Below are positions 1-48,923 of a stretch of DNA of 48,923 nt, piece after piece. Each line of letters begins with the position of its first letter. The stretch's first letter is position 1. The notes beneath the pieces were generated by a model, which was given only the letters and a program-made list of their open reading frames with translations, was not told the origin of the DNA and searched no databases. The DNA is from Clostridia bacterium (GTDB lineage Bacteria > Bacillota > Clostridia > JAQVDB01): the NCBI GenBank assembly GCA_028698525.1, contig JAQVDB010000005.1, positions 1 to 48,923 of the forward strand. Reading direction: 5' to 3'. Both the position numbers and the translations under genes were made by a program.

Positions 1-104
1 GATTTAGATTCCAGCTCAATTTCTTGAGCTGACGCAAAACAATTGATGTTAAATAAAAAAATAGTCAAAAGAAAAAACACAAATATTTTCCTTGTTTTTT
101 CCAT
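1..104 (-). CDS. dacF: D-alanyl-D-alanine carboxypeptidase DacF, N-terminal fragment
   Basis: Only the first 34 codons lie in the window; the gene runs off the left edge. AAGGAGG precedes the ATG by 5 nt. The visible peptide is a signal sequence: a basic start (MEKTRK), a hydrophobic core (IFVFFLLTIFLF), an Ala-Ser-Ala-like cleavage region, then the start of a mature chain (EIELESK) resembling the residues ahead of the active-site domain in DacF-type penicillin-binding proteins. The assignment rests mainly on position: in B. subtilis and many clostridia dacF follows deoB and punA and precedes the spoIIA operon. DacF would trim peptidoglycan stem peptides at the outer membrane face during sporulation. 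The catalytic serine motif is outside the window, so the identity is an inference. Confidence 0.72.
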   Translation of the reverse strand, partial: MEKTRKIFVFFLLTIFLFNINCFASAQEIELESK

Positions 105-156
105 ACACATCCTCCTTAATACTATATATTTTTAGACTATCCATAATCGGAGGATG

Positions 157-1479
157 TTATTCAATTACTTTATATCCGTGTTCATCTACCAAACCATAAA
201 TTAATTTGGTAGGTACTGGCTTAATATTATCTATTCTTATGCAATTGATAATTGAATTTATCGCATTTTCTGCCTTGGCTTTGTCGTTTGAGTATACATT
301 TCCTAATATATCTCCTTGTTTTATACAATCGCCTACCTTTTTATTTAAAACCAAACCAACTGAGTAATTTATAGGATCTTCCTTTTTATCCCTGCCTGCA
401 CCTAAACTTTTTACACTCATTCCTATTCCATATGTATCAATGGTATGTATATAACCACTTTTATTTGATATTATTGGCACTATGTGATCAGCTGATTGGG
501 CGCGAAAATTATCTATGTCAATATGGCCTCCTTGAGAACAAACAAACTGTTCGAATTTTTTTATAGCACTTCCTTGTTTTACTGCGTTTTTTACCATTAT
601 CTTTGCCTCTGTAAGGCTCTTTGAAACACCTGATAATAAAAGCATGTATGCACTGATTATGGTACATAACCTGTTTAAATCATCAGGTCCCTCTCCAACC
701 AGGGTATCTATTGCTTCTGCCACTTCAACAGAATTGCCGATAGCTTTGCCAAGGGGCTGGTTCATATCTGTAATCAATGCTATTGTGGGTTTTCCGTTAG
801 CTTGGCCTATCTCTACCATTATTTCTGCAAGTTCTATCGCCTCATCAAGCTTTTTCATAAAAGCTCCGTTACCTACTTTTACGTCCAACAATATAGCATC
901 TGAACCAGATGCTAGCTTTTTGCTCATTATACTGCTAGCAATCAAAGGTAGGCTATCAACTGTAGCGGTAACATCCCTCAAAGCATATAATTTTTTGTCA
1001 GCAGGTGCTATATCCTGACTTTGGCTTATTATGCTGATTTTATTTTTATTTACATTTTTGATAAAGTCTTCTTTGGATAAATTCACCTTAAATCCATCTA
1101 TTGATTCAAGCTTATCTATAGTACCACCTGTATGTCCCAAACTTCTGCCTGACATCTTTGCAAAAGGGATACCACAGGAGGCAACTATAGGGCCTACTAT
1201 AAGGGTAGTCTTGTCTCCCACGCCACCTGTACTGTGTTTATCCACCTTCACACCTTGTATACATGATAAATCAATTATTTCCCCTGATTTAGCCATTGAA
1301 TATGTTAAGTCTATAGTTTCTTTTTTGCTGAGCCCGTTTAGAAATATGGCCATCAACAAAGAGGCAGCTTGATAGTCAGGTATAGCTCCTTTTATATAGT
1401 TGTCAACAAAATATTCAATCTCTTTTGTAGTTAGTTTTTTTCCTTCTCTTTTATTTAGAATAATATCATACATTCTCAT
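157..1479 (-). CDS. pdp: Pyrimidine-nucleoside phosphorylase
   Basis: Catalyses phosphorolysis of uridine, thymidine and deoxyuridine to the free base plus (deoxy)ribose 1-phosphate, feeding the phosphopentomutase encoded two genes upstream. The 440-aa product has the usual family length (about 433). Its family signature SGRSLGHTGGT lies at residues 110-120, followed by DKLES, and the phosphate and pyrimidine site KHSTGGVGDK is at 81-90. The N-terminal helical domain and C-terminal alpha/beta domain are intact. An AGGAGG sits 10 nt before the first ATG; a second ATG two codons later is the alternative. It is last but one in a deoB-punA-pdp-dacF run with short gaps, so nucleoside salvage is probably co-transcribed with the sporulation-linked genes around it. 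Confidence 0.96.
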   Translation of the reverse strand: MRMYDIILNKREGKKLTTKEIEYFVDNYIKGAIPDYQAASLLMAIFLNGLSKKETIDLTYSMAKSGEIIDLSCIQGVKVDKHSTGGVGDKTTLIVGPIVASCGIPFAKMSGRSLGHTGGTIDKLESIDGFKVNLSKEDFIKNVNKNKISIISQSQDIAPADKKLYALRDVTATVDSLPLIASSIMSKKLASGSDAILLDVKVGNGAFMKKLDEAIELAEIMVEIGQANGKPTIALITDMNQPLGKAIGNSVEVAEAIDTLVGEGPDDLNRLCTIISAYMLLLSGVSKSLTEAKIMVKNAVKQGSAIKKFEQFVCSQGGHIDIDNFRAQSADHIVPIISNKSGYIHTIDTYGIGMSVKSLGAGRDKKEDPINYSVGLVLNKKVGDCIKQGDILGNVYSNDKAKAENAINSIINCIRIDNIKPVPTKLIYGLVDEHGYKVIE

Positions 1480-1516
1480 TATAGTCTTACCTCCTGAATT
1501 ATGCAGGTTTCTCTTC

Positions 1517-2332
1517 CTAATATCTAATATCTAGGTTATTTACAACGGCCTTTATAAGACCGATGAAATCATCTTTCGCACGATCAGCAGTATCTAAAAC
1601 TTCTTGGTGACTTAAAGGTTTATCCAATATCCCTGCAGCCATATTTGTAATGCATGAAATACCCAAAACTTTTATTCCACAGTGTGCACAAACAATTACT
1701 TCCGGAACCGTGGACATACCTACTGCGTCTGCCCCTATACAAGACAGCATCTTTATTTCTGCCGGTGTTTCATAGCTTGGCCCGCTCATTGCAGCATATA
1801 TACCACTTTTTATATTTAGGCCGATTTTGTCTGCACATTTTTTTGCCATAGATATAAGTTCTCTATCATATGTGTTGCAAAGATCGGGAAATCTTGGACC
1901 AAACTGATCCATGTTTTTACCTAGCAAGGGGTTGGTTCCCATTAAATTTATATGATCCTTGATTATCATCAGATCTCCCGGCTTAAATGCTCTGTTTATC
2001 CCTCCTGCGGCATTGGTTATTATGACGATTTTAATGCCCAATTTTCTCATTAGTCTTATGGGAAAAGTTATATCTTTCATGCTATGCCCTTCATAATAAT
2101 GCAATCTTCCGTTCATTACCATAAGATATTTATCATATAATTCCCCAAAAATAAACTGGCCTTTATGTCCTTCTACAGTTGCTTTTGCAAAGCCGGGTAT
2201 ATCACTAAAATCAATAGTCACATCAGATTTTGTTTGCCTGGACAGTTCCCCCAGACCTGAACCTAATATAATGGCTACTTTAGGGGGTTTGTCAATCCTT
2301 TGTTTGATATAATTGTAAGCCCTGTCATACAT
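1517..2332 (-). CDS. punA: Purine-nucleoside phosphorylase, trimeric (inosine/guanosine) type
   Basis: Cleaves inosine, guanosine and their deoxy forms with phosphate, giving the purine base and (deoxy)ribose 1-phosphate in the cytoplasm. The product of about 271 aa belongs to the PNP I (trimeric, mammalian-like) class, not the hexameric DeoD class. Visible motifs are GSGLG at 24-28 and EGHKGQ (phosphate site), GRLHYYEG, the nucleoside-binding GPSYETPAE, and GADAVGMSTVPE. The longest frame begins at 2341, but that ATG abuts the AGGAGG directly. The ATG three codons later (2332) has a 9-nt spacing and was chosen. It sits between deoB and pdp with gaps of 18 and 37 nt, completing a nucleoside-to-pentose-phosphate salvage pathway. 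Confidence 0.95.
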   Translation of the reverse strand: MYDRAYNYIKQRIDKPPKVAIILGSGLGELSRQTKSDVTIDFSDIPGFAKATVEGHKGQFIFGELYDKYLMVMNGRLHYYEGHSMKDITFPIRLMRKLGIKIVIITNAAGGINRAFKPGDLMIIKDHINLMGTNPLLGKNMDQFGPRFPDLCNTYDRELISMAKKCADKIGLNIKSGIYAAMSGPSYETPAEIKMLSCIGADAVGMSTVPEVIVCAHCGIKVLGISCITNMAAGILDKPLSHQEVLDTADRAKDDFIGLIKAVVNNLDIRY

Positions 2333-2350
2333 TTCTCTCATCCTCCTGAT

Positions 2351-3532
2351 TTATTTTAAGGACGGTAATATCATATTTGCAAAGCTTTCTCCTACAGAAA
2401 GCTTTTTAACACCTAGAAGGGAACAAATAGTCTGTCCTATATCGGAAAAAGTGTTTCGAGTTTTTAAATCTACGCCCTTTTTGATTTTATGTCCATATCC
2501 CAACAAAAAAGAATACTCTCTTGAGTGGTCTGTACTATCAGTTGTAGGATCACAGCCATGATCGCTGGTTAATATAAGAATATCATCATCATTCATATTA
2601 TTTATTATCTTGGGCAATTTTCTATCAAACTCTTCTATCGCCCGAGCATAACCCTCCACATCATTTCTATGTCCATACTTCATATCAAAGTCAACCAAGT
2701 TTGTAAATATAAGCCCTTCAAAATTCATTTTTATATATTCTATTGTCTTATCTATTCCATCTGAATTATCTTTACTATGCACAGCTTCAGTTATCCCTTT
2801 TTTATTAAATATATCCTCTATTTTGCCTACCCCGACAACTTTTTTATCAGATTCTTTGATAAAATCAAGCATTGTAGGCGAAGGAGGCGACAGAGAGAAA
2901 TCTTTTCTTCTATTAGTTCTAATAAAGCTGCCGGGTTCTCCTATAAATGGCCGTGCTATAACTCGGGCCACACCATGTTTCCCAACAAGAATATTTCTGG
3001 CAGTGCTGCAGATGTTATATAATTCATCAATATTTATTACCTGCTCATGTGCTGCAATCTGAAATACGCTATCGGCAGAGGTATAAATGATAGGATACCC
3101 TGTTTTAATATGCTCCTGGCCCAGTTCCTCTATTATTTGAGTGCCAGAAGCAGGTTTATTGCCCAATATTTTATAACCTGTCTGTTGGATGAATGTCTCT
3201 ATGATTTCATTTGGAAATCCTTCAGGGTATGTTGGAAATGGTTTATCCACTATTATCCCCGCAATCTCCCAATGTCCAGTTGTAGTATCTTTACCTGCAG
3301 ACTTTTCCTTACATCTTCCAAAAAATCCAGCAGGATTTTTTTCTTCTGGAAGATAATCTATCCCTTCTATATTTGAAATACCTAATTTAGACATATTATC
3401 TATATTTAAATATCCACGTTTTTTTATAATGTTTTTCAAAGTATTGCTTCCAGCATCTCCATAAAGATATGCATCAGGCAATTCACCTATTCCTAAACTA
3501 TCAAGAACAATCAAAATTACACGTTTAATCAT
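2351..3532 (-). CDS. deoB: Phosphopentomutase
   Basis: Interconverts (deoxy)ribose 1-phosphate and 5-phosphate, linking the two nucleoside phosphorylases downstream to central metabolism. The product of about 393 aa matches the prokaryotic DeoB family of the alkaline phosphatase superfamily. A first metal-ligand segment ILIVLDSLGIG is at the N terminus, the active-site segment GKDTTTGHWE with its phospho-threonine region is near residue 80, and the second metal site SDHGCDPTT...DHSREY is near residue 320. The longest frame begins at 3544, but its ATG abuts the AAAGGA. The fifth codon (MIKRVILIVLDS) matches the usual N terminus and was preferred. The order xerD-deoB-punA is the same as in B. 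subtilis (ripX-drm-pupG). Confidence 0.95.
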   Translation of the reverse strand: MIKRVILIVLDSLGIGELPDAYLYGDAGSNTLKNIIKKRGYLNIDNMSKLGISNIEGIDYLPEEKNPAGFFGRCKEKSAGKDTTTGHWEIAGIIVDKPFPTYPEGFPNEIIETFIQQTGYKILGNKPASGTQIIEELGQEHIKTGYPIIYTSADSVFQIAAHEQVINIDELYNICSTARNILVGKHGVARVIARPFIGEPGSFIRTNRRKDFSLSPPSPTMLDFIKESDKKVVGVGKIEDIFNKKGITEAVHSKDNSDGIDKTIEYIKMNFEGLIFTNLVDFDMKYGHRNDVEGYARAIEEFDRKLPKIINNMNDDDILILTSDHGCDPTTDSTDHSREYSFLLGYGHKIKKGVDLKTRNTFSDIGQTICSLLGVKKLSVGESFANMILPSLK

Positions 3533-3577
3533 GTCGCCTGTCATTCCTTTCTTGCAGTAAAAATAATAAAAGGGCTA

Positions 3578-4462
3578 TCATGCCCTTGGATGTGCGTTTT
3601 TATATACTCTTTTAATATCGCTATCAGTTACTTGGGTGTATATCTGAGTAGTTGATATATCAGAATGTCCAAGCATCTTTTGTACTGATTCTAGATCAGC
3701 ACCATTATTTAAAAGATGTATTGCAAATGAATGTCTCAATGTATGGGGTGTTATTGTTTTTTTTATATTCGCTTTCTTGGTATAATATTTAACTATTTTC
3801 CAGAAACCCTGCCGTGAAAGCTGTCCTCCCTGGCAGTTTAAAAAGATATTATCAATTTCATTATTTTTGTTCAGCTTGTCCCTTGATTGTTCTAAATAAA
3901 GTTTCATGTATTTCAAAGATACCGATCCTACGGGAATTACCCTTTCTTTGTTGCGATTTATGCATTTTATGTATCCCAGATTTAAATTTAATTGATCCAT
4001 CTTCAATTCCACTAGCTCTGATACTCTTATTCCGGTAGCATATAATAACTCTAACATAGCTTTGTCCCTAATACCCTTTGCATCAACACATTTAGGTTGA
4101 TCTAACAGTAATTCTACCTCTTTTTTGGTTAAAACTTCAGGAGGTTTTTTCTCTATTTTAGGCACCGGTAAATTGCCACAGGGATCAGAGTCAATATACC
4201 TTTTTTCATTCAAAAATTTGAAGAATACCCTTATAGTCGATATCTTTCTTGATATTGTAGAAGCAGCCTGTTTGTTCTTTTGTAGTTGCAGTACATACGA
4301 AATTATGGTGGTTTTATTTGCATCTAATACATTTGTTAAATTATTTTCACATAAAAAATCAAAAAATTGTTTTATGTCCCTGCTATACGAGTCAAGAGTA
4401 TTATCAGAAAGTTGTTTATCATTTTTTAAATGCTCTTCGAACTCTTCAATAAAACTATGCAT
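3578..4462 (-). CDS. xerD: Site-specific tyrosine recombinase XerD
   Basis: Acts with XerC or its equivalent at dif to resolve chromosome dimers before division. The 294-aa product has an N-terminal SAM-like core-binding domain (about 1-90) and a C-terminal catalytic domain. All catalytic residues can be placed: R146 (TGIRVSEL), K172 (NKERV), H240 and R243 (HTLRH), H266 (LGHSD) and the nucleophile Y275 (QIYTQ). AAGGAG lies 8 nt before the ATG. The 154-nt AT-rich gap to spoIIM upstream probably holds a promoter, but I could not pick one confidently. The position beside deoB and spoIIM is the conserved Firmicute location of xerD, which supports a housekeeping rather than phage integrase role. 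Confidence 0.95.
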   Translation of the reverse strand: MHSFIEEFEEHLKNDKQLSDNTLDSYSRDIKQFFDFLCENNLTNVLDANKTTIISYVLQLQKNKQAASTISRKISTIRVFFKFLNEKRYIDSDPCGNLPVPKIEKKPPEVLTKKEVELLLDQPKCVDAKGIRDKAMLELLYATGIRVSELVELKMDQLNLNLGYIKCINRNKERVIPVGSVSLKYMKLYLEQSRDKLNKNNEIDNIFLNCQGGQLSRQGFWKIVKYYTKKANIKKTITPHTLRHSFAIHLLNNGADLESVQKMLGHSDISTTQIYTQVTDSDIKRVYKNAHPRA

Positions 4463-4616
4463 ATATATAACTCCTTTTTAATATGTTATATGCTACCAGT
4501 ATATAATGATTATATTCAACATTTTTTATAATTTTCCTTTTAAATAATTAAAATTATTATTTGTTATTTAGTATTAACAAGTTTTGCTAAAAAAAACATT
4601 AAATATTAATTAAAAG

Positions 4617-5246
4617 TTAAAAAGACATCCATTTTATCAAAAACGGAGCGATATAAGATTCCATAATACAACCTAAAAGAAAGATTATAGATAAAATAAA
4701 AAACACTAATATATATAATAAAAATTGGCGTTTTAATAATTGTTTATCCACCCATTTTCCCTTCTTCTTAATACGCAAAATAAATAAAGAATAGCTTATT
4801 GCCATTACTCCCATGACTATTGTAGCAGGAACAAATATAATATTTTGAGGAAGTATTGATAAAAGAACAAATACAATCCCTTTAAAATTCATCTGATTGA
4901 TTAAAAAACCTACAGTAAATCCTATAATAAAGCCTTTTATTCCTACCACTATCAATATAGCCGGTATCCCAATGATTGTTATGCCTAAAATCCATATCAA
5001 TCCCAGAGACTGAAAGTTATTGATTAAAGAACGTTTGAAAATAATATTATTATCCAGGCTGTCATCATCCAATATTGTACTAGAACTTTTAAGGAAATCT
5101 GAAAGTTCTTCTTTTTGCTCACTGCTGATAGAACCTACTGTATAGGCACCAGCAGATATGCCTGCAACAAAGCAGAAAAATACTATGATATATATCATTA
5201 AATGATTGCTTATGTGTTCTACTATAAAGGTTTTTAAACGAGACAT
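4617..5246 (-). CDS. spoIIM: Stage II sporulation protein M
   Basis: SpoIIM is part of the SpoIID-SpoIIM-SpoIIP (DMP) peptidoglycan remodelling machine that drives septal thinning and engulfment of the forespore. The 209-aa polytopic membrane protein is of typical length. It has a first transmembrane segment at about 16-36 (IYIIVFFCFVAGISAG), an extracytoplasmic loop at 40-75, and four further hydrophobic segments. The family-typical turn VVGIKGFIIGFTVGFL and ILPQN are visible. An AGGAGGAAG-type site precedes the ATG. I looked for a sigma-E promoter upstream and found none I would defend. It may head the spoIIM-xerD-deoB run, though the 154-nt gap after it leaves that open. Confidence 0.93.
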   Translation of the reverse strand: MSRLKTFIVEHISNHLMIYIIVFFCFVAGISAGAYTVGSISSEQKEELSDFLKSSSTILDDDSLDNNIIFKRSLINNFQSLGLIWILGITIIGIPAILIVVGIKGFIIGFTVGFLINQMNFKGIVFVLLSILPQNIIFVPATIVMGVMAISYSLFILRIKKKGKWVDKQLLKRQFLLYILVFFILSIIFLLGCIMESYIAPFLIKWMSF

Positions 5247-5325
5247 ATAGCTTACTTCCTCCTCTGAGTATACCCCTTTAAATATTTATGCTGGGGGAAT
5301 AGTATATATGTCTTGTCTTTTCTTT

Positions 5326-5871
5326 TTAAAAGTTATTGCCTGGTAAATAATGCCTTGCTAATAGTATGCAATTAATAGTTTTACTATCCATTATCAGGTT
5401 TTGTTCTATCATCTCCATTACTTTATTAAATGGAATTTTTACAACCTCCAAGAATTCATCATCATCAGAATTTGCCCTTCCTTTTTTTAGACCTGTTGCA
5501 ATAAATAAATGAATTACCTCATCTGAAAATCCTGGAGTAGTATAAATACTTGAAAGATTTATCAGTTTTTCGGCGGTTAATCCTGTCTCCTCTTCCAATT
5601 CTCTTTCTGCACATTCTTCTGGAAGCTCATCTTCATCAAGTTTTCCTGCCGGGACCTCCAAAAGTACTCTTTCTATAGGTTTTCTGTATTGCTTTACCAT
5701 TATCAATTCATTTTTATCAGTTAACGGCAAGATAGCTACTGCACCAGGATGGTTAACTATCTCTCTAGTTGATTTTTTACCATCCGGCAATAATACTGTA
5801 TCTACCTTCAGCTTTATGATTTTCCCATCAAATATCTTTTTTGAATCTATTGTTTTCTCATATAGTTCCAT
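5326..5871 (-). CDS. nudF: ADP-ribose pyrophosphatase (Nudix hydrolase)
   Basis: Hydrolyses ADP-ribose to AMP and ribose 5-phosphate, limiting spontaneous protein ADP-ribosylation. The 181-aa product contains a perfect Nudix box GX5EX7REUXEEXGU at residues 76-98, starting GKLDEDE and ending EEETGL. Upstream of it are the strand pair and the HPGAVAILPL substrate-side segment typical of the ADPRase subgroup, with family proline-rich IPF near the C terminus. It begins 25 nt after the DUF3866 gene stop and so is probably co-transcribed with it. The gap of 79 nt to spoIIM downstream could hold a separate promoter. Substrate assignment within Nudix proteins from sequence alone is approximate. Confidence 0.9.
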   Translation of the reverse strand: MELYEKTIDSKKIFDGKIIKLKVDTVLLPDGKKSTREIVNHPGAVAILPLTDKNELIMVKQYRKPIERVLLEVPAGKLDEDELPEECAERELEEETGLTAEKLINLSSIYTTPGFSDEVIHLFIATGLKKGRANSDDDEFLEVVKIPFNKVMEMIEQNLIMDSKTINCILLARHYLPGNNF

Positions 5872-5896
5872 TTGTTCGCCCCCTATTCAATGTTCC

Positions 5897-6970
5897 TTAT
5901 ATTATATCACTTATCAGCCGAGCCATACTGCCTGCAGACATAAAAAATTCGGGCTCTTGGTTAAAATTTCGCCCCATAGTAGTTACTTCTAGCTCGAATG
6001 ATTTTAGTGCATTCTTTACTATACTTCCGTCTCGAAAAATAATGTTATGTTTTTTATGAATAGCATATTTTTTGATTTGATTTAAAATATAATTCATTTT
6101 TTCTTTTTTCATAAGTGGGAAACATACCGTTGATGGATTGATGCATAGCTCATAAAGTACTATTATTGAATGGTGGCTGATCCCTAAATGGCGTATCCTT
6201 GAATCTGAAAAGCCTATTCTAGGAATTGTAAATGTATTCCCTCCTATAGCAGTGGCTGCATCAATGATTATTGCTTGTTCTACAGCTGTATGTCCATATC
6301 TAGTATTACTTCCTACTATACCCGGTCCCATAGCAATAATAGTGACATCTGCACTGGCTATATATTTTGCAGCTATCAATGCAGTATAGATATTAATAGT
6401 TTCAAAATCGCCGCCAAATGCATTGCCATAGGTTATAGTATGATCAATCAATCCCTTACTTTTAAGTTGTCTTACAGTATTGCTAAAGCTCAATGGTAAG
6501 CATCCACCTTCCGTCATAATATATGATATCTTTACATTCATCCCCTTTATGTATTTCAAGGCTGCAGCAAAAGGTGCAATACTGCTATGAAGTGGGGCTA
6601 TTATACAGGGCATCTTGTTTAGAGATTTAAACTTATTAAAAATATCATTGTACTGATGGTTTTTTTCTTCTACAGTTAAACAGCTAAATTGTATGGGAGT
6701 ATATCGCATCTTCATTATATGACCATCATATCTCTGTTTTATCATATTTGTTGATTGGCCATTTAATACAAAATCGTAGCCGCCTGTTCCCAACCCCAAT
6801 GATACAGCCGTATTGTTTAAAAATACTTTTTCATTTTTTTCTAGTCTACCTGTAATATTGACATAATTTATAGCTTTATTGGTGCTGCCTTCAACATCCA
6901 CTAGTATTACTTGGATATTATCATGTTCAGTCATTATCTCTTTTACAATCCCTTGTTTTATAACTATCAT
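5897..6970 (-). CDS. DUF3866 family protein, function unknown
   Basis: A 357-aa protein of a family conserved in clostridia and actinobacteria without a known function. It is soluble by composition, with no signal peptide or transmembrane helix. The N-terminal third (about 1-90) looks like a small beta domain (DVEGSTNKAINYVNITGRL, LGLGTGGYDFVL). The middle is alpha/beta with glycine-rich turns that could bind a nucleotide or phosphate (TYGNAFGGDFE, MGPGIVGSNTRYGHTA, AATAIGG). A HLGISHH motif near residue 265 could bind metal. It is directly upstream of nudF, a linkage often seen for this family, which hints at a role with nucleotide-sugar or NAD-derived metabolites. That is inference only. 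Confidence 0.85.
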   Translation of the reverse strand: MIVIKQGIVKEIMTEHDNIQVILVDVEGSTNKAINYVNITGRLEKNEKVFLNNTAVSLGLGTGGYDFVLNGQSTNMIKQRYDGHIMKMRYTPIQFSCLTVEEKNHQYNDIFNKFKSLNKMPCIIAPLHSSIAPFAAALKYIKGMNVKISYIMTEGGCLPLSFSNTVRQLKSKGLIDHTITYGNAFGGDFETINIYTALIAAKYIASADVTIIAMGPGIVGSNTRYGHTAVEQAIIIDAATAIGGNTFTIPRIGFSDSRIRHLGISHHSIIVLYELCINPSTVCFPLMKKEKMNYILNQIKKYAIHKKHNIIFRDGSIVKNALKSFELEVTTMGRNFNQEPEFFMSAGSMARLISDII

Positions 6971-7150
6971 AATTACTATCCTTTGCCTTTCATAAACGAA
7001 ATATTTATAAGCATTTCATTTAATTTGCTGTTAGTTATTTTTACTTAAATCTTTTTTTACCGATACAGCCCCTACGATAAATGTTAGGAAATAACTTGGC
7101 ATATATATGTTAATTTATACATATACGGTTAATTTTATACATACTTAAAA

Positions 7151-7190
7151 TAAAAGCTCATTTTGGTTTTTAAACCAAAATGAGCTTTTA
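7151..7190 (-). terminator. Rho-independent terminator after the NSS transporter-small subunit pair
   Basis: A perfect 19-bp inverted repeat (TAAAAGCTCATTTTGGTTT and its complement) with a minimal loop lies 17 nt past the small-subunit stop codon. On the minus strand it is followed by a TTTTATTTT tract. The same stem could also work on the plus strand, but no gene needs it there. The remaining 180 nt up to the DUF3866 gene start is AT-rich and must contain that operon's promoter; I could not choose one. Confidence 0.85.
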
Positions 7191-7206
7191 TAAGGGCTTT
7201 TATATA

Positions 7207-7314
7207 TTACTTTTTATTTCTTCCATTTTTGATAGCTATATTCAAACAATATCCTAATCCTCCATAGAGAACTACACAGCCAAACAAGAGCATTATCCAA
7301 GCACTGATAGGCAT
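7207..7314 (-). CDS. NSS transporter small subunit, MetS-like microprotein
   Basis: A 35-codon gene whose ATG immediately follows the TAA of the sodium symporter gene with no bases between. The peptide starts MPISAWIMLLFGCVVLYGG, forms one transmembrane helix (about 4-27), and ends in a basic tail (KNGRNKK). This is the pattern of the MetS family of small subunits that accompany MetP-type neurotransmitter:sodium symporters in bacteria; in Corynebacterium both are needed for methionine/alanine uptake. Translational coupling to the transporter is implied by the TAA-ATG junction. The purine-rich GGGAGGTGAAG inside the last transporter codons serves as the ribosome binding site. Identification rests on size, topology and position. 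Confidence 0.85.
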   Translation of the reverse strand: MPISAWIMLLFGCVVLYGGLGYCLNIAIKNGRNKK

Positions 7315-8850
7315 TTACTTCACCTCCCGAGCATTCCCTTGAGAAACATAAGTTGCCTCGTCTCTCCACTTTACATTTGAAAAAACAAATGAAAGCACAA
7401 TTATTGCAATTATTACAGCATATCCTAATACTGCAACAAGCCCTCTGGAATAATCGGGAGCACCGTAAGGTGCAATTATCTCATCTCTTATTTTTTGCAC
7501 AAACATATATAATAATATCAAAGGAGTGATAAATTTAATAGATACGTCCCACCATTTACCTACCCTGAAATCAGATATAGAATTTACATGATCTTTGATC
7601 ACCTGTGCCTTCATCATGTATCCTAAAACTATCGCTTCTAGCATCCCAACAGCAACAAGTCCAAAATTATTCAAGAAATTGTCTACTATATCCAGTATAT
7701 ATAAGCCACTACCTGTTGCAAAGATCATGCTTATCAATAGCCCTAGTCCGCTTACAATTGTAACAGCCTTTCTCCTAGGCATTTCAAATTTATCTATCAA
7801 AGAAGAGGTAAAAGCTTCCACCAAAGATATACTGGAAGAAAGACCTGCCAATATCAGACAAAGGAAGAATACTATCCCGACAAATTCAGCCATGGGCATA
7901 AGACTTATCGCTTTTGGAAACACAATAAAAGCAAGTCCAATTCCACTCTTTGCAACTTCATCTATCGGCACCCCTAGCTGACCAGCCATATAACCTAATA
8001 TACCGAATACTCCAAGTCCCAATAAGAAACTAAACCCGCAATTCGCAAAGCTGGTTATAAATGCACTGTTTACGATATCAGTCTTCTTAGGAAGATAGCT
8101 TGAATAAGTTATCATAATAGCCATGCCTAGTGACAGAGTAAAAAATATCTGGCCATAAGCTGCCATCCAAACCTTGTAATCCTTTAATGCAGCAAAATTC
8201 GGAGTTAAATAATGCTTGATCCCTTCTATTGAACCTTCAAGGGTTATACCTCTTATAACGATTATCACACAAATTATTGCAAGTATTGGCATGAATATTT
8301 TGCTTGCCTTTTCTATTCCCGATTTTACCCCACTCATAACAATCACATAATTTAAAACCCAAACTATTATTATAGGTATAAGCACATTTAAGCTAAATCC
8401 TCCGAATACAAATCCTTCTGATATATCTGTTATACCTAGATATGAATTATAAAAAAATGTTTCAGGATTTTCTCCCCAGCCTAAATTAAATGAATAAGCA
8501 AAATAACTGACACCCCATGCAACAATAACCACATAATAAACAACAATAGCAAAAGAAATAATAGAAGAAAACCATCCTAGCCATTCCCACTTTTTATCGA
8601 ATCTAGCAAATGATAAAGGTGCCGATCCACGCATCTTATGTCCAAACCCAAATTCTAAAATCAACAAAGGAATGCCTGCCGTCAGCAGTGCAAAAAAGTA
8701 AGGTATAAGAAATGCACCACCACCATTAGCATAAGCCATATAGCTAAACCGCCATATGTTTCCCAGCCCAATTGCCGATCCTATGGCTGCAAGTATAAAA
8801 CCAACCTTGCTGCCCCATTGGTCACGGGCCTTTTGATTTAAATCAGCCAT
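7315..8850 (-). CDS. Sodium-dependent amino acid transporter, NSS/SNF family (MetP-like)
   Basis: A 511-aa integral membrane protein with the LeuT fold. The family signature WGSKVGFILAAIGSAIGLGN in the first unwound helix holds the Na+ and substrate site. About twelve hydrophobic segments follow, and an alpha-helical region with FGHKMRGSAP ends the second helix. It probably imports a neutral amino acid with sodium. The pairing with a 35-aa MetS-like protein immediately downstream favours methionine or alanine. AGGAGG lies 7 nt before the ATG. A 5' leader with a 13-bp closing inverted repeat precedes it. It is flanked by a strong terminator and appears to be an independent two-gene operon. Substrate cannot be read from sequence alone. 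Confidence 0.93.
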   Translation of the reverse strand: MADLNQKARDQWGSKVGFILAAIGSAIGLGNIWRFSYMAYANGGGAFLIPYFFALLTAGIPLLILEFGFGHKMRGSAPLSFARFDKKWEWLGWFSSIISFAIVVYYVVIVAWGVSYFAYSFNLGWGENPETFFYNSYLGITDISEGFVFGGFSLNVLIPIIIVWVLNYVIVMSGVKSGIEKASKIFMPILAIICVIIVIRGITLEGSIEGIKHYLTPNFAALKDYKVWMAAYGQIFFTLSLGMAIMITYSSYLPKKTDIVNSAFITSFANCGFSFLLGLGVFGILGYMAGQLGVPIDEVAKSGIGLAFIVFPKAISLMPMAEFVGIVFFLCLILAGLSSSISLVEAFTSSLIDKFEMPRRKAVTIVSGLGLLISMIFATGSGLYILDIVDNFLNNFGLVAVGMLEAIVLGYMMKAQVIKDHVNSISDFRVGKWWDVSIKFITPLILLYMFVQKIRDEIIAPYGAPDYSRGLVAVLGYAVIIAIIVLSFVFSNVKWRDEATYVSQGNAREVK

Positions 8851-8877
8851 TAACCATACCTCCTATCAAATATTTAA

Positions 8878-9016
8878 CCGAATTTATATAGATATTTAAT
8901 TCTTTGAAATACCGATAATGTTATGTACATGGTAATTTAAAGAACGTTATATTCTTATGCTTATTAATATGCCTATAATGTATATTTATAAGTATAGAAA
9001 GGGTATATAAATTCGG
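8878..9016 (-). repeat. 139-bp leader bounded by a perfect 13-bp inverted repeat
   Basis: CCGAATTTATATA at 8878-8890 is exactly complementary to TATATAAATTCGG at 9004-9016. In the transporter mRNA the two arms would form a closing helix around 113 nt, with the inner arm ending about 20 nt before the ribosome binding site. A TATACT hexamer just upstream (about 9031) is a possible -10. The interior is AT-rich, and I see only weak internal pairings. It may be a structured leader or a small palindromic element. No known riboswitch motif is recognisable. Confidence 0.5.
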
Positions 9017-9067
9017 CCTGTAAAAAGTATAGTTTGAATAATATCATACAATATTGTTCATGTCAAT

Positions 9068-9886
9068 TTAATTTTGCCTAATACTGCCTATTTTGTCTAT
9101 AAAGCTCAATACCCTATGATGATTGATTATATCAGTTATAGAATATCTTTCAGCTACAATATGTATAATTATTAAAAATATCAGATATGTAATTTTTGTT
9201 AAAAAGTCAAAATGTGATATGCTGAAAAACCCCAATATAAATCCCAATATATTTGAACCTGTATCTCCCATCATGCAATATGATTTTACATCATAATTTC
9301 CATATACACCTAACATACAAATTAATGGCGTTGCTAAATACAAAAGTGATATTTCTATCAGTAAAAATATAGTGCATAAAAAAAGTACAACTTTTACCGC
9401 TCTACCAGGTCTAACATCAAATATATTTATTAAATTTGTAGATAGACAAATCACTAATATGTTCAATATTAAATCTATATAACCCTTTGATAAAGTACTA
9501 GATATAATTATGGATATTAATAAACAAATAATTGCCTTGAATGTCCCAGTTGTAAAGTCTCCTTTTATAAACTTACTGAAATGACCCCTTAACCCTGTAG
9601 TCCTCCTGTTTCCTACAAGATCATCAACAATACCTACAAATCCCATTGAGCAAATCCCAATAATTAAAGGGATACTATTTTCAACGTTCATTTCTATAAA
9701 CCATGCTAAATACATGTATAAACATAAAAGAATGGGGACAAAGGATATACCCATAATATTTATAACTTTCATGTTATCGAAATTATAAGAATATAATTTA
9801 TATCCGTGCAGCATATTGAAAAATATGGATATAAAGAATGTTGATGTTGTTATGCAAAAAAGGACATAAATCAATATATAAAACAA
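9068..9886 (-). CDS. MraY/WecA-like glycosyltransferase family 4 membrane protein
   Basis: A 272-aa polytopic protein of the polyprenyl-phosphate phospho-sugar transferase superfamily, which moves a sugar 1-phosphate from a UDP-sugar to a lipid carrier at the inner membrane face. Superfamily landmarks are present but altered: GIVDDLVGNRR near residue 85 gives the paired aspartates, NLINIFDVRPGRAVK near 150 replaces the usual N-x-x-N-x-x-D-G-x-D-G segment, and MMGDTGSN near 207 supplies a further acidic pair. It is about 50-80 residues shorter than MraY. It ends the steA-steB-GT2 cluster, 6 nt after the GT2 gene, so it probably initiates or modifies an envelope glycan with that enzyme. The substrate is unknown. 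Confidence 0.82.
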   Translation of the reverse strand: MFYILIYVLFCITTSTFFISIFFNMLHGYKLYSYNFDNMKVINIMGISFVPILLCLYMYLAWFIEMNVENSIPLIIGICSMGFVGIVDDLVGNRRTTGLRGHFSKFIKGDFTTGTFKAIICLLISIIISSTLSKGYIDLILNILVICLSTNLINIFDVRPGRAVKVVLFLCTIFLLIEISLLYLATPLICMLGVYGNYDVKSYCMMGDTGSNILGFILGFFSISHFDFLTKITYLIFLIIIHIVAERYSITDIINHHRVLSFIDKIGSIRQN

Positions 9887-9892
9887 TTATAA

Positions 9893-10588
9893 TTACTCCC
9901 TTTCAAGTTTCTTTAGCATGTTTTTATTTTTGAAAATAAATCTGTTTATATCAAAAAACTGTCTAAATCTATGAATAAAACCTCTTATATCTTTTTTAGT
10001 AATATCATGATACATATCAACATCTACAGATAAAACTCTATATCCTTTTTTTATGAGTTCTATAGTCATTCCCAATTCAAGTCCAAATCCCGTATCTATC
10101 ATTTTAATATCGTTTATTACTTCTTTTTTGAATGCCCTTTGTCCAGACAATACATCATTAAATTCTTTACCTGTATATTTTTTTACATAGTATCTTGCAG
10201 CACTTTTAACTATACCAAAACCACCACCCTTATTTTTAGGAAAACTTGCTATAGTCACATCTGCATCATTATTAATTAGGGGATAAACCAATTTTTCTAT
10301 TTCTTTTGCACTTTGGCCTATATCTGCATCCAAAAAAATTATAATATCTGAGTCAACTATCTCCAGACCCTTTTTTATTGCATCTCCTTTTCCCTTGTTT
10401 TCTTTTGTTCTGATAGTCCTTGCACCAGTTTGTCTGCTTAATGCATAAGTATTATCTTTAGAACCGTCATCTATGACTATTACTTCATCCATAATTTTCA
10501 GCGAAAATATTGCATGCAATGTATCTTCTATATGATTCTGTTCATTGTATGCAGGAATTATAACTCCCAATTTTTTATTTCCTATCAA
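9893..10588 (-). CDS. Family 2 glycosyltransferase
   Basis: A 231-aa GT-A fold enzyme close to polyprenol-phosphate sugar synthases and other inverting GT2 proteins. The nucleotide-sugar half shows GVIIPAYNEQNHIE at the N terminus, VIDDGSKDNT near 40, the metal-binding FLDADIG near 86, and LSGQRAFKKEV near 143. There are no transmembrane segments, so it is cytosolic or peripheral. Its start is a TTG that overlaps the steB stop (TTGA), preceded by GGAGCAGG, which implies translational coupling. With the next gene (GT4-type) it forms an enzyme pair attached to the steA-steB septation genes. The sugar donor and acceptor cannot be inferred. Confidence 0.9.
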   Translation of the reverse strand: MIGNKKLGVIIPAYNEQNHIEDTLHAIFSLKIMDEVIVIDDGSKDNTYALSRQTGARTIRTKENKGKGDAIKKGLEIVDSDIIIFLDADIGQSAKEIEKLVYPLINNDADVTIASFPKNKGGGFGIVKSAARYYVKKYTGKEFNDVLSGQRAFKKEVINDIKMIDTGFGLELGMTIELIKKGYRVLSVDVDMYHDITKKDIRGFIHRFRQFFDINRFIFKNKNMLKKLERE

Positions 10589-11463
10589 TTTTCCTGCTCC
10601 TCCTCAAGTTTTTTTAAGTCAATCAATGTTTCCGGCATCATAGCATCTGCATAATCTTTGCATCCAAAATTTCCTTTAGCACCGGCTAAAATTTCTATAA
10701 GTGAAATATTGCCAGTTATCTCATCTACATTATCAATTGTGGAAATTCTTTGTTTTTTGAATAGATTCATAGTTGTATTTTTAATATCAGTCTTTTCAAT
10801 AGCAACAGCTTTTACTTGGAAGTTTTTTATAGCTTTTAGCATACCATCTATAAATCTTATTGTCTTTTGGTCTTTAGCATTATCACCGCTTGCAAAAATT
10901 ATATATTCACTTTTATAAAAAGGAATATTTGAAATATCTATAATATTCATAGAATCCAATTTGTTCAACAGCTGGCTATCCAGTTGCAAACATAAGTCTA
11001 ATACCAATTTATCAAATATATTATTTATTCCAAGATCAGAGTTTGTAAACTCCTGGATATCTGCTTGATCAAAATCATATGAATTTATAGTTATAACTGT
11101 AGTAACTTTTGCCCCTGCTTTTTCTACGAGTTCTGAAATATCTGTATATACCCAATCACTATCCATTTCTATAATACAAATATTTTTATCTGTCAGTTTT
11201 TTGTATGTATAACTTTCAAACAACTTATTACTTAAATCATAATACATGTTTTTTTCACAGTCAGTTTCATTTAAACGTGAAAGCAGATAATTATTTTGAT
11301 TTCTCAAGGTGATAAATTCCTGCTCTATTTCGCTCACAAGACTCGTTTTTTGTGATTCTAAGAATTCCCCGCTGTTCATATTCAAACCTATCAATATACC
11401 TATTCCTAGGGTAAGAAATATTACTATGACAAATATAAGATAGTATTTCAAGTTTATAAGCAT
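10585..11463 (-). CDS. steB: SteB/MctB family protein (copper transporter-like fold name)
   Basis: A protein of about 292 aa with one N-terminal transmembrane anchor (residues 4-25), a heptad-like helix (about 35-65, SEIEQEFITLRNQNNYLLSRL), and an extracytoplasmic alpha/beta domain. This is the architecture of the family named after mycobacterial MctB (a channel implicated in copper efflux). In corynebacteria the same family is called SteB and acts with SteA at the septum. The linkage to steA just upstream supports the SteB reading rather than metal transport. The longest frame begins with TTG at 11478. The ATG at 11463 has TAGGTGG 5 nt before it and was chosen. Confidence 0.85.
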   Translation of the reverse strand: MLINLKYYLIFVIVIFLTLGIGILIGLNMNSGEFLESQKTSLVSEIEQEFITLRNQNNYLLSRLNETDCEKNMYYDLSNKLFESYTYKKLTDKNICIIEMDSDWVYTDISELVEKAGAKVTTVITINSYDFDQADIQEFTNSDLGINNIFDKLVLDLCLQLDSQLLNKLDSMNIIDISNIPFYKSEYIIFASGDNAKDQKTIRFIDGMLKAIKNFQVKAVAIEKTDIKNTTMNLFKKQRISTIDNVDEITGNISLIEILAGAKGNFGCKDYADAMMPETLIDLKKLEEEQEN

Positions 11464-11471
11464 TAAACCAC

Positions 11472-12596
11472 CTACCAACCTAAAAATAATTTTAGCTTTA
11501 ACTCTATAAGTTTATAAAGTGAGAATAAATTTGGTGAAAAAAATACAATCACAATAATGGGAAAAATAGCTGCTATCAACACCCCTGCTACATAGCGAAA
11601 TTTGAGAGGAATCCTGTATAATTCACTGACACCTTTTGCATCTACCAGCTTTGTGCCTACCTTCAACCTTACCAATAAAGTACTAGCCATGCCTGGCCTC
11701 CCTTTTTCAAGAAAATCTATCATACTAGTATGGCTTCCAACGGTTACAATCAGCTCTGCACCTTTTTCGTAGGACAATATCATGGCTATGTCTTCACTTG
11801 TGCCGGGGAAAGAAAACACATTGCACTTCAATCCGAGAGATTGTATTCTTTTCAATCCGGGTGCCTCACCATCTATATATGCATGTACAATTATTTCTTT
11901 ACATTTTTTCAATGTATTATCACTTACACTATCCATATCTCCTATAACTATATCTGGTTTATAACCGCTTTCTATTAACGCATCTGCCCCACCATCTACA
12001 CCTATCGTCACAGGTTTTATTTCATCTATATAGCTTTTTATAGCCATTAGATCTTCCTTATAATTTTTTCCTCTTATAACCACCAGCACATGTCTTCCAT
12101 ATATATTAGTTTTTATATTAGGAACTTCTATCTCATCTATAAAGAAATCTTTTTCAAGTTTTGCATACTTTAAAGTATTATCAATAAATTTGTTTAATTC
12201 ATTTTTTACATTTTTTCTTGATTCTAACATCTTTTTTTCAATCTGATTTTTTGTCAAAATTGTTGCTTTACACAACAATTTTCCATTAACATAAATATTA
12301 TCTTCTATCAATTCAATAAAATCGCCATCTTTTATCATGTTATATTTTTCTCGACCTATTTCATCTAAAATAAATATTCCCGCATTTTCCAATAACTCAC
12401 AGCCTTTGCTAGGATAGGTACCGGTTATAGACTGGGCTGCATTTATTATCAGCTTCACTTTCTTTTCAATCAAAGAATAAGCCGCTATTTCATCGATATC
12501 TGTATGATCAATGACCGCTATCTCATTTTTTTTAATTTTCTTAACTAAATTTTTAGTTTTATCATCTTTTTTTGCTTTTCCCTTTATATAAAACAT
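11472..12596 (-). CDS. steA: SteA-like putative cytokinetic ring protein
   Basis: A protein of about 374 aa with an N-terminal regulatory-like domain, a central thiamin-pyrophosphokinase-like alpha/beta fold (GVDGGADALIESGYKPDIVIGDMDSV near 205-230), and one C-terminal transmembrane segment (about 335-358). In Corynebacterium SteA sits in the cytokinetic ring and works with SteB in daughter-cell separation. The kinase-like motif D-G-G-A-D...GDMDSV is retained, so it may bind a nucleotide, but catalytic activity is not established. The longest frame has ATG overlapping GGAGG; the ATG at 12596 follows GGAGG by 5 nt and was chosen. The downstream order steB-GT2-GT4 suggests a septal envelope role. 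Confidence 0.87.
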   Translation of the reverse strand: MFYIKGKAKKDDKTKNLVKKIKKNEIAVIDHTDIDEIAAYSLIEKKVKLIINAAQSITGTYPSKGCELLENAGIFILDEIGREKYNMIKDGDFIELIEDNIYVNGKLLCKATILTKNQIEKKMLESRKNVKNELNKFIDNTLKYAKLEKDFFIDEIEVPNIKTNIYGRHVLVVIRGKNYKEDLMAIKSYIDEIKPVTIGVDGGADALIESGYKPDIVIGDMDSVSDNTLKKCKEIIVHAYIDGEAPGLKRIQSLGLKCNVFSFPGTSEDIAMILSYEKGAELIVTVGSHTSMIDFLEKGRPGMASTLLVRLKVGTKLVDAKGVSELYRIPLKFRYVAGVLIAAIFPIIVIVFFSPNLFSLYKLIELKLKLFLGW

Positions 12597-12805
12597 TTTT
12601 TCCTCCATTTTGTATTTCTTTTCTCTATTAGTATAATTTTTCTCTATATATCAATTTTTATTCTAATTATCAGGATATAGATAAAAGCACTGATTTTAAA
12701 TACGGCAATACCCTCCGTGTTCCGCAATCTAGCGCATTATATCAAATTTAGTCGCAGCTCTGGCATTATATGCTCTCTTAAAGGTTTAAATAAAATCACT
12801 GAATA

Positions 12806-12861
12806 GGGACTTATAGGCAAGATAAATGAGCTGCCCATAAATGGTCTTGCATATAAGTCCC
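12806..12861. other. Long imperfect hairpin, related to one at 40170-40210
   Basis: GGGACTTATA-G-GCAAGA pairs with TCTTGC-A-TATAAGTCCC: 16 base pairs with one mismatch around a 22-nt loop containing ATGAGCTGCCCAT. A similar hairpin with ACTTAT outer arms and an inner ATGAGCTGCTCAT lies just before the prepilin peptidase gene. The decamer AGTCGCAGCT occurs in the same order and relative orientation at both loci. There is no U-tract, so it is not a standard terminator. Confidence 0.45.
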
Positions 12862-12920
12862 GTCCAGTAGTTGTTGTTATCTTTAAAACACAGCATCACC
12901 GTCGGTAAATAAACATAGAA

Positions 12921-12950
12921 AAGGCTGTCAACCTAAAAGTCGACAGCCTT
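12921..12950 (-). terminator. Rho-independent terminator of spo0A
   Basis: AAGGCTGTCGAC and its near-complement GTTGACAGCCTT form a 12-bp stem (one mismatch) with loop TTTTAG, 13 nt after the spo0A stop. It is followed on the minus strand by TTTTC. It closes the recN-spoIVB-spo0A block. Confidence 0.85.
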
Positions 12951-12963
12951 CAAAAATATATAT

Positions 12964-13752
12964 TCAACTATATTTTGCATCCATTCTCAGTTTATCTGCC
13001 ACCATAGCGATAAATTCACCATTAGTAGGTTTGCCTTTCTCATCATGAACGGTATAACCAAAAAGTTTATTTATAGTATCCACCCTCCCACGACTCCAAG
13101 CCACCTCTATTGCATGTCTTATCGCTCTTTCTACCCTGCTGGGAGTAGTATTGAACTTATTAGCTATAGCAGGATATAGTTCTTTGGTTATAGCACTTAA
13201 AAGTTCTACATTTTTCACTACCATATTTATTGCTTCCCTTAAATATAGATAGCCTTTTATATGAGCAGGTACCCCTATTTCATGTATCATGTTTGTTATT
13301 TCTAGTTCAAGGGATGAGCTTTCTTCTCTAGGGTTATCTTTGAAATAACTTATCTTTCTCTTTACTATGTGAGAATTTGTATTAACCATCTCTCTAATCC
13401 TTTGTACAAATATCTCCATATCAAAAGGCTTTATCATATAATAATCAGCTCCTAGGCTTATAGCCCTTTGGGTGATTTTATCCTGACCTACAGCCGATAA
13501 CACAACTATTTTAGGATATGAAATAAGCTCAGATGAATTCAATTTTTCAAGCACTCCTAATCCATCAAGGTGCGGCATGATAATATCCAAAACAACTATA
13601 TCAGGTTTTGTTTTCATTATAATGTTTACTGCTTCTATTCCATCATTAGCTATTCCAACAATCTCCATGTCCTCCTGTTTAACAAAATATTCTTTCATAA
13701 TTTCACAAAAATCTTTGTTGTCATCTGCAATCACTACTTTAATTTTGTTCAT
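12964..13752 (-). CDS. spo0A: Sporulation master regulator Spo0A
   Basis: Response regulator that, when phosphorylated, commits the cell to sporulation by activating spoIIA, spoIIE and spoIIG and repressing abrB-type genes. The 262-aa product has a receiver domain (about 4-122) with acidic pocket D10-D11, phospho-acceptor D56 (VVLDIIMP) and the conserved lysine in YMIKPFD. It also has the diagnostic C-terminal effector domain with [18 protein letters not shown], the recognition helix that reads 0A boxes, followed by [19 protein letters not shown] precedes the ATG. It follows spoIVB, the universal arrangement in endospore formers. A TGTCGAA box upstream suggests autoregulation, and a terminator follows. 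Confidence 0.98.
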
Positions 13753-13763
13753 GTTACATTATC

Positions 13764-13807
13764 CCCCTTTATAATTAAGAAAAAATACACATTTTAACAA
13801 TTCGACA
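13764..13807 (-). promoter_or_regulatory. Candidate spo0A promoter with an upstream 0A box
   Basis: On the minus strand TGTCGAA (13801-13807) matches the Spo0A-binding consensus TGNCGAA exactly. It overlaps the start of a possible promoter: TTGTTA, a 17-nt spacer, then TAATTA, ending about 20 nt before the ribosome binding site AAAGGGGG. The 0A box is clear. The -10 hexamer matches only 4 of 6 bases, so the exact promoter is uncertain. Binding here would act close to the -35 region. Confidence 0.6.
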
Positions 13808-13875
13808 AATGGTTAAATAATCCTCCCACTAGATATGTTTTTTTACTATTTTTTATAAATTTGTTCAATAAAATT

Positions 13876-15183
13876 TTAACTTGCCATTTTATTTTCTGCT
13901 TCTTTCAACATCCACTCAATATATATTCCATAACCCTTGGAAGGATCATTTATAAATACGTGGGTGATTGCGCCTACAATTTTATTATCTTGTATTATTG
14001 GGCTGCCACTCATGCCCTGTACTATGCCTCCCGTTTTTTTAAGCAGCTCTTGATCTACTATCTTGATTACCATACCTTTAGACTGCTGATTGTCCTGTTT
14101 TACAGTTTTAATTATCTCAACATCAAATTCTCTCACACCAGTATCATCAATTGTGCTCAATATCTTGGCTGGACCTTCCTTTACTTCAGATTGAAGCATT
14201 ATTGGAAGTGCTTTAGCATCAAGCTGGTCATAAAATTTACTGTATACACTGCCGTATATGCCATATATCGTGTTCAGTTTTATATCACCTATAGCATCCT
14301 TGCCACCGGAAAAAACCCCCTTTATTTCCCCTGGTTTACCTTTTTCACCTTGTATTATTGAAATAACCTGGGAATTAACTATCTCACCATTCTGTACAGA
14401 CAATATAGAGCCTGTATCCATATCAGTAATTGCATGCCCTAAAGCCCCATAAATATTAGATTTTGGTTCATAAAAAGTTAAAGTACCAACTCCCATGGTA
14501 CTATCTCTCACCCATAACCCTAATCTATATTGCTTGTCATTTGCATCCTTCGCAGGTGTTATGCTGACAAATATTCTTTTCCCTTCACGATTGATACCTA
14601 AATTTATTGGTTTTCCATCCTTTTTATTGATGATATTAGACAAATGGTCTGCATCTTTTACATCTTTTTCTTCCACCTGTTCTATCACGTCTCCCGGTAA
14701 TATTCCTGCTTGTTCTGCAGGATTATATATTTTACCATCTTCAGTTTGAATATCTGATACTCCCACAACAAGCGCACCTTTAGTAAATAATGAAACACCG
14801 ATTGATTGCCCACCTGGAACTAATTTTATCTCAGGTATTACATTTAGCGTTATTCTTTTTAAAGGTATTATGCCAAATATTTTAAACTCAAGGTTTACTT
14901 TTCCTTTAGAAATTGTGCTTAAATTTAATGGTTTGCTTAAATTACAATTGACTTTTTTGGTTTCATCTGGTCCATCATTTATTTTTATTATTCCAGACTT
15001 GTCCGATTCAATGCATACATTTAAGGGCAGGTTAAAATCAAAAGTATGGTGATTCCCTTCTAAAACTTTTATTTCAGAAGGTATTTGTGATATACCTTGA
15101 ATTTGGGGAGAAAAATTTAATGCTACAATAATAATTGATAAAATAACACCAATAATTTTTTTATTGGTATTTTTACTCCACAA
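13876..15183 (-). CDS. spoIVB: SpoIVB serine peptidase
   Basis: Made in the forespore and secreted into the intermembrane space, SpoIVB cleaves SpoIVFA and so triggers release of active sigma-K in the mother cell. The 435-aa protein has an N-terminal signal anchor (about 9-26), a PDZ domain (about 125-205) and a trypsin-like domain. H250 (GALGHAIT), D377 (KIVDQE) and S392 (GMSGSP) form the triad with the same spacings (127 and 15) as B. subtilis H236-D363-S378. The start is a TTG with AGGAG 11 nt upstream. Its presence alongside a split sigK in this window means the whole sigma-K activation logic is represented here. Confidence 0.96.
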   Translation of the reverse strand: MWSKNTNKKIIGVILSIIIVALNFSPQIQGISQIPSEIKVLEGNHHTFDFNLPLNVCIESDKSGIIKINDGPDETKKVNCNLSKPLNLSTISKGKVNLEFKIFGIIPLKRITLNVIPEIKLVPGGQSIGVSLFTKGALVVGVSDIQTEDGKIYNPAEQAGILPGDVIEQVEEKDVKDADHLSNIINKKDGKPINLGINREGKRIFVSITPAKDANDKQYRLGLWVRDSTMGVGTLTFYEPKSNIYGALGHAITDMDTGSILSVQNGEIVNSQVISIIQGEKGKPGEIKGVFSGGKDAIGDIKLNTIYGIYGSVYSKFYDQLDAKALPIMLQSEVKEGPAKILSTIDDTGVREFDVEIIKTVKQDNQQSKGMVIKIVDQELLKKTGGIVQGMSGSPIIQDNKIVGAITHVFINDPSKGYGIYIEWMLKEAENKMAS

Positions 15184-15326
15184 ATGCCATCACACTCCTG
15201 CTATTTACAATAAAAACTAGCTTTATTAAATATCAAATACTATAATTAAGTTAACCTTTAATATATCAATTTATTCTTTATGTAAGCTATTAAATAATAC
15301 CTTTTTATATGAATTTAAGTATAAAA

Positions 15327-15353
15327 AAAGGTTTCTGTTAAACAGAAACCTTT
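15327..15353 (-). terminator. Terminator overlapping the recN stop codon
   Basis: AAAGGTTTCTGTT and AACAGAAACCTTT form a 12-13 bp stem followed on the minus strand by TTTTTTTAT. The 5' arm includes the last two bases of the recN TAA stop (15352-15354), so the ribosome clears the stem only on release. Confidence 0.88.
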
Positions 15354-17082
15354 AAATTGCTTTTTTTAATTTTTTAGCCGTTTTTAGCATTTCTTGAGCG
15401 TGATTTAACGAAATATCTGTAATATTCTTACCTCCGAGAAGTCTAGCTATTTCTGATACAGTTTGCTTCCCGTCCAATCTGTTGACAACTGTAGATGTAT
15501 CCCCGCCTTCCACTTTTTTTTGAATGAAAAAATGTATATCAGCCATTGCTGCAATAGAAGCAAGATGAGTCACGCATATAACTTGCCTTGTGCGCGAAAT
15601 TTGGGCAATCTTTTCAGCTACCATCTGGCCAGTTCTTCCACTTATGCCTGTATCTATTTCATCAAAAATTAAACTGGGAATATCATCTACTGCCGCCAAT
15701 ACATTTTTTAATGCCAGCATTATCCTAGAAACCTCTCCTCCGGACACAATTTTAGCTAATGGCTTTACATCTTGACCAATATTGGTAGATATCATAAATT
15801 CAACTTTATCGAATCCGTACATGCTAAAATTAATTTCGCTTGGGCTTTGACCCTTATCTTTAGTTGGAGAATGAATATCAACTACAAATTGTGCACTTTG
15901 TAAACCTAAATCTTCAAGCTCATCATTTACAAGCTTTTCTAAATTTTGTGCTGTTTTTTTCCTTCTTTCTGATAACTTGGTACATGAATCAAATAGCTTT
16001 TTGCTAGAGGATTCTAATTGCAAGTTTAACTGTTCTAAACGCAATTCAGCATTTTTATAAAACTGGAGTTCTTCATATATTCTATTTCTATAATTTATTA
16101 TATCTTGAATAGAATTGCCGTACTTTCTCTTCAATCTATTTATAGTATCGATTCTCTGTTCCGCTTCATTTAGTTGTTCAGGATCAAAATCAAGGTTATC
16201 CCTATATTGCCTTATATCTATGGCAATATCCTGTATCTGTAAAAGAATACTATTTAAATCTTGGTAAGTCATATTAAGACTATCATCTATTCCTACCAAT
16301 TCTTGAATATCGGTGACTATATGGGATAGGATATCGATCACTGCCGGTTTTATCCCTTCTCCATTGTACAAAATAGTGTATGCTTTATTCAATTTTTCAA
16401 TCATTTTTTGACTGTTTTTCATAATCTTGTATTGTTGCATCAACTCTTCTTCTTGGTCTGCTTGCAAATTTACCCTATCAATCTCTTCTATCTGATATAT
16501 TAAAAAATCAATCTTTTTTTCCAGTTCACTATCATCTTTTTTAAGATCAGCAATCTTATCCTTTATAGCTTTCCATTCAATATAATTTTGCTTAACTTCT
16601 TTTTTTATGTGTTCTGATTGTTTACCGCTCAAACTATCCAATAAATGAATGTGATTGCTGGAATGTAAAAGTGATTGATGTTCATGTTGTCCGTGTATAT
16701 CTATCAGGTAAGAACTTATTTCTTTTAACATGCTTAATGTAACCGGTCTTCCATTTATTCTGCATATATTTCTATCATTGGCGTTTATCTCCCTTGTAAG
16801 GACCAAAGTTTCATCAATATTTTCATTTAATCCAAATGAGTCCAATGCTTGGCTTACTTTGTTATTATATTTTATGTCAAAAAGAGCCTCCACTATACAA
16901 TTGGTTTCATTTTTTTTAATAAGGTCCCTATTAGCTCTTCCACCAAGGGCCAGATTAACAGCATCTATTATTATTGATTTCCCGGCACCTGTTTCTCCCG
17001 TTAACACATTGAAACCTTCATCAAATGTAATACTTAAAGAATCAATCAAAGCAAAGTTTTTGATATTCAATTCACGGAGCAT
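15352..17082 (-). CDS. recN: DNA repair protein RecN
   Basis: SMC-like ATPase that gathers double-strand break ends early in recombinational repair. The product of about 576 aa has the Walker A motif TGETGAGKS at 28-36, long coiled-coil arms (about 160-370) with a short hinge, the ABC signature VSGGEVSR near 455, and Walker B LIFDEIDTGISG near 475. GGGGG precedes ATGAATATG. The second ATG (17082) has a 6-nt spacing and gives the usual MLRELNIKNFALI start. It follows argR by 24 nt, the standard argR-recN order in Firmicutes. A terminator overlapping its stop separates it from spoIVB, which therefore needs its own (forespore) promoter. Confidence 0.96.
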   Translation of the reverse strand: MLRELNIKNFALIDSLSITFDEGFNVLTGETGAGKSIIIDAVNLALGGRANRDLIKKNETNCIVEALFDIKYNNKVSQALDSFGLNENIDETLVLTREINANDRNICRINGRPVTLSMLKEISSYLIDIHGQHEHQSLLHSSNHIHLLDSLSGKQSEHIKKEVKQNYIEWKAIKDKIADLKKDDSELEKKIDFLIYQIEEIDRVNLQADQEEELMQQYKIMKNSQKMIEKLNKAYTILYNGEGIKPAVIDILSHIVTDIQELVGIDDSLNMTYQDLNSILLQIQDIAIDIRQYRDNLDFDPEQLNEAEQRIDTINRLKRKYGNSIQDIINYRNRIYEELQFYKNAELRLEQLNLQLESSSKKLFDSCTKLSERRKKTAQNLEKLVNDELEDLGLQSAQFVVDIHSPTKDKGQSPSEINFSMYGFDKVEFMISTNIGQDVKPLAKIVSGGEVSRIMLALKNVLAAVDDIPSLIFDEIDTGISGRTGQMVAEKIAQISRTRQVICVTHLASIAAMADIHFFIQKKVEGGDTSTVVNRLDGKQTVSEIARLLGGKNITDISLNHAQEMLKTAKKLKKAI

Positions 17083-17106
17083 ATTCATCCCCCATTAAAA
17101 ATTCGA

Positions 17107-17556
17107 TCAATCCAGTAATTTCTTAAACTTTTTTACTAAAGCTTCTGCAATTTCATTTGTTTGAACAATAACTAATATAGTATCATCACCTGCTATAGTA
17201 CCTAATATTTCAGTATATTTAAAAGAATCCACTGCAGCTGCAGCTGCATGAGCAGAACCTGTTAAAGTTTTAATCACAATTAGATTGTTCACATGGTTAA
17301 TGGAAATTATAGAATCTGAAAAAACTCTTATCAACTTATTAGATATGCTTTCTCCGTCCTGTTCAATATATGCATATTTATATTTTCCGCTTTCTGCTAA
17401 TACTTTAGTCAACCTTAGCTCTTTGATATCTCTGGATATTGTAGCCTGAGTCACATCTATACCTATATTCCTCAATTCATCAGTCAACTCTTCTTGTGTT
17501 TCGATATCTTTTTGTTGTATTATTTCTAATATTTTGGCATGCCTATGTATCTTCAT
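17107..17556 (-). CDS. argR: Arginine repressor ArgR/AhrC
   Basis: Hexameric arginine-dependent regulator that represses arginine biosynthesis and activates catabolism. The 149-aa product has the usual two-domain form. The N-terminal winged helix (1-70) contains VTQATISRDIKELRLTKV, the DNA-recognition helix. The C-terminal oligomerisation and arginine-binding domain (80-149) has ILGTIAGDDTILVI with the arginine-contacting aspartate pair. It begins 12 nt after nadK, and the ribosome binding site GGGGG lies before ATG. It lies in the xseA-to-recN train rather than next to arginine genes, as in most Firmicutes. I saw no clear ARG box in the adjoining gaps. Confidence 0.96.
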   Translation of the reverse strand: MKIHRHAKILEIIQQKDIETQEELTDELRNIGIDVTQATISRDIKELRLTKVLAESGKYKYAYIEQDGESISNKLIRVFSDSIISINHVNNLIVIKTLTGSAHAAAAAVDSFKYTEILGTIAGDDTILVIVQTNEIAEALVKKFKKLLD

Positions 17557-17567
17557 AACTCCCCCTG

Positions 17568-18455
17568 TTATTCTTCATATTGTTCATATTTTCTCTCAGA
17601 TAACTTTTTCCTAAGAATACTATAAAAATTCTTATCTTTATATCTTACTAACTGAGTATAAATATCCGCCTTACTTACTAACACAACTTCACCCTTATTC
17701 AAGCTATATCCTTCCTGTCCATCTATAGTCACCAGGATATTTTCATAGTCCCCTACCACTTTTATCTTGACAGTTTCACTATCCGATATAACGATTGGTC
17801 TAGAATGAAGGGTGTGGGGACATATCGGTGTTATAAGCAAAGATTCCATCTTTGGGCTTATTATAGGTCCTCCGGCAGATAAAGAATAGGCAGTAGAACC
17901 GGTAGGACTTGAAACTATTAAACCGTCAGCAGGGAATGTATCAACAAAATAGTCATCTATATATGTTTTTAGAAGTATCATTCGCGATAAAGAGCCTTTC
18001 GCAACTCCTACATCATTTAACGCAAGAAAGGATGTTTTCTCCAGCGTTCCCTTCAATATTTTTGCTTTAAGCATCATTCTCTTTTCTATTATATAATTTC
18101 CCTCAAGAATTTGGCTTATCACTTCAAACATATCTTTTATTTCTATTTCTGTTAAATATCCTAACCTACCTAAATTCACTCCAAGTATAGGCGTATTGCA
18201 ATGAGCAGCGCTCTTGGCCACTCTAAGCAATGTTCCATCACCACCAAGTACTATAACCATTTGACAGGCATTAAAAATTGCAGGAAAATCGATAAAGTTT
18301 AAATTTAAATCATCTTTTTGTTTTTTAAAAGTACTTGGTATATATACTTTACATCCTCTCTGACATAACCAACTTTGCAGCTTCCAAGTTATCTTTAAAT
18401 TTTTATCTTTTAATTCGTTAGGTATCAATCCAATTTTATTAAAGCCTTTATTCAA
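17568..18455 (-). CDS. nadK: NAD kinase
   Basis: Phosphorylates NAD to NADP with ATP or polyphosphate in the cytosol. The product of about 295 aa carries the family motifs GGDGTLLRVA at 71-80, NLGRLGYLTEI near 108, and the NAD-binding SPTGSTAYSLSAGGPI near 175. The longest frame starts with GTG at 18464. A TTG three codons later lies 5 nt after GAGGTG and gives MNKGFNKIGLI, a normal NadK N terminus, so I prefer it. The 62-nt gap to tlyA is the largest in this part of the operon. The tlyA-nadK-argR-recN order is widely conserved in Firmicutes. Confidence 0.95.
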   Translation of the reverse strand: MNKGFNKIGLIPNELKDKNLKITWKLQSWLCQRGCKVYIPSTFKKQKDDLNLNFIDFPAIFNACQMVIVLGGDGTLLRVAKSAAHCNTPILGVNLGRLGYLTEIEIKDMFEVISQILEGNYIIEKRMMLKAKILKGTLEKTSFLALNDVGVAKGSLSRMILLKTYIDDYFVDTFPADGLIVSSPTGSTAYSLSAGGPIISPKMESLLITPICPHTLHSRPIVISDSETVKIKVVGDYENILVTIDGQEGYSLNKGEVVLVSKADIYTQLVRYKDKNFYSILRKKLSERKYEQYEE

Positions 18456-18517
18456 AGAATACACCTCATAATCATTTTACAATTATTGCTTTAAAGGTTC
18501 AACATCATATTATAAGA

Positions 18518-19342
18518 TTAATTCAAAACATCATGTGAGCTATCTACTATTATATCAATTTTTCCTTCGATCATGCTATATTCTGTTTTATTATTGGCTG
18601 AGTCATTAGATAAATATATCAAATATTCGATATTGCCCTTTGGCCCTTTTATAGGAGAGAATCCGATATCCATTATACATAATTTAGAATTAATTGAAAA
18701 TTGAATAATATCATTTATTACTTGTTTATGAGCTACAGGATCCCTTACAACTCCATTTTTCCCTACTTTTTCTTTTCCAACCTCGAATTGCGGTTTTATA
18801 AGACAAACCATTTTCCCTTGATCATTAAGAAGATTTTTCACAACTGGAATTACTAATTTCAGTGAAATAAAAGAAACATCGATGGAAGCAAAGTCACATA
18901 ATACTCCTATATCAGCTGGAACTACATTTCGTATATTTGTACGTTCCATACACACAACTCTTGGGTCATTTCTAAGGCTCCAATCAAATTGTCCATACCC
19001 AACATCTATTGAATATACGCGCGATGCCCCTTTTTTGAGCATGCAGTCTGTAAATCCTCCGGTAGAAGCACCTACATCAATGCATATTTTGCCATTTAAA
19101 TCTATATCAAATTCATTTATTGCCTTTTCAAGTTTTAAGCCTCCACGACTAACAAATGGAATATCGTTCCCCTTAATGACTATTTTGTCCATATCACATA
19201 TACATATATTCGTCCCAGGTTTATCCACCAACTCATTGTTGACATAGACTTGACCAGCCATTATTAAGCGTTTTGCTCGATCCCTGCTCTTAGCTAATCC
19301 TTTTTCCACAAGTACTTTATCTAGCCTGCTTTTTTTGCTCAT
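18518..19342 (-). CDS. tlyA: TlyA family rRNA (cytidine-2'-O)-methyltransferase
   Basis: S-adenosylmethionine-dependent ribosomal RNA methyltransferase; mycobacterial TlyA methylates 16S and 23S rRNA and creates the capreomycin target. The 274-aa product has an N-terminal S4 RNA-binding domain (about 5-65, RLDKVLVEKGLAKSRDRAKR) and a FtsJ-like Rossmann domain with the SAM motif CIDVGASTGGFTD at 87-99 and LIKPQFEVGKEKVGKNGVVRD near 200. It lies downstream of oapA. In many OLE-containing genomes dxs sits between oapA and tlyA, but here it is absent and the gap is only 39 nt. Confidence 0.95.
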   Translation of the reverse strand: MSKKSRLDKVLVEKGLAKSRDRAKRLIMAGQVYVNNELVDKPGTNICICDMDKIVIKGNDIPFVSRGGLKLEKAINEFDIDLNGKICIDVGASTGGFTDCMLKKGASRVYSIDVGYGQFDWSLRNDPRVVCMERTNIRNVVPADIGVLCDFASIDVSFISLKLVIPVVKNLLNDQGKMVCLIKPQFEVGKEKVGKNGVVRDPVAHKQVINDIIQFSINSKLCIMDIGFSPIKGPKGNIEYLIYLSNDSANNKTEYSMIEGKIDIIVDSSHDVLN

Positions 19343-19381
19343 TTTTTCACCTAATTTTTCTTTTTTCGATTTTAATATAAC

Positions 19382-19963
19382 TCAGTTTTCTTTTCTAAAG
19401 ATTCTCCTTATTATATATATCATATACGCAACAGAGTAAACTATCTTACCTGAATTTTTAATTGCAAAATTTTTGCCAAAGGCTTTTCCCCCAACTGTCA
19501 ATGAAGCAGCAATTGAAGTAAGCAATATGCTGATGAAAGTTGTATGTAAATCTGGATTTTCCAGCAATATTTTATAGACTATTGTGGCACTAGCAGCTCC
19601 ACTTACAATTCCGCAAATATCTCCTATTACATCGTTACAAAAGTTTGAAACACGATCTGCTTTTTTTATCATGTTAACTGCATGTTTAGCCCCCGGCACT
19701 TTTTTTGAGCACATTGAATGAAATGGGGTTTGATCTGCCGCAGTTACAGCTGTACCTATAATATCGAAAATTATTCCGATTAATATTATCACAAGAAGCA
19801 ATATTATAGCAAAAACTAAGTTTATAGCCTTCATAAGTGATTCGGACAAAATACTCAACAAAAACGCAAGTATAAATGTCCACATAGAAATAGTCAAAGC
19901 CCAACGTATTTTAGACTTTTTATCATTGGACTTTTTACCATTTTGGTTCTTGTTTGGCTTCAA
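19382..19963 (-). CDS. oapA: OLE-associated protein A, CorB-like membrane protein
   Basis: A 193-aa membrane protein with a basic N terminus (KPNKNQNGKKSNDKKSK), three to four transmembrane segments (about 24-42, 48-72, 110-135 and 146-165) and the conserved loop AADQTPFHSMCSKKVPGAK, then DRVSNFCNDVIGDICGIVSG. It resembles the membrane domain of CorB/MpfA-type magnesium transporters without CBS domains. OapA proteins bind OLE RNA at the membrane and are encoded immediately after it, as here. The open frame extends 50 codons further up, but those codons lie in the RNA's 3' end. The TTG at 19963, 7 nt after GGAGG, is the credible start. Confidence 0.9.
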   Translation of the reverse strand: MKPNKNQNGKKSNDKKSKIRWALTISMWTFILAFLLSILSESLMKAINLVFAIILLLVIILIGIIFDIIGTAVTAADQTPFHSMCSKKVPGAKHAVNMIKKADRVSNFCNDVIGDICGIVSGAASATIVYKILLENPDLHTTFISILLTSIAASLTVGGKAFGKNFAIKNSGKIVYSVAYMIYIIRRIFRKEN

Positions 19964-19979
19964 CAGATTGCCTCCAAAT

Positions 19980-20600
19980 TGAATGATAACAAAGGATGGT
20001 AATACATATGGTAAAACTTGCGGCTTAGGTCTAGTAGGATTTCCCAAACGAATATTGATATGTCGCCATATCAACGGTTTCCCTTTAAATCCGTTTCTAC
20101 TGTGTTGCCACAAAGTAGGACTAGATTACCACTAAGGCCACACTACAATCCCATATATATTTCAGCATGAACAGTCTAGGAGATTTCCTCAACAGCGCCA
20201 AATTTCTCTAGTCTCTTTTGCAGAGAAGGTTTCAAGAACAATAATCCAATTAACACGGGCCCTGCGTAATTGGATGCGATCTTTCTATCCACCCACTCCA
20301 CTCAAGACAGGCTACTCTACAAGTGCTTTTGTAGAGTTCCCTGAAAGTATTGCAATAAAAATAAGGAAGCACTTCTATACATACTTCCAGGTCTCCACGG
20401 AAGCTGGGTCAACGCCCACATGCCCTTGTGGATCGCCCTTCTTCCTTAACTCCCACATCCAACCCCTGACTGGGCGTCAGAAGCCAGACCCAGGAACTTC
20501 ATCGATATGCCATTGACGGATTTTTAGCCCCGCCTTCAAGAAAAATATTGCTGACTAGAATACTGCACCATCCTTTGTTTTATTAATTATTATACATGCA
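19980..20600 (-). ncRNA. ole: OLE (ornate, large, extremophilic) RNA
   Basis: A region of about 620 nt without a credible protein gene and with higher G+C than the gaps around it. It contains many stable hairpins: ATCCAATTA/TAATTGGAT (20244-20275), ACTCTACAA/TTGTAGAGT (20314-20337), CTTCC/GGAAG (20384-20403) and a CTGGG/CCCAG stem (20470-20493). It lies between the ispA-DUF212 pair and oapA, followed by tlyA, argR and recN. This is the operon position described for OLE RNA in Bacillus halodurans and relatives, and the length matches the roughly 600-nt class. OLE forms a membrane ribonucleoprotein with OapA that affects alcohol, cold and magnesium tolerance. The 5' end is placed from the promoter; the 3' end is approximate. 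Confidence 0.88.
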
Positions 20601-20606
20601 GAAAAC

Positions 20607-20635
20607 ATTATAGCATATGATATTTCAATAATCAA
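20607..20635 (-). promoter_or_regulatory. Promoter of the OLE RNA
   Basis: TTGATT (20630-20635), a 17-nt spacer and a perfect TATAAT (20607-20612) on the minus strand form one of the best sigma-A promoters in the window. It begins 3 nt past the DUF212 stop codon, and the expected start is near 20600, where the structured region begins. OLE and oapA can thus be transcribed apart from the upstream genes. Confidence 0.78.
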
Positions 20636-20637
20636 TA

Positions 20638-21081
20638 TCATAAAAATATATTAGAAACTAAAATTCCTACTGCAGCACCACCTATCACTTCAAAAGGCGT
20701 GTGACCCAGTAGTTCCTTCAACTTTTCTTCGTTTAGGACTCGATTGATTTGTATTTCCTTAACAATGCTATTCAAAATTTTAGCCTGTTTTCCCGCTGCC
20801 CTTCTTATCCCTGCAGCGTCATACATTACTATCATAGAAAAAACCACTGAAATAGCAAACAAGTAAGAATCCCAACCATATTCCTTTCCCACAGCAACTG
20901 CTAAAGCAGTGACAAACGCCGAGTGGGAACTAGGCATGCCGCCAGTGCTTACAAAAAGCTCAAAATTAAACTTTCTAGTCATGATCAAAGTTATCAATAC
21001 TTTTGATGTTTGAGCAATGAACCATGCAAGGATGGATATGCCTAAAGCTTTATTCGAGGCGATCTGATTTATAAAATCCAA
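20638..21081 (-). CDS. DUF212 divergent PAP2-like membrane phosphatase
   Basis: A protein of about 147 aa with four hydrophobic segments and the acid-phosphatase-like motifs GGMPSSHSA (near 48), YDAAGIRRAAGKQA (near 88) and LGHTPFEV (near 125). These match the divergent PAP2 family, thought to dephosphorylate lipid pyrophosphates or phosphates, though no substrate is established. The position right after ispA (geranyl or farnesyl diphosphate synthase) fits a prenyl-phosphate substrate. The longest frame starts inside ispA with TTG at 21114. A second TTG at 21081, 8 nt after GAGGAGG, is better placed and starts a normal N terminus. It directly precedes the OLE promoter. Confidence 0.86.
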   Translation of the reverse strand: MDFINQIASNKALGISILAWFIAQTSKVLITLIMTRKFNFELFVSTGGMPSSHSAFVTALAVAVGKEYGWDSYLFAISVVFSMIVMYDAAGIRRAAGKQAKILNSIVKEIQINRVLNEEKLKELLGHTPFEVIGGAAVGILVSNIFL

Positions 21082-21094
21082 CCACTTGCCCTCC

Positions 21095-21979
21095 TCACCT
21101 GTCTCTCTTTCCAATATATATTGCTAATTGTTGGAGAAATTCAGCCGATTCTCCAAATATTTTAAGTGAATCAACTGCTTCACTAGTCAATGAATCTAGA
21201 ACTTTTTTTGATTCATCTATGCCAAACAAAGATGGATAAGTAGATTTGTTTTTCTTTGCATCGCTGCCTGTTTTTTTGCCCATTATGTTTTCATCACCTA
21301 TTATATCCAATAAATCGTCTTTTATCTGAAATGCGAGACCTATATTATGAGCATATTTCTCTAGAGCCATCCTCTGTTCATGTTCAGCATTCCCCATTAT
21401 AGCGCCCGTTATAACACTTGCCCTTATAAGAGCACCGGTCTTATGAGTATGAATATACCTTAATACATCACTTGAAATATTTTTACCCTCGTATATCACA
21501 TCGGCAACCTGACCACCTAGCATTCCATCCAATCCTGCTGAAGCCGTGATCTCTCTTATAGCCCTGATATATGTAGCTGCGCTATCAAAATTTATACAAC
21601 TTAACATGGTTTCAAAAGCATGAGTCAAAAGAGCATCTCCTGCCAATATTGCCATGGCTTCTCCAAACACCTTGTGATTTGTAAGCTTTCCGCGCCTGTA
21701 ATCATCATTATCCATAGCAGGCAAATCGTCATGTATCAAAGAATAGCAATGAATATACTCAATTGAACATGCTAAAGGTATTATCCCTTGTATATCATCT
21801 CTAAACAGCTCATATGTACTGGCCATGAGGATGGGTCTTAATCTCTTGCCTCCAGATAGTACACTATATCTCATCGCATCTTCTATAACACCTATGTTTT
21901 CTTTTCCGGATGGAAGATATTCATCTAAATATTTATCAAACATTCGTTTTTTCTCATTGAAGGCATTTTTAAATTGCAA
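21095..21979 (-). CDS. ispA: Polyprenyl synthetase, geranyl/farnesyl diphosphate synthase
   Basis: Condenses isopentenyl diphosphate with allylic diphosphates to geranyl or farnesyl diphosphate, the precursor of undecaprenyl carriers and quinones. The 294-aa all-helical enzyme has the first aspartate-rich motif DDLPAMDNDDYRRG at 84-97 and the second KDDLLDIIGD near 218, plus GGKRLRP near 43 and the C-terminal family region. The start is TTG, 7 nt after AAGGAGG, which overlaps the end of xseB. The order xseA-xseB-ispA is the standard Firmicute arrangement. In OLE-bearing genomes this gene is the usual upstream neighbour of the RNA. Confidence 0.95.
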   Translation of the reverse strand: MQFKNAFNEKKRMFDKYLDEYLPSGKENIGVIEDAMRYSVLSGGKRLRPILMASTYELFRDDIQGIIPLACSIEYIHCYSLIHDDLPAMDNDDYRRGKLTNHKVFGEAMAILAGDALLTHAFETMLSCINFDSAATYIRAIREITASAGLDGMLGGQVADVIYEGKNISSDVLRYIHTHKTGALIRASVITGAIMGNAEHEQRMALEKYAHNIGLAFQIKDDLLDIIGDENIMGKKTGSDAKKNKSTYPSLFGIDESKKVLDSLTSEAVDSLKIFGESAEFLQQLAIYIGKRDR

Positions 21980-21981
21980 GT

Positions 21982-22224
21982 CTATTCCTCCTTAACTGCT
22001 TCAAATGCTAGTTCATCTGAAGTTCCATCTTCTTTATCTATTAAAATATTTATTCGTCTTTCTGCATCATCAAGCATTTTATTGCATATTCTAGTCAATC
22101 TAATACCTTCCTCAAAATTCTTTAACGCTTGATCTAGAGGCAAATCATTGTTTTCTAATTTTGTAACAATATTTTCTAGTTTTTTAAGGCATTCTTCAAA
22201 TTTGGGCTGTTTTTTATCACACAT
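21982..22224 (-). CDS. xseB: Exodeoxyribonuclease VII small subunit
   Basis: Small helical subunit that joins XseA in exonuclease VII, which degrades single-stranded DNA from both ends to short oligonucleotides. The product is about 80 aa, a normal length. It has the family core FEECLKKLENIVTKLENNDLPLDQALKNFEEG in residues 8-40, of which the L-E-x-x-V and LPLDxALxxFEEG features are diagnostic. The open frame continues 17 codons upstream inside xseA. The ATG at 22224, two bases after the xseA stop and 10 nt after GGAGGAG, is the likely start. It is tightly coupled to both neighbours. Confidence 0.93.
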   Translation of the reverse strand: MCDKKQPKFEECLKKLENIVTKLENNDLPLDQALKNFEEGIRLTRICNKMLDDAERRINILIDKEDGTSDELAFEAVKEE

Positions 22225-22225
22225 T

Positions 22226-23419
22226 TTATGGTTTCTCCTCCATGATCGTTTTAACGGTACACTCTGCAGTACCATCTTTTATCCTCAAAAGAATTTCTTC
22301 ATTTACCATAAGCTCATCAATTGATTTGATTATTTTTTTATTATGTTTTTTTTCAACTACGCAGTAGCCCCTATTTATTATGTCTAGAGGATTCAGTATA
22401 TTAAGCTTGCTTATTAATAAATCCTTTTTCTGTCCTTTTGCTTTATAAGTCATAATAATACTATATTTTAATTGTTTATAAAGTCCGTCTAAATATTGCC
22501 TTATATTATTTATATATGTTTGAGGATTTTTTACTTCTTTAATCTTTTCTTTTTTTATGTTTATGATATTATTCATGCTATTAACTAATCTAATATAATA
22601 TGAATTCAATTTAGTCTTTAAATCATAATGATTTGGCACTGCAAGTTCCGCTGCAGCAGAAGGTGTAGGCGCTCTTAAGTCTGAAACAAAATCGATTATA
22701 GTATAATCAGTTTCATGACCCACAGCAGATATTACAGGTATTGTAGAATTAAAAACACATCTAGCGACAATCTCCTCATTAAAGGCCCATAATTCTTCTA
22801 TGGAACCACCACCTCTCGCCACTATGATCACATCTATTCCCTCAAGAGCATTAGCTCTTTCTATTGCATTAGCTACTTCAAATGCAGCCTTTTCACCTTG
22901 TACAGATACAGGTATTATAAGAATGTCTACTTGTGGAAAACGTCGAGTAGCAACATTTATTATATCCCTCAAGGCTGCACCTGTCGCAGAAGTTATGACA
23001 GCTATCCTGGAAGGCAGCATTGGGATTTTCTTTTTAAGTCTATCATCAAACAATCCTTCTGCCTCAAGCTTTTGCTTCAATTGCTCATAGGCTTTATAAA
23101 GGGCACCTATTCCATCCGGTTGAATATCATGTGCATAAAGCTGGTATTGACCATCTCTTTCATAAACTGAAACACTTCCAGATATTATAACATTATCGCC
23201 ATCATCAGGTATAAATTTGAGTTTAGAATTAAAACTTTTAAACATGACACATCTTATCTTGCACTTACTATCTTTTAGCACAAAATACATATGTCCTGAG
23301 TAATGATGCTTAAAGTTTGATATCTCACCTTTCACCATTATATTAGACAAACTTCTATCTTGTGAAATAAGCTCTCTTATATAATTTGTTAACTGGGTAA
23401 CACTTATCACGTCATTCAT
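22226..23419 (-). CDS. xseA: Exodeoxyribonuclease VII large subunit
   Basis: Catalytic subunit of exonuclease VII. The 397-aa product has an N-terminal OB-fold DNA-binding domain (about 5-100; [22 protein letters not shown]), the catalytic core with [21 protein letters not shown] near 185-205 and [12 protein letters not shown] near 222, and a C-terminal coiled coil rich in lysine that binds XseB. The ATG overlaps the folD stop by 8 nt, with GGAGG inside folD, so it is translationally coupled. It is co-transcribed with folD and xseB in a conserved block. Confidence 0.96.
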
Positions 23420-24248
23420 TCGGATAAGCAGCCTCCAATGTATTTTGTAAGAGCATAGCTATAGTCATAGGCCCTACTCCGCCTGGCACCGGGGTAATCC
23501 AGCCTGCTCTTTCCTTGGCTGAATCAAAATCTACATCACCTTTCAGCTTTCCATTAACCCTAGATATACCCACATCTATAACTATTGCACCTTCCTTTAT
23601 CATGTCGCCTTTTATCATCCCTGGTTTGCCTGTAGCAGCTACCAATATATCAGCTTTGCTTGTATGTTGTACCAGATCCACCGTTCTTGAATGACATACA
23701 GTTACTGTAGCATTTTCCCTCATCAATAGAGTGGCTGTAGGTTTACCTACTATATTGCTTCTTCCAACTACAACAGCATTTTTCCCTTCAATTTTTTGTC
23801 CGGTACTTTTTATCAGTCTTATTATCCCCCTTGGAGTACATGAGATGAATCCAGGTCTTCCTATTAATACATTACCCATACTTATAGGACTGAACCCATC
23901 CACATCTTTTTTTACATCAATTGTATTTATTATTTTGTTAGAGTCTATATGTTCCGGCAAGGGAAGCTGTACAAGTATACCGTTTATTTTGACATCTGAA
24001 TTTAACTGGCGGATCAGATCTATCAGGTATTGCTGACTGATATCTTCTTTCAGCTTGATGACTTTCGAATATATACCCGCCTTTTGGCAGGCTTTTTCCT
24101 TGTTTCTAACGTAAACTTGGGAAGCAGGATCATTGCCTACTTGTACAACCGCAAGACCTGGCTTATTCTCCAACTTATCAATTTTTATCTTTAATTCATC
24201 TTTTATCTGTTGCGCTATTTTTTTGCCGTCAATTATGTTTGCACTCAT
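23412..24248 (-). CDS. folD: Bifunctional methylenetetrahydrofolate dehydrogenase/cyclohydrolase
   Basis: Interconverts 5,10-methylene- and 10-formyl-tetrahydrofolate, supplying one-carbon units for purines and, in anaerobes, the Wood-Ljungdahl branch. The product of about 278 aa has the catalytic lysine segment [13 protein letters not shown] near 50, the NAD(P)-binding [13 protein letters not shown] near 160, and the signature [16 protein letters not shown] near 258. The longest frame would add 13 codons. ATG 24248 lies after GAGGAG with normal spacing and gives the usual [12 protein letters not shown] start. It begins one base after nusB ends. Confidence 0.96.
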
Positions 24249-24249
24249 G

Positions 24250-24663
24250 TTATCTCTCCTCAACCTTTTTGTTTCTCGATATCGCACCTAATATTCCGTT
24301 TACAAAAGATGGCGATTCTTCTGTGCTGAATTTTTTAGCAAGCTCTATAGCTTCATTTATTGCTACATTTATAGGCACTTCCTGGCTAAACAACATTTCA
24401 AAAATTGCAATACGTAAAATAACCAAATCAACTTTGGCAATTCTTTTTTTGCTCCAATCCTTACAATATTCTTCTATGTAATCATCTATTGTCCCTAAAT
24501 TTGATAAAGTACCAAAAGTTATTTTTTCAATAAAAGTTTTATCCTCTTTGTCCAGCTTGTTTTTGCTAAACGCATACTCAACTATCTGCTCCAATTCCTG
24601 TTCATTGAATTCTCTTTCAAATAGAATTTGCATTGCTATTTCTCTATCTCTTCTACGTCCCAT
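24250..24663 (-). CDS. nusB: Transcription antitermination factor NusB
   Basis: Binds boxA RNA with NusE (S10) to promote processive rRNA transcription. The 137-aa all-helical protein matches the family along its length: [15 protein letters not shown] at the N terminus, the central [26 protein letters not shown], and the C-terminal [17 protein letters not shown] with FVNGILG. An AGGAGG precedes the ATG. It sits between the DUF2273 gene and folD, downstream of asp23-amaP, the common clostridial order, so it is probably transcribed from the asp23 promoter at 25.96 kb. Confidence 0.95.
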
Positions 24664-24684
24664 TGCCTGCCTCCTGTAAGACTT

Positions 24685-24885
24685 TTATCTTATTTTGTCC
24701 CAAAAATCATTATCGTTGCCCCTATCAAATCTGTTGCCCAAATATATCCCTAATGATATACATATAAGTATAAATATAGTTTTTAGCAATCCTATTTTTA
24801 AAACTAGTATACCGAATATGATACCTATTATGCAGCCGATAAACTTCCCCTTATTTTTGGATATTAAATTTAATAACTTGTCCAT
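24685..24885 (-). CDS. DUF2273 small membrane protein of the Asp23 cluster
   Basis: A protein of about 66 aa with two closely spaced transmembrane segments (about 14-30 and 33-51) separated by GLLK and ending in a charged tail (NRFDRGNDNDFWDKIR). The YDK-like C terminus and G-x-x-x-G packing are typical of DUF2273 proteins. They accompany AmaP and Asp23 and probably help anchor the Asp23 lattice to the membrane; biochemical function is unknown. The ATG at 24885 has GAGGTG 5 nt upstream. The longer frame, which begins inside amaP, was rejected. Confidence 0.85.
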   Translation of the reverse strand: MDKLLNLISKNKGKFIGCIIGIIFGILVLKIGLLKTIFILICISLGIYLGNRFDRGNDNDFWDKIR

Positions 24886-24905
24886 TTTATCACCTCGAAA
24901 GGCCA

Positions 24906-25448
24906 TTATTCTACTCTTGTTCCTGAATAAAATATATCCTGTACATATACTCTTATCTCTTTAATACTGACTCCCGCATATTTTTCAACATACTCTTTAA
25001 CCTCTTTTTGAACTTGCGAAGATACTGAAGGAATATCCACCTCAGGAAGAGCCTTTAGGCTGATATTCACATATAATCCATCTTCATCTTTGAATGTTAT
25101 ATGACTTTTTACCTCTTTTACCCCTCTTATCTGTCTTGCAGCTTTCAATGATAAGTTTTTTATTGCATCTATCGAAATTCTTATCACACCGTATTCATTA
25201 AAGGTAGTGATGCTAGGCGAAGCCTTTTTTTTAGAAACTGTTATATGAAAAATGCAAATGCTGGCTACAAAAAACAACACAGCTACTATTGCAACTAATA
25301 TTAGATAATCAAAATTATTATATATCACTGAAATATTATCTATAATTATATCTAATGGTATAGCTTTAAAAGATAGAACAAGGATAAACAAAGACAATAT
25401 GCCAATTAGTATTGAATAGACAGCTATTAATACTTTTTTGGTATTCAA
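24906..25448 (-). CDS. amaP: Alkaline shock response membrane anchor AmaP
   Basis: A 180-aa protein with two N-terminal transmembrane segments (about 6-28 and 47-70) and a cytoplasmic Asp23-like domain (about 85-165) containing IRISIDAIKNLSLKAARQIRGVKEV and the C-terminal VQKEVKEYVEKYAGVSIKEIRVYV. In Staphylococcus AmaP tethers the abundant Asp23 protein to the membrane, and loss of it induces cell-wall stress genes. It follows the asp23 gene by 65 nt, a gap that contains a stable hairpin that could set a lower expression level than asp23. Confidence 0.9.
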   Translation of the reverse strand: MNTKKVLIAVYSILIGILSLFILVLSFKAIPLDIIIDNISVIYNNFDYLILVAIVAVLFFVASICIFHITVSKKKASPSITTFNEYGVIRISIDAIKNLSLKAARQIRGVKEVKSHITFKDEDGLYVNISLKALPEVDIPSVSSQVQKEVKEYVEKYAGVSIKEIRVYVQDIFYSGTRVE

Positions 25449-25478
25449 TTTTTTATTTCCCCTTTCTTTGGTTTTTTT

Positions 25479-25502
25479 AACCCTCTGAAAAGTCAGAGGG
25501 TT
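25479..25502 (-). promoter_or_regulatory. Intercistronic hairpin between asp23 and amaP
   Basis: AACCCTCTGA and TCAGAGGGTT form a perfect 10-bp stem with a 4-nt loop. On the minus strand it is followed by a run of A, not T, so it is not a classical terminator. It could protect the asp23 mRNA end or act as a processing site. Confidence 0.55.
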
Positions 25503-25513
25503 ATTCCGCTTTT

Positions 25514-25906
25514 TTATTTTACTCTTTGAGTGTCGTTCTCTTCACTAGGGATATCCTTTTCAATGTTTACTCCTTGGATATGAATGTTGATTTCTACAGC
25601 ATTAAGACCAGTCATAGTTTCAATAGCTTTTTTAACATTTTCTTGTATGTTCCATGCTACTTCCGGGATTCTAGCTCCGTAATTGACAATTATGTATAAA
25701 TCAATAGCAGCTTCCTTTTCTCCTACTTCTACCTTAACGCCTTTTGAAAGATTTTTTTTGCCAAGTTTTTCGGCAATACCTCCGGCTATTCCACCACTCA
25801 TGGAATATACTCCTTCTATCTCTGTAGCTGCAATACCTGCTATTATTGCCACCACTTCATCTGCAAAAGTAACCTTTCCGTATTGTTTCTCTTTATATTC
25901 AGTCAT
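25514..25906 (-). CDS. asp23: Asp23/Gls24 family envelope stress protein
   Basis: A protein of about 130 aa, all one Asp23 domain: GKVTFADEVVAIIAGIAATEIEGVYSM, then GVKVEVGEKEAAIDLYIIVNYGARIPEVA and the helix NIQENVKKAIETMTGLNAVEINIHIQGV. These proteins form abundant membrane-bound networks near the septum that buffer cell-wall stress. The longest frame adds 12 codons. ATG 25906 was chosen; AAGGTGG precedes it by 9-10 nt. A strong promoter 48 nt upstream makes it the first gene of the asp23-amaP-DUF2273-nusB-folD train. Confidence 0.92.
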   Translation of the reverse strand: MTEYKEKQYGKVTFADEVVAIIAGIAATEIEGVYSMSGGIAGGIAEKLGKKNLSKGVKVEVGEKEAAIDLYIIVNYGARIPEVAWNIQENVKKAIETMTGLNAVEINIHIQGVNIEKDIPSEENDTQRVK

Positions 25907-25953
25907 TTTTAAAGCACCACCTTTTATTTTAAGCAAATTCAACTACAATAATA

Positions 25954-25982
25954 ATTATAACAAACATGAATATTTTTTACAA
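25954..25982 (-). promoter_or_regulatory. Sigma-A promoter of the asp23 operon
   Basis: TTGTAA (25977-25982), 17 nt, then a perfect TATAAT (25954-25959) on the minus strand, 48 nt before the asp23 ATG and directly after the spoIIIAH stop codon. It separates vegetative expression of asp23 onward from the mother-cell spoIIIA operon. Confidence 0.78.
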
Positions 25983-25990
25983 TTTATATA

Positions 25991-26596
25991 TTACCTTTTC
26001 TCGATTATCTTTATCTGGGGTATCTCAAAATCTGTCTCGTTTATTACTATATTTTGTATCTGGGCAACTTTATCATCTGTCAGATTTTGCTCAGATACAA
26101 TAATATTTATCGATTCGTCATGAATCATAGCCACAGCATCATCAAATCCTTGTGCTTTTAGCAAATTCTCTACCGTCATTTCCTGTTCTGTCCTTTCTAC
26201 AATATTCATAATCTTCTGTTGTGCTTCCTTTATAGTATCCTGACTACTGTTTTCATCCTCCACAATCCCTTTCAATAAGTCCACTTCTTCACTTCTAGTT
26301 TGATCTCTTTCTAACCTATATTCTACGAAAAAATTCATATTAGATTGTGAGGTGGTAATTTCTGTATCAGTATCAGTATCAACATCAACAAAATCGTCCT
26401 TTATATTAACTTTCCCTTCAACATCTTTTTGTTCCTGTTTTCCCTGGTTTTCCTGATCAACTTCTTGGTCCACCTGCCCCTCTGCCGCTTTTTGGTCTCC
26501 AAGATGTTGATTATATCTATGATTTATATATCCTGTTATAACTAGAAGTAACACAAGAGACAAAACCAGTATATTTCTTCTTTTAAGTACAATCAT
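25991..26596 (-). CDS. spoIIIAH: Stage III sporulation protein AH
   Basis: Mother-cell component of the SpoIIIA-SpoIIQ channel; its extracellular domain meets forespore SpoIIQ. The 201-aa protein has one N-terminal transmembrane segment (about 9-24), a long low-complexity acidic and glutamine-rich linker (about 35-75), and a C-terminal ring-building domain like YscJ/FliF (about 85-200) with KGIVEDENSSQDTIKEAQ and VENLLKAQGFDDAVAMI. The linker residues are strongly charged (QVDQEVDQENQGKQEQK). It is last in the operon. Clostridia lacking SpoIIQ use SpoIIQ-like peptidases; none is in this window. Confidence 0.94.
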   Translation of the reverse strand: MIVLKRRNILVLSLVLLLVITGYINHRYNQHLGDQKAAEGQVDQEVDQENQGKQEQKDVEGKVNIKDDFVDVDTDTDTEITTSQSNMNFFVEYRLERDQTRSEEVDLLKGIVEDENSSQDTIKEAQQKIMNIVERTEQEMTVENLLKAQGFDDAVAMIHDESINIIVSEQNLTDDKVAQIQNIVINETDFEIPQIKIIEKR

Positions 26597-26609
26597 TTTG
26601 ATATCCCTC

Positions 26610-27191
26610 CTAATTTTTTTTTGTACAAACCTTTACTTTATGGACGGGAATATTGAGTACCGTTTTAACTGCAGTAGTCAACTCCATCTTCACTTTAATA
26701 TCATTTGCACCTTGAGCAACAACTATAACCCCTCTGATTTCCGGTTGTTTTTCTTTTAATATCATGGGAGACGTACTGCCTTGATTTTGTAATTCAGCAG
26801 GCTTTTTATTTGTTTCCCTCTGTTTTGTAGTTTTACTGATACCGGCTTCTCCTTTTTCTTCAGTTGTGTTGTTTGTTTCGCTGCTTTCATATGCAGCAAC
26901 TATTTCCGGTCCCGATTCATAGGTGATCATAACACTTACCTGTCCTGCGCCTTGGATTTGAGATAGGACATTTTCAAGTTTGTCTTCCAGGTAATCACCA
27001 CTTATTTCTTGATGTTCCGTTTTTTTATCATCTGCTGTTATATCCTCTTGTTGATTTTTATCTCCTTCCAAAAAAACACTGGCTGCTATACTTATTATTA
27101 CTCCTACTATCAGTAATGCAATAAGAAACTCTATATTCTTACTTGTCTTGAGCTTTTCTGATATCTGCTTTATTTTATCTGTAAAGTTCAT
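26610..27191 (-). CDS. spoIIIAG: Stage III sporulation protein AG
   Basis: Forms the large 30-fold ring of the mother-cell channel complex in the intermembrane space. The protein of about 193 aa has one transmembrane segment near residue 22-42 and an extracytoplasmic ring domain, starting YLEDKLENVLSQIQGAGQVSVMITYESG and interrupted by a Gln/Glu/Thr-rich insertion (about 110-140), then IRGVIVVAQGANDIKVKMELTTAVKTVL. The ATG after GAGGGG was preferred over a TTG one codon earlier. It ends 14 nt before spoIIIAH. Confidence 0.94.
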   Translation of the reverse strand: MNFTDKIKQISEKLKTSKNIEFLIALLIVGVIISIAASVFLEGDKNQQEDITADDKKTEHQEISGDYLEDKLENVLSQIQGAGQVSVMITYESGPEIVAAYESSETNNTTEEKGEAGISKTTKQRETNKKPAELQNQGSTSPMILKEKQPEIRGVIVVAQGANDIKVKMELTTAVKTVLNIPVHKVKVCTKKN

Positions 27192-27211
27192 CAAATCCCC
27201 TCACAATACTT

Positions 27212-27769
27212 CTATTGTATATATATACTAATGTCTTCCCTGTTTATGTCACATATTTTAGAAACCGATTCTTTAATTTTTTCTTTTTCTGAATTACTTA
27301 AACTCTCTGTTTCTAATCTGTCCCCGTCCTTTGAAGTCATATTACTAAAGTATATATCTACTTTCTCTACCTTACCTTCTTGTTCTGACCACATTAAATC
27401 ATCAAATTTAATTTTTATTTTTATATCCCATTCTCCCACAGTATCTTTTAGTATTGTTTTTATATGTGATTCAAGCTTGTTCTCGTATATTTCAACCGCC
27501 ATATCCTCTTGTACTTGTTCAATATTTCTTATAACAGGCTGGATATTCTCAAAACTTGAATTTTGCTCTATACCTGTTTTTATTATTTGCTCTCCCGCTT
27601 CTGTTCCCAATAATTTTATGATAGGAGTTAATATTATTATTATTAATATGAGTCCTGAAAAAAACTTCACATACTTTCTCATCTCACTGTTTGGGAGCAA
27701 TATATCAACTAATGATGATATTATAATTACTAAAACTATATTGACAATCCAATTTCTCAATAAACTCAT
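27212..27769 (-). CDS. spoIIIAF: Stage III sporulation protein AF
   Basis: A 185-aa protein with two N-terminal transmembrane helices (about 9-26 and 36-53) and an extracytoplasmic ring-building domain (about 80-185) that ends with DINREDISIYI. It is a minor ring component of the SpoIIIA channel needed for sigma-G activity in the engulfed forespore. The PNSEMRKYVKFFSGLILI segment between the helices is typical of the family. It lies 6 nt after spoIIIAE and 20 nt before spoIIIAG. Confidence 0.92.
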   Translation of the reverse strand: MSLLRNWIVNIVLVIIISSLVDILLPNSEMRKYVKFFSGLILIIIILTPIIKLLGTEAGEQIIKTGIEQNSSFENIQPVIRNIEQVQEDMAVEIYENKLESHIKTILKDTVGEWDIKIKIKFDDLMWSEQEGKVEKVDIYFSNMTSKDGDRLETESLSNSEKEKIKESVSKICDINREDISIYIQ

Positions 27770-27775
27770 TTTGAT

Positions 27776-28960
27776 TTACCTCATCATCATCGCAATATTT
27801 CCGGCACCGATTATTATTGTGATTGTAATGAAAAACATCAAAGATACAGATACAACCGTCAAAAATAAAAGTACAGCTGAATTACCTACATCGTTTATGC
27901 ATTTTGATAATTCGTCGACATTTATTGTTTGTACTAAAGCGCTGGTAATTTTATAGATCAATATTATTGATGCGATCTTTATAAGAGGGACGATACATAT
28001 CGATAAAATAATGATCAATCCTACCACTCCGATTGCATTTTTTATTAAGAGGGAACACCCTATTATTGCATCTACAGAATCTGAGAACATTCCTCCTATT
28101 ATGGGTACAAATGTATCTACAGCATATTTTGCAGTTCTTATAGAAATCCCGTCAAATGTTGTACTGGATACACCTTGTATTGTCATTAAGCCTACAAACA
28201 CTGTAAATATAATCCCTAAACTCCATATGCAAATATTATTTAGTAAACTTGCAAGTCTGGAAACGTGAATTCTACTAGATATATTATCAATCAAAAATAA
28301 AACAGCCGAGAAAAAAATCAAAGGAAGAAGGACATTCTTTAAAAAAGTTCCAATAAAGGTAACCATAAGGGCTATTGCAGGATGAAACACCGCAGATGTA
28401 GTAATACCTCCTATAGATGCTAAAAATGCTAATAACAATGGTGTTAACACTTCCATAAAAGATACCATATTTGTTATTGTGTTTTTGCAAATATCTATTG
28501 TCAGAACAAAACTTTTAATTATGATTATAATTATCAATATATAGCTTGCATAAAATGCAATTCTGCTCACATCTGAGTTGATAAACGAACTCTGAAAATT
28601 GTTGAATATTGCACATATAATAGAAAGTACAACTATTTGAAGCATCAGTTTCAGGTTAGTATTTATACCAGCAAAGAAAATATTTAATATATTATTCAAT
28701 ATCGATTTAATGTTAAGCCTATGCCTTCCCGTTGCAATATCTTTTATAAGTTTTCCTATATTTTGAGTCTCATCAATACCAGCTTCATCCAACTTTAACT
28801 GCTGAATATTATCCTGCAAATCACTTATATTCGCCTTTTTAAGTTGATTGTCAATAATATCATCTATCGATATTTTTTCATCTTGACTTGCTGCACATAC
28901 ATCTAAAGAAAAGCTGGTAAATATCAATATGATAAAAATTAAAATAAATGCTTTCTTCAT
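27776..28960 (-). CDS. spoIIIAE: Stage III sporulation protein AE
   Basis: Polytopic core membrane protein of the SpoIIIA export-like channel. The product of about 394 aa has a cleavable signal peptide (KKAFILIFIILIFTSFSL, ending near ASA-like CAAS), a short acidic extracytoplasmic region, and about eight transmembrane segments. It contains the family segments PLLLAFLASIGG and GVSSTTFDGISIRTAKYAVDTFVPIIGGMFSDSVD. The longer frame was rejected because the ATG at 28960 has AAGGTG 6 nt upstream. It lies 15 nt after spoIIIAD. Confidence 0.94.
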   Translation of the reverse strand: MKKAFILIFIILIFTSFSLDVCAASQDEKISIDDIIDNQLKKANISDLQDNIQQLKLDEAGIDETQNIGKLIKDIATGRHRLNIKSILNNILNIFFAGINTNLKLMLQIVVLSIICAIFNNFQSSFINSDVSRIAFYASYILIIIIIIKSFVLTIDICKNTITNMVSFMEVLTPLLLAFLASIGGITTSAVFHPAIALMVTFIGTFLKNVLLPLIFFSAVLFLIDNISSRIHVSRLASLLNNICIWSLGIIFTVFVGLMTIQGVSSTTFDGISIRTAKYAVDTFVPIIGGMFSDSVDAIIGCSLLIKNAIGVVGLIIILSICIVPLIKIASIILIYKITSALVQTINVDELSKCINDVGNSAVLLFLTVVSVSLMFFITITIIIGAGNIAMMMR

Positions 28961-28975
28961 CTGTTTCACCTTCAT

Positions 28976-29362
28976 CTATGGCAATATATCTATTATTAAT
29001 TCCATTAAGGCTATCAATATAGGCACCGCCAAAATCATTACCAATATTTTGCCACCCAATTCAATTTTTGATGCTATTGTATTTTCTCCTGCATCTTTAC
29101 AGATTTGAGAACCAAATTCTGTAATATAGGCTATTCCAACAATCTTTAGCAAGGTAGAAAAATATACAGTATCTATCTCCATCTTCTCCGTTATATTGCT
29201 TAACAATTCTATGACAGATACTATCTTCCCTATCAACAGCACTAATATCAATATACCTGCAGTTATTGAGACAAATATTGAAAACTCTGGTTTATAACTT
29301 TTAAATATGATTGAAATAATAGTCGCTATAATCCCTATACTTATTATTTGTACTATCTCCAT
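28976..29362 (-). CDS. spoIIIAD: Stage III sporulation protein AD
   Basis: A membrane protein of about 128 aa with four hydrophobic segments, including the C-terminal GGKILVMILAVPILIALMELI and the conserved YITEFGSQICKDAGENTIASKIEL. It is thought to form, with AC and AE, the export-gate-like membrane base of the SpoIIIA channel. The ATG at 29362 with AAAGGT upstream is preferred over a TTG six codons earlier. It follows spoIIIAC by 14 nt. Confidence 0.93.
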   Translation of the reverse strand: MEIVQIISIGIIATIISIIFKSYKPEFSIFVSITAGILILVLLIGKIVSVIELLSNITEKMEIDTVYFSTLLKIVGIAYITEFGSQICKDAGENTIASKIELGGKILVMILAVPILIALMELIIDILP

Positions 29363-29376
29363 TCGATTATTACCTT

Positions 29377-29574
29377 TCAATATAATTTAAAAATAGTCTT
29401 TATAGTCTCAAAAAGCTCGCTTATAAGGTTTATTACCATAAACAAAACCACTACAATACCTGCTAAAGTTGTCATCATAGCCATCTCCTCCCTGCCAGCC
29501 CTGATAAGCACCTGATTTAACACAGCTACAAGTATTCCTATAGCTGCTATTTTAAAGATCAGGTCCACATTCAT
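29377..29574 (-). CDS. spoIIIAC: Stage III sporulation protein AC
   Basis: A 65-aa protein with two transmembrane helices (about 5-24 and 33-52) joined by the polar RAGREEMAM turn, of exactly the family size. It pairs with SpoIIIAD in the mother-cell membrane. GGAGG lies before the ATG. The 113 nt separating it from spoIIIAB is the longest gap within the operon and holds only a weak 7-bp inverted repeat (TGAAATC/GATTTCA); I see no gene or terminator there. Confidence 0.93.
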   Translation of the reverse strand: MNVDLIFKIAAIGILVAVLNQVLIRAGREEMAMMTTLAGIVVVLFMVINLISELFETIKTIFKLY

Positions 29575-29687
29575 ATCAATGTCCTCCTTTTTATCTTTAG
29601 GTTTTTATAAATTATTTTTCTTTTAAAGTTCAGCCATGAAATCCAAAATATCTTTGTTTTTACAAGATTTCATCTTTTGGTAAACAC

Positions 29688-30206
29688 TTAAAATAAAACG
29701 ATGGCTATTGCTAATCCGGAAAGAATCCCTATGCTTTTATACATCCTCTCATATTTGTTTTTTTCCTGTTCGGCTGAAACTTCTTGATTATCCAACTGTT
29801 TCTCTATCATTCTTATGCTGTTTATTTGACCATCTATATTTGATCCACCTAGCAACTTTGCAAAATTTTTCAATATCTCTTTGTCATCCTGGTTTAAGAA
29901 AATACCATTTATATCTCTATCCAACGCTTTTTCAAACGCCTCCCCCGGAGTCGTCTCCCTATCATATAACATGACATCATATACATATTTAAATAATGTA
30001 CAAACACGATTATTTCCTTCACTTATATTTTTGAGTACATCAGGTATAGGTATTGTAAAAAAAACTATCTGATTTTCAATATCTCTGATTATAGATTTTA
30101 ACTGTCGAATCTGAACAAGTCTTTCTCTATACTTGTTCGAATATGCAAATCCCAGCATGGTTGTAGATGTAACTATAAGTAAGCTGCTTATGATTTTAAA
30201 AATCAT
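29688..30206 (-). CDS. spoIIIAB: Stage III sporulation protein AB
   Basis: A protein of about 172 aa with N- and C-terminal transmembrane segments and a cytoplasmic helical domain similar to GspF/PilC-type platform proteins. Family features include GFAYSNKYRERLVQIRQLKSI after the first helix and the C-terminal ERMYKSIGILSGLAIAIVLF. The ATG at 30206, 6 nt after GTGGGG, was chosen over one six codons upstream. It begins 23 nt after spoIIIAA and works with that ATPase. Confidence 0.93.
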   Translation of the reverse strand: MIFKIISSLLIVTSTTMLGFAYSNKYRERLVQIRQLKSIIRDIENQIVFFTIPIPDVLKNISEGNNRVCTLFKYVYDVMLYDRETTPGEAFEKALDRDINGIFLNQDDKEILKNFAKLLGGSNIDGQINSIRMIEKQLDNQEVSAEQEKNKYERMYKSIGILSGLAIAIVLF

Positions 30207-30228
30207 ATTCATCCCCACTTTCATCGAC

Positions 30229-31224
30229 TTATCTCAAAGGTTTCCTGTTTATTTTTTTAAAAGTCATGCCATCAAAAATATCTTCTACAGTTCCTACTCC
30301 CAGCGTATTACCTAAAATAATAATTCTTTGAAAAATTTTCTTGTTTATAACTTGGGATAAAACCGGTCTTGATTTAACATCTTCAATATCCATCCCATGC
30401 ACAGTTGTAATAAGTTTAATCCCTGCCACTAATGCTTCTTCTATTGCCGCTATATCTTCTTTTTTACCTATTTCATCAGTCACAATCACATCAGGTGACA
30501 TGGATCTTATCATCATGATTATCCCTTTATCCTTTGGGCAACAATCTAATACATCCGTCCTAATGCCTAATTCAAATTGCATCTTGCCCATATATGTACC
30601 CGCTATCTCTGATCTTTCATCTACAACCCCAATATTCATGCCCGTATTGCTCATCTGTCTAACAATATCCCGAAGTAAGGTAGTTTTTCCGCACCTGGGG
30701 GGTGATATTATCAAAGTATGCATAGGCCTTTTTCTATCATCTAATATATAGTCTATTATTTTATCCGCTACTCCAATTATCTCTCTTGCAATTCTTATGT
30801 TAAGGCCTGAAATGTTCTTGATAGTAACAACCTCTCCCTCATTTACTACCGTTGTTCCGGCAATGCCTACTCTGTATCCGCCTTTTAATGTCAAGTAACC
30901 GTTTTTTATCTCCTCTTGCACTGCATAAATCGAGTTTTGGGTCATTATTTGAACAGCTTTTTGTATATTAAGATAATCCACTATATAGGGATTTCTTTCG
31001 CATATTTGCCCACGGCTATTTACTATATATGACTTGCCTTGATATGTTATCATCAAAGGTTTGCTTGTCCTTAATCTGATTTCCTCAATATTTTTACAAA
31101 TAAAAGGCTCAATATTACAGAGAATATTAGAAATACTTGATGGCAACACTTTCAGTACTATATCCATCCATACAGGATTATCTCTTGTTTGATTCAGTTG
31201 ACTTATGTTTTTATATGCAGACAT
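30229..31224 (-). CDS. spoIIIAA: Stage III sporulation protein AA, ATPase
   Basis: The energy-supplying AAA/secretion-type ATPase of the SpoIIIA-SpoIIQ channel in the mother cell. The product of about 331 aa has an N-terminal domain with EEIRLRTSKPLMI and GGYRVGIAGT, Walker A SPPRCGKTTLL at about 164-174, and Walker B VIVTDEIG near 235. The ATG at 31224 is 10 nt from AAGGAGG; the first ATG of the frame abuts it. It is the first gene of the eight-gene operon. A sigma-E promoter is expected in the 66 nt upstream, but I could not match the consensus convincingly. Confidence 0.95.
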   Translation of the reverse strand: MSAYKNISQLNQTRDNPVWMDIVLKVLPSSISNILCNIEPFICKNIEEIRLRTSKPLMITYQGKSYIVNSRGQICERNPYIVDYLNIQKAVQIMTQNSIYAVQEEIKNGYLTLKGGYRVGIAGTTVVNEGEVVTIKNISGLNIRIAREIIGVADKIIDYILDDRKRPMHTLIISPPRCGKTTLLRDIVRQMSNTGMNIGVVDERSEIAGTYMGKMQFELGIRTDVLDCCPKDKGIIMMIRSMSPDVIVTDEIGKKEDIAAIEEALVAGIKLITTVHGMDIEDVKSRPVLSQVINKKIFQRIIILGNTLGVGTVEDIFDGMTFKKINRKPLR

Positions 31225-31290
31225 AAAAAACATGCCTCCTTTTATATATACTTATTAATATACTCCTGAAAATATTATTATTTTTGCAAT

Positions 31291-31318
31291 AAAAAAAAGC
31301 CTCTTTTTTTGAGGCTTT
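31291..31318 (-). terminator. Terminator overlapping the stop codon of the zinc-ribbon protein gene
   Basis: AAAGCCTC/GAGGCTTT with an A-rich loop, followed on the minus strand by TTTTTTTTATT. The stem uses bases of the TAA stop (31317-31319). It separates the efp group from spoIIIA. Confidence 0.88.
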
Positions 31319-31715
31319 ATTCTTCAATATCTTCTTGTTCATCATCATAGTCAATATAAACAGGCTGATGGCAATTAGGACATAACAATTCTTCATCTGC
31401 TTTTAAACTATCTTCATCAAAATAAACTATCTCATCACAATTAGGACATTCTACTTCGATATATCCCGGTTCTTCTTCTAAATCTTCTTCCTCATCATAT
31501 ATATATTCCTCCAAGTTGCCCAAGTCATCATCTATGTAGTCCATATATTCATGAAGTTCGTATTGAGATATCTTGATATCCTCCAGCTCATCAACAATGT
31601 CCTCTAGAAGCACCAAAATATGTTTGATGATCTTTCCTTCTTTTTGGTTTTCATCGATTTGCAAACCTTCAAACAGACCTTTGATATAGGATGCCTTTTT
31701 ACTTATTGAATCCAT
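31317..31715 (-). CDS. CD1247-like protein with C-terminal zinc ribbon
   Basis: A 132-aa acidic protein. The N-terminal helical half (about 1-70, KKASYIKGLFEGLQIDENQK) matches the clostridial CD1247 N-terminal domain. A glutamate/aspartate-rich linker (70-90) leads to a two-knuckle zinc ribbon, CPNCDE...CPNCHQP (about 94-117). The function is unknown. Its fixed place between efp and spoIIIAA in clostridia and the ribbon suggest a nucleic-acid or RNA polymerase partner, which is inference. GGGAG precedes the ATG. It is 45 nt after efp and is closed by its own terminator. Confidence 0.82.
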   Translation of the reverse strand: MDSISKKASYIKGLFEGLQIDENQKEGKIIKHILVLLEDIVDELEDIKISQYELHEYMDYIDDDLGNLEEYIYDEEEDLEEEPGYIEVECPNCDEIVYFDEDSLKADEELLCPNCHQPVYIDYDDEQEDIEE

Positions 31716-31760
31716 AATTATACTCCCTTCAAATAAATTTATTTATTATTTAGTATTCCA

Positions 31761-32318
31761 TTATGCTCTTTCCATATACTCTTCAGTTCTAGTATCTACT
31801 CTTATTTTATCCCCCACATTGATAAAAAATGGTACTTGTATGGTGGCACCGGTTTCCAAGACTGCTGGCTTGCTTCCACCTGCGGCTGTATCACCTTTAA
31901 AGCCTGGATCTGTTTCCGCAACTTCAAGCTCTACAAAATTTGGCGGATCTACTGAAAAGGCCTGGCCTTTAAAAAACTTTATATTAACATTCATATTCTC
32001 CTTAATATATTTTAGCGCATCTTCTACTTGTTCTTTGTTTAATGGAATCTGTTCATATGTATCAATATCCATAAAATAATATAGATTGCCATCATTGTAC
32101 AAGTATTGCATTTCCTTTCTTTCAACATGAGCAGGAGCAAATTTCTCAGTAGGGGTAAATGTTTTTTCCAGTATAGCTCCGGTTATCTCATTCTTTATTT
32201 TGGTCCTCACAAAGGCAGCCCCTTTACCAGGTTTTACATGTTGAAAATCCACAATACTATATACGTCCCCATCTATTTCTATTGTTAAACCTTTTCTAAA
32301 GTCACCTGCAGAAATCAT
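31761..32318 (-). CDS. efp: Translation elongation factor P
   Basis: Relieves ribosome stalling at polyproline stretches. The product of about 185 aa has the KOW-like domain I, with the exposed loop [10 protein letters not shown] placing K32 where B. subtilis EF-P carries its modification, and two OB domains ending in [11 protein letters not shown]. The ATG at 32318 follows GGAGG by 8 nt; the longer frame adds five codons. The pepP-efp adjacency is widely conserved. No YeaA/EpmA-type lysylation gene is in the window. Confidence 0.96.
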
Positions 32319-32346
32319 TGCTATTACCTCCATTTATATAATTATT

Positions 32347-33414
32347 TTATAACGTTATTAATTGTTTTGCTGTTGTAGTCAGATTGTGTATATTGTTTTG
32401 CTCGAGTACTATTAGATCCTCAATTCTTACTCCATACATTCCCTCGATATAGATTCCAGGTTCAATGGTCACAACCATATTTTCTTCTAATATTACATTG
32501 CTGGTAGGAGAAAGAGCAGGCATTTCATGAATTTCAAGTCCAACACCATGCCCCAACCCATGACCGAAACAACCCTTGTACCCGCTTTGATCAATAAACT
32601 CTCGCGGGATTGCATCTACTTCTCTTCCCTTCAAACCGCATGCTACTTTGTCAAGGGAAATTTTCTGCGCTTCTAAAACTGTATTATACAACCGTTTTTG
32701 ATTGTCATCAGGTGTACCAATGAATACTGTTCTTGTCATATCTGAACAGTATCCACACACTTTAGCTCCAAAATCCATTGTAATAAATTCTCCAGTATTC
32801 AATCTCTTTTCACTAGGCTCTGCATGTGGAAGAGATGAATTGCACCCAGATGCAACAATAGTTTTAAAAGACGGAGATTGGGCTCCCAACTTTTTTATAT
32901 AATAATCTATTTCATCCGCTAAATCCTTTTCTCTTACTCCTGGCTTTATAAAATCTAGGATATATAAAAAAGTTTTATCAGCTATTTCAGCGGCTTTTTT
33001 TATTGCTCTTATTTCCTTCTGATCTTTCTTTATCCTAATTCGCTCTACCGCTCTAGCCATAGGGAATAGATCCATGCATTTAAATTTTTCGTCCATCTTT
33101 TGATAAAGATCATAAGTAACATAGTTTTCTTCAAACCAAATGGTCTTTACATCTAAAGACTTCAGCTCATTATAAATAGTATCTAAAGCATCGTTACCCG
33201 TATCTATGACTTGGAATCCCTTGCACTGTTTTTGAGCTTGTTCAACATAACGAAAATCAGTAAATAATATGTGTTTGTCAGCAGTGATAATCGTATATCC
33301 ATCCGACCCTGTAAAACCGCTTAAATAGAACTTATTTTCAGGTTTCACTATTATTACACAGTCTATGCCTTTATCCTGCATCAACTGCTTTATTCTTTTT
33401 ATTCTTTGTTTCAT
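32347..33414 (-). CDS. pepP: Xaa-Pro aminopeptidase (M24 family)
   Basis: Cytosolic metallopeptidase that removes an N-terminal residue preceding proline. The 355-aa product has a creatinase-like N-terminal domain (about 1-125) and a pita-bread catalytic domain. The five metal ligands are visible: the two aspartates in MDFGAKVCGYCSDMTRTV, the histidine in GHGLGHGVGLEIHE, and the glutamates in IEPGIYIEG and VRIEDLIV. GGAGG lies 5 nt before the ATG, which follows the aroQ stop directly. Pairing with efp is typical; both relate to proline-rich proteins. Confidence 0.94.
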   Translation of the reverse strand: MKQRIKRIKQLMQDKGIDCVIIVKPENKFYLSGFTGSDGYTIITADKHILFTDFRYVEQAQKQCKGFQVIDTGNDALDTIYNELKSLDVKTIWFEENYVTYDLYQKMDEKFKCMDLFPMARAVERIRIKKDQKEIRAIKKAAEIADKTFLYILDFIKPGVREKDLADEIDYYIKKLGAQSPSFKTIVASGCNSSLPHAEPSEKRLNTGEFITMDFGAKVCGYCSDMTRTVFIGTPDDNQKRLYNTVLEAQKISLDKVACGLKGREVDAIPREFIDQSGYKGCFGHGLGHGVGLEIHEMPALSPTSNVILEENMVVTIEPGIYIEGMYGVRIEDLIVLEQNNIHNLTTTAKQLITL

Positions 33415-33849
33415 TTATACCTCCAATCCAACAATAAAATCTATAGCCAATAGATAACTGCTAAAACCCAATCCTGAAATCTGCCCTTTACATACAGGTG
33501 CAATAACAGACTTTGACCTAAACTCCTCTCTTGCGTGTATATTGGTTATATGTACTTCTACTACAGGGATATTAATGGCCGCTATGGCATCTCGTATCGC
33601 ATAGCTGTAATGGGTATATGCACCGGGATTGATAACTATTCCATTATATTTATGTCTTGAAGATTGAATAAAATCTATTATTTCACCCTCATGATTAGAT
33701 TGAACTATATCTATTTTTGTATTACATTGCTCTTGCTTTTGTTTCAACAGCTTTCCTAAATAATCGATAGAACGGTTCCCATATAATTCTTTTTCTCTTT
33801 CCCCCAACAAATTCAGATTAGGTCCATTTATCACTAATATCTTATCCAT
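33415..33849 (-). CDS. aroQ: Type II 3-dehydroquinate dehydratase
   Basis: Third step of the shikimate pathway: dehydration of 3-dehydroquinate to 3-dehydroshikimate. The dodecameric type II enzyme is about 144 aa. It shows INGPNLNLLGER at the N terminus with the catalytic tyrosine at position 23 (ELYGNRS), NPGAYTHYSYA near 75, and VEVHITNIHAREEFR near 98. GTG and ATG compete as start; ATG 33849, 6 nt after AAGGTG, was chosen. The aroK gene lies 1 kb upstream and aroE at 45 kb, so the pathway is scattered through this window. Confidence 0.96.
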   Translation of the reverse strand: MDKILVINGPNLNLLGEREKELYGNRSIDYLGKLLKQKQEQCNTKIDIVQSNHEGEIIDFIQSSRHKYNGIVINPGAYTHYSYAIRDAIAAINIPVVEVHITNIHAREEFRSKSVIAPVCKGQISGLGFSSYLLAIDFIVGLEV

Positions 33850-34017
33850 CTTCAACACCTTCTGATAATATTTGTTAATTTCTAATAGTTATCCTACATC
33901 TCCATTTTATACAAAAAAATTAAATTAAACAATCGTTATTATATATAAATTATATTGAAAATTTATATGGCATTTAAAACTAATATAAACAATCCATAGA
34001 AAATACATACAGGGCTG

Positions 34018-34884
34018 TTAGCTATATTTATTCAAATATTTTAAATAAATTTTCTTTATCTTAACAGCATCATCAGCCATGGTGCCGCGAGATTCGCAGA
34101 TTATTCTAGGATTTATCTTATTATGGACAATTGATTCAGCAATGGGTTCAAAATCCGGCCCATAATCAACATCATTTAAAGTCCAGTGTTTCTTTTCACC
34201 TGCTTTAGTATATTCTATCCGGCTGAAATGGCAGTGAATCTTATTTAGCCGTTCAGTGCCCAGCTTGTTTTTTATTTCATTAAATATGCAATCATAATCT
34301 GCTTTAGACTTTATTTTCCCAAGATTAAATGCATATATATGCCCAAAATCTAGCACAGGCAATAATATCTCATCAATAGAACATATATCAATTATTTCTT
34401 CTACGGTACCCAATTGATTTCTTTTGCCCATGGTTTCCGGACACAATTTTATATTATATTTACAGCAATCTTCTTTGATTTCATCTAATAGTTCTTTTAT
34501 TGACTTCTTTGTATTTTGAAATGCTTTGCTTCTGTCTATTTTTGCACAGGAACCGGGATGAAAAACTATACGATCGGCTTTCAGCCATTTTGCCGCATTT
34601 ATACAATCCTTTATATACTTTTTTGATTTGTTTATGGAGTTAACATCAGTGCTGGCAAAATTTATGTAATAGGGAGCATGAATGCTCATCAATATATCAT
34701 TTTGCTCTGCTTTCTGTCCGATTTGTTTCGCAGTTTTTTCACCTACCCGAACACCTCTTGTACAAGAATACTCATAACAATCAAGGCCTAAAGATTTTAT
34801 CCATTCCGGAGCATCGATGCTGGATTTGTAACCTTGATTATAGAAACTATCAGAATTTCCCGAAGGTCCGAACTTTGCAGTCAT
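34018..34884 (-). CDS. Endonuclease IV-like TIM-barrel protein
   Basis: A 288-aa TIM barrel of the AP endonuclease 2/sugar isomerase superfamily. Metal ligands of the endonuclease IV pattern are present in order: SIHAPYY, VFHPGS, CPETMG, VLDFGH, HCHFSR, KKHWTLND and CESRG. It could repair abasic sites (like Nfo) or act on a sugar phosphate. Length and ligand set fit the deoxyribonuclease IV side, but several substrate loops differ from classical Nfo, so I leave it unnamed. The ATG overlaps the aroK stop (ATGA) and it is the last gene of the pil-aroK run. The 168 nt after it is AT-rich, with nothing recognised. Confidence 0.82.
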   Translation of the reverse strand: MTAKFGPSGNSDSFYNQGYKSSIDAPEWIKSLGLDCYEYSCTRGVRVGEKTAKQIGQKAEQNDILMSIHAPYYINFASTDVNSINKSKKYIKDCINAAKWLKADRIVFHPGSCAKIDRSKAFQNTKKSIKELLDEIKEDCCKYNIKLCPETMGKRNQLGTVEEIIDICSIDEILLPVLDFGHIYAFNLGKIKSKADYDCIFNEIKNKLGTERLNKIHCHFSRIEYTKAGEKKHWTLNDVDYGPDFEPIAESIVHNKINPRIICESRGTMADDAVKIKKIYLKYLNKYS

Positions 34885-35399
34885 AAAATTTTCCTTTCTT
34901 TAATTGTTATTATGATTTCTTCTATAATATCATGGATATATTTTTCATCAACATTTACCTTTATATCTGCACAATCATATAAACCTTTTCTATTTTTAAG
35001 CATTGCAGTTATTCGTCCTTTTAAATCTTGATGACCGCACAATAAAGGCCTATTATCGCTTTTTAATGCATTTTTATATATTGTATCTATATTTGCTTCA
35101 AGGCATACTAAAAGCCCACTGCTCTTTAAATAATTTATATTTTGAGGATTGAGCACCACTCCTCCACCTGTAGATATTACAGTATTTTTTAAAGAGCTGG
35201 CTTGTTTGACTGTTTTTTGCTCTAATAGTCTAAAATATTCTTCTCCATATTTATCGAAAATATTACTTATGGATATTCCCTCCTGCCTTTCAATCTCCTC
35301 ATCGGTATCCAAAAAATCATAGCTTAATTTATGTGCTAATCCCTTTCCTATTGTGGTTTTACCTGTTCCCATAAATCCAATTAATACAATATTATTCAT
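34881..35399 (-). CDS. aroK: Shikimate kinase
   Basis: Phosphorylates shikimate at the 3-hydroxyl using ATP. The 172-aa P-loop kinase has Walker A GFMGTGKTT at 8-16, the shikimate-binding DTDEEIE at 32-38 and STGGGVVLN near 78, and the LID arginine region near 115 (DNRPLL). It lies 39 nt after the last pilus gene and overlaps the TIM-barrel gene by 4 nt. Placement directly after pilO is common in clostridia and relatives. Confidence 0.95.
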   Translation of the reverse strand: MNNIVLIGFMGTGKTTIGKGLAHKLSYDFLDTDEEIERQEGISISNIFDKYGEEYFRLLEQKTVKQASSLKNTVISTGGGVVLNPQNINYLKSSGLLVCLEANIDTIYKNALKSDNRPLLCGHQDLKGRITAMLKNRKGLYDCADIKVNVDEKYIHDIIEEIIITIKERKIL

Positions 35400-35438
35400 A
35401 TATACACCTTTATCATCATGTTCTATTATGCCTACGCT

Positions 35439-35990
35439 CTATTGTTTTTGTTCTTTTAATCCGGTAATCTCATATAAACCTAGTTTTGAAGTTATGTTCA
35501 AAATCCCTTCTTCATCTTGGCTGGATATATTTACACTCATCAATATTATCTTTTTTTCATAGTTCTCAACATCATTTATGAATTTATTGAATGTCTCTTG
35601 GTCGGTTTTTAAACTTATATCGATAGGTAGTATTCTATATCCTTCTTTTTCAATATAGTCATTTACACTTATTGAATCAATAGTTATATCATATTTAATC
35701 TCTAACTTTTCAAACAATACAAGCACAGAAGACATATCAACAGGACAAAAATATCCTTGACTTAGTTGTTGGATTTTGGTGTTATAGTTTTTTAACAAAC
35801 TCTCCTGCTCATCTGTTTTTCTTCCGGTTTTACTGTTTTTTTGAACCAGTTGACTGTTTTGTTGGATAGAGACTTTAGCCTCTATTATCTGATCAACTAT
35901 GGGCTTTAGATAAAGTCTAAAATATATTAAAAAAGCTAATAAAACACATGCAATGACAATCAATGTTTTTTCTCTATTAGAAAGCTTCAT
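35439..35990 (-). CDS. pilO: Type IV pilus inner-membrane protein PilO-like
   Basis: A 183-aa bitopic membrane protein: short cytoplasmic N terminus, transmembrane helix at 9-24 (LIVIACVLLAFLIYF), a coiled-coil stretch (about 27-70) and a ferredoxin-like C-terminal domain (about 80-183). That is the PilO layout; sequence similarity in this family is low, so position after PilN carries much of the weight. PilM, PilN and PilO form the alignment complex that couples the pilus motor to the outer machinery. GGAG lies 10 nt before the ATG; the gap from pilN is 6 nt. Confidence 0.85.
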   Translation of the reverse strand: MKLSNREKTLIVIACVLLAFLIYFRLYLKPIVDQIIEAKVSIQQNSQLVQKNSKTGRKTDEQESLLKNYNTKIQQLSQGYFCPVDMSSVLVLFEKLEIKYDITIDSISVNDYIEKEGYRILPIDISLKTDQETFNKFINDVENYEKKIILMSVNISSQDEEGILNITSKLGLYEITGLKEQKQ

Positions 35991-35996
35991 AATGAG

Positions 35997-36542
35997 TCAC
36001 TCCATAACTTTAGCAAAAGTACATTTAATCTCAAAATTATTTTTGTTGCTACTGCCCACATAAACAACATTGCTTAATTCTATATCTTTGAATACATCCA
36101 ATCCGCCAAGATTTATCATGAATTCAGAAATATCTCGTTTGGTGTATGAGCTTCCACTGATTTGCAAATCATTTAAATTATAGCTTATAGTTTCAATATC
36201 AACATCCTCAGGCACCATATCTATCAACATGGGGTATAGTTTAGAAAACACAATCTTTTCTGCTTCCAATCCTTTTAATATTTCAATTAATTCTTCTTTT
36301 TGCTCAAGTTCATCTTGAATATTTTTCCCTTGTTCTATGTTCAAGCCGATCTCATCTAGGTCTTTCTTTATATTATAAGAGCTTTCAATGGTGTTATCCA
36401 ATATCTTTCGAGGTAACCAAATAGCACATATAACTACAACTATTAGAACTACAATTATTATTACTTCAAAAGTAATTCTTTTTCTTTTATCGCTATATTT
36501 ATTAGAGTCATAATATTCATCCAAAAAGTTAAAATCCTTCAA
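35997..36542 (-). CDS. pilN: Type IV pilus assembly protein PilN-like
   Basis: A 181-aa bitopic protein with an acidic cytoplasmic tail (MKDFNFLDEYYD), which in PilN binds PilM, one transmembrane helix (about 25-46), a coiled coil (50-85) and a ferredoxin-like periplasm-side domain. It starts with TTG overlapping the pilM stop (TTGA), with AGGTGG 7 nt upstream, so production is coupled to PilM. The conserved N-terminal N-F-L sequence of PilN is recognisable. Confidence 0.85.
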   Translation of the reverse strand: MKDFNFLDEYYDSNKYSDKRKRITFEVIIIVVLIVVVICAIWLPRKILDNTIESSYNIKKDLDEIGLNIEQGKNIQDELEQKEELIEILKGLEAEKIVFSKLYPMLIDMVPEDVDIETISYNLNDLQISGSSYTKRDISEFMINLGGLDVFKDIELSNVVYVGSSNKNNFEIKCTFAKVME

Positions 36543-37594
36543 CCACTATCCACCTGCCTCACAGTAGCTCCTACTGCTCCACATAGGAAACTTGCATCTT
36601 CTGAAGTTGAGTCAAAAAGCAAAATATTATTTTTAGCTAAATATTGGTTCAACGTCTGGACGTTCAAACCTGAATTGAATTGTATGTATTCATCCATACC
36701 GTCTATGTTGCCTCCCCCTCCTATAAGTATCGCACTCCCAATATCCTTGCCAAAATTTCTAGATTTATAATATTCATTCATCTTAAAAATTTCTTGATTG
36801 AGTATTTGCAATACAGGTTTAACCGACTTTACCATATGGGTGTTATTTATTATATTATCGATGGATAGGTCTAATTTAGATATCATGTTTTTTTCAGCTT
36901 GCTCTTTATCTAAATTCAAATTTTCAGATAACACATCAATCAAAGTTTCTGCCCCCAATTGTATTGTTTGGGAAGCAAAAAAGTTATTGTTAAATGCGGT
37001 AAAATGGGTATGTTTTGCCCCTATATCAATGATAATGACTCCTGTATCAATATCATCTTTTAATATATTTTTAAAAAATTTATATATGGAATTGCAATAT
37101 AAATCAATGCCTTTAATCTTAATCTTTGCTTTAGCTGATGCATTAGACAAACCTTCGATAATTTCAATAGGAACTGCTCCAACGAGGGTTTTAATAATTT
37201 CATTTCCCTGCTGTTGTTGGATACCTAATATTTTATAATCTATAACATAATCATCGACATCTATAGGAAGATATTGATCTGCTTGATATTTAATAGCCTT
37301 CTTTAATTCAGCCTCCGACATATAAGGCATATCTATTTGTCTTGTTATTATATCCTTGCTATCTAAAGTAATGTAAATATCACTTTTTGCAGGCGAGATT
37401 TGTTCAATATACTTTTTGAGCAAGCTGGAGAAAACTGTCATGTTCTCTATCCTGCCATCATTAAAGCAGGTCGAGGGTAAGGGGCTTATCATATATTCTA
37501 AAAGCTTTATTTTGGATTTGTTATAAGACACTTTTACAATTTTTATAAAAGCAGTGCCCAGTTCAATACCTATTCTATTTCTTTTAAAAATCAT
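36539..37594 (-). CDS. pilM: Type IV pilus assembly protein PilM
   Basis: A product of about 351 aa with the actin-like fold: phosphate-1 motif IGIELGTAFIKIV at 8-20, VIIDIGAKHTHFT (phosphate-2) near 180, and adenosine motif SAILIGGGGNIDGM near 285. It is cytoplasmic, binds the PilN tail and forms a ring below the inner-membrane pilus platform. The longest frame would add 29 codons overlapping the preceding minor pilin gene. ATG 37594 follows GGAGG by 7 nt and was chosen. Confidence 0.92.
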   Translation of the reverse strand: MIFKRNRIGIELGTAFIKIVKVSYNKSKIKLLEYMISPLPSTCFNDGRIENMTVFSSLLKKYIEQISPAKSDIYITLDSKDIITRQIDMPYMSEAELKKAIKYQADQYLPIDVDDYVIDYKILGIQQQQGNEIIKTLVGAVPIEIIEGLSNASAKAKIKIKGIDLYCNSIYKFFKNILKDDIDTGVIIIDIGAKHTHFTAFNNNFFASQTIQLGAETLIDVLSENLNLDKEQAEKNMISKLDLSIDNIINNTHMVKSVKPVLQILNQEIFKMNEYYKSRNFGKDIGSAILIGGGGNIDGMDEYIQFNSGLNVQTLNQYLAKNNILLFDSTSEDASFLCGAVGATVRQVDSG

Positions 37595-37619
37595 ATTATT
37601 CCTCCACAATGCCAAAGCT

Positions 37620-38066
37620 TTAGTAGTCAGTATTAAGCTTTTTTTCTTTAAAATATTTTTGAACGAGATCAATATCACCATTCTCTTTGTGAGAAACTTG
37701 AAACCCGACTTCTACTTTCTTTTTTATCTCTCCTACAAATCCAGTTGACTCTAATATCAAAAGCTGTTTGTCTTTATTGTAACTAGCTTCTACCACTGCT
37801 TTTACTTGCTTGGACTTATAATCTTGAAAATCATTATAATTAAATTTATAAGGCAAGATATCTAACAATTCTCTATTTAAATCATGTTTTGCCATACCAG
37901 CACCGGATTCAGCTATATAATACGCATAAAACATAAAATCTTGATTTAACACAGAGTTATAGTTCAGCAGTGACAGGTTTAACAGTGCCATACAAAGAAT
38001 AGAAAGGAGCATCATAACTATAACTACAAGCACTAATGCTGAACCATTAGGTCTTGCAAAATTCAT
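37620..38066 (-). CDS. PilX-like minor pilin/assembly protein
   Basis: A protein of about 148 aa with a short leader (MNFARPNG) and a hydrophobic helix SALVLVVIVMMLLSILCMALL, then FYAYYIAESGAGMAKHDLN, the E-S-G-A motif typical of PilX N-terminal domain proteins. It lacks the F-T-L-I-E processing sequence of ordinary prepilins; cleavage would be after G8 if it occurs. It probably primes pilus assembly with the other minor pilins. ATG 38066 is 6 nt after GGAAGGTG; a GTG three codons earlier is less likely. Confidence 0.8.
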   Translation of the reverse strand: MNFARPNGSALVLVVIVMMLLSILCMALLNLSLLNYNSVLNQDFMFYAYYIAESGAGMAKHDLNRELLDILPYKFNYNDFQDYKSKQVKAVVEASYNKDKQLLILESTGFVGEIKKKVEVGFQVSHKENGDIDLVQKYFKEKKLNTDY

Positions 38067-38079
38067 ATAAAACACCTTC

Positions 38080-38505
38080 CTAATTGCGTGGAACTACACT
38101 TGCAGTTACTTTGAATCCTTGTCTAGCTTTGTCTCCCATAGTACCCACAGTAATATGTATAACCCCATCTTGGTCTTCTGACACATTAAAGATATCAATA
38201 TTATATGCAATTGCATTTTTGTTTAAATATAATTTATTGTTTTTGATAGAATATATATCTTGTCCCACAGATAATTTATCTCCATTGAAAATTTGGATAA
38301 CCTCAGTTGACTCCTGTCTTCTTATATTAGTTAAAATATGGTCTATTGATATCATAACATTTTGTTGAACATCCACCCGTTGGTTTTCACTTGTATACAA
38401 TTTATGCCCTATGGAAAACAGAGAATACAAACTAGTTAATAAAATCAAGAACAATCCTAAAGAAATTATCATTTCAACTAAAGTAAAACCTTTATGCTTA
38501 CTCAT
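38080..38505 (-). CDS. Minor prepilin, PilW/PulJ-like
   Basis: A 141-aa prepilin with a class III leader MSKHKG followed by FTLVEMIISLGLFLILLTSLYSLF, giving G6-F7 cleavage and E at position +5. The C-terminal half is beta-rich (LYLNKNAIAYNIDIF, DGVIHITVGTMG). The length and position (third of four minor pilins) fit PilW/GspJ-type subunits. The GGTG site precedes the ATG. Similarity in the globular part is too weak to fix a subtype. Confidence 0.82.
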   Translation of the reverse strand: MSKHKGFTLVEMIISLGLFLILLTSLYSLFSIGHKLYTSENQRVDVQQNVMISIDHILTNIRRQESTEVIQIFNGDKLSVGQDIYSIKNNKLYLNKNAIAYNIDIFNVSEDQDGVIHITVGTMGDKARQGFKVTASVVPRN

Positions 38506-38520
38506 AACATAACACCTGTT

Positions 38521-38910
38521 TTAAAATACTAAAATCTTATTTTTTTGGCTTATAGGTTTTCGGGTATGATAATCTTCAAATATTTTTATATCAATATGAT
38601 ATACATCCTTGTCATCTTGTTCTCCTTTTTTTTCTATGCTTATTTCACAATATAGTCCATCAATATTTTTTCTTTCTGGAGCCGTATGATAATCTAGCAG
38701 TGGCTTTTTAGGATGAGAAGTGATTTCTTCCATTAGATTGTTTGAAATTAATGTTGCTTTAAATAATTTATCAGCCTTTTCATTAGCTTGAATACTTACG
38801 GTAACAATATTTGAAAAGGCAACAATAAATATTCCCAGTATTGCAATAGCTGTTATCACTTCTATGAAGGTAAAACCATCTCTTTTTTGATAAAACAATT
38901 CAATCACCAC
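38521..38910 (-). CDS. Minor prepilin, PilV/GspI-like
   Basis: A 129-aa prepilin: leader MVIELFYQKRDG, then FTFIEVITAIAILGIFIVAF, with glutamate at +5 after cleavage. The following SIQANEKADKLFKATLISNNLMEEI is the NxLMEE segment that characterises GspI/PilV subunits. The start is uncertain: two GTG codons and a TTG are possible and no strong ribosome binding site is visible, so coupling to the preceding gene (1-nt gap) is likely. Confidence 0.82.
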   Translation of the reverse strand: MVIELFYQKRDGFTFIEVITAIAILGIFIVAFSNIVTVSIQANEKADKLFKATLISNNLMEEITSHPKKPLLDYHTAPERKNIDGLYCEISIEKKGEQDDKDVYHIDIKIFEDYHTRKPISQKNKILVF

Positions 38911-38911
38911 T

Positions 38912-39370
38912 TCACTTCTTTTGTACCCTTCCAGTTACAGGCAATACGGTAATTGTTGCTTTTTTATCGTTTTTAGTAGAGAATTCTATAGTGCCTCCTC
39001 CACCTGGGGCACCATTTTCATTAAATATAATAGTGATATAACCTGAAGGATTTTTTTTAAATGTAGTAGTTATCGTTTGTATACAAACAGGGAGTTCAAC
39101 TTTCTTTAATGATGGTTGGGTAACATAGTCCCCTCTTAAATAGTAATATTTGCCCTCTAAGTTCAGCTCCACTAAATGTCTGTATCCTTTGGAAATTGCA
39201 AGTTGTCTGCTAAACCTTATATCCATTATAAAATTATCAACGAAAGTATCCAATTGCCATTGTTCATACAAATGCATCAAGCCCGGCGAAAAACAAGCAA
39301 GGGCAATTCCTATTATGGCCAAAACTGTGATTATCTCAATTAAAGTAAAGCCGTTTGTATTGCTTACCAT
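38912..39370 (-). CDS. Minor prepilin, FimT/GspH-like
   Basis: A protein of about 152 aa with leader MVSNTNG and helix FTLIEIITVLAIIGIALACF. The pattern DTFVDNFIMDIRFSRQLAISKGYRHLVEL after the helix, followed by a short beta-rich domain ending TVLPVTGRV, is that of FimT/GspH. ATG 39370 is 6 nt after GAGGG; earlier TTG and ATG codons in frame are poorer. It starts 10 nt after the prepilin peptidase gene ends. Confidence 0.85.
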   Translation of the reverse strand: MVSNTNGFTLIEIITVLAIIGIALACFSPGLMHLYEQWQLDTFVDNFIMDIRFSRQLAISKGYRHLVELNLEGKYYYLRGDYVTQPSLKKVELPVCIQTITTTFKKNPSGYITIIFNENGAPGGGGTIEFSTKNDKKATITVLPVTGRVQKK

Positions 39371-39380
39371 ATACATCCCT

Positions 39381-40148
39381 CTATACAAGAAATGTACCTA
39401 TATACCAACTTATGATTCTATCTCCATATAGATAAGATATTATACTGCCGATGGATATAAAAGGAACAAAAGGCATATATCTCTTTTGTTTTCCCTTACC
39501 TAACAATATAAATATTCCTGCTATAGCTCCGGAATATACGGAGAGTAGCAAAGCTATGGCTGTGAGCTTTAAACCCAAAAACAGACCTATAGAAGTCATT
39601 ATCTTCAGGTCACCACCACCCATCCCCTCTTTTTTAAAGATCATCAGAGATAGATAAGCGATTGCCAATACAACTCCTCCCCCCAAGGCTCCACCATAAA
39701 TACCGTATAAAACATCTATATTTATGCCTGCAAAATTCATAATAAATGCGCTAACAGAAAGTACTATCGGAAGAATGTCGGGCACTATAAAATGTTCTAT
39801 ATCTATAAAAGAAGCAATGATCAATATGCAAACAAATATAAGCCCTGGGATTAATTTAGCTGATAATCCTGTTTTTATATAAATAAGAGTAAAAAGAATA
39901 CCTGTTGTTATCTCAACAAGAGGATATACCAACGATATTTTAGACCCACAATATCTGCATTTCCCCTTTAATCGTATATAGCTAAATACAGGCACTAAAT
40001 CTGATACCTTTAGCCTAGTGTCACAATCAGTACAGTGTGAAGGTGGATATGCTATAGATGCCTTTTTAGGTATCCTGGCTATACAAACATTTAAAAAACT
40101 TCCTATTACCAAACCAAATAAAAATATAACTACATTATGCGTCCACAT
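39381..40148 (-). CDS. pilD: Prepilin leader peptidase/N-methyltransferase PilD
   Basis: Aspartic protease that removes pilin leaders and methylates the new N terminus. The 255-aa integral membrane protein has an N-terminal cytoplasmic domain with two CxxC pairs (CTDC near 39, CRYC near 64) as in bifunctional enzymes, then transmembrane helices with the catalytic aspartates in FIDIEHFIVPD (near 115) and GMGGGDLK (near 177). GAGGAG lies before the ATG. A hairpin (40170-40210) sits just upstream. It processes the five pilin-like proteins encoded beside it. Confidence 0.94.
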   Translation of the reverse strand: MWTHNVVIFLFGLVIGSFLNVCIARIPKKASIAYPPSHCTDCDTRLKVSDLVPVFSYIRLKGKCRYCGSKISLVYPLVEITTGILFTLIYIKTGLSAKLIPGLIFVCILIIASFIDIEHFIVPDILPIVLSVSAFIMNFAGINIDVLYGIYGGALGGGVVLAIAYLSLMIFKKEGMGGGDLKIMTSIGLFLGLKLTAIALLLSVYSGAIAGIFILLGKGKQKRYMPFVPFISIGSIISYLYGDRIISWYIGTFLV

Positions 40149-40532
40149 ATCTTCTCCTCTATTTTTTAGCTAAACACTTATGAGCAGCTCATTTGCCTTG
40201 TATAAGTTTATACTATATATCTACAGTTAAACTTTTTATCAGTTTACCAATTAATCGCTAACCTTTGCTAGGGTGTATGATAACCTGTAGCTGCGACTGA
40301 AGAACATTCATACAAATGAATATTCGGAAATAACTACGACTCATGCCATTTCGAAAATACCAAGCTTTTCTAAACTTGCTTAAAGCTAAACTGTTATTTT
40401 CTCCATTCCATGCGTCAAGTTATTTTAACCGAATATTTCTTCAAGGGATTCGTTTACTTTATATGTAAGTTTTTATTCCATGTTCTAATCAAAACACTGT
40501 GCATACCGCATCACACTAGATCGAAATCCTGG
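40149..40532. other. 384-nt non-coding gap inside the pilus operon
   Basis: Between the major pilin gene and pilD I see no gene. It holds several hairpins on the minus strand: one at 40170-40210 (ACTTAT/ATAAGT outer stem, ATGAGC/GCTCAT inner stem) immediately before pilD, and GAACATTCAT/ATGAATATTC at 40302-40325 with one mismatch. There is no clear terminator after the pilin gene. The region may hold mRNA stability or attenuation signals that let pilin be made in excess. Confidence 0.55.
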
Positions 40533-40931
40533 TCAACTACTGGGAGTCCCCCATTCAACATCTGTGCCACTTACTATCATAGTATATCCTTTTTCTTTAT
40601 ATTCTTTTGATTGAGGTTCTGTTTCAAAGTCATCTGGCAGATATGGACCATACTCTTTCCCATCATAAGTAACCTCAACTTTTAGATCCTCTACAGTTGA
40701 TACTTCTGATAGGTCATCATCTCCGCTTTCTGCAATATATAATTGCAATGCACTTTGTGCCGTCCTCAAGTTAGCATCATCCACCTTAACCCTTGCATTT
40801 TCTGTGGTATTCCCGAAAACAGGTATTGCAATCATTACGAGTATTGCCAGTATGGCTAACACCACAACAAGTTCAATCAGAGTAAACCCCTTATCATCTT
40901 TTAATAATTTATTAAACTTTTTCGCCTTCAT
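40533..40931 (-). CDS. pilA: Major type IV prepilin
   Basis: A protein of about 132 aa with leader MKAKKFNKLLKDDKG, then FTLIELVVVLAILAILVMIAIPVF, a textbook class III signal with E+5. After the alpha-1 helix (KVDDANLRTAQSALQLYI) the head is small and acidic (ESGDDDLSEVSTVEDL) with no cysteine pair. It resembles clostridial PilA1/ComGC-like pilins. ATG 40931 is 7 nt after GGGAGG; an upstream GTG is rejected. It is probably the main fibre subunit: first pilin after the motor genes and isolated by a long gap from the minor pilins. Confidence 0.9.
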   Translation of the reverse strand: MKAKKFNKLLKDDKGFTLIELVVVLAILAILVMIAIPVFGNTTENARVKVDDANLRTAQSALQLYIAESGDDDLSEVSTVEDLKVEVTYDGKEYGPYLPDDFETEPQSKEYKEKGYTMIVSGTDVEWGTPSS

Positions 40932-40947
40932 CCCCCTCACCTCCCTT

Positions 40948-42156
40948 CTACGAAATAAAATTATACATATTAAACATAGGCAATGCTATAGAAAGAACTA
41001 TAAAACCTACAACTACCGCCAAAATTATTATCACTACAGGCTCTATGAGAGTGGTGAGCCTTGTCAATGCTACTTCTGTCTCGTTCTCATAAAAACTGGC
41101 AATTTTGAGAAGCATCTCATCCAATGTGCCTGACTCTTCCCCTACCCTTATCATCTGAATAACCATAGGGGGAAAAATATTAAAACTGTCAAGTGGTTCA
41201 GACAGCTTCAATCCTTGTTGAATATGACTTTTGGACTGTTGAAACCTATCCTTATATACTTCATTATCCACTATGTTTTCCACCATATCCAATGATTGTA
41301 TCAAAGGTATTCCGCTTTTTAAAAGCCCTCCCAATGCCATGGCGAATCGATATGTTATAATCTTTTGGAGGGTAGGCCCATACACAGGCAACTTGAGTTT
41401 TAGGCCATCAAATCTTGCTTTTGACTGTGGGCGTTTTTTCCTATAGTGTATAATAGACGCCAATGCTGAAATACCTAAAACTATTAAAACCCAATATCTC
41501 TTTAAGAAATTACTTATTGCAAGTATAGCTTTAGTAGGACCGGGTAGTTCTTGTCCAAATCCTTCAAATATGCTAACAAACATAGGCACCACTGTAACTA
41601 ACAAAAAAATAACTACAATAATTGCCACAATTAATACCAGTACAGGATAAACCATTGCATTCTGTATCTTCTTTTTCATTTTAAATTCCCGTCCATAATA
41701 CATTTCCATGCGTTTGAAGGTTTCATCAAGAGTTCCACTCGTTTCTCCAGCCTCTACCATACTTATCAGCATTTTAGGAAAAACATCTTTTGCCATCTTC
41801 ATAGCTTGTGAAAGATATTTACCCTTTTGCACCTCTTCAAAAATACAATTAAGGGCGATTAACATTTTAGGATTGCTTTCCTGTTTTCTCAATATATCAA
41901 GACAGGTGACAAGGGGAATACCAGAACTCAACAATACGCTAAACTGCCTACAGAACATGGATAGGTCTTTAGTAGTAATTTTATTAAACAATCTTGTTTC
42001 CTTCAGGCTATTGCGAGTTTTGGACTTTTTAATCTCTGTAGGGAAAAACCCCTTCTCATTTAACATTGAGATCAAAACTCTTTCACTGCTGGACTCATAT
42101 AATCCTTCGATTGTCTTTCCGGACATATCTTTAGCTTTATAATAATACCTCTCCAT
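40948..42156 (-). CDS. pilC: Type IV pilus platform protein PilC
   Basis: Inner-membrane rotor or platform that the PilB and PilT ATPases act on. The 402-aa product has two GspF domains (about 65-190 and 270-390), each ending in a transmembrane pair, and repeated SLLxxGIPL segments (SVLLSSGIPLVTCLD and GGLLKSGIPLIQSLD). VEAGETSGTLDE and VGEESGTLDEML are duplicate family motifs. It begins 6 nt after pilT. Confidence 0.94.
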   Translation of the reverse strand: MERYYYKAKDMSGKTIEGLYESSSERVLISMLNEKGFFPTEIKKSKTRNSLKETRLFNKITTKDLSMFCRQFSVLLSSGIPLVTCLDILRKQESNPKMLIALNCIFEEVQKGKYLSQAMKMAKDVFPKMLISMVEAGETSGTLDETFKRMEMYYGREFKMKKKIQNAMVYPVLVLIVAIIVVIFLLVTVVPMFVSIFEGFGQELPGPTKAILAISNFLKRYWVLIVLGISALASIIHYRKKRPQSKARFDGLKLKLPVYGPTLQKIITYRFAMALGGLLKSGIPLIQSLDMVENIVDNEVYKDRFQQSKSHIQQGLKLSEPLDSFNIFPPMVIQMIRVGEESGTLDEMLLKIASFYENETEVALTRLTTLIEPVVIIILAVVVGFIVLSIALPMFNMYNFIS

Positions 42157-42162
42157 TTTATA

Positions 42163-43233
42163 TCACTCTCCTATGAGTCTCAATAATACATCTAGTTCAG
42201 AAGAGTGATTTATCGCATCTTCTTTGCTTATCATTCCTTTTAAATATAGTTCTGCCAGTTGTGAATCCATTGTCTTCATTCCATATTTACCCCCGGTTTG
42301 GATTGAATTTGCAATCTGGTGTACTTTGCTTTCACGAATCATATTCCTAATCGCCGGTGTTACAACCATGGTTTCTGGAGCCAGTATCCGACCTTTTCCA
42401 TCCCTTAAGGGAATGAGTTGCTGGGATACAACCCCTTTAAGCACCATAGAAAGCTGTACTCTGATCTGCTGCTGGCTAGAAGGTGGAAAAACATCAATTA
42501 TTCTGTCTATGGTCTTTACTGCACCAATTGTGTGAAGAGTTGACAATACAAGATGTCCTGTCTCAGCAGCAGTCAATGCTGTTGATATAGTTTCCAAGTC
42601 TCTCATCTCACCCACCAATATAACATCAGGGTCTTGTCGCAGCGCTGCCCTTAGCCCCCGATTAAAATTCAACGCATCATTGTGTATTTCTCTTTGATTA
42701 ACTATGCTTTTATTGTTTCTGTGCAAATATTCAATAGGATCCTCCAGCGTAATTATATGTTTGCTTTGGTTGTTGTTTATGTAATCTATCATAGAGGCAA
42801 GCGTAGTGGTTTTTCCACTACCGGTAGGTCCTGTAATCAATACGAGACCTTTAGCTTCCACAGCAAGCTTCTTTATTACAGAAGGCAAACCAAGACTCTC
42901 CATGGTAGGAATGTTCCTATTTACTATTCTTATCGCAAGGCTGTAGCTGCCTCTTTGCTTATAAATATTTATTCTGAACCGACTCAACCCTTGAATGGAG
43001 TAAGATAAGTCTATATCCCCTTTATTCTGAAGTTCTATTAATTTTTCATTATCTAAAATATAAGTTATATACGCTTTAGTATCATCCGGTTTTAATACAT
43101 CATAGTTAAGTCGCTTTAGCTGTCCATCTATTCTAACCACAGGTGGAACACCTACACTTATGTGAAGATCAGATGCATTTAATTGTACAGCTTTTTCTAA
43201 CAATACTGCAATTTCAGGTATACTCACTTTCAT
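42163..43233 (-). CDS. pilT: Twitching motility ATPase PilT
   Basis: Hexameric ATPase that retracts pili. The 356-aa product has an N-terminal PAS-like domain (ASDLHISVGVPP), Walker A GPTGSGKTT near 138, Asp box ITLEDPIEYLH, Walker B VILVGEMRDLET, the His box TGHLVLSTLHT, and the PilT-specific AIRNMIRESKVHQI near the C terminus. The start overlaps the pilB stop (ATGA). Presence of a dedicated PilT implies true retractable pili rather than only a pseudopilus. Confidence 0.95.
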   Translation of the reverse strand: MKVSIPEIAVLLEKAVQLNASDLHISVGVPPVVRIDGQLKRLNYDVLKPDDTKAYITYILDNEKLIELQNKGDIDLSYSIQGLSRFRINIYKQRGSYSLAIRIVNRNIPTMESLGLPSVIKKLAVEAKGLVLITGPTGSGKTTTLASMIDYINNNQSKHIITLEDPIEYLHRNNKSIVNQREIHNDALNFNRGLRAALRQDPDVILVGEMRDLETISTALTAAETGHLVLSTLHTIGAVKTIDRIIDVFPPSSQQQIRVQLSMVLKGVVSQQLIPLRDGKGRILAPETMVVTPAIRNMIRESKVHQIANSIQTGGKYGMKTMDSQLAELYLKGMISKEDAINHSSELDVLLRLIGE

Positions 43234-44927
43234 TCATCCTCCGAGTCCAAATTTATTACCCTCATCACCTCTTCAAAGGTTGTTATACCATTTTGTATAA
43301 GCTCTAATCCAGACTGCTTTAGCGTTTGCATTCCATTTTTTATGGACATAGCCTTTATTGCTTCAATGCTGCTATCGGAAGATATTAAATTCCTTATATC
43401 TTTGGTTATCATCATAACCTCATGTATCCCAGTCCTGCCGATATAACCTGTTTTTCCACATATTGAGCATCCTCTCGCTCTATAAAAAGTTTTCTCATCG
43501 TCTGTTTCTGCCCCAAGAATTTTAATTTGAGCTTTATCCGGTTTGTACGGCTTCTTACAATTATTACATACTTTCCTTACTAACCTCTGTGAAATGATCC
43601 CTCTAATAGAAGCTGCAATCAAATAGGATTCTATACCCATATCTCTAAGCCTGCTTATAGTGCTTACAGCATCATTTGTATGAAGCGTACTTAAAACAAG
43701 ATGCCCGGTTATGGATGAACGAATGGATATTTTTGCAGTCTCCAAATCCCTTATTTCTCCTACCATAATTATATCAGGGTCTTGCCTTAAAATTGCCCTC
43801 AACCCGTTTGCGAAAGTAAGGCCTGCTTTATTATTCACCTGTACTTGGTTTATACCTTCAATTCTGTATTCTACAGGATCTTCTACAGTAATAATGTTAT
43901 TGTCTGATTTGTTCAGTTTATTTAGAATGCTGTATAAGGTAGTGCTCTTTCCACTGCCCGTAGGACCAGTAGCTAATATCAACCCGGCGTTTGTGGACAT
44001 TAAATAATTAAAATGCTTGAGGTTTGCTCGGCTAAAACCTAGCTGTTCAACTGTCTTTAAAAAATTTGTCCTATCCAATATTCTTAATACAGCTTTTTCC
44101 CCATGTATAGTAGGCAAAATCGATACCCTTATATCTATCTCCTTATTATCAATATTCATTTCCACTCTTCCGTCTTGGGGAATTCGCCTTTCTGCTATAT
44201 CCATGTTGCCAATTATCTTTATCCTAGTAATAATTGCAGGATGTATTTGTTTGTTGTGCCTCAAAATCTCCCTCATCATACCATCTATTCTAAAACGAAT
44301 TCTAACATCTTCTTTAAAAGGCTCAATATGAATATCGCTAGCATTTCGTCTCACAGCTTGTTCAATCAATGCATTTACAATTCTTACTGCAAGTGCACTG
44401 TTTATCTCCTGAACCAACTGTTGATCCAAATCATCTTGTATATTTAAAACAACCTCTTTATTCAAATCATCAGCAGCCATCTGGGCAGATTTTTGGCTAT
44501 AGTACTTCTTTATTGCACTTATTATCTGTCTTTCACTTGCAATAACTGGTATTACATCCATTCCTGTTATAAGCCTAACATCTTCAATAGCGAATATGTC
44601 CAAAGGATCACTCATAGCCACTTGTATTTTATTATAAACTTTTCTGATGGGTATCAACGTATTCTTGATCGCAATAGATTGAGGCACCAGTTCGACAACT
44701 TCAATTTCTGGCATGATCTTCATAAGATCAACATGGGGAATTCCTAATTGGAATTCTAGTACCTCTATAATCTCCTGCTCTGTGATCATCCCCTCATCTA
44801 TAAGTATCTTTCCTATCTTTTGGCCTGTTTCTTTTTGCTTATATAATGCCTGTTTGAGCTGAGTTTTTGTTAAAATACCTGCATTTATCAAAATCTCACC
44901 TAGCCGCATTCTCTTTTCATCATTCAT
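43230..44927 (-). CDS. pilB: Type IV pilus extension ATPase PilB
   Basis: Assembly motor ATPase. The 565-aa product has an N-terminal MshEN domain (about 1-140) with RLGEILINAGILTKTQLKQAL and IGKILIDEGMITEQEI, a family that in some bacteria binds c-di-GMP. It also has the ATPase core with ASDIHIEP, Walker A GPTGSGKST near 320 and Walker B IIMVGEIRDLET, and a C-terminal zinc knuckle CNNCKKP...CSICGKTGY. It is the first gene of the pilus operon. AAGGTG lies 8 nt upstream of the ATG; a TATAAT at 44947-44952 is a possible -10 but lacks a good -35. Confidence 0.95.
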   Translation of the reverse strand: MNDEKRMRLGEILINAGILTKTQLKQALYKQKETGQKIGKILIDEGMITEQEIIEVLEFQLGIPHVDLMKIMPEIEVVELVPQSIAIKNTLIPIRKVYNKIQVAMSDPLDIFAIEDVRLITGMDVIPVIASERQIISAIKKYYSQKSAQMAADDLNKEVVLNIQDDLDQQLVQEINSALAVRIVNALIEQAVRRNASDIHIEPFKEDVRIRFRIDGMMREILRHNKQIHPAIITRIKIIGNMDIAERRIPQDGRVEMNIDNKEIDIRVSILPTIHGEKAVLRILDRTNFLKTVEQLGFSRANLKHFNYLMSTNAGLILATGPTGSGKSTTLYSILNKLNKSDNNIITVEDPVEYRIEGINQVQVNNKAGLTFANGLRAILRQDPDIIMVGEIRDLETAKISIRSSITGHLVLSTLHTNDAVSTISRLRDMGIESYLIAASIRGIISQRLVRKVCNNCKKPYKPDKAQIKILGAETDDEKTFYRARGCSICGKTGYIGRTGIHEVMMITKDIRNLISSDSSIEAIKAMSIKNGMQTLKQSGLELIQNGITTFEEVMRVINLDSEDE

Positions 44928-44969
44928 TTAAATTCACCTTTTTACCATTATAAACTACTTATTTCGTCA

Positions 44970-44997
44970 AAAAGAAAAAAATTCCTTCATGGAATTA
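44970..44997 (-). terminator. Terminator overlapping the aroE stop codon
   Basis: AATTCC/GGAATT with a 5-nt loop followed on the minus strand by TTTTTTCTTTTT. The stem is short but the T-tract is long, and its 5' arm includes bases of the TAA stop (44995-44997). It insulates yqeG-aroE from the pilus operon. Confidence 0.75.
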
Positions 44998-45849
44998 AAA
45001 ATTTGTCAGTTTTCTCATTTGTTTTAGTATTAAATTTGCAGTATGGTCAGATATTTGAATATCTAACCATATTTCTTCAGATGAAATACCTTGATATATA
45101 AGCATTCCTAGACCATTTAGCGCTACACAACCAAAATCTTCGGCCAATTTTAAAAGTTTTGTTTGTGGAGGATTATAAATAATATCATATACAACATTAT
45201 CCTCAGATAATTGAATCTTTCCTTCTATGGGCAACCTATCTTCATAAGGAATCATTCCTAAGGGGGTAGTATTTATAATTATATCCGAATTTTCAATTCT
45301 TTGTATCTCTTTGATACTCCCATATTGTGCAATGTCTTTTATATTATTATTTATTATATTACAGACTTCTGCTGCCTTACTGACCGTCCTATTTAGAACA
45401 GTGATATTAGCTGGCTCTTGCAAAGCAATATTCACAGCAATTGCACGCGAAGCTCCCCCCGCACCTAATATACATACCCTTCGGTTTTTAATTTCTTTTC
45501 CTTTATCAGCCATCGATCGTATAAAACCTATACCATCCGTATTATATCCTATCAGTTTTTGCCCATCATATTTAACGGTATTGACTGCGCCTATCAGTTT
45601 TGCCGACTCATCTATTTCATCCAGATATTTTATTATATCACGTTTATATGGATATGTTACATTGAACCCCCTATAATTTAATGCCTTTATTTTTTCTATT
45701 GTACTCCTTAAATCTTGGGAATTTACTTCATGAGCTATATATGTACATTTTAAATTGAGCATTTCAAACAATAAAGAATGAAGTAGTGGTGACAGGCTAT
45801 GAGAAACAGGTTTACCTACCAAACCTAAAGTATATGCGTCATTTTTCAT
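44995..45849 (-). CDS. aroE: Shikimate dehydrogenase
   Basis: Reduces 3-dehydroshikimate to shikimate with NADPH. The 284-aa product has the substrate domain GLVGKPVSHSLSPLLHSLL at 9-27, GFNVTYPYKRDII near 60 with the catalytic lysine-aspartate pair completed by YNTDGIGF near 100, and the nucleotide loop ILGAGGASRAIAV near 128 followed by NRTVSKA. The start overlaps the yqeG 3' end by 11 nt. It is followed by a stop-overlapping terminator. Confidence 0.95.
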   Translation of the reverse strand: MKNDAYTLGLVGKPVSHSLSPLLHSLLFEMLNLKCTYIAHEVNSQDLRSTIEKIKALNYRGFNVTYPYKRDIIKYLDEIDESAKLIGAVNTVKYDGQKLIGYNTDGIGFIRSMADKGKEIKNRRVCILGAGGASRAIAVNIALQEPANITVLNRTVSKAAEVCNIINNNIKDIAQYGSIKEIQRIENSDIIINTTPLGMIPYEDRLPIEGKIQLSEDNVVYDIIYNPPQTKLLKLAEDFGCVALNGLGMLIYQGISSEEIWLDIQISDHTANLILKQMRKLTNF

Positions 45850-46342
45850 ACCTATCTTTTATCTCCTTTAACACCTTGTTTTCCATCTTTCTCATTATTT
45901 TTGTAGTAATAAACTCCTGTTCACTAATAGGTTTAACCAGTATAGTAAACAGCTTCATTCTGTTGCCTCCATATACATCGGTGAAGATCTGGTCACCAAT
46001 CACTGCAGTATTTTTTCTCTCTCCATCCAATATGGTCAGTGCCTTCTTAAAACACCGTTTCATAGGCTTTGCGGCATTACAAATAACTGGGATGTCCAAT
46101 TCCTTTTCAAAAACCCGGGATCTTTTTTTGGTATTATTTGATATAAAACAAATATCAAATCCTTGCTCTTTTATGTGATTTATATAATCTTTGATCTCTT
46201 GATCAAGATAAGTCTGATTCCATGATACAACAGTATTATCGATATCAATTATTAAGTTTGAAATACCTTTATCTTTTAGCATCTCAAGGTCAAGCTCGTA
46301 AATTGAGTCAATAAATAAATCAGGCTTTAATCGCTTTTTCAT
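45839..46342 (-). CDS. yqeG: YqeG family HAD-type phosphatase
   Basis: A protein of about 167 aa of the HAD superfamily, IIIA type. The nucleophile motif LIIDIDNTVV is near 30, motif II ISNN near 66, the conserved lysine is in NAAKPMKRCF, and motif IV GDQIFTDVYGG is near 118. Related proteins dephosphorylate phosphatidylglycerophosphate (Gep4/YqeG), so a role in phospholipid synthesis is possible. The longest frame adds 15 codons; ATG 46342 follows GAGGTG. In B. subtilis yqeG also lies immediately upstream of a yqeH-aroE group, so the pairing is conserved. Confidence 0.9.
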   Translation of the reverse strand: MKKRLKPDLFIDSIYELDLEMLKDKGISNLIIDIDNTVVSWNQTYLDQEIKDYINHIKEQGFDICFISNNTKKRSRVFEKELDIPVICNAAKPMKRCFKKALTILDGERKNTAVIGDQIFTDVYGGNRMKLFTILVKPISEQEFITTKIMRKMENKVLKEIKDRYEK

Positions 46343-46385
46343 ATCACACCTCATTATTTTTAATAAGTCGATGATTATTAATCCC

Positions 46386-46414
46386 ATAATAAATTAAATC
46401 AACTCAATTGTCAA
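46386..46414 (-). promoter_or_regulatory. Sigma-A promoter of yqeG-aroE
   Basis: TTGACA (46409-46414), 17 nt, TATTAT (46386-46391) on the minus strand, 44 nt before the chosen yqeG ATG. The -35 hexamer matches the consensus exactly and the -10 at five of six positions. Confidence 0.8.
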
Positions 46415-46496
46415 TTTGTAGATTTTTTTTAGGGGAAATATGTAAACTCGTGTTTTATTATCATATAATTTAGGGATGGTAGTCTGAAGAAAATAA

Positions 46497-46525
46497 TAGG
46501 GCAATAGATTTTACTCTATGCCCTT
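46497..46525 (-). terminator. Terminator overlapping the sigK stop codon
   Basis: AAGGGCATAGA and TCTATTGCCCT pair with one bulged base around GTAAAA, followed by ATTATTTTC on the minus strand. The 5' arm starts within the TAA stop at 46524-46526. Confidence 0.75.
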
Positions 46526-46796
46526 ATGGATTTAATTCTTTATTTAATTTGTCTATTGCCTTTTTCTCTATTCTAGATACATATGATCTAGAGATTCCAA
46601 GCATCTTAGCTATTTCTCTTTGAGTCATAATAGTGCCATCAGCAAGACCGTACCTCAACTCCAGTATCAAACGTTCTCTCTTCTTTAGTACTTTTCTCAT
46701 CTTATAATACATTTTTTTAATCTGAAGCTTTAACTCTACTTGACTTATAACGCTATCATTTTCGCTCCCGAGTATATCCATCAATGATATTTCATT
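46524..46796 (-). CDS. sigK: Sigma-K, C-terminal half (spoIIIC-like fragment)
   Basis: About 91 codons encode only sigma region 4 and the end of region 3: NEISLMDILGSEND, RERLILELRYGLADG and the helix-turn-helix QREIAKMLGISRSYVSRIEKKA. These match the last third of the mother-cell sigma factor. Alignment with sigma-K breaks off exactly at the Asn-Glu codons (AATGAA). The codons upstream (KPSG) do not fit and a TAA stop follows at 46809-46811. In B. subtilis the fragment is called spoIIIC and is joined to spoIVCB by excision of the skin element at an AATGA core. The missing 5' part lies outside the window. Terminator and stop are intact, so this is a split gene rather than decay. Confidence 0.9.
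   Translation of the reverse strand, partial: NEISLMDILGSENDSVISQVELKLQIKKMYYKMRKVLKKRERLILELRYGLADGTIMTQREIAKMLGISRSYVSRIEKKAIDKLNKELNP
46792..46796 (-). other. Predicted recombination core AATGA of the sigK element
   Basis: AATGA on the minus strand at the Asn-Glu codons, the exact position where similarity to sigma-K starts. B. subtilis skin uses the same 5-bp core in the same two codons. The second copy should lie in the 5' fragment beyond the window. Confidence 0.72.
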
Positions 46797-46989
46797 GCCA
46801 CTAGGCTTTTATCTGCATAATCAGATGTTGGACTGCGTTTTTATACAGTCTTTTGCTTATATTTACCCATATTAAACCATTGCTATGCTTATAAACGTGG
46901 CTTAAAATCGAAATATGAGCGTTGGGTTTTCCGAAATATTATCCGATTATAAAATAATAAAGTTGAATTTATTTGCTATTCTTGACCTT

Positions 46990-48150
46990 TTAGTTGCTAA
47001 ATTTCTTAATATTAATAGGTATTACTCGATTACACTTACTTAGCGTACCTTCATCAAGATTAGCTAATGATTCTATCTCCCCTATTGGCATCTTCAAATC
47101 TTCTATTATTTGATAAGAATTTAACACACCACTATCTAGCAGTAACTCAAATGCTTGTTTAGTCAAAATAGGCTTTTCAGGAACTAGTACATCATCTAAA
47201 GGTTCATTTTTTCGCCATCTTTTTTGGGATAATTGTTTTTGCAAATACAAATGCTGATTTTCGGTAAATAGTTCAACATCATTACATCTCATTATCATAG
47301 CGCTTATTGAAACTTTCCAACGTTCTTTTAAAGACAAAAAATGATCAACAGACGTTGAAAATACTTCATTAATAAAACTTTCTCTTGGCAATAGAAAAGC
47401 GGCAGCAAATTTATTGGCTTGTCTTTCTATTTCATCAAAGTATTTTTTATCTGTTAACTGATCTTGTTCTATTCCTTGATGCAGTATAATATGCCCTAAT
47501 TCATGTGCTAAATCAAACCTAGTTCTCACAGCACATTTTTTATCAGAACTTAAGAAAATAAAAGGCCTTCCATCTTCAATCTTGGAAAATCCGTCAATAG
47601 TTTTTTCATCTATAGTATTTCTTGTAATAAAAAAGCCGTGTTTTTCCATAAGTAACATTACATTACTTATAGGGCCTAACCCTAACCCCCAGTAACTCCT
47701 CACTTCATTCGCAATTTCTTCAATTTCCTCTAAAGCAATATATTCTCTTAGGTTAAAATGTTCTAAATTAGGGATACTTACACTCGGGAAATTTATATAT
47801 TGGCTCAAGTATTGACATATTTCAACAAATAACTCATACCTTTCCTCTATTCGATCTTTTCCTTTTTTTCTTGCAGTAGCATAACTTCTAAAAAATGCAG
47901 TCCCCGAAGGAGTATTTTTTATTCTTGAAGGTTTATAAAAAAAACCTTTAGGAAAATTAAGTACCATTATTATTTTTCGCAAAACCACCGAACTAGGATT
48001 TGATTGTCCTAGTTCGTATTGAGAAACTGACTGTCTAGTTACTCCTATTTTATCTGCTAACTCTTGTATAGTTAGACCTCTAATAATTCTTGCTTGTCTT
48101 AACCTTTCAGGAATAATATTAACTTTCCTATAAGTTTTGCTTTTACCCAT
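46990..48150 (-). CDS. XRE family regulator fused to an ImmA/IrrE metallopeptidase domain
   Basis: A 386-aa protein. An XRE helix-turn-helix occupies about 14-68 (LRQARIIRGLTIQELADKIGV...SVSQYELG). A long middle segment leads to an ImmA/IrrE zinc peptidase domain (about 165-275) with HELGHIILHQG giving the HExxH ligands and EIERQANKFAAAFLLP the third glutamate. A C-terminal tail of about 100 aa may be a sensor. Proteins of this class cleave phage repressors (ImmA) or control stress regulons (IrrE), and XRE-COG2856 proteins have been proposed as toxin-antitoxin partners. The ATG overlaps the upstream gene by 8 nt. It probably controls its own promoters at the direct repeats near 48.9 kb. Confidence 0.88.
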   Translation of the reverse strand: MGKSKTYRKVNIIPERLRQARIIRGLTIQELADKIGVTRQSVSQYELGQSNPSSVVLRKIIMVLNFPKGFFYKPSRIKNTPSGTAFFRSYATARKKGKDRIEERYELFVEICQYLSQYINFPSVSIPNLEHFNLREYIALEEIEEIANEVRSYWGLGLGPISNVMLLMEKHGFFITRNTIDEKTIDGFSKIEDGRPFIFLSSDKKCAVRTRFDLAHELGHIILHQGIEQDQLTDKKYFDEIERQANKFAAAFLLPRESFINEVFSTSVDHFLSLKERWKVSISAMIMRCNDVELFTENQHLYLQKQLSQKRWRKNEPLDDVLVPEKPILTKQAFELLLDSGVLNSYQIIEDLKMPIGEIESLANLDEGTLSKCNRVIPINIKKFSN

Positions 48151-48799
48151 CTTTAGCCACCCTTTTTGTGATTAGATCTTTGATTTCTAATGCAATGTCA
48201 TTTTCTATTTTTTCTTCTTTGTGTTCTTCTGAATTTAATGCTTCAACTATATAAGACTGCTCCAATAAATTAATTTTATCCACCCATCCTGTTATATATG
48301 GCTGTGGAATACCTATAGTTATAAAATTTAATTTATTTCTATAATGCCCATGAGTAATTAGAAGATAAATCGAATCGCTTTGTTTTCTTTTAATCCCTAA
48401 AAAGTCTTCAATTGTAATCTGATTATTTAAACTATGGTTTGCTCTAAAAATTGATAACCTAGGAGTATAGTTTTTATTCGCTGTTTGATTTACTGTAAAT
48501 ATATATTTGTCATCATAAGTTTTCATTTCCAAATGATAATGATTATTTGCTGAATTTGGAATAACCGAACATTTATAAGGCAGTACATTAGATTTAATTG
48601 CCTTTTCTAGTTGTATTTCAACTACAATACTGCTTAAATATGTAAGTATATTCTTTGCTAATAACGAATCAAAATAATCTTTATCTTTCTCTATATGTTT
48701 TACAATATTATAAGAACGTTTTATAATCTTTGCAATTTCAACTTGCGTTTCTTTCGGCACACTTTCATTTAAAACATCTCTTGCATCTAAAAAATCCAT
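48143..48799 (-). CDS. Uncharacterised protein paired with the XRE-ImmA/IrrE gene
   Basis: A 218-aa soluble protein I cannot assign. The N-terminal third is helical and charged (VPKETQVEIAKIIKRSYNIVKHIEKD). The middle is beta-rich with HYHLEMKTYDDKYIFTV near 88-104, SIYLLITHGHYRNKLNFITIGIP near 143-165, and an acidic and lysine-rich helical end. The E-x-K in HLEMKT followed by strands is reminiscent of PD-(D/E)XK nucleases, but the full motif is not evident, so this is only a hint. GAGGTGAG lies 5 nt before the ATG. It overlaps the XRE-ImmA/IrrE gene and shares its promoter, suggesting the two act together. Confidence 0.8.
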   Translation of the reverse strand: MDFLDARDVLNESVPKETQVEIAKIIKRSYNIVKHIEKDKDYFDSLLAKNILTYLSSIVVEIQLEKAIKSNVLPYKCSVIPNSANNHYHLEMKTYDDKYIFTVNQTANKNYTPRLSIFRANHSLNNQITIEDFLGIKRKQSDSIYLLITHGHYRNKLNFITIGIPQPYITGWVDKINLLEQSYIVEALNSEEHKEEKIENDIALEIKDLITKRVAKDG

Positions 48800-48841
48800 C
48801 TATACTCACCTCACCAACATTTTACAACCACTGTTGAAAAT

Positions 48842-48901
48842 ATTTTACTATTAATACCCGAATTTGTCAAGTATTTTGTCGTTCTGTTCTCATATTGTCA
48901 A
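48842..48901 (-). promoter_or_regulatory. Tandem sigma-A promoters of the XRE-ImmA/IrrE operon
   Basis: The downstream promoter is TTGACA (48865-48870), 17 nt, TAAAAT (48842-48847). A second TTGACA (48896-48901) with 17 nt to CAAAAT (48873-48878) lies 31 nt further up. Both -35 hexamers are perfect and sit inside the repeated sequence ATACTTGACAA. Confidence 0.75.
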
Positions 48902-48905
48902 GTAT
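48864..48905 (-). repeat. Direct repeat pair ATACTTGACAA, probable operators
   Basis: Two exact 11-bp copies (48864-48874 and 48895-48905), start to start 31 nt, about three helical turns. Each covers a -35 element of the operon that encodes the XRE-domain protein, so they are likely sites for its autoregulation. Confidence 0.6.
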
Positions 48906-48923
48906 GTTTTTAAGTACAAAAAA

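Follow-up and report, generated by a model that had tools for sequence, protein, structure and literature searches.

OLE RNA ranks among the largest conserved RNAs of bacteria whose biochemical function is not known, and 2,822 matches to it have been recorded in Bacillota (PMC11332333). In B. halodurans it is a stable, very abundant and membrane-bound RNA of ~630 nt (PMC9723947; PMC12265935), whose gene lies in a large operon and has its own promoter, the transcript being presumably processed (PMC9723947). Work on H. halodurans has described membrane localisation that depends on the protein OapA, and phenotypes under cold, ethanol and Mg2+ stress (PMC12265935, PMC12054373). Others have proposed that OapA is a divalent-ion transporter and that OLE RNA does the job of the CBS/CorC domains of MpfA. 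OLE was found almost always together with OapA, often with OapB and OapC, and seldom with MpfA (Fernando and Breaker 2024, PMC11332333). The same survey described two reduced forms (TANB77 and RF39 types), variant 1 with shortened P7-P9 and a lost P13 OapB site, and variant 2 with lost P7 and P8 (PMC11332333). The cryo-EM structure of the OLE dimer places its bridge B3 at L9.3 (PMC12286853).

In this study, we analyzed a locus of this kind in a contig of a Clostridia bacterium; the whole stretch of 48,923 nucleotides is referred to as the window. The locus is a genuine OLE RNA gene with its oapA, unambiguous but unremarkable as a further instance of the known system, and we consider its identity as an ole-oapA locus and the make-up of the corresponding particle about 95% probable. 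The features on which the comparison rests are as follows.

19980..20587, minus strand: OLE RNA gene, full length (RF01071; cmscan 493.3 bits, covariation over 40 sequences)
19382..19963, minus strand: oapA, encoding a CNNM/CorB-like membrane protein of 193 aa (translation, Pfam, homology, fold)
20638..21114, minus strand: DUF212 (divergent PAP2) gene upstream of OLE (Pfam PF02681, 178.5 bits)
18518..19342, minus strand: tlyA-like gene downstream of oapA (open reading frame; as a query, matched in 72/80 named OapA loci)
20607..20635, minus strand: predicted sigma-A promoter TTGATT-17-TATAAT upstream of OLE (pattern scan)

Between the stop codon of the DUF212 gene (20638) and the likely start of oapA (TTG at 19963) lies a gap of 674 nt (19964-20637), in which no convincing gene of its own was found among the open reading frames of either strand. 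The earlier note had read this gap between a DUF212 gene and a CorB-like gene as OLE RNA, and a search with the OLE covariance model, the check it proposed, bears this out: the Rfam model RF01071 matched 20587-19980 on the minus strand with 493.3 bits (E 7.6e-142), far above the gathering score of 50. The match is complete, covering positions 1-616 of the 616 in the model over 608 nt, and is the sole Rfam match above any gathering score in the whole window (cmscan). An open reading frame at 20113-19382 was considered as a separate gene and rejected, as it is the oapA reading frame continued 5' into the OLE RNA.

The secondary structure of OLE is conserved here with strong covariation support. 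Standard pairs are formed by 140 of the 151 model pairs in the window sequence. Over 40 aligned sequences, 82.9% of the pair cells are standard, compared with 41-47% in controls in which the partner column was displaced by 1-3 positions (slid alignments). The covariation score was 0.454, versus 0.106-0.146 for the slid alignments and a mean of 0.189 for shuffled ones. Changes on both sides were found at 106/151 pairs, with 1019 cells changed on both sides versus 386 in the shuffled alignments; the shuffled control ignores relatedness, while the slid control accounts for it and agrees. Three structural elements can be located.

20257..20262, minus strand: GGGCCC palindrome of the L9.3 apical loop, in agreement with the kissing loop seen in the OLE dimer (folding; alignment)
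20062..20067, minus strand: GGCGAC loop of P13, within the OapB-bound region (present in the window and in relatives)
20314..20391, minus strand: P7 and P8 of the variable J6/7-P8 region, with a long continuous P7 hairpin and a short P8 of 9 bp (folding, relatives)

Folding gave AGGGCCC as the L9.3 apical loop, and GGCC occurs there in 38 of the 40 aligned sequences. In one class relative (L014, OLE RNA at 1500-2047 on the plus strand) the P9.3 arm, which carries the dimer kissing loop, seems to be missing in the alignment; yet that RNA scores 494 bits. Assignment of the window OLE to variant 1 or variant 2 was rejected, as P7, P8 and the P13 GGCGAC loop are all present and the genome has OapB and OapC. 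A terminator-like site at 20388-20365 was likewise not kept as a separate terminator, being part of P7.

The protein encoded downstream most likely begins at TTG 19963, with GGAGG at 19975-19971, seven bases ahead. It matches Pfam CNNM with 29.3 bits, which narrowly exceeds the cut-off of 28.4, and the residues invariant over 13 homologues include FD..G.A, C.D..GD..G..SG and T..GK...K. Sequence search against the PDB returned no match. The predicted model (mean pLDDT 84) was compared by Foldseek, and its five best solved fold matches are the CNNM proteins MtCorB (7m1t) and CorC (7cff), with probabilities of 0.96-1.00, TM scores of 0.42-0.50 and a best E value that is modest at 6.6e-3. OapA resembles the CNNM/CorB/CorC/MpfA Mg2+ transporters in its Pfam match and fold, but differs from them in consisting of the membrane part only, with CBS and CorC_HlyC domains absent, and in being encoded together with an RNA. 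The identification of the 193-aa protein as OapA in the earlier note therefore holds: by Pfam, by fold and by homology to the protein beside OLE in relatives, it is placed with OLE-adjacent homologues and CNNM proteins and not only with unrelated families.

Pairing of the two genes was followed in two sets of genomes. OLE was found in 27 of 60 genomes searched, own genome included, with 286-553 bits, a range in the middle of which the window OLE falls at 493 bits, and in none of 14 control genomes. An OapA homologue adjoins OLE at all 27 loci (own genome plus 26 class relatives). A scan of genome contigs with the single OapA protein found nothing close, whereas a query built from an alignment succeeded, and this OapA profile identified 80 loci in named genomes, the best matches being mostly in Clostridia (Thermosediminibacter, Clostridium and Caloramator). 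The exact OLE 5' motif CAGUAUYCUAGUC was present at 68 of these 80 loci and an Rfam OLE match at 11 of the other 12, giving OLE at 79/80; at the 80th, the contig begins 162 bp before the OapA match. One OLE lies on a secondary replicon, pMM59_01 of Pusillibacter faecalis (NZ_AP023421.1, locus 5298-6534), which was submitted as a plasmid of 504 kb and is classed as conjugative. Its OLE RNA (399.8 bits) is accompanied by oapA, dxs, tlyA, argR and recN.

The gene order in the window is nusB-folD-xseA-xseB-ispA-DUF212-OLE-oapA-tlyA-nadK-argR-recN-spoIVB, and the ispA...tlyA-argR-recN train, pointed out earlier as the recorded OLE context, matches the published neighbourhood. The window resembles the OLE/OapA loci of Halalkalibacterium halodurans and other Bacillota in its full-length RNA, secondary structure and conserved nucleotides, in oapA lying directly downstream within an isoprenoid/tlyA/argR/recN neighbourhood, and in a genome with OapB, OapC and bS21 genes and no MpfA. 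It is unlike them in two points of gene content. A DUF212 gene stands between ispA and OLE, as in 14 of the 80 named loci, and dxs, which is near oapA in 70 of the 80 and as a rule separates oapA from tlyA, is missing between these two genes (window 19342-19382). In the whole genome, DXP_synthase_N gave weak matches only (at most 31 bits), while dxr is present and HMG-CoA synthase was not found; either the assembly has a gap or isoprenoid synthesis would start with an unusual step. Two long frames on the plus strand, 16730-17098 and 13861-14361, lie opposite recN and spoIVB and are probably mirror frames rather than genes.

The same window contains the sporulation genes spo0A, spoIVB and spoIIIAA-AG, in agreement with PMC11332333. 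The organism had been described in advance as a sporulating clostridium; the first part of this description agrees with these genes, while 'clostridium' has to be taken more loosely, the nearest genomes compared sharing only the class. Within the spoIIIA operon (window 25991-31233), SpoIIIAG scored 135 against an NCBI cut-off of 147.7, just below it, and no NCBIfam match was obtained for the protein that stands in the place of SpoIIIAH. Farther along (window 35439-44927), a type IV pilus cluster encodes PilO, PilN, PilM, a prepilin peptidase, pilin-like proteins, T2SSF and two T2SSE ATPases, and is flanked by shikimate pathway genes.

Partner proteins were sought in the rest of the genome. As a lead to OapB we used its place between map and infA, which we take to be the position of ybzG/OapB in the Bacillus gene order, and the protein encoded there was then checked by sequence. 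It matches PDB entry 7k9b, 'OLE-associated protein B' (E 1.6e-6), and resembles archaeal L14e about as closely, so that its identity as OapB is supported by the position. The KOW Pfam model missed this protein in the genome and gave two other KOW-domain matches, from open frames 120 and 173 aa long. OapC/YbxF heads the rpsL-rpsG-fusA string, with YbxF entries 4lck and 3v7e as best PDB matches (2e-13), and a bS21 gene is present. No CNNM-domain protein other than OapA, and no full-length MpfA/CorC, was found in the genome, an absence that is not absolute because the assembly is incomplete (97% complete, 136 contigs); OapA as the only CNNM-domain protein fits the published OLE-MpfA anticorrelation.

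The predicted promoter agrees with the consensus at 10/12 positions and has TG ahead of its second hexamer; taken alone, it is weak evidence (shuffle p 0.14). Sites of at least 10/12 were present in the same region at 19 of 27 OLE loci, compared with 1.3 on average and never more than 5 after shuffling. A promoter of its own for OLE is not new, having already been reported for B. halodurans (PMC9723947). Full-length OLE would probably be transcribed both from this promoter and by transcription that reads through from ispA-DUF212, with OapA translated directly downstream.

The published role is the most likely one here, that of an RNA-protein particle bound to the membrane which acts in the stress response and is connected with Mg2+ homeostasis, and we infer the membrane localisation and the stress role from the published H. 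halodurans work. The RNA would dimerise, OapA would keep it at the membrane, and OapB would be bound at P13 and both OapC and bS21 at P5/P6, giving a stress-responsive particle. Homeostasis of Mg2+ or other divalent ions, together with adaptation to stress and sporulation, is the likeliest function. OapA would provide a CNNM-type ion-handling membrane part, with the RNA replacing the regulatory domains of MpfA-type transporters; the locus fits a model in which OapA would transport ions under the control of OLE RNA, and we give this an even chance. A rival on mechanism, which leaves identity untouched, is that OLE RNA itself has enzymatic activity, as a ribozyme or in signalling (c-di-AMP synthesis, for instance), with OapA as a mere anchor. 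This was proposed by its authors as reported in PMC11332333, and is favoured by the size, sequence conservation and complexity of the RNA; no such activity is reported in the OLE papers cited here and nothing in the locus bears on it, and we regard it as unlikely.

The RNA itself departs from known OLE in the J6/7-P8 region, variation of which is already known (PMC12265935). Its P7 is a continuous hairpin without the usual internal UUGUG/UACGA-like motif, also absent from ten others of the 40 sequences, its P8 is short, and J7/8 reads AACUCU, versus a near-invariant AACCUG elsewhere (AACCU followed by G, A or U in 95 of 98 anchored loci). These departures, like the missing dxs, are small, and none removes the RNA from the family. 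They could mark a lineage with a rebuilt J6/7-P8, in which the continuous P7 and the exchange of AACCUG for AACUCU make one of the contacts of the cytoplasmic domain, within the dimer or to a protein, differ from that in the standard particle; we hold this to be unlikely. The same changes in J7/8 and P7 might be taken as signs of a decaying remnant that no longer works, which is very improbable given that the P7/P8 fold (-31.4 kcal/mol, z -4.9) is better than all 200 shuffles, that the score is mid-range among relatives, that the P7 motif is dispensed with in other sequences as well, and that OapA is intact with all partners present. Equally improbable is that the structured stretch serves chiefly in cis, as a riboswitch- or attenuator-like leader that controls oapA translation or transcription, and is no independent RNA: it does stand directly upstream, ~16 nt from the start codon with no terminator between, but the full model match and a structure far beyond that of a leader, the OapB and OapC genes in the genome, and the stable, abundant ~630 nt RNA at the membrane of B. 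halodurans (PMC9723947; PMC12265935) all speak against it.

The locus does not settle the function of OLE. As a full-length OLE RNA gene beside an intact oapA, it belongs to the known system, and each sure member of OLE adds to the comparative record. The genome offers a clean example from nature in which all the known partners occur together and MpfA was not found.
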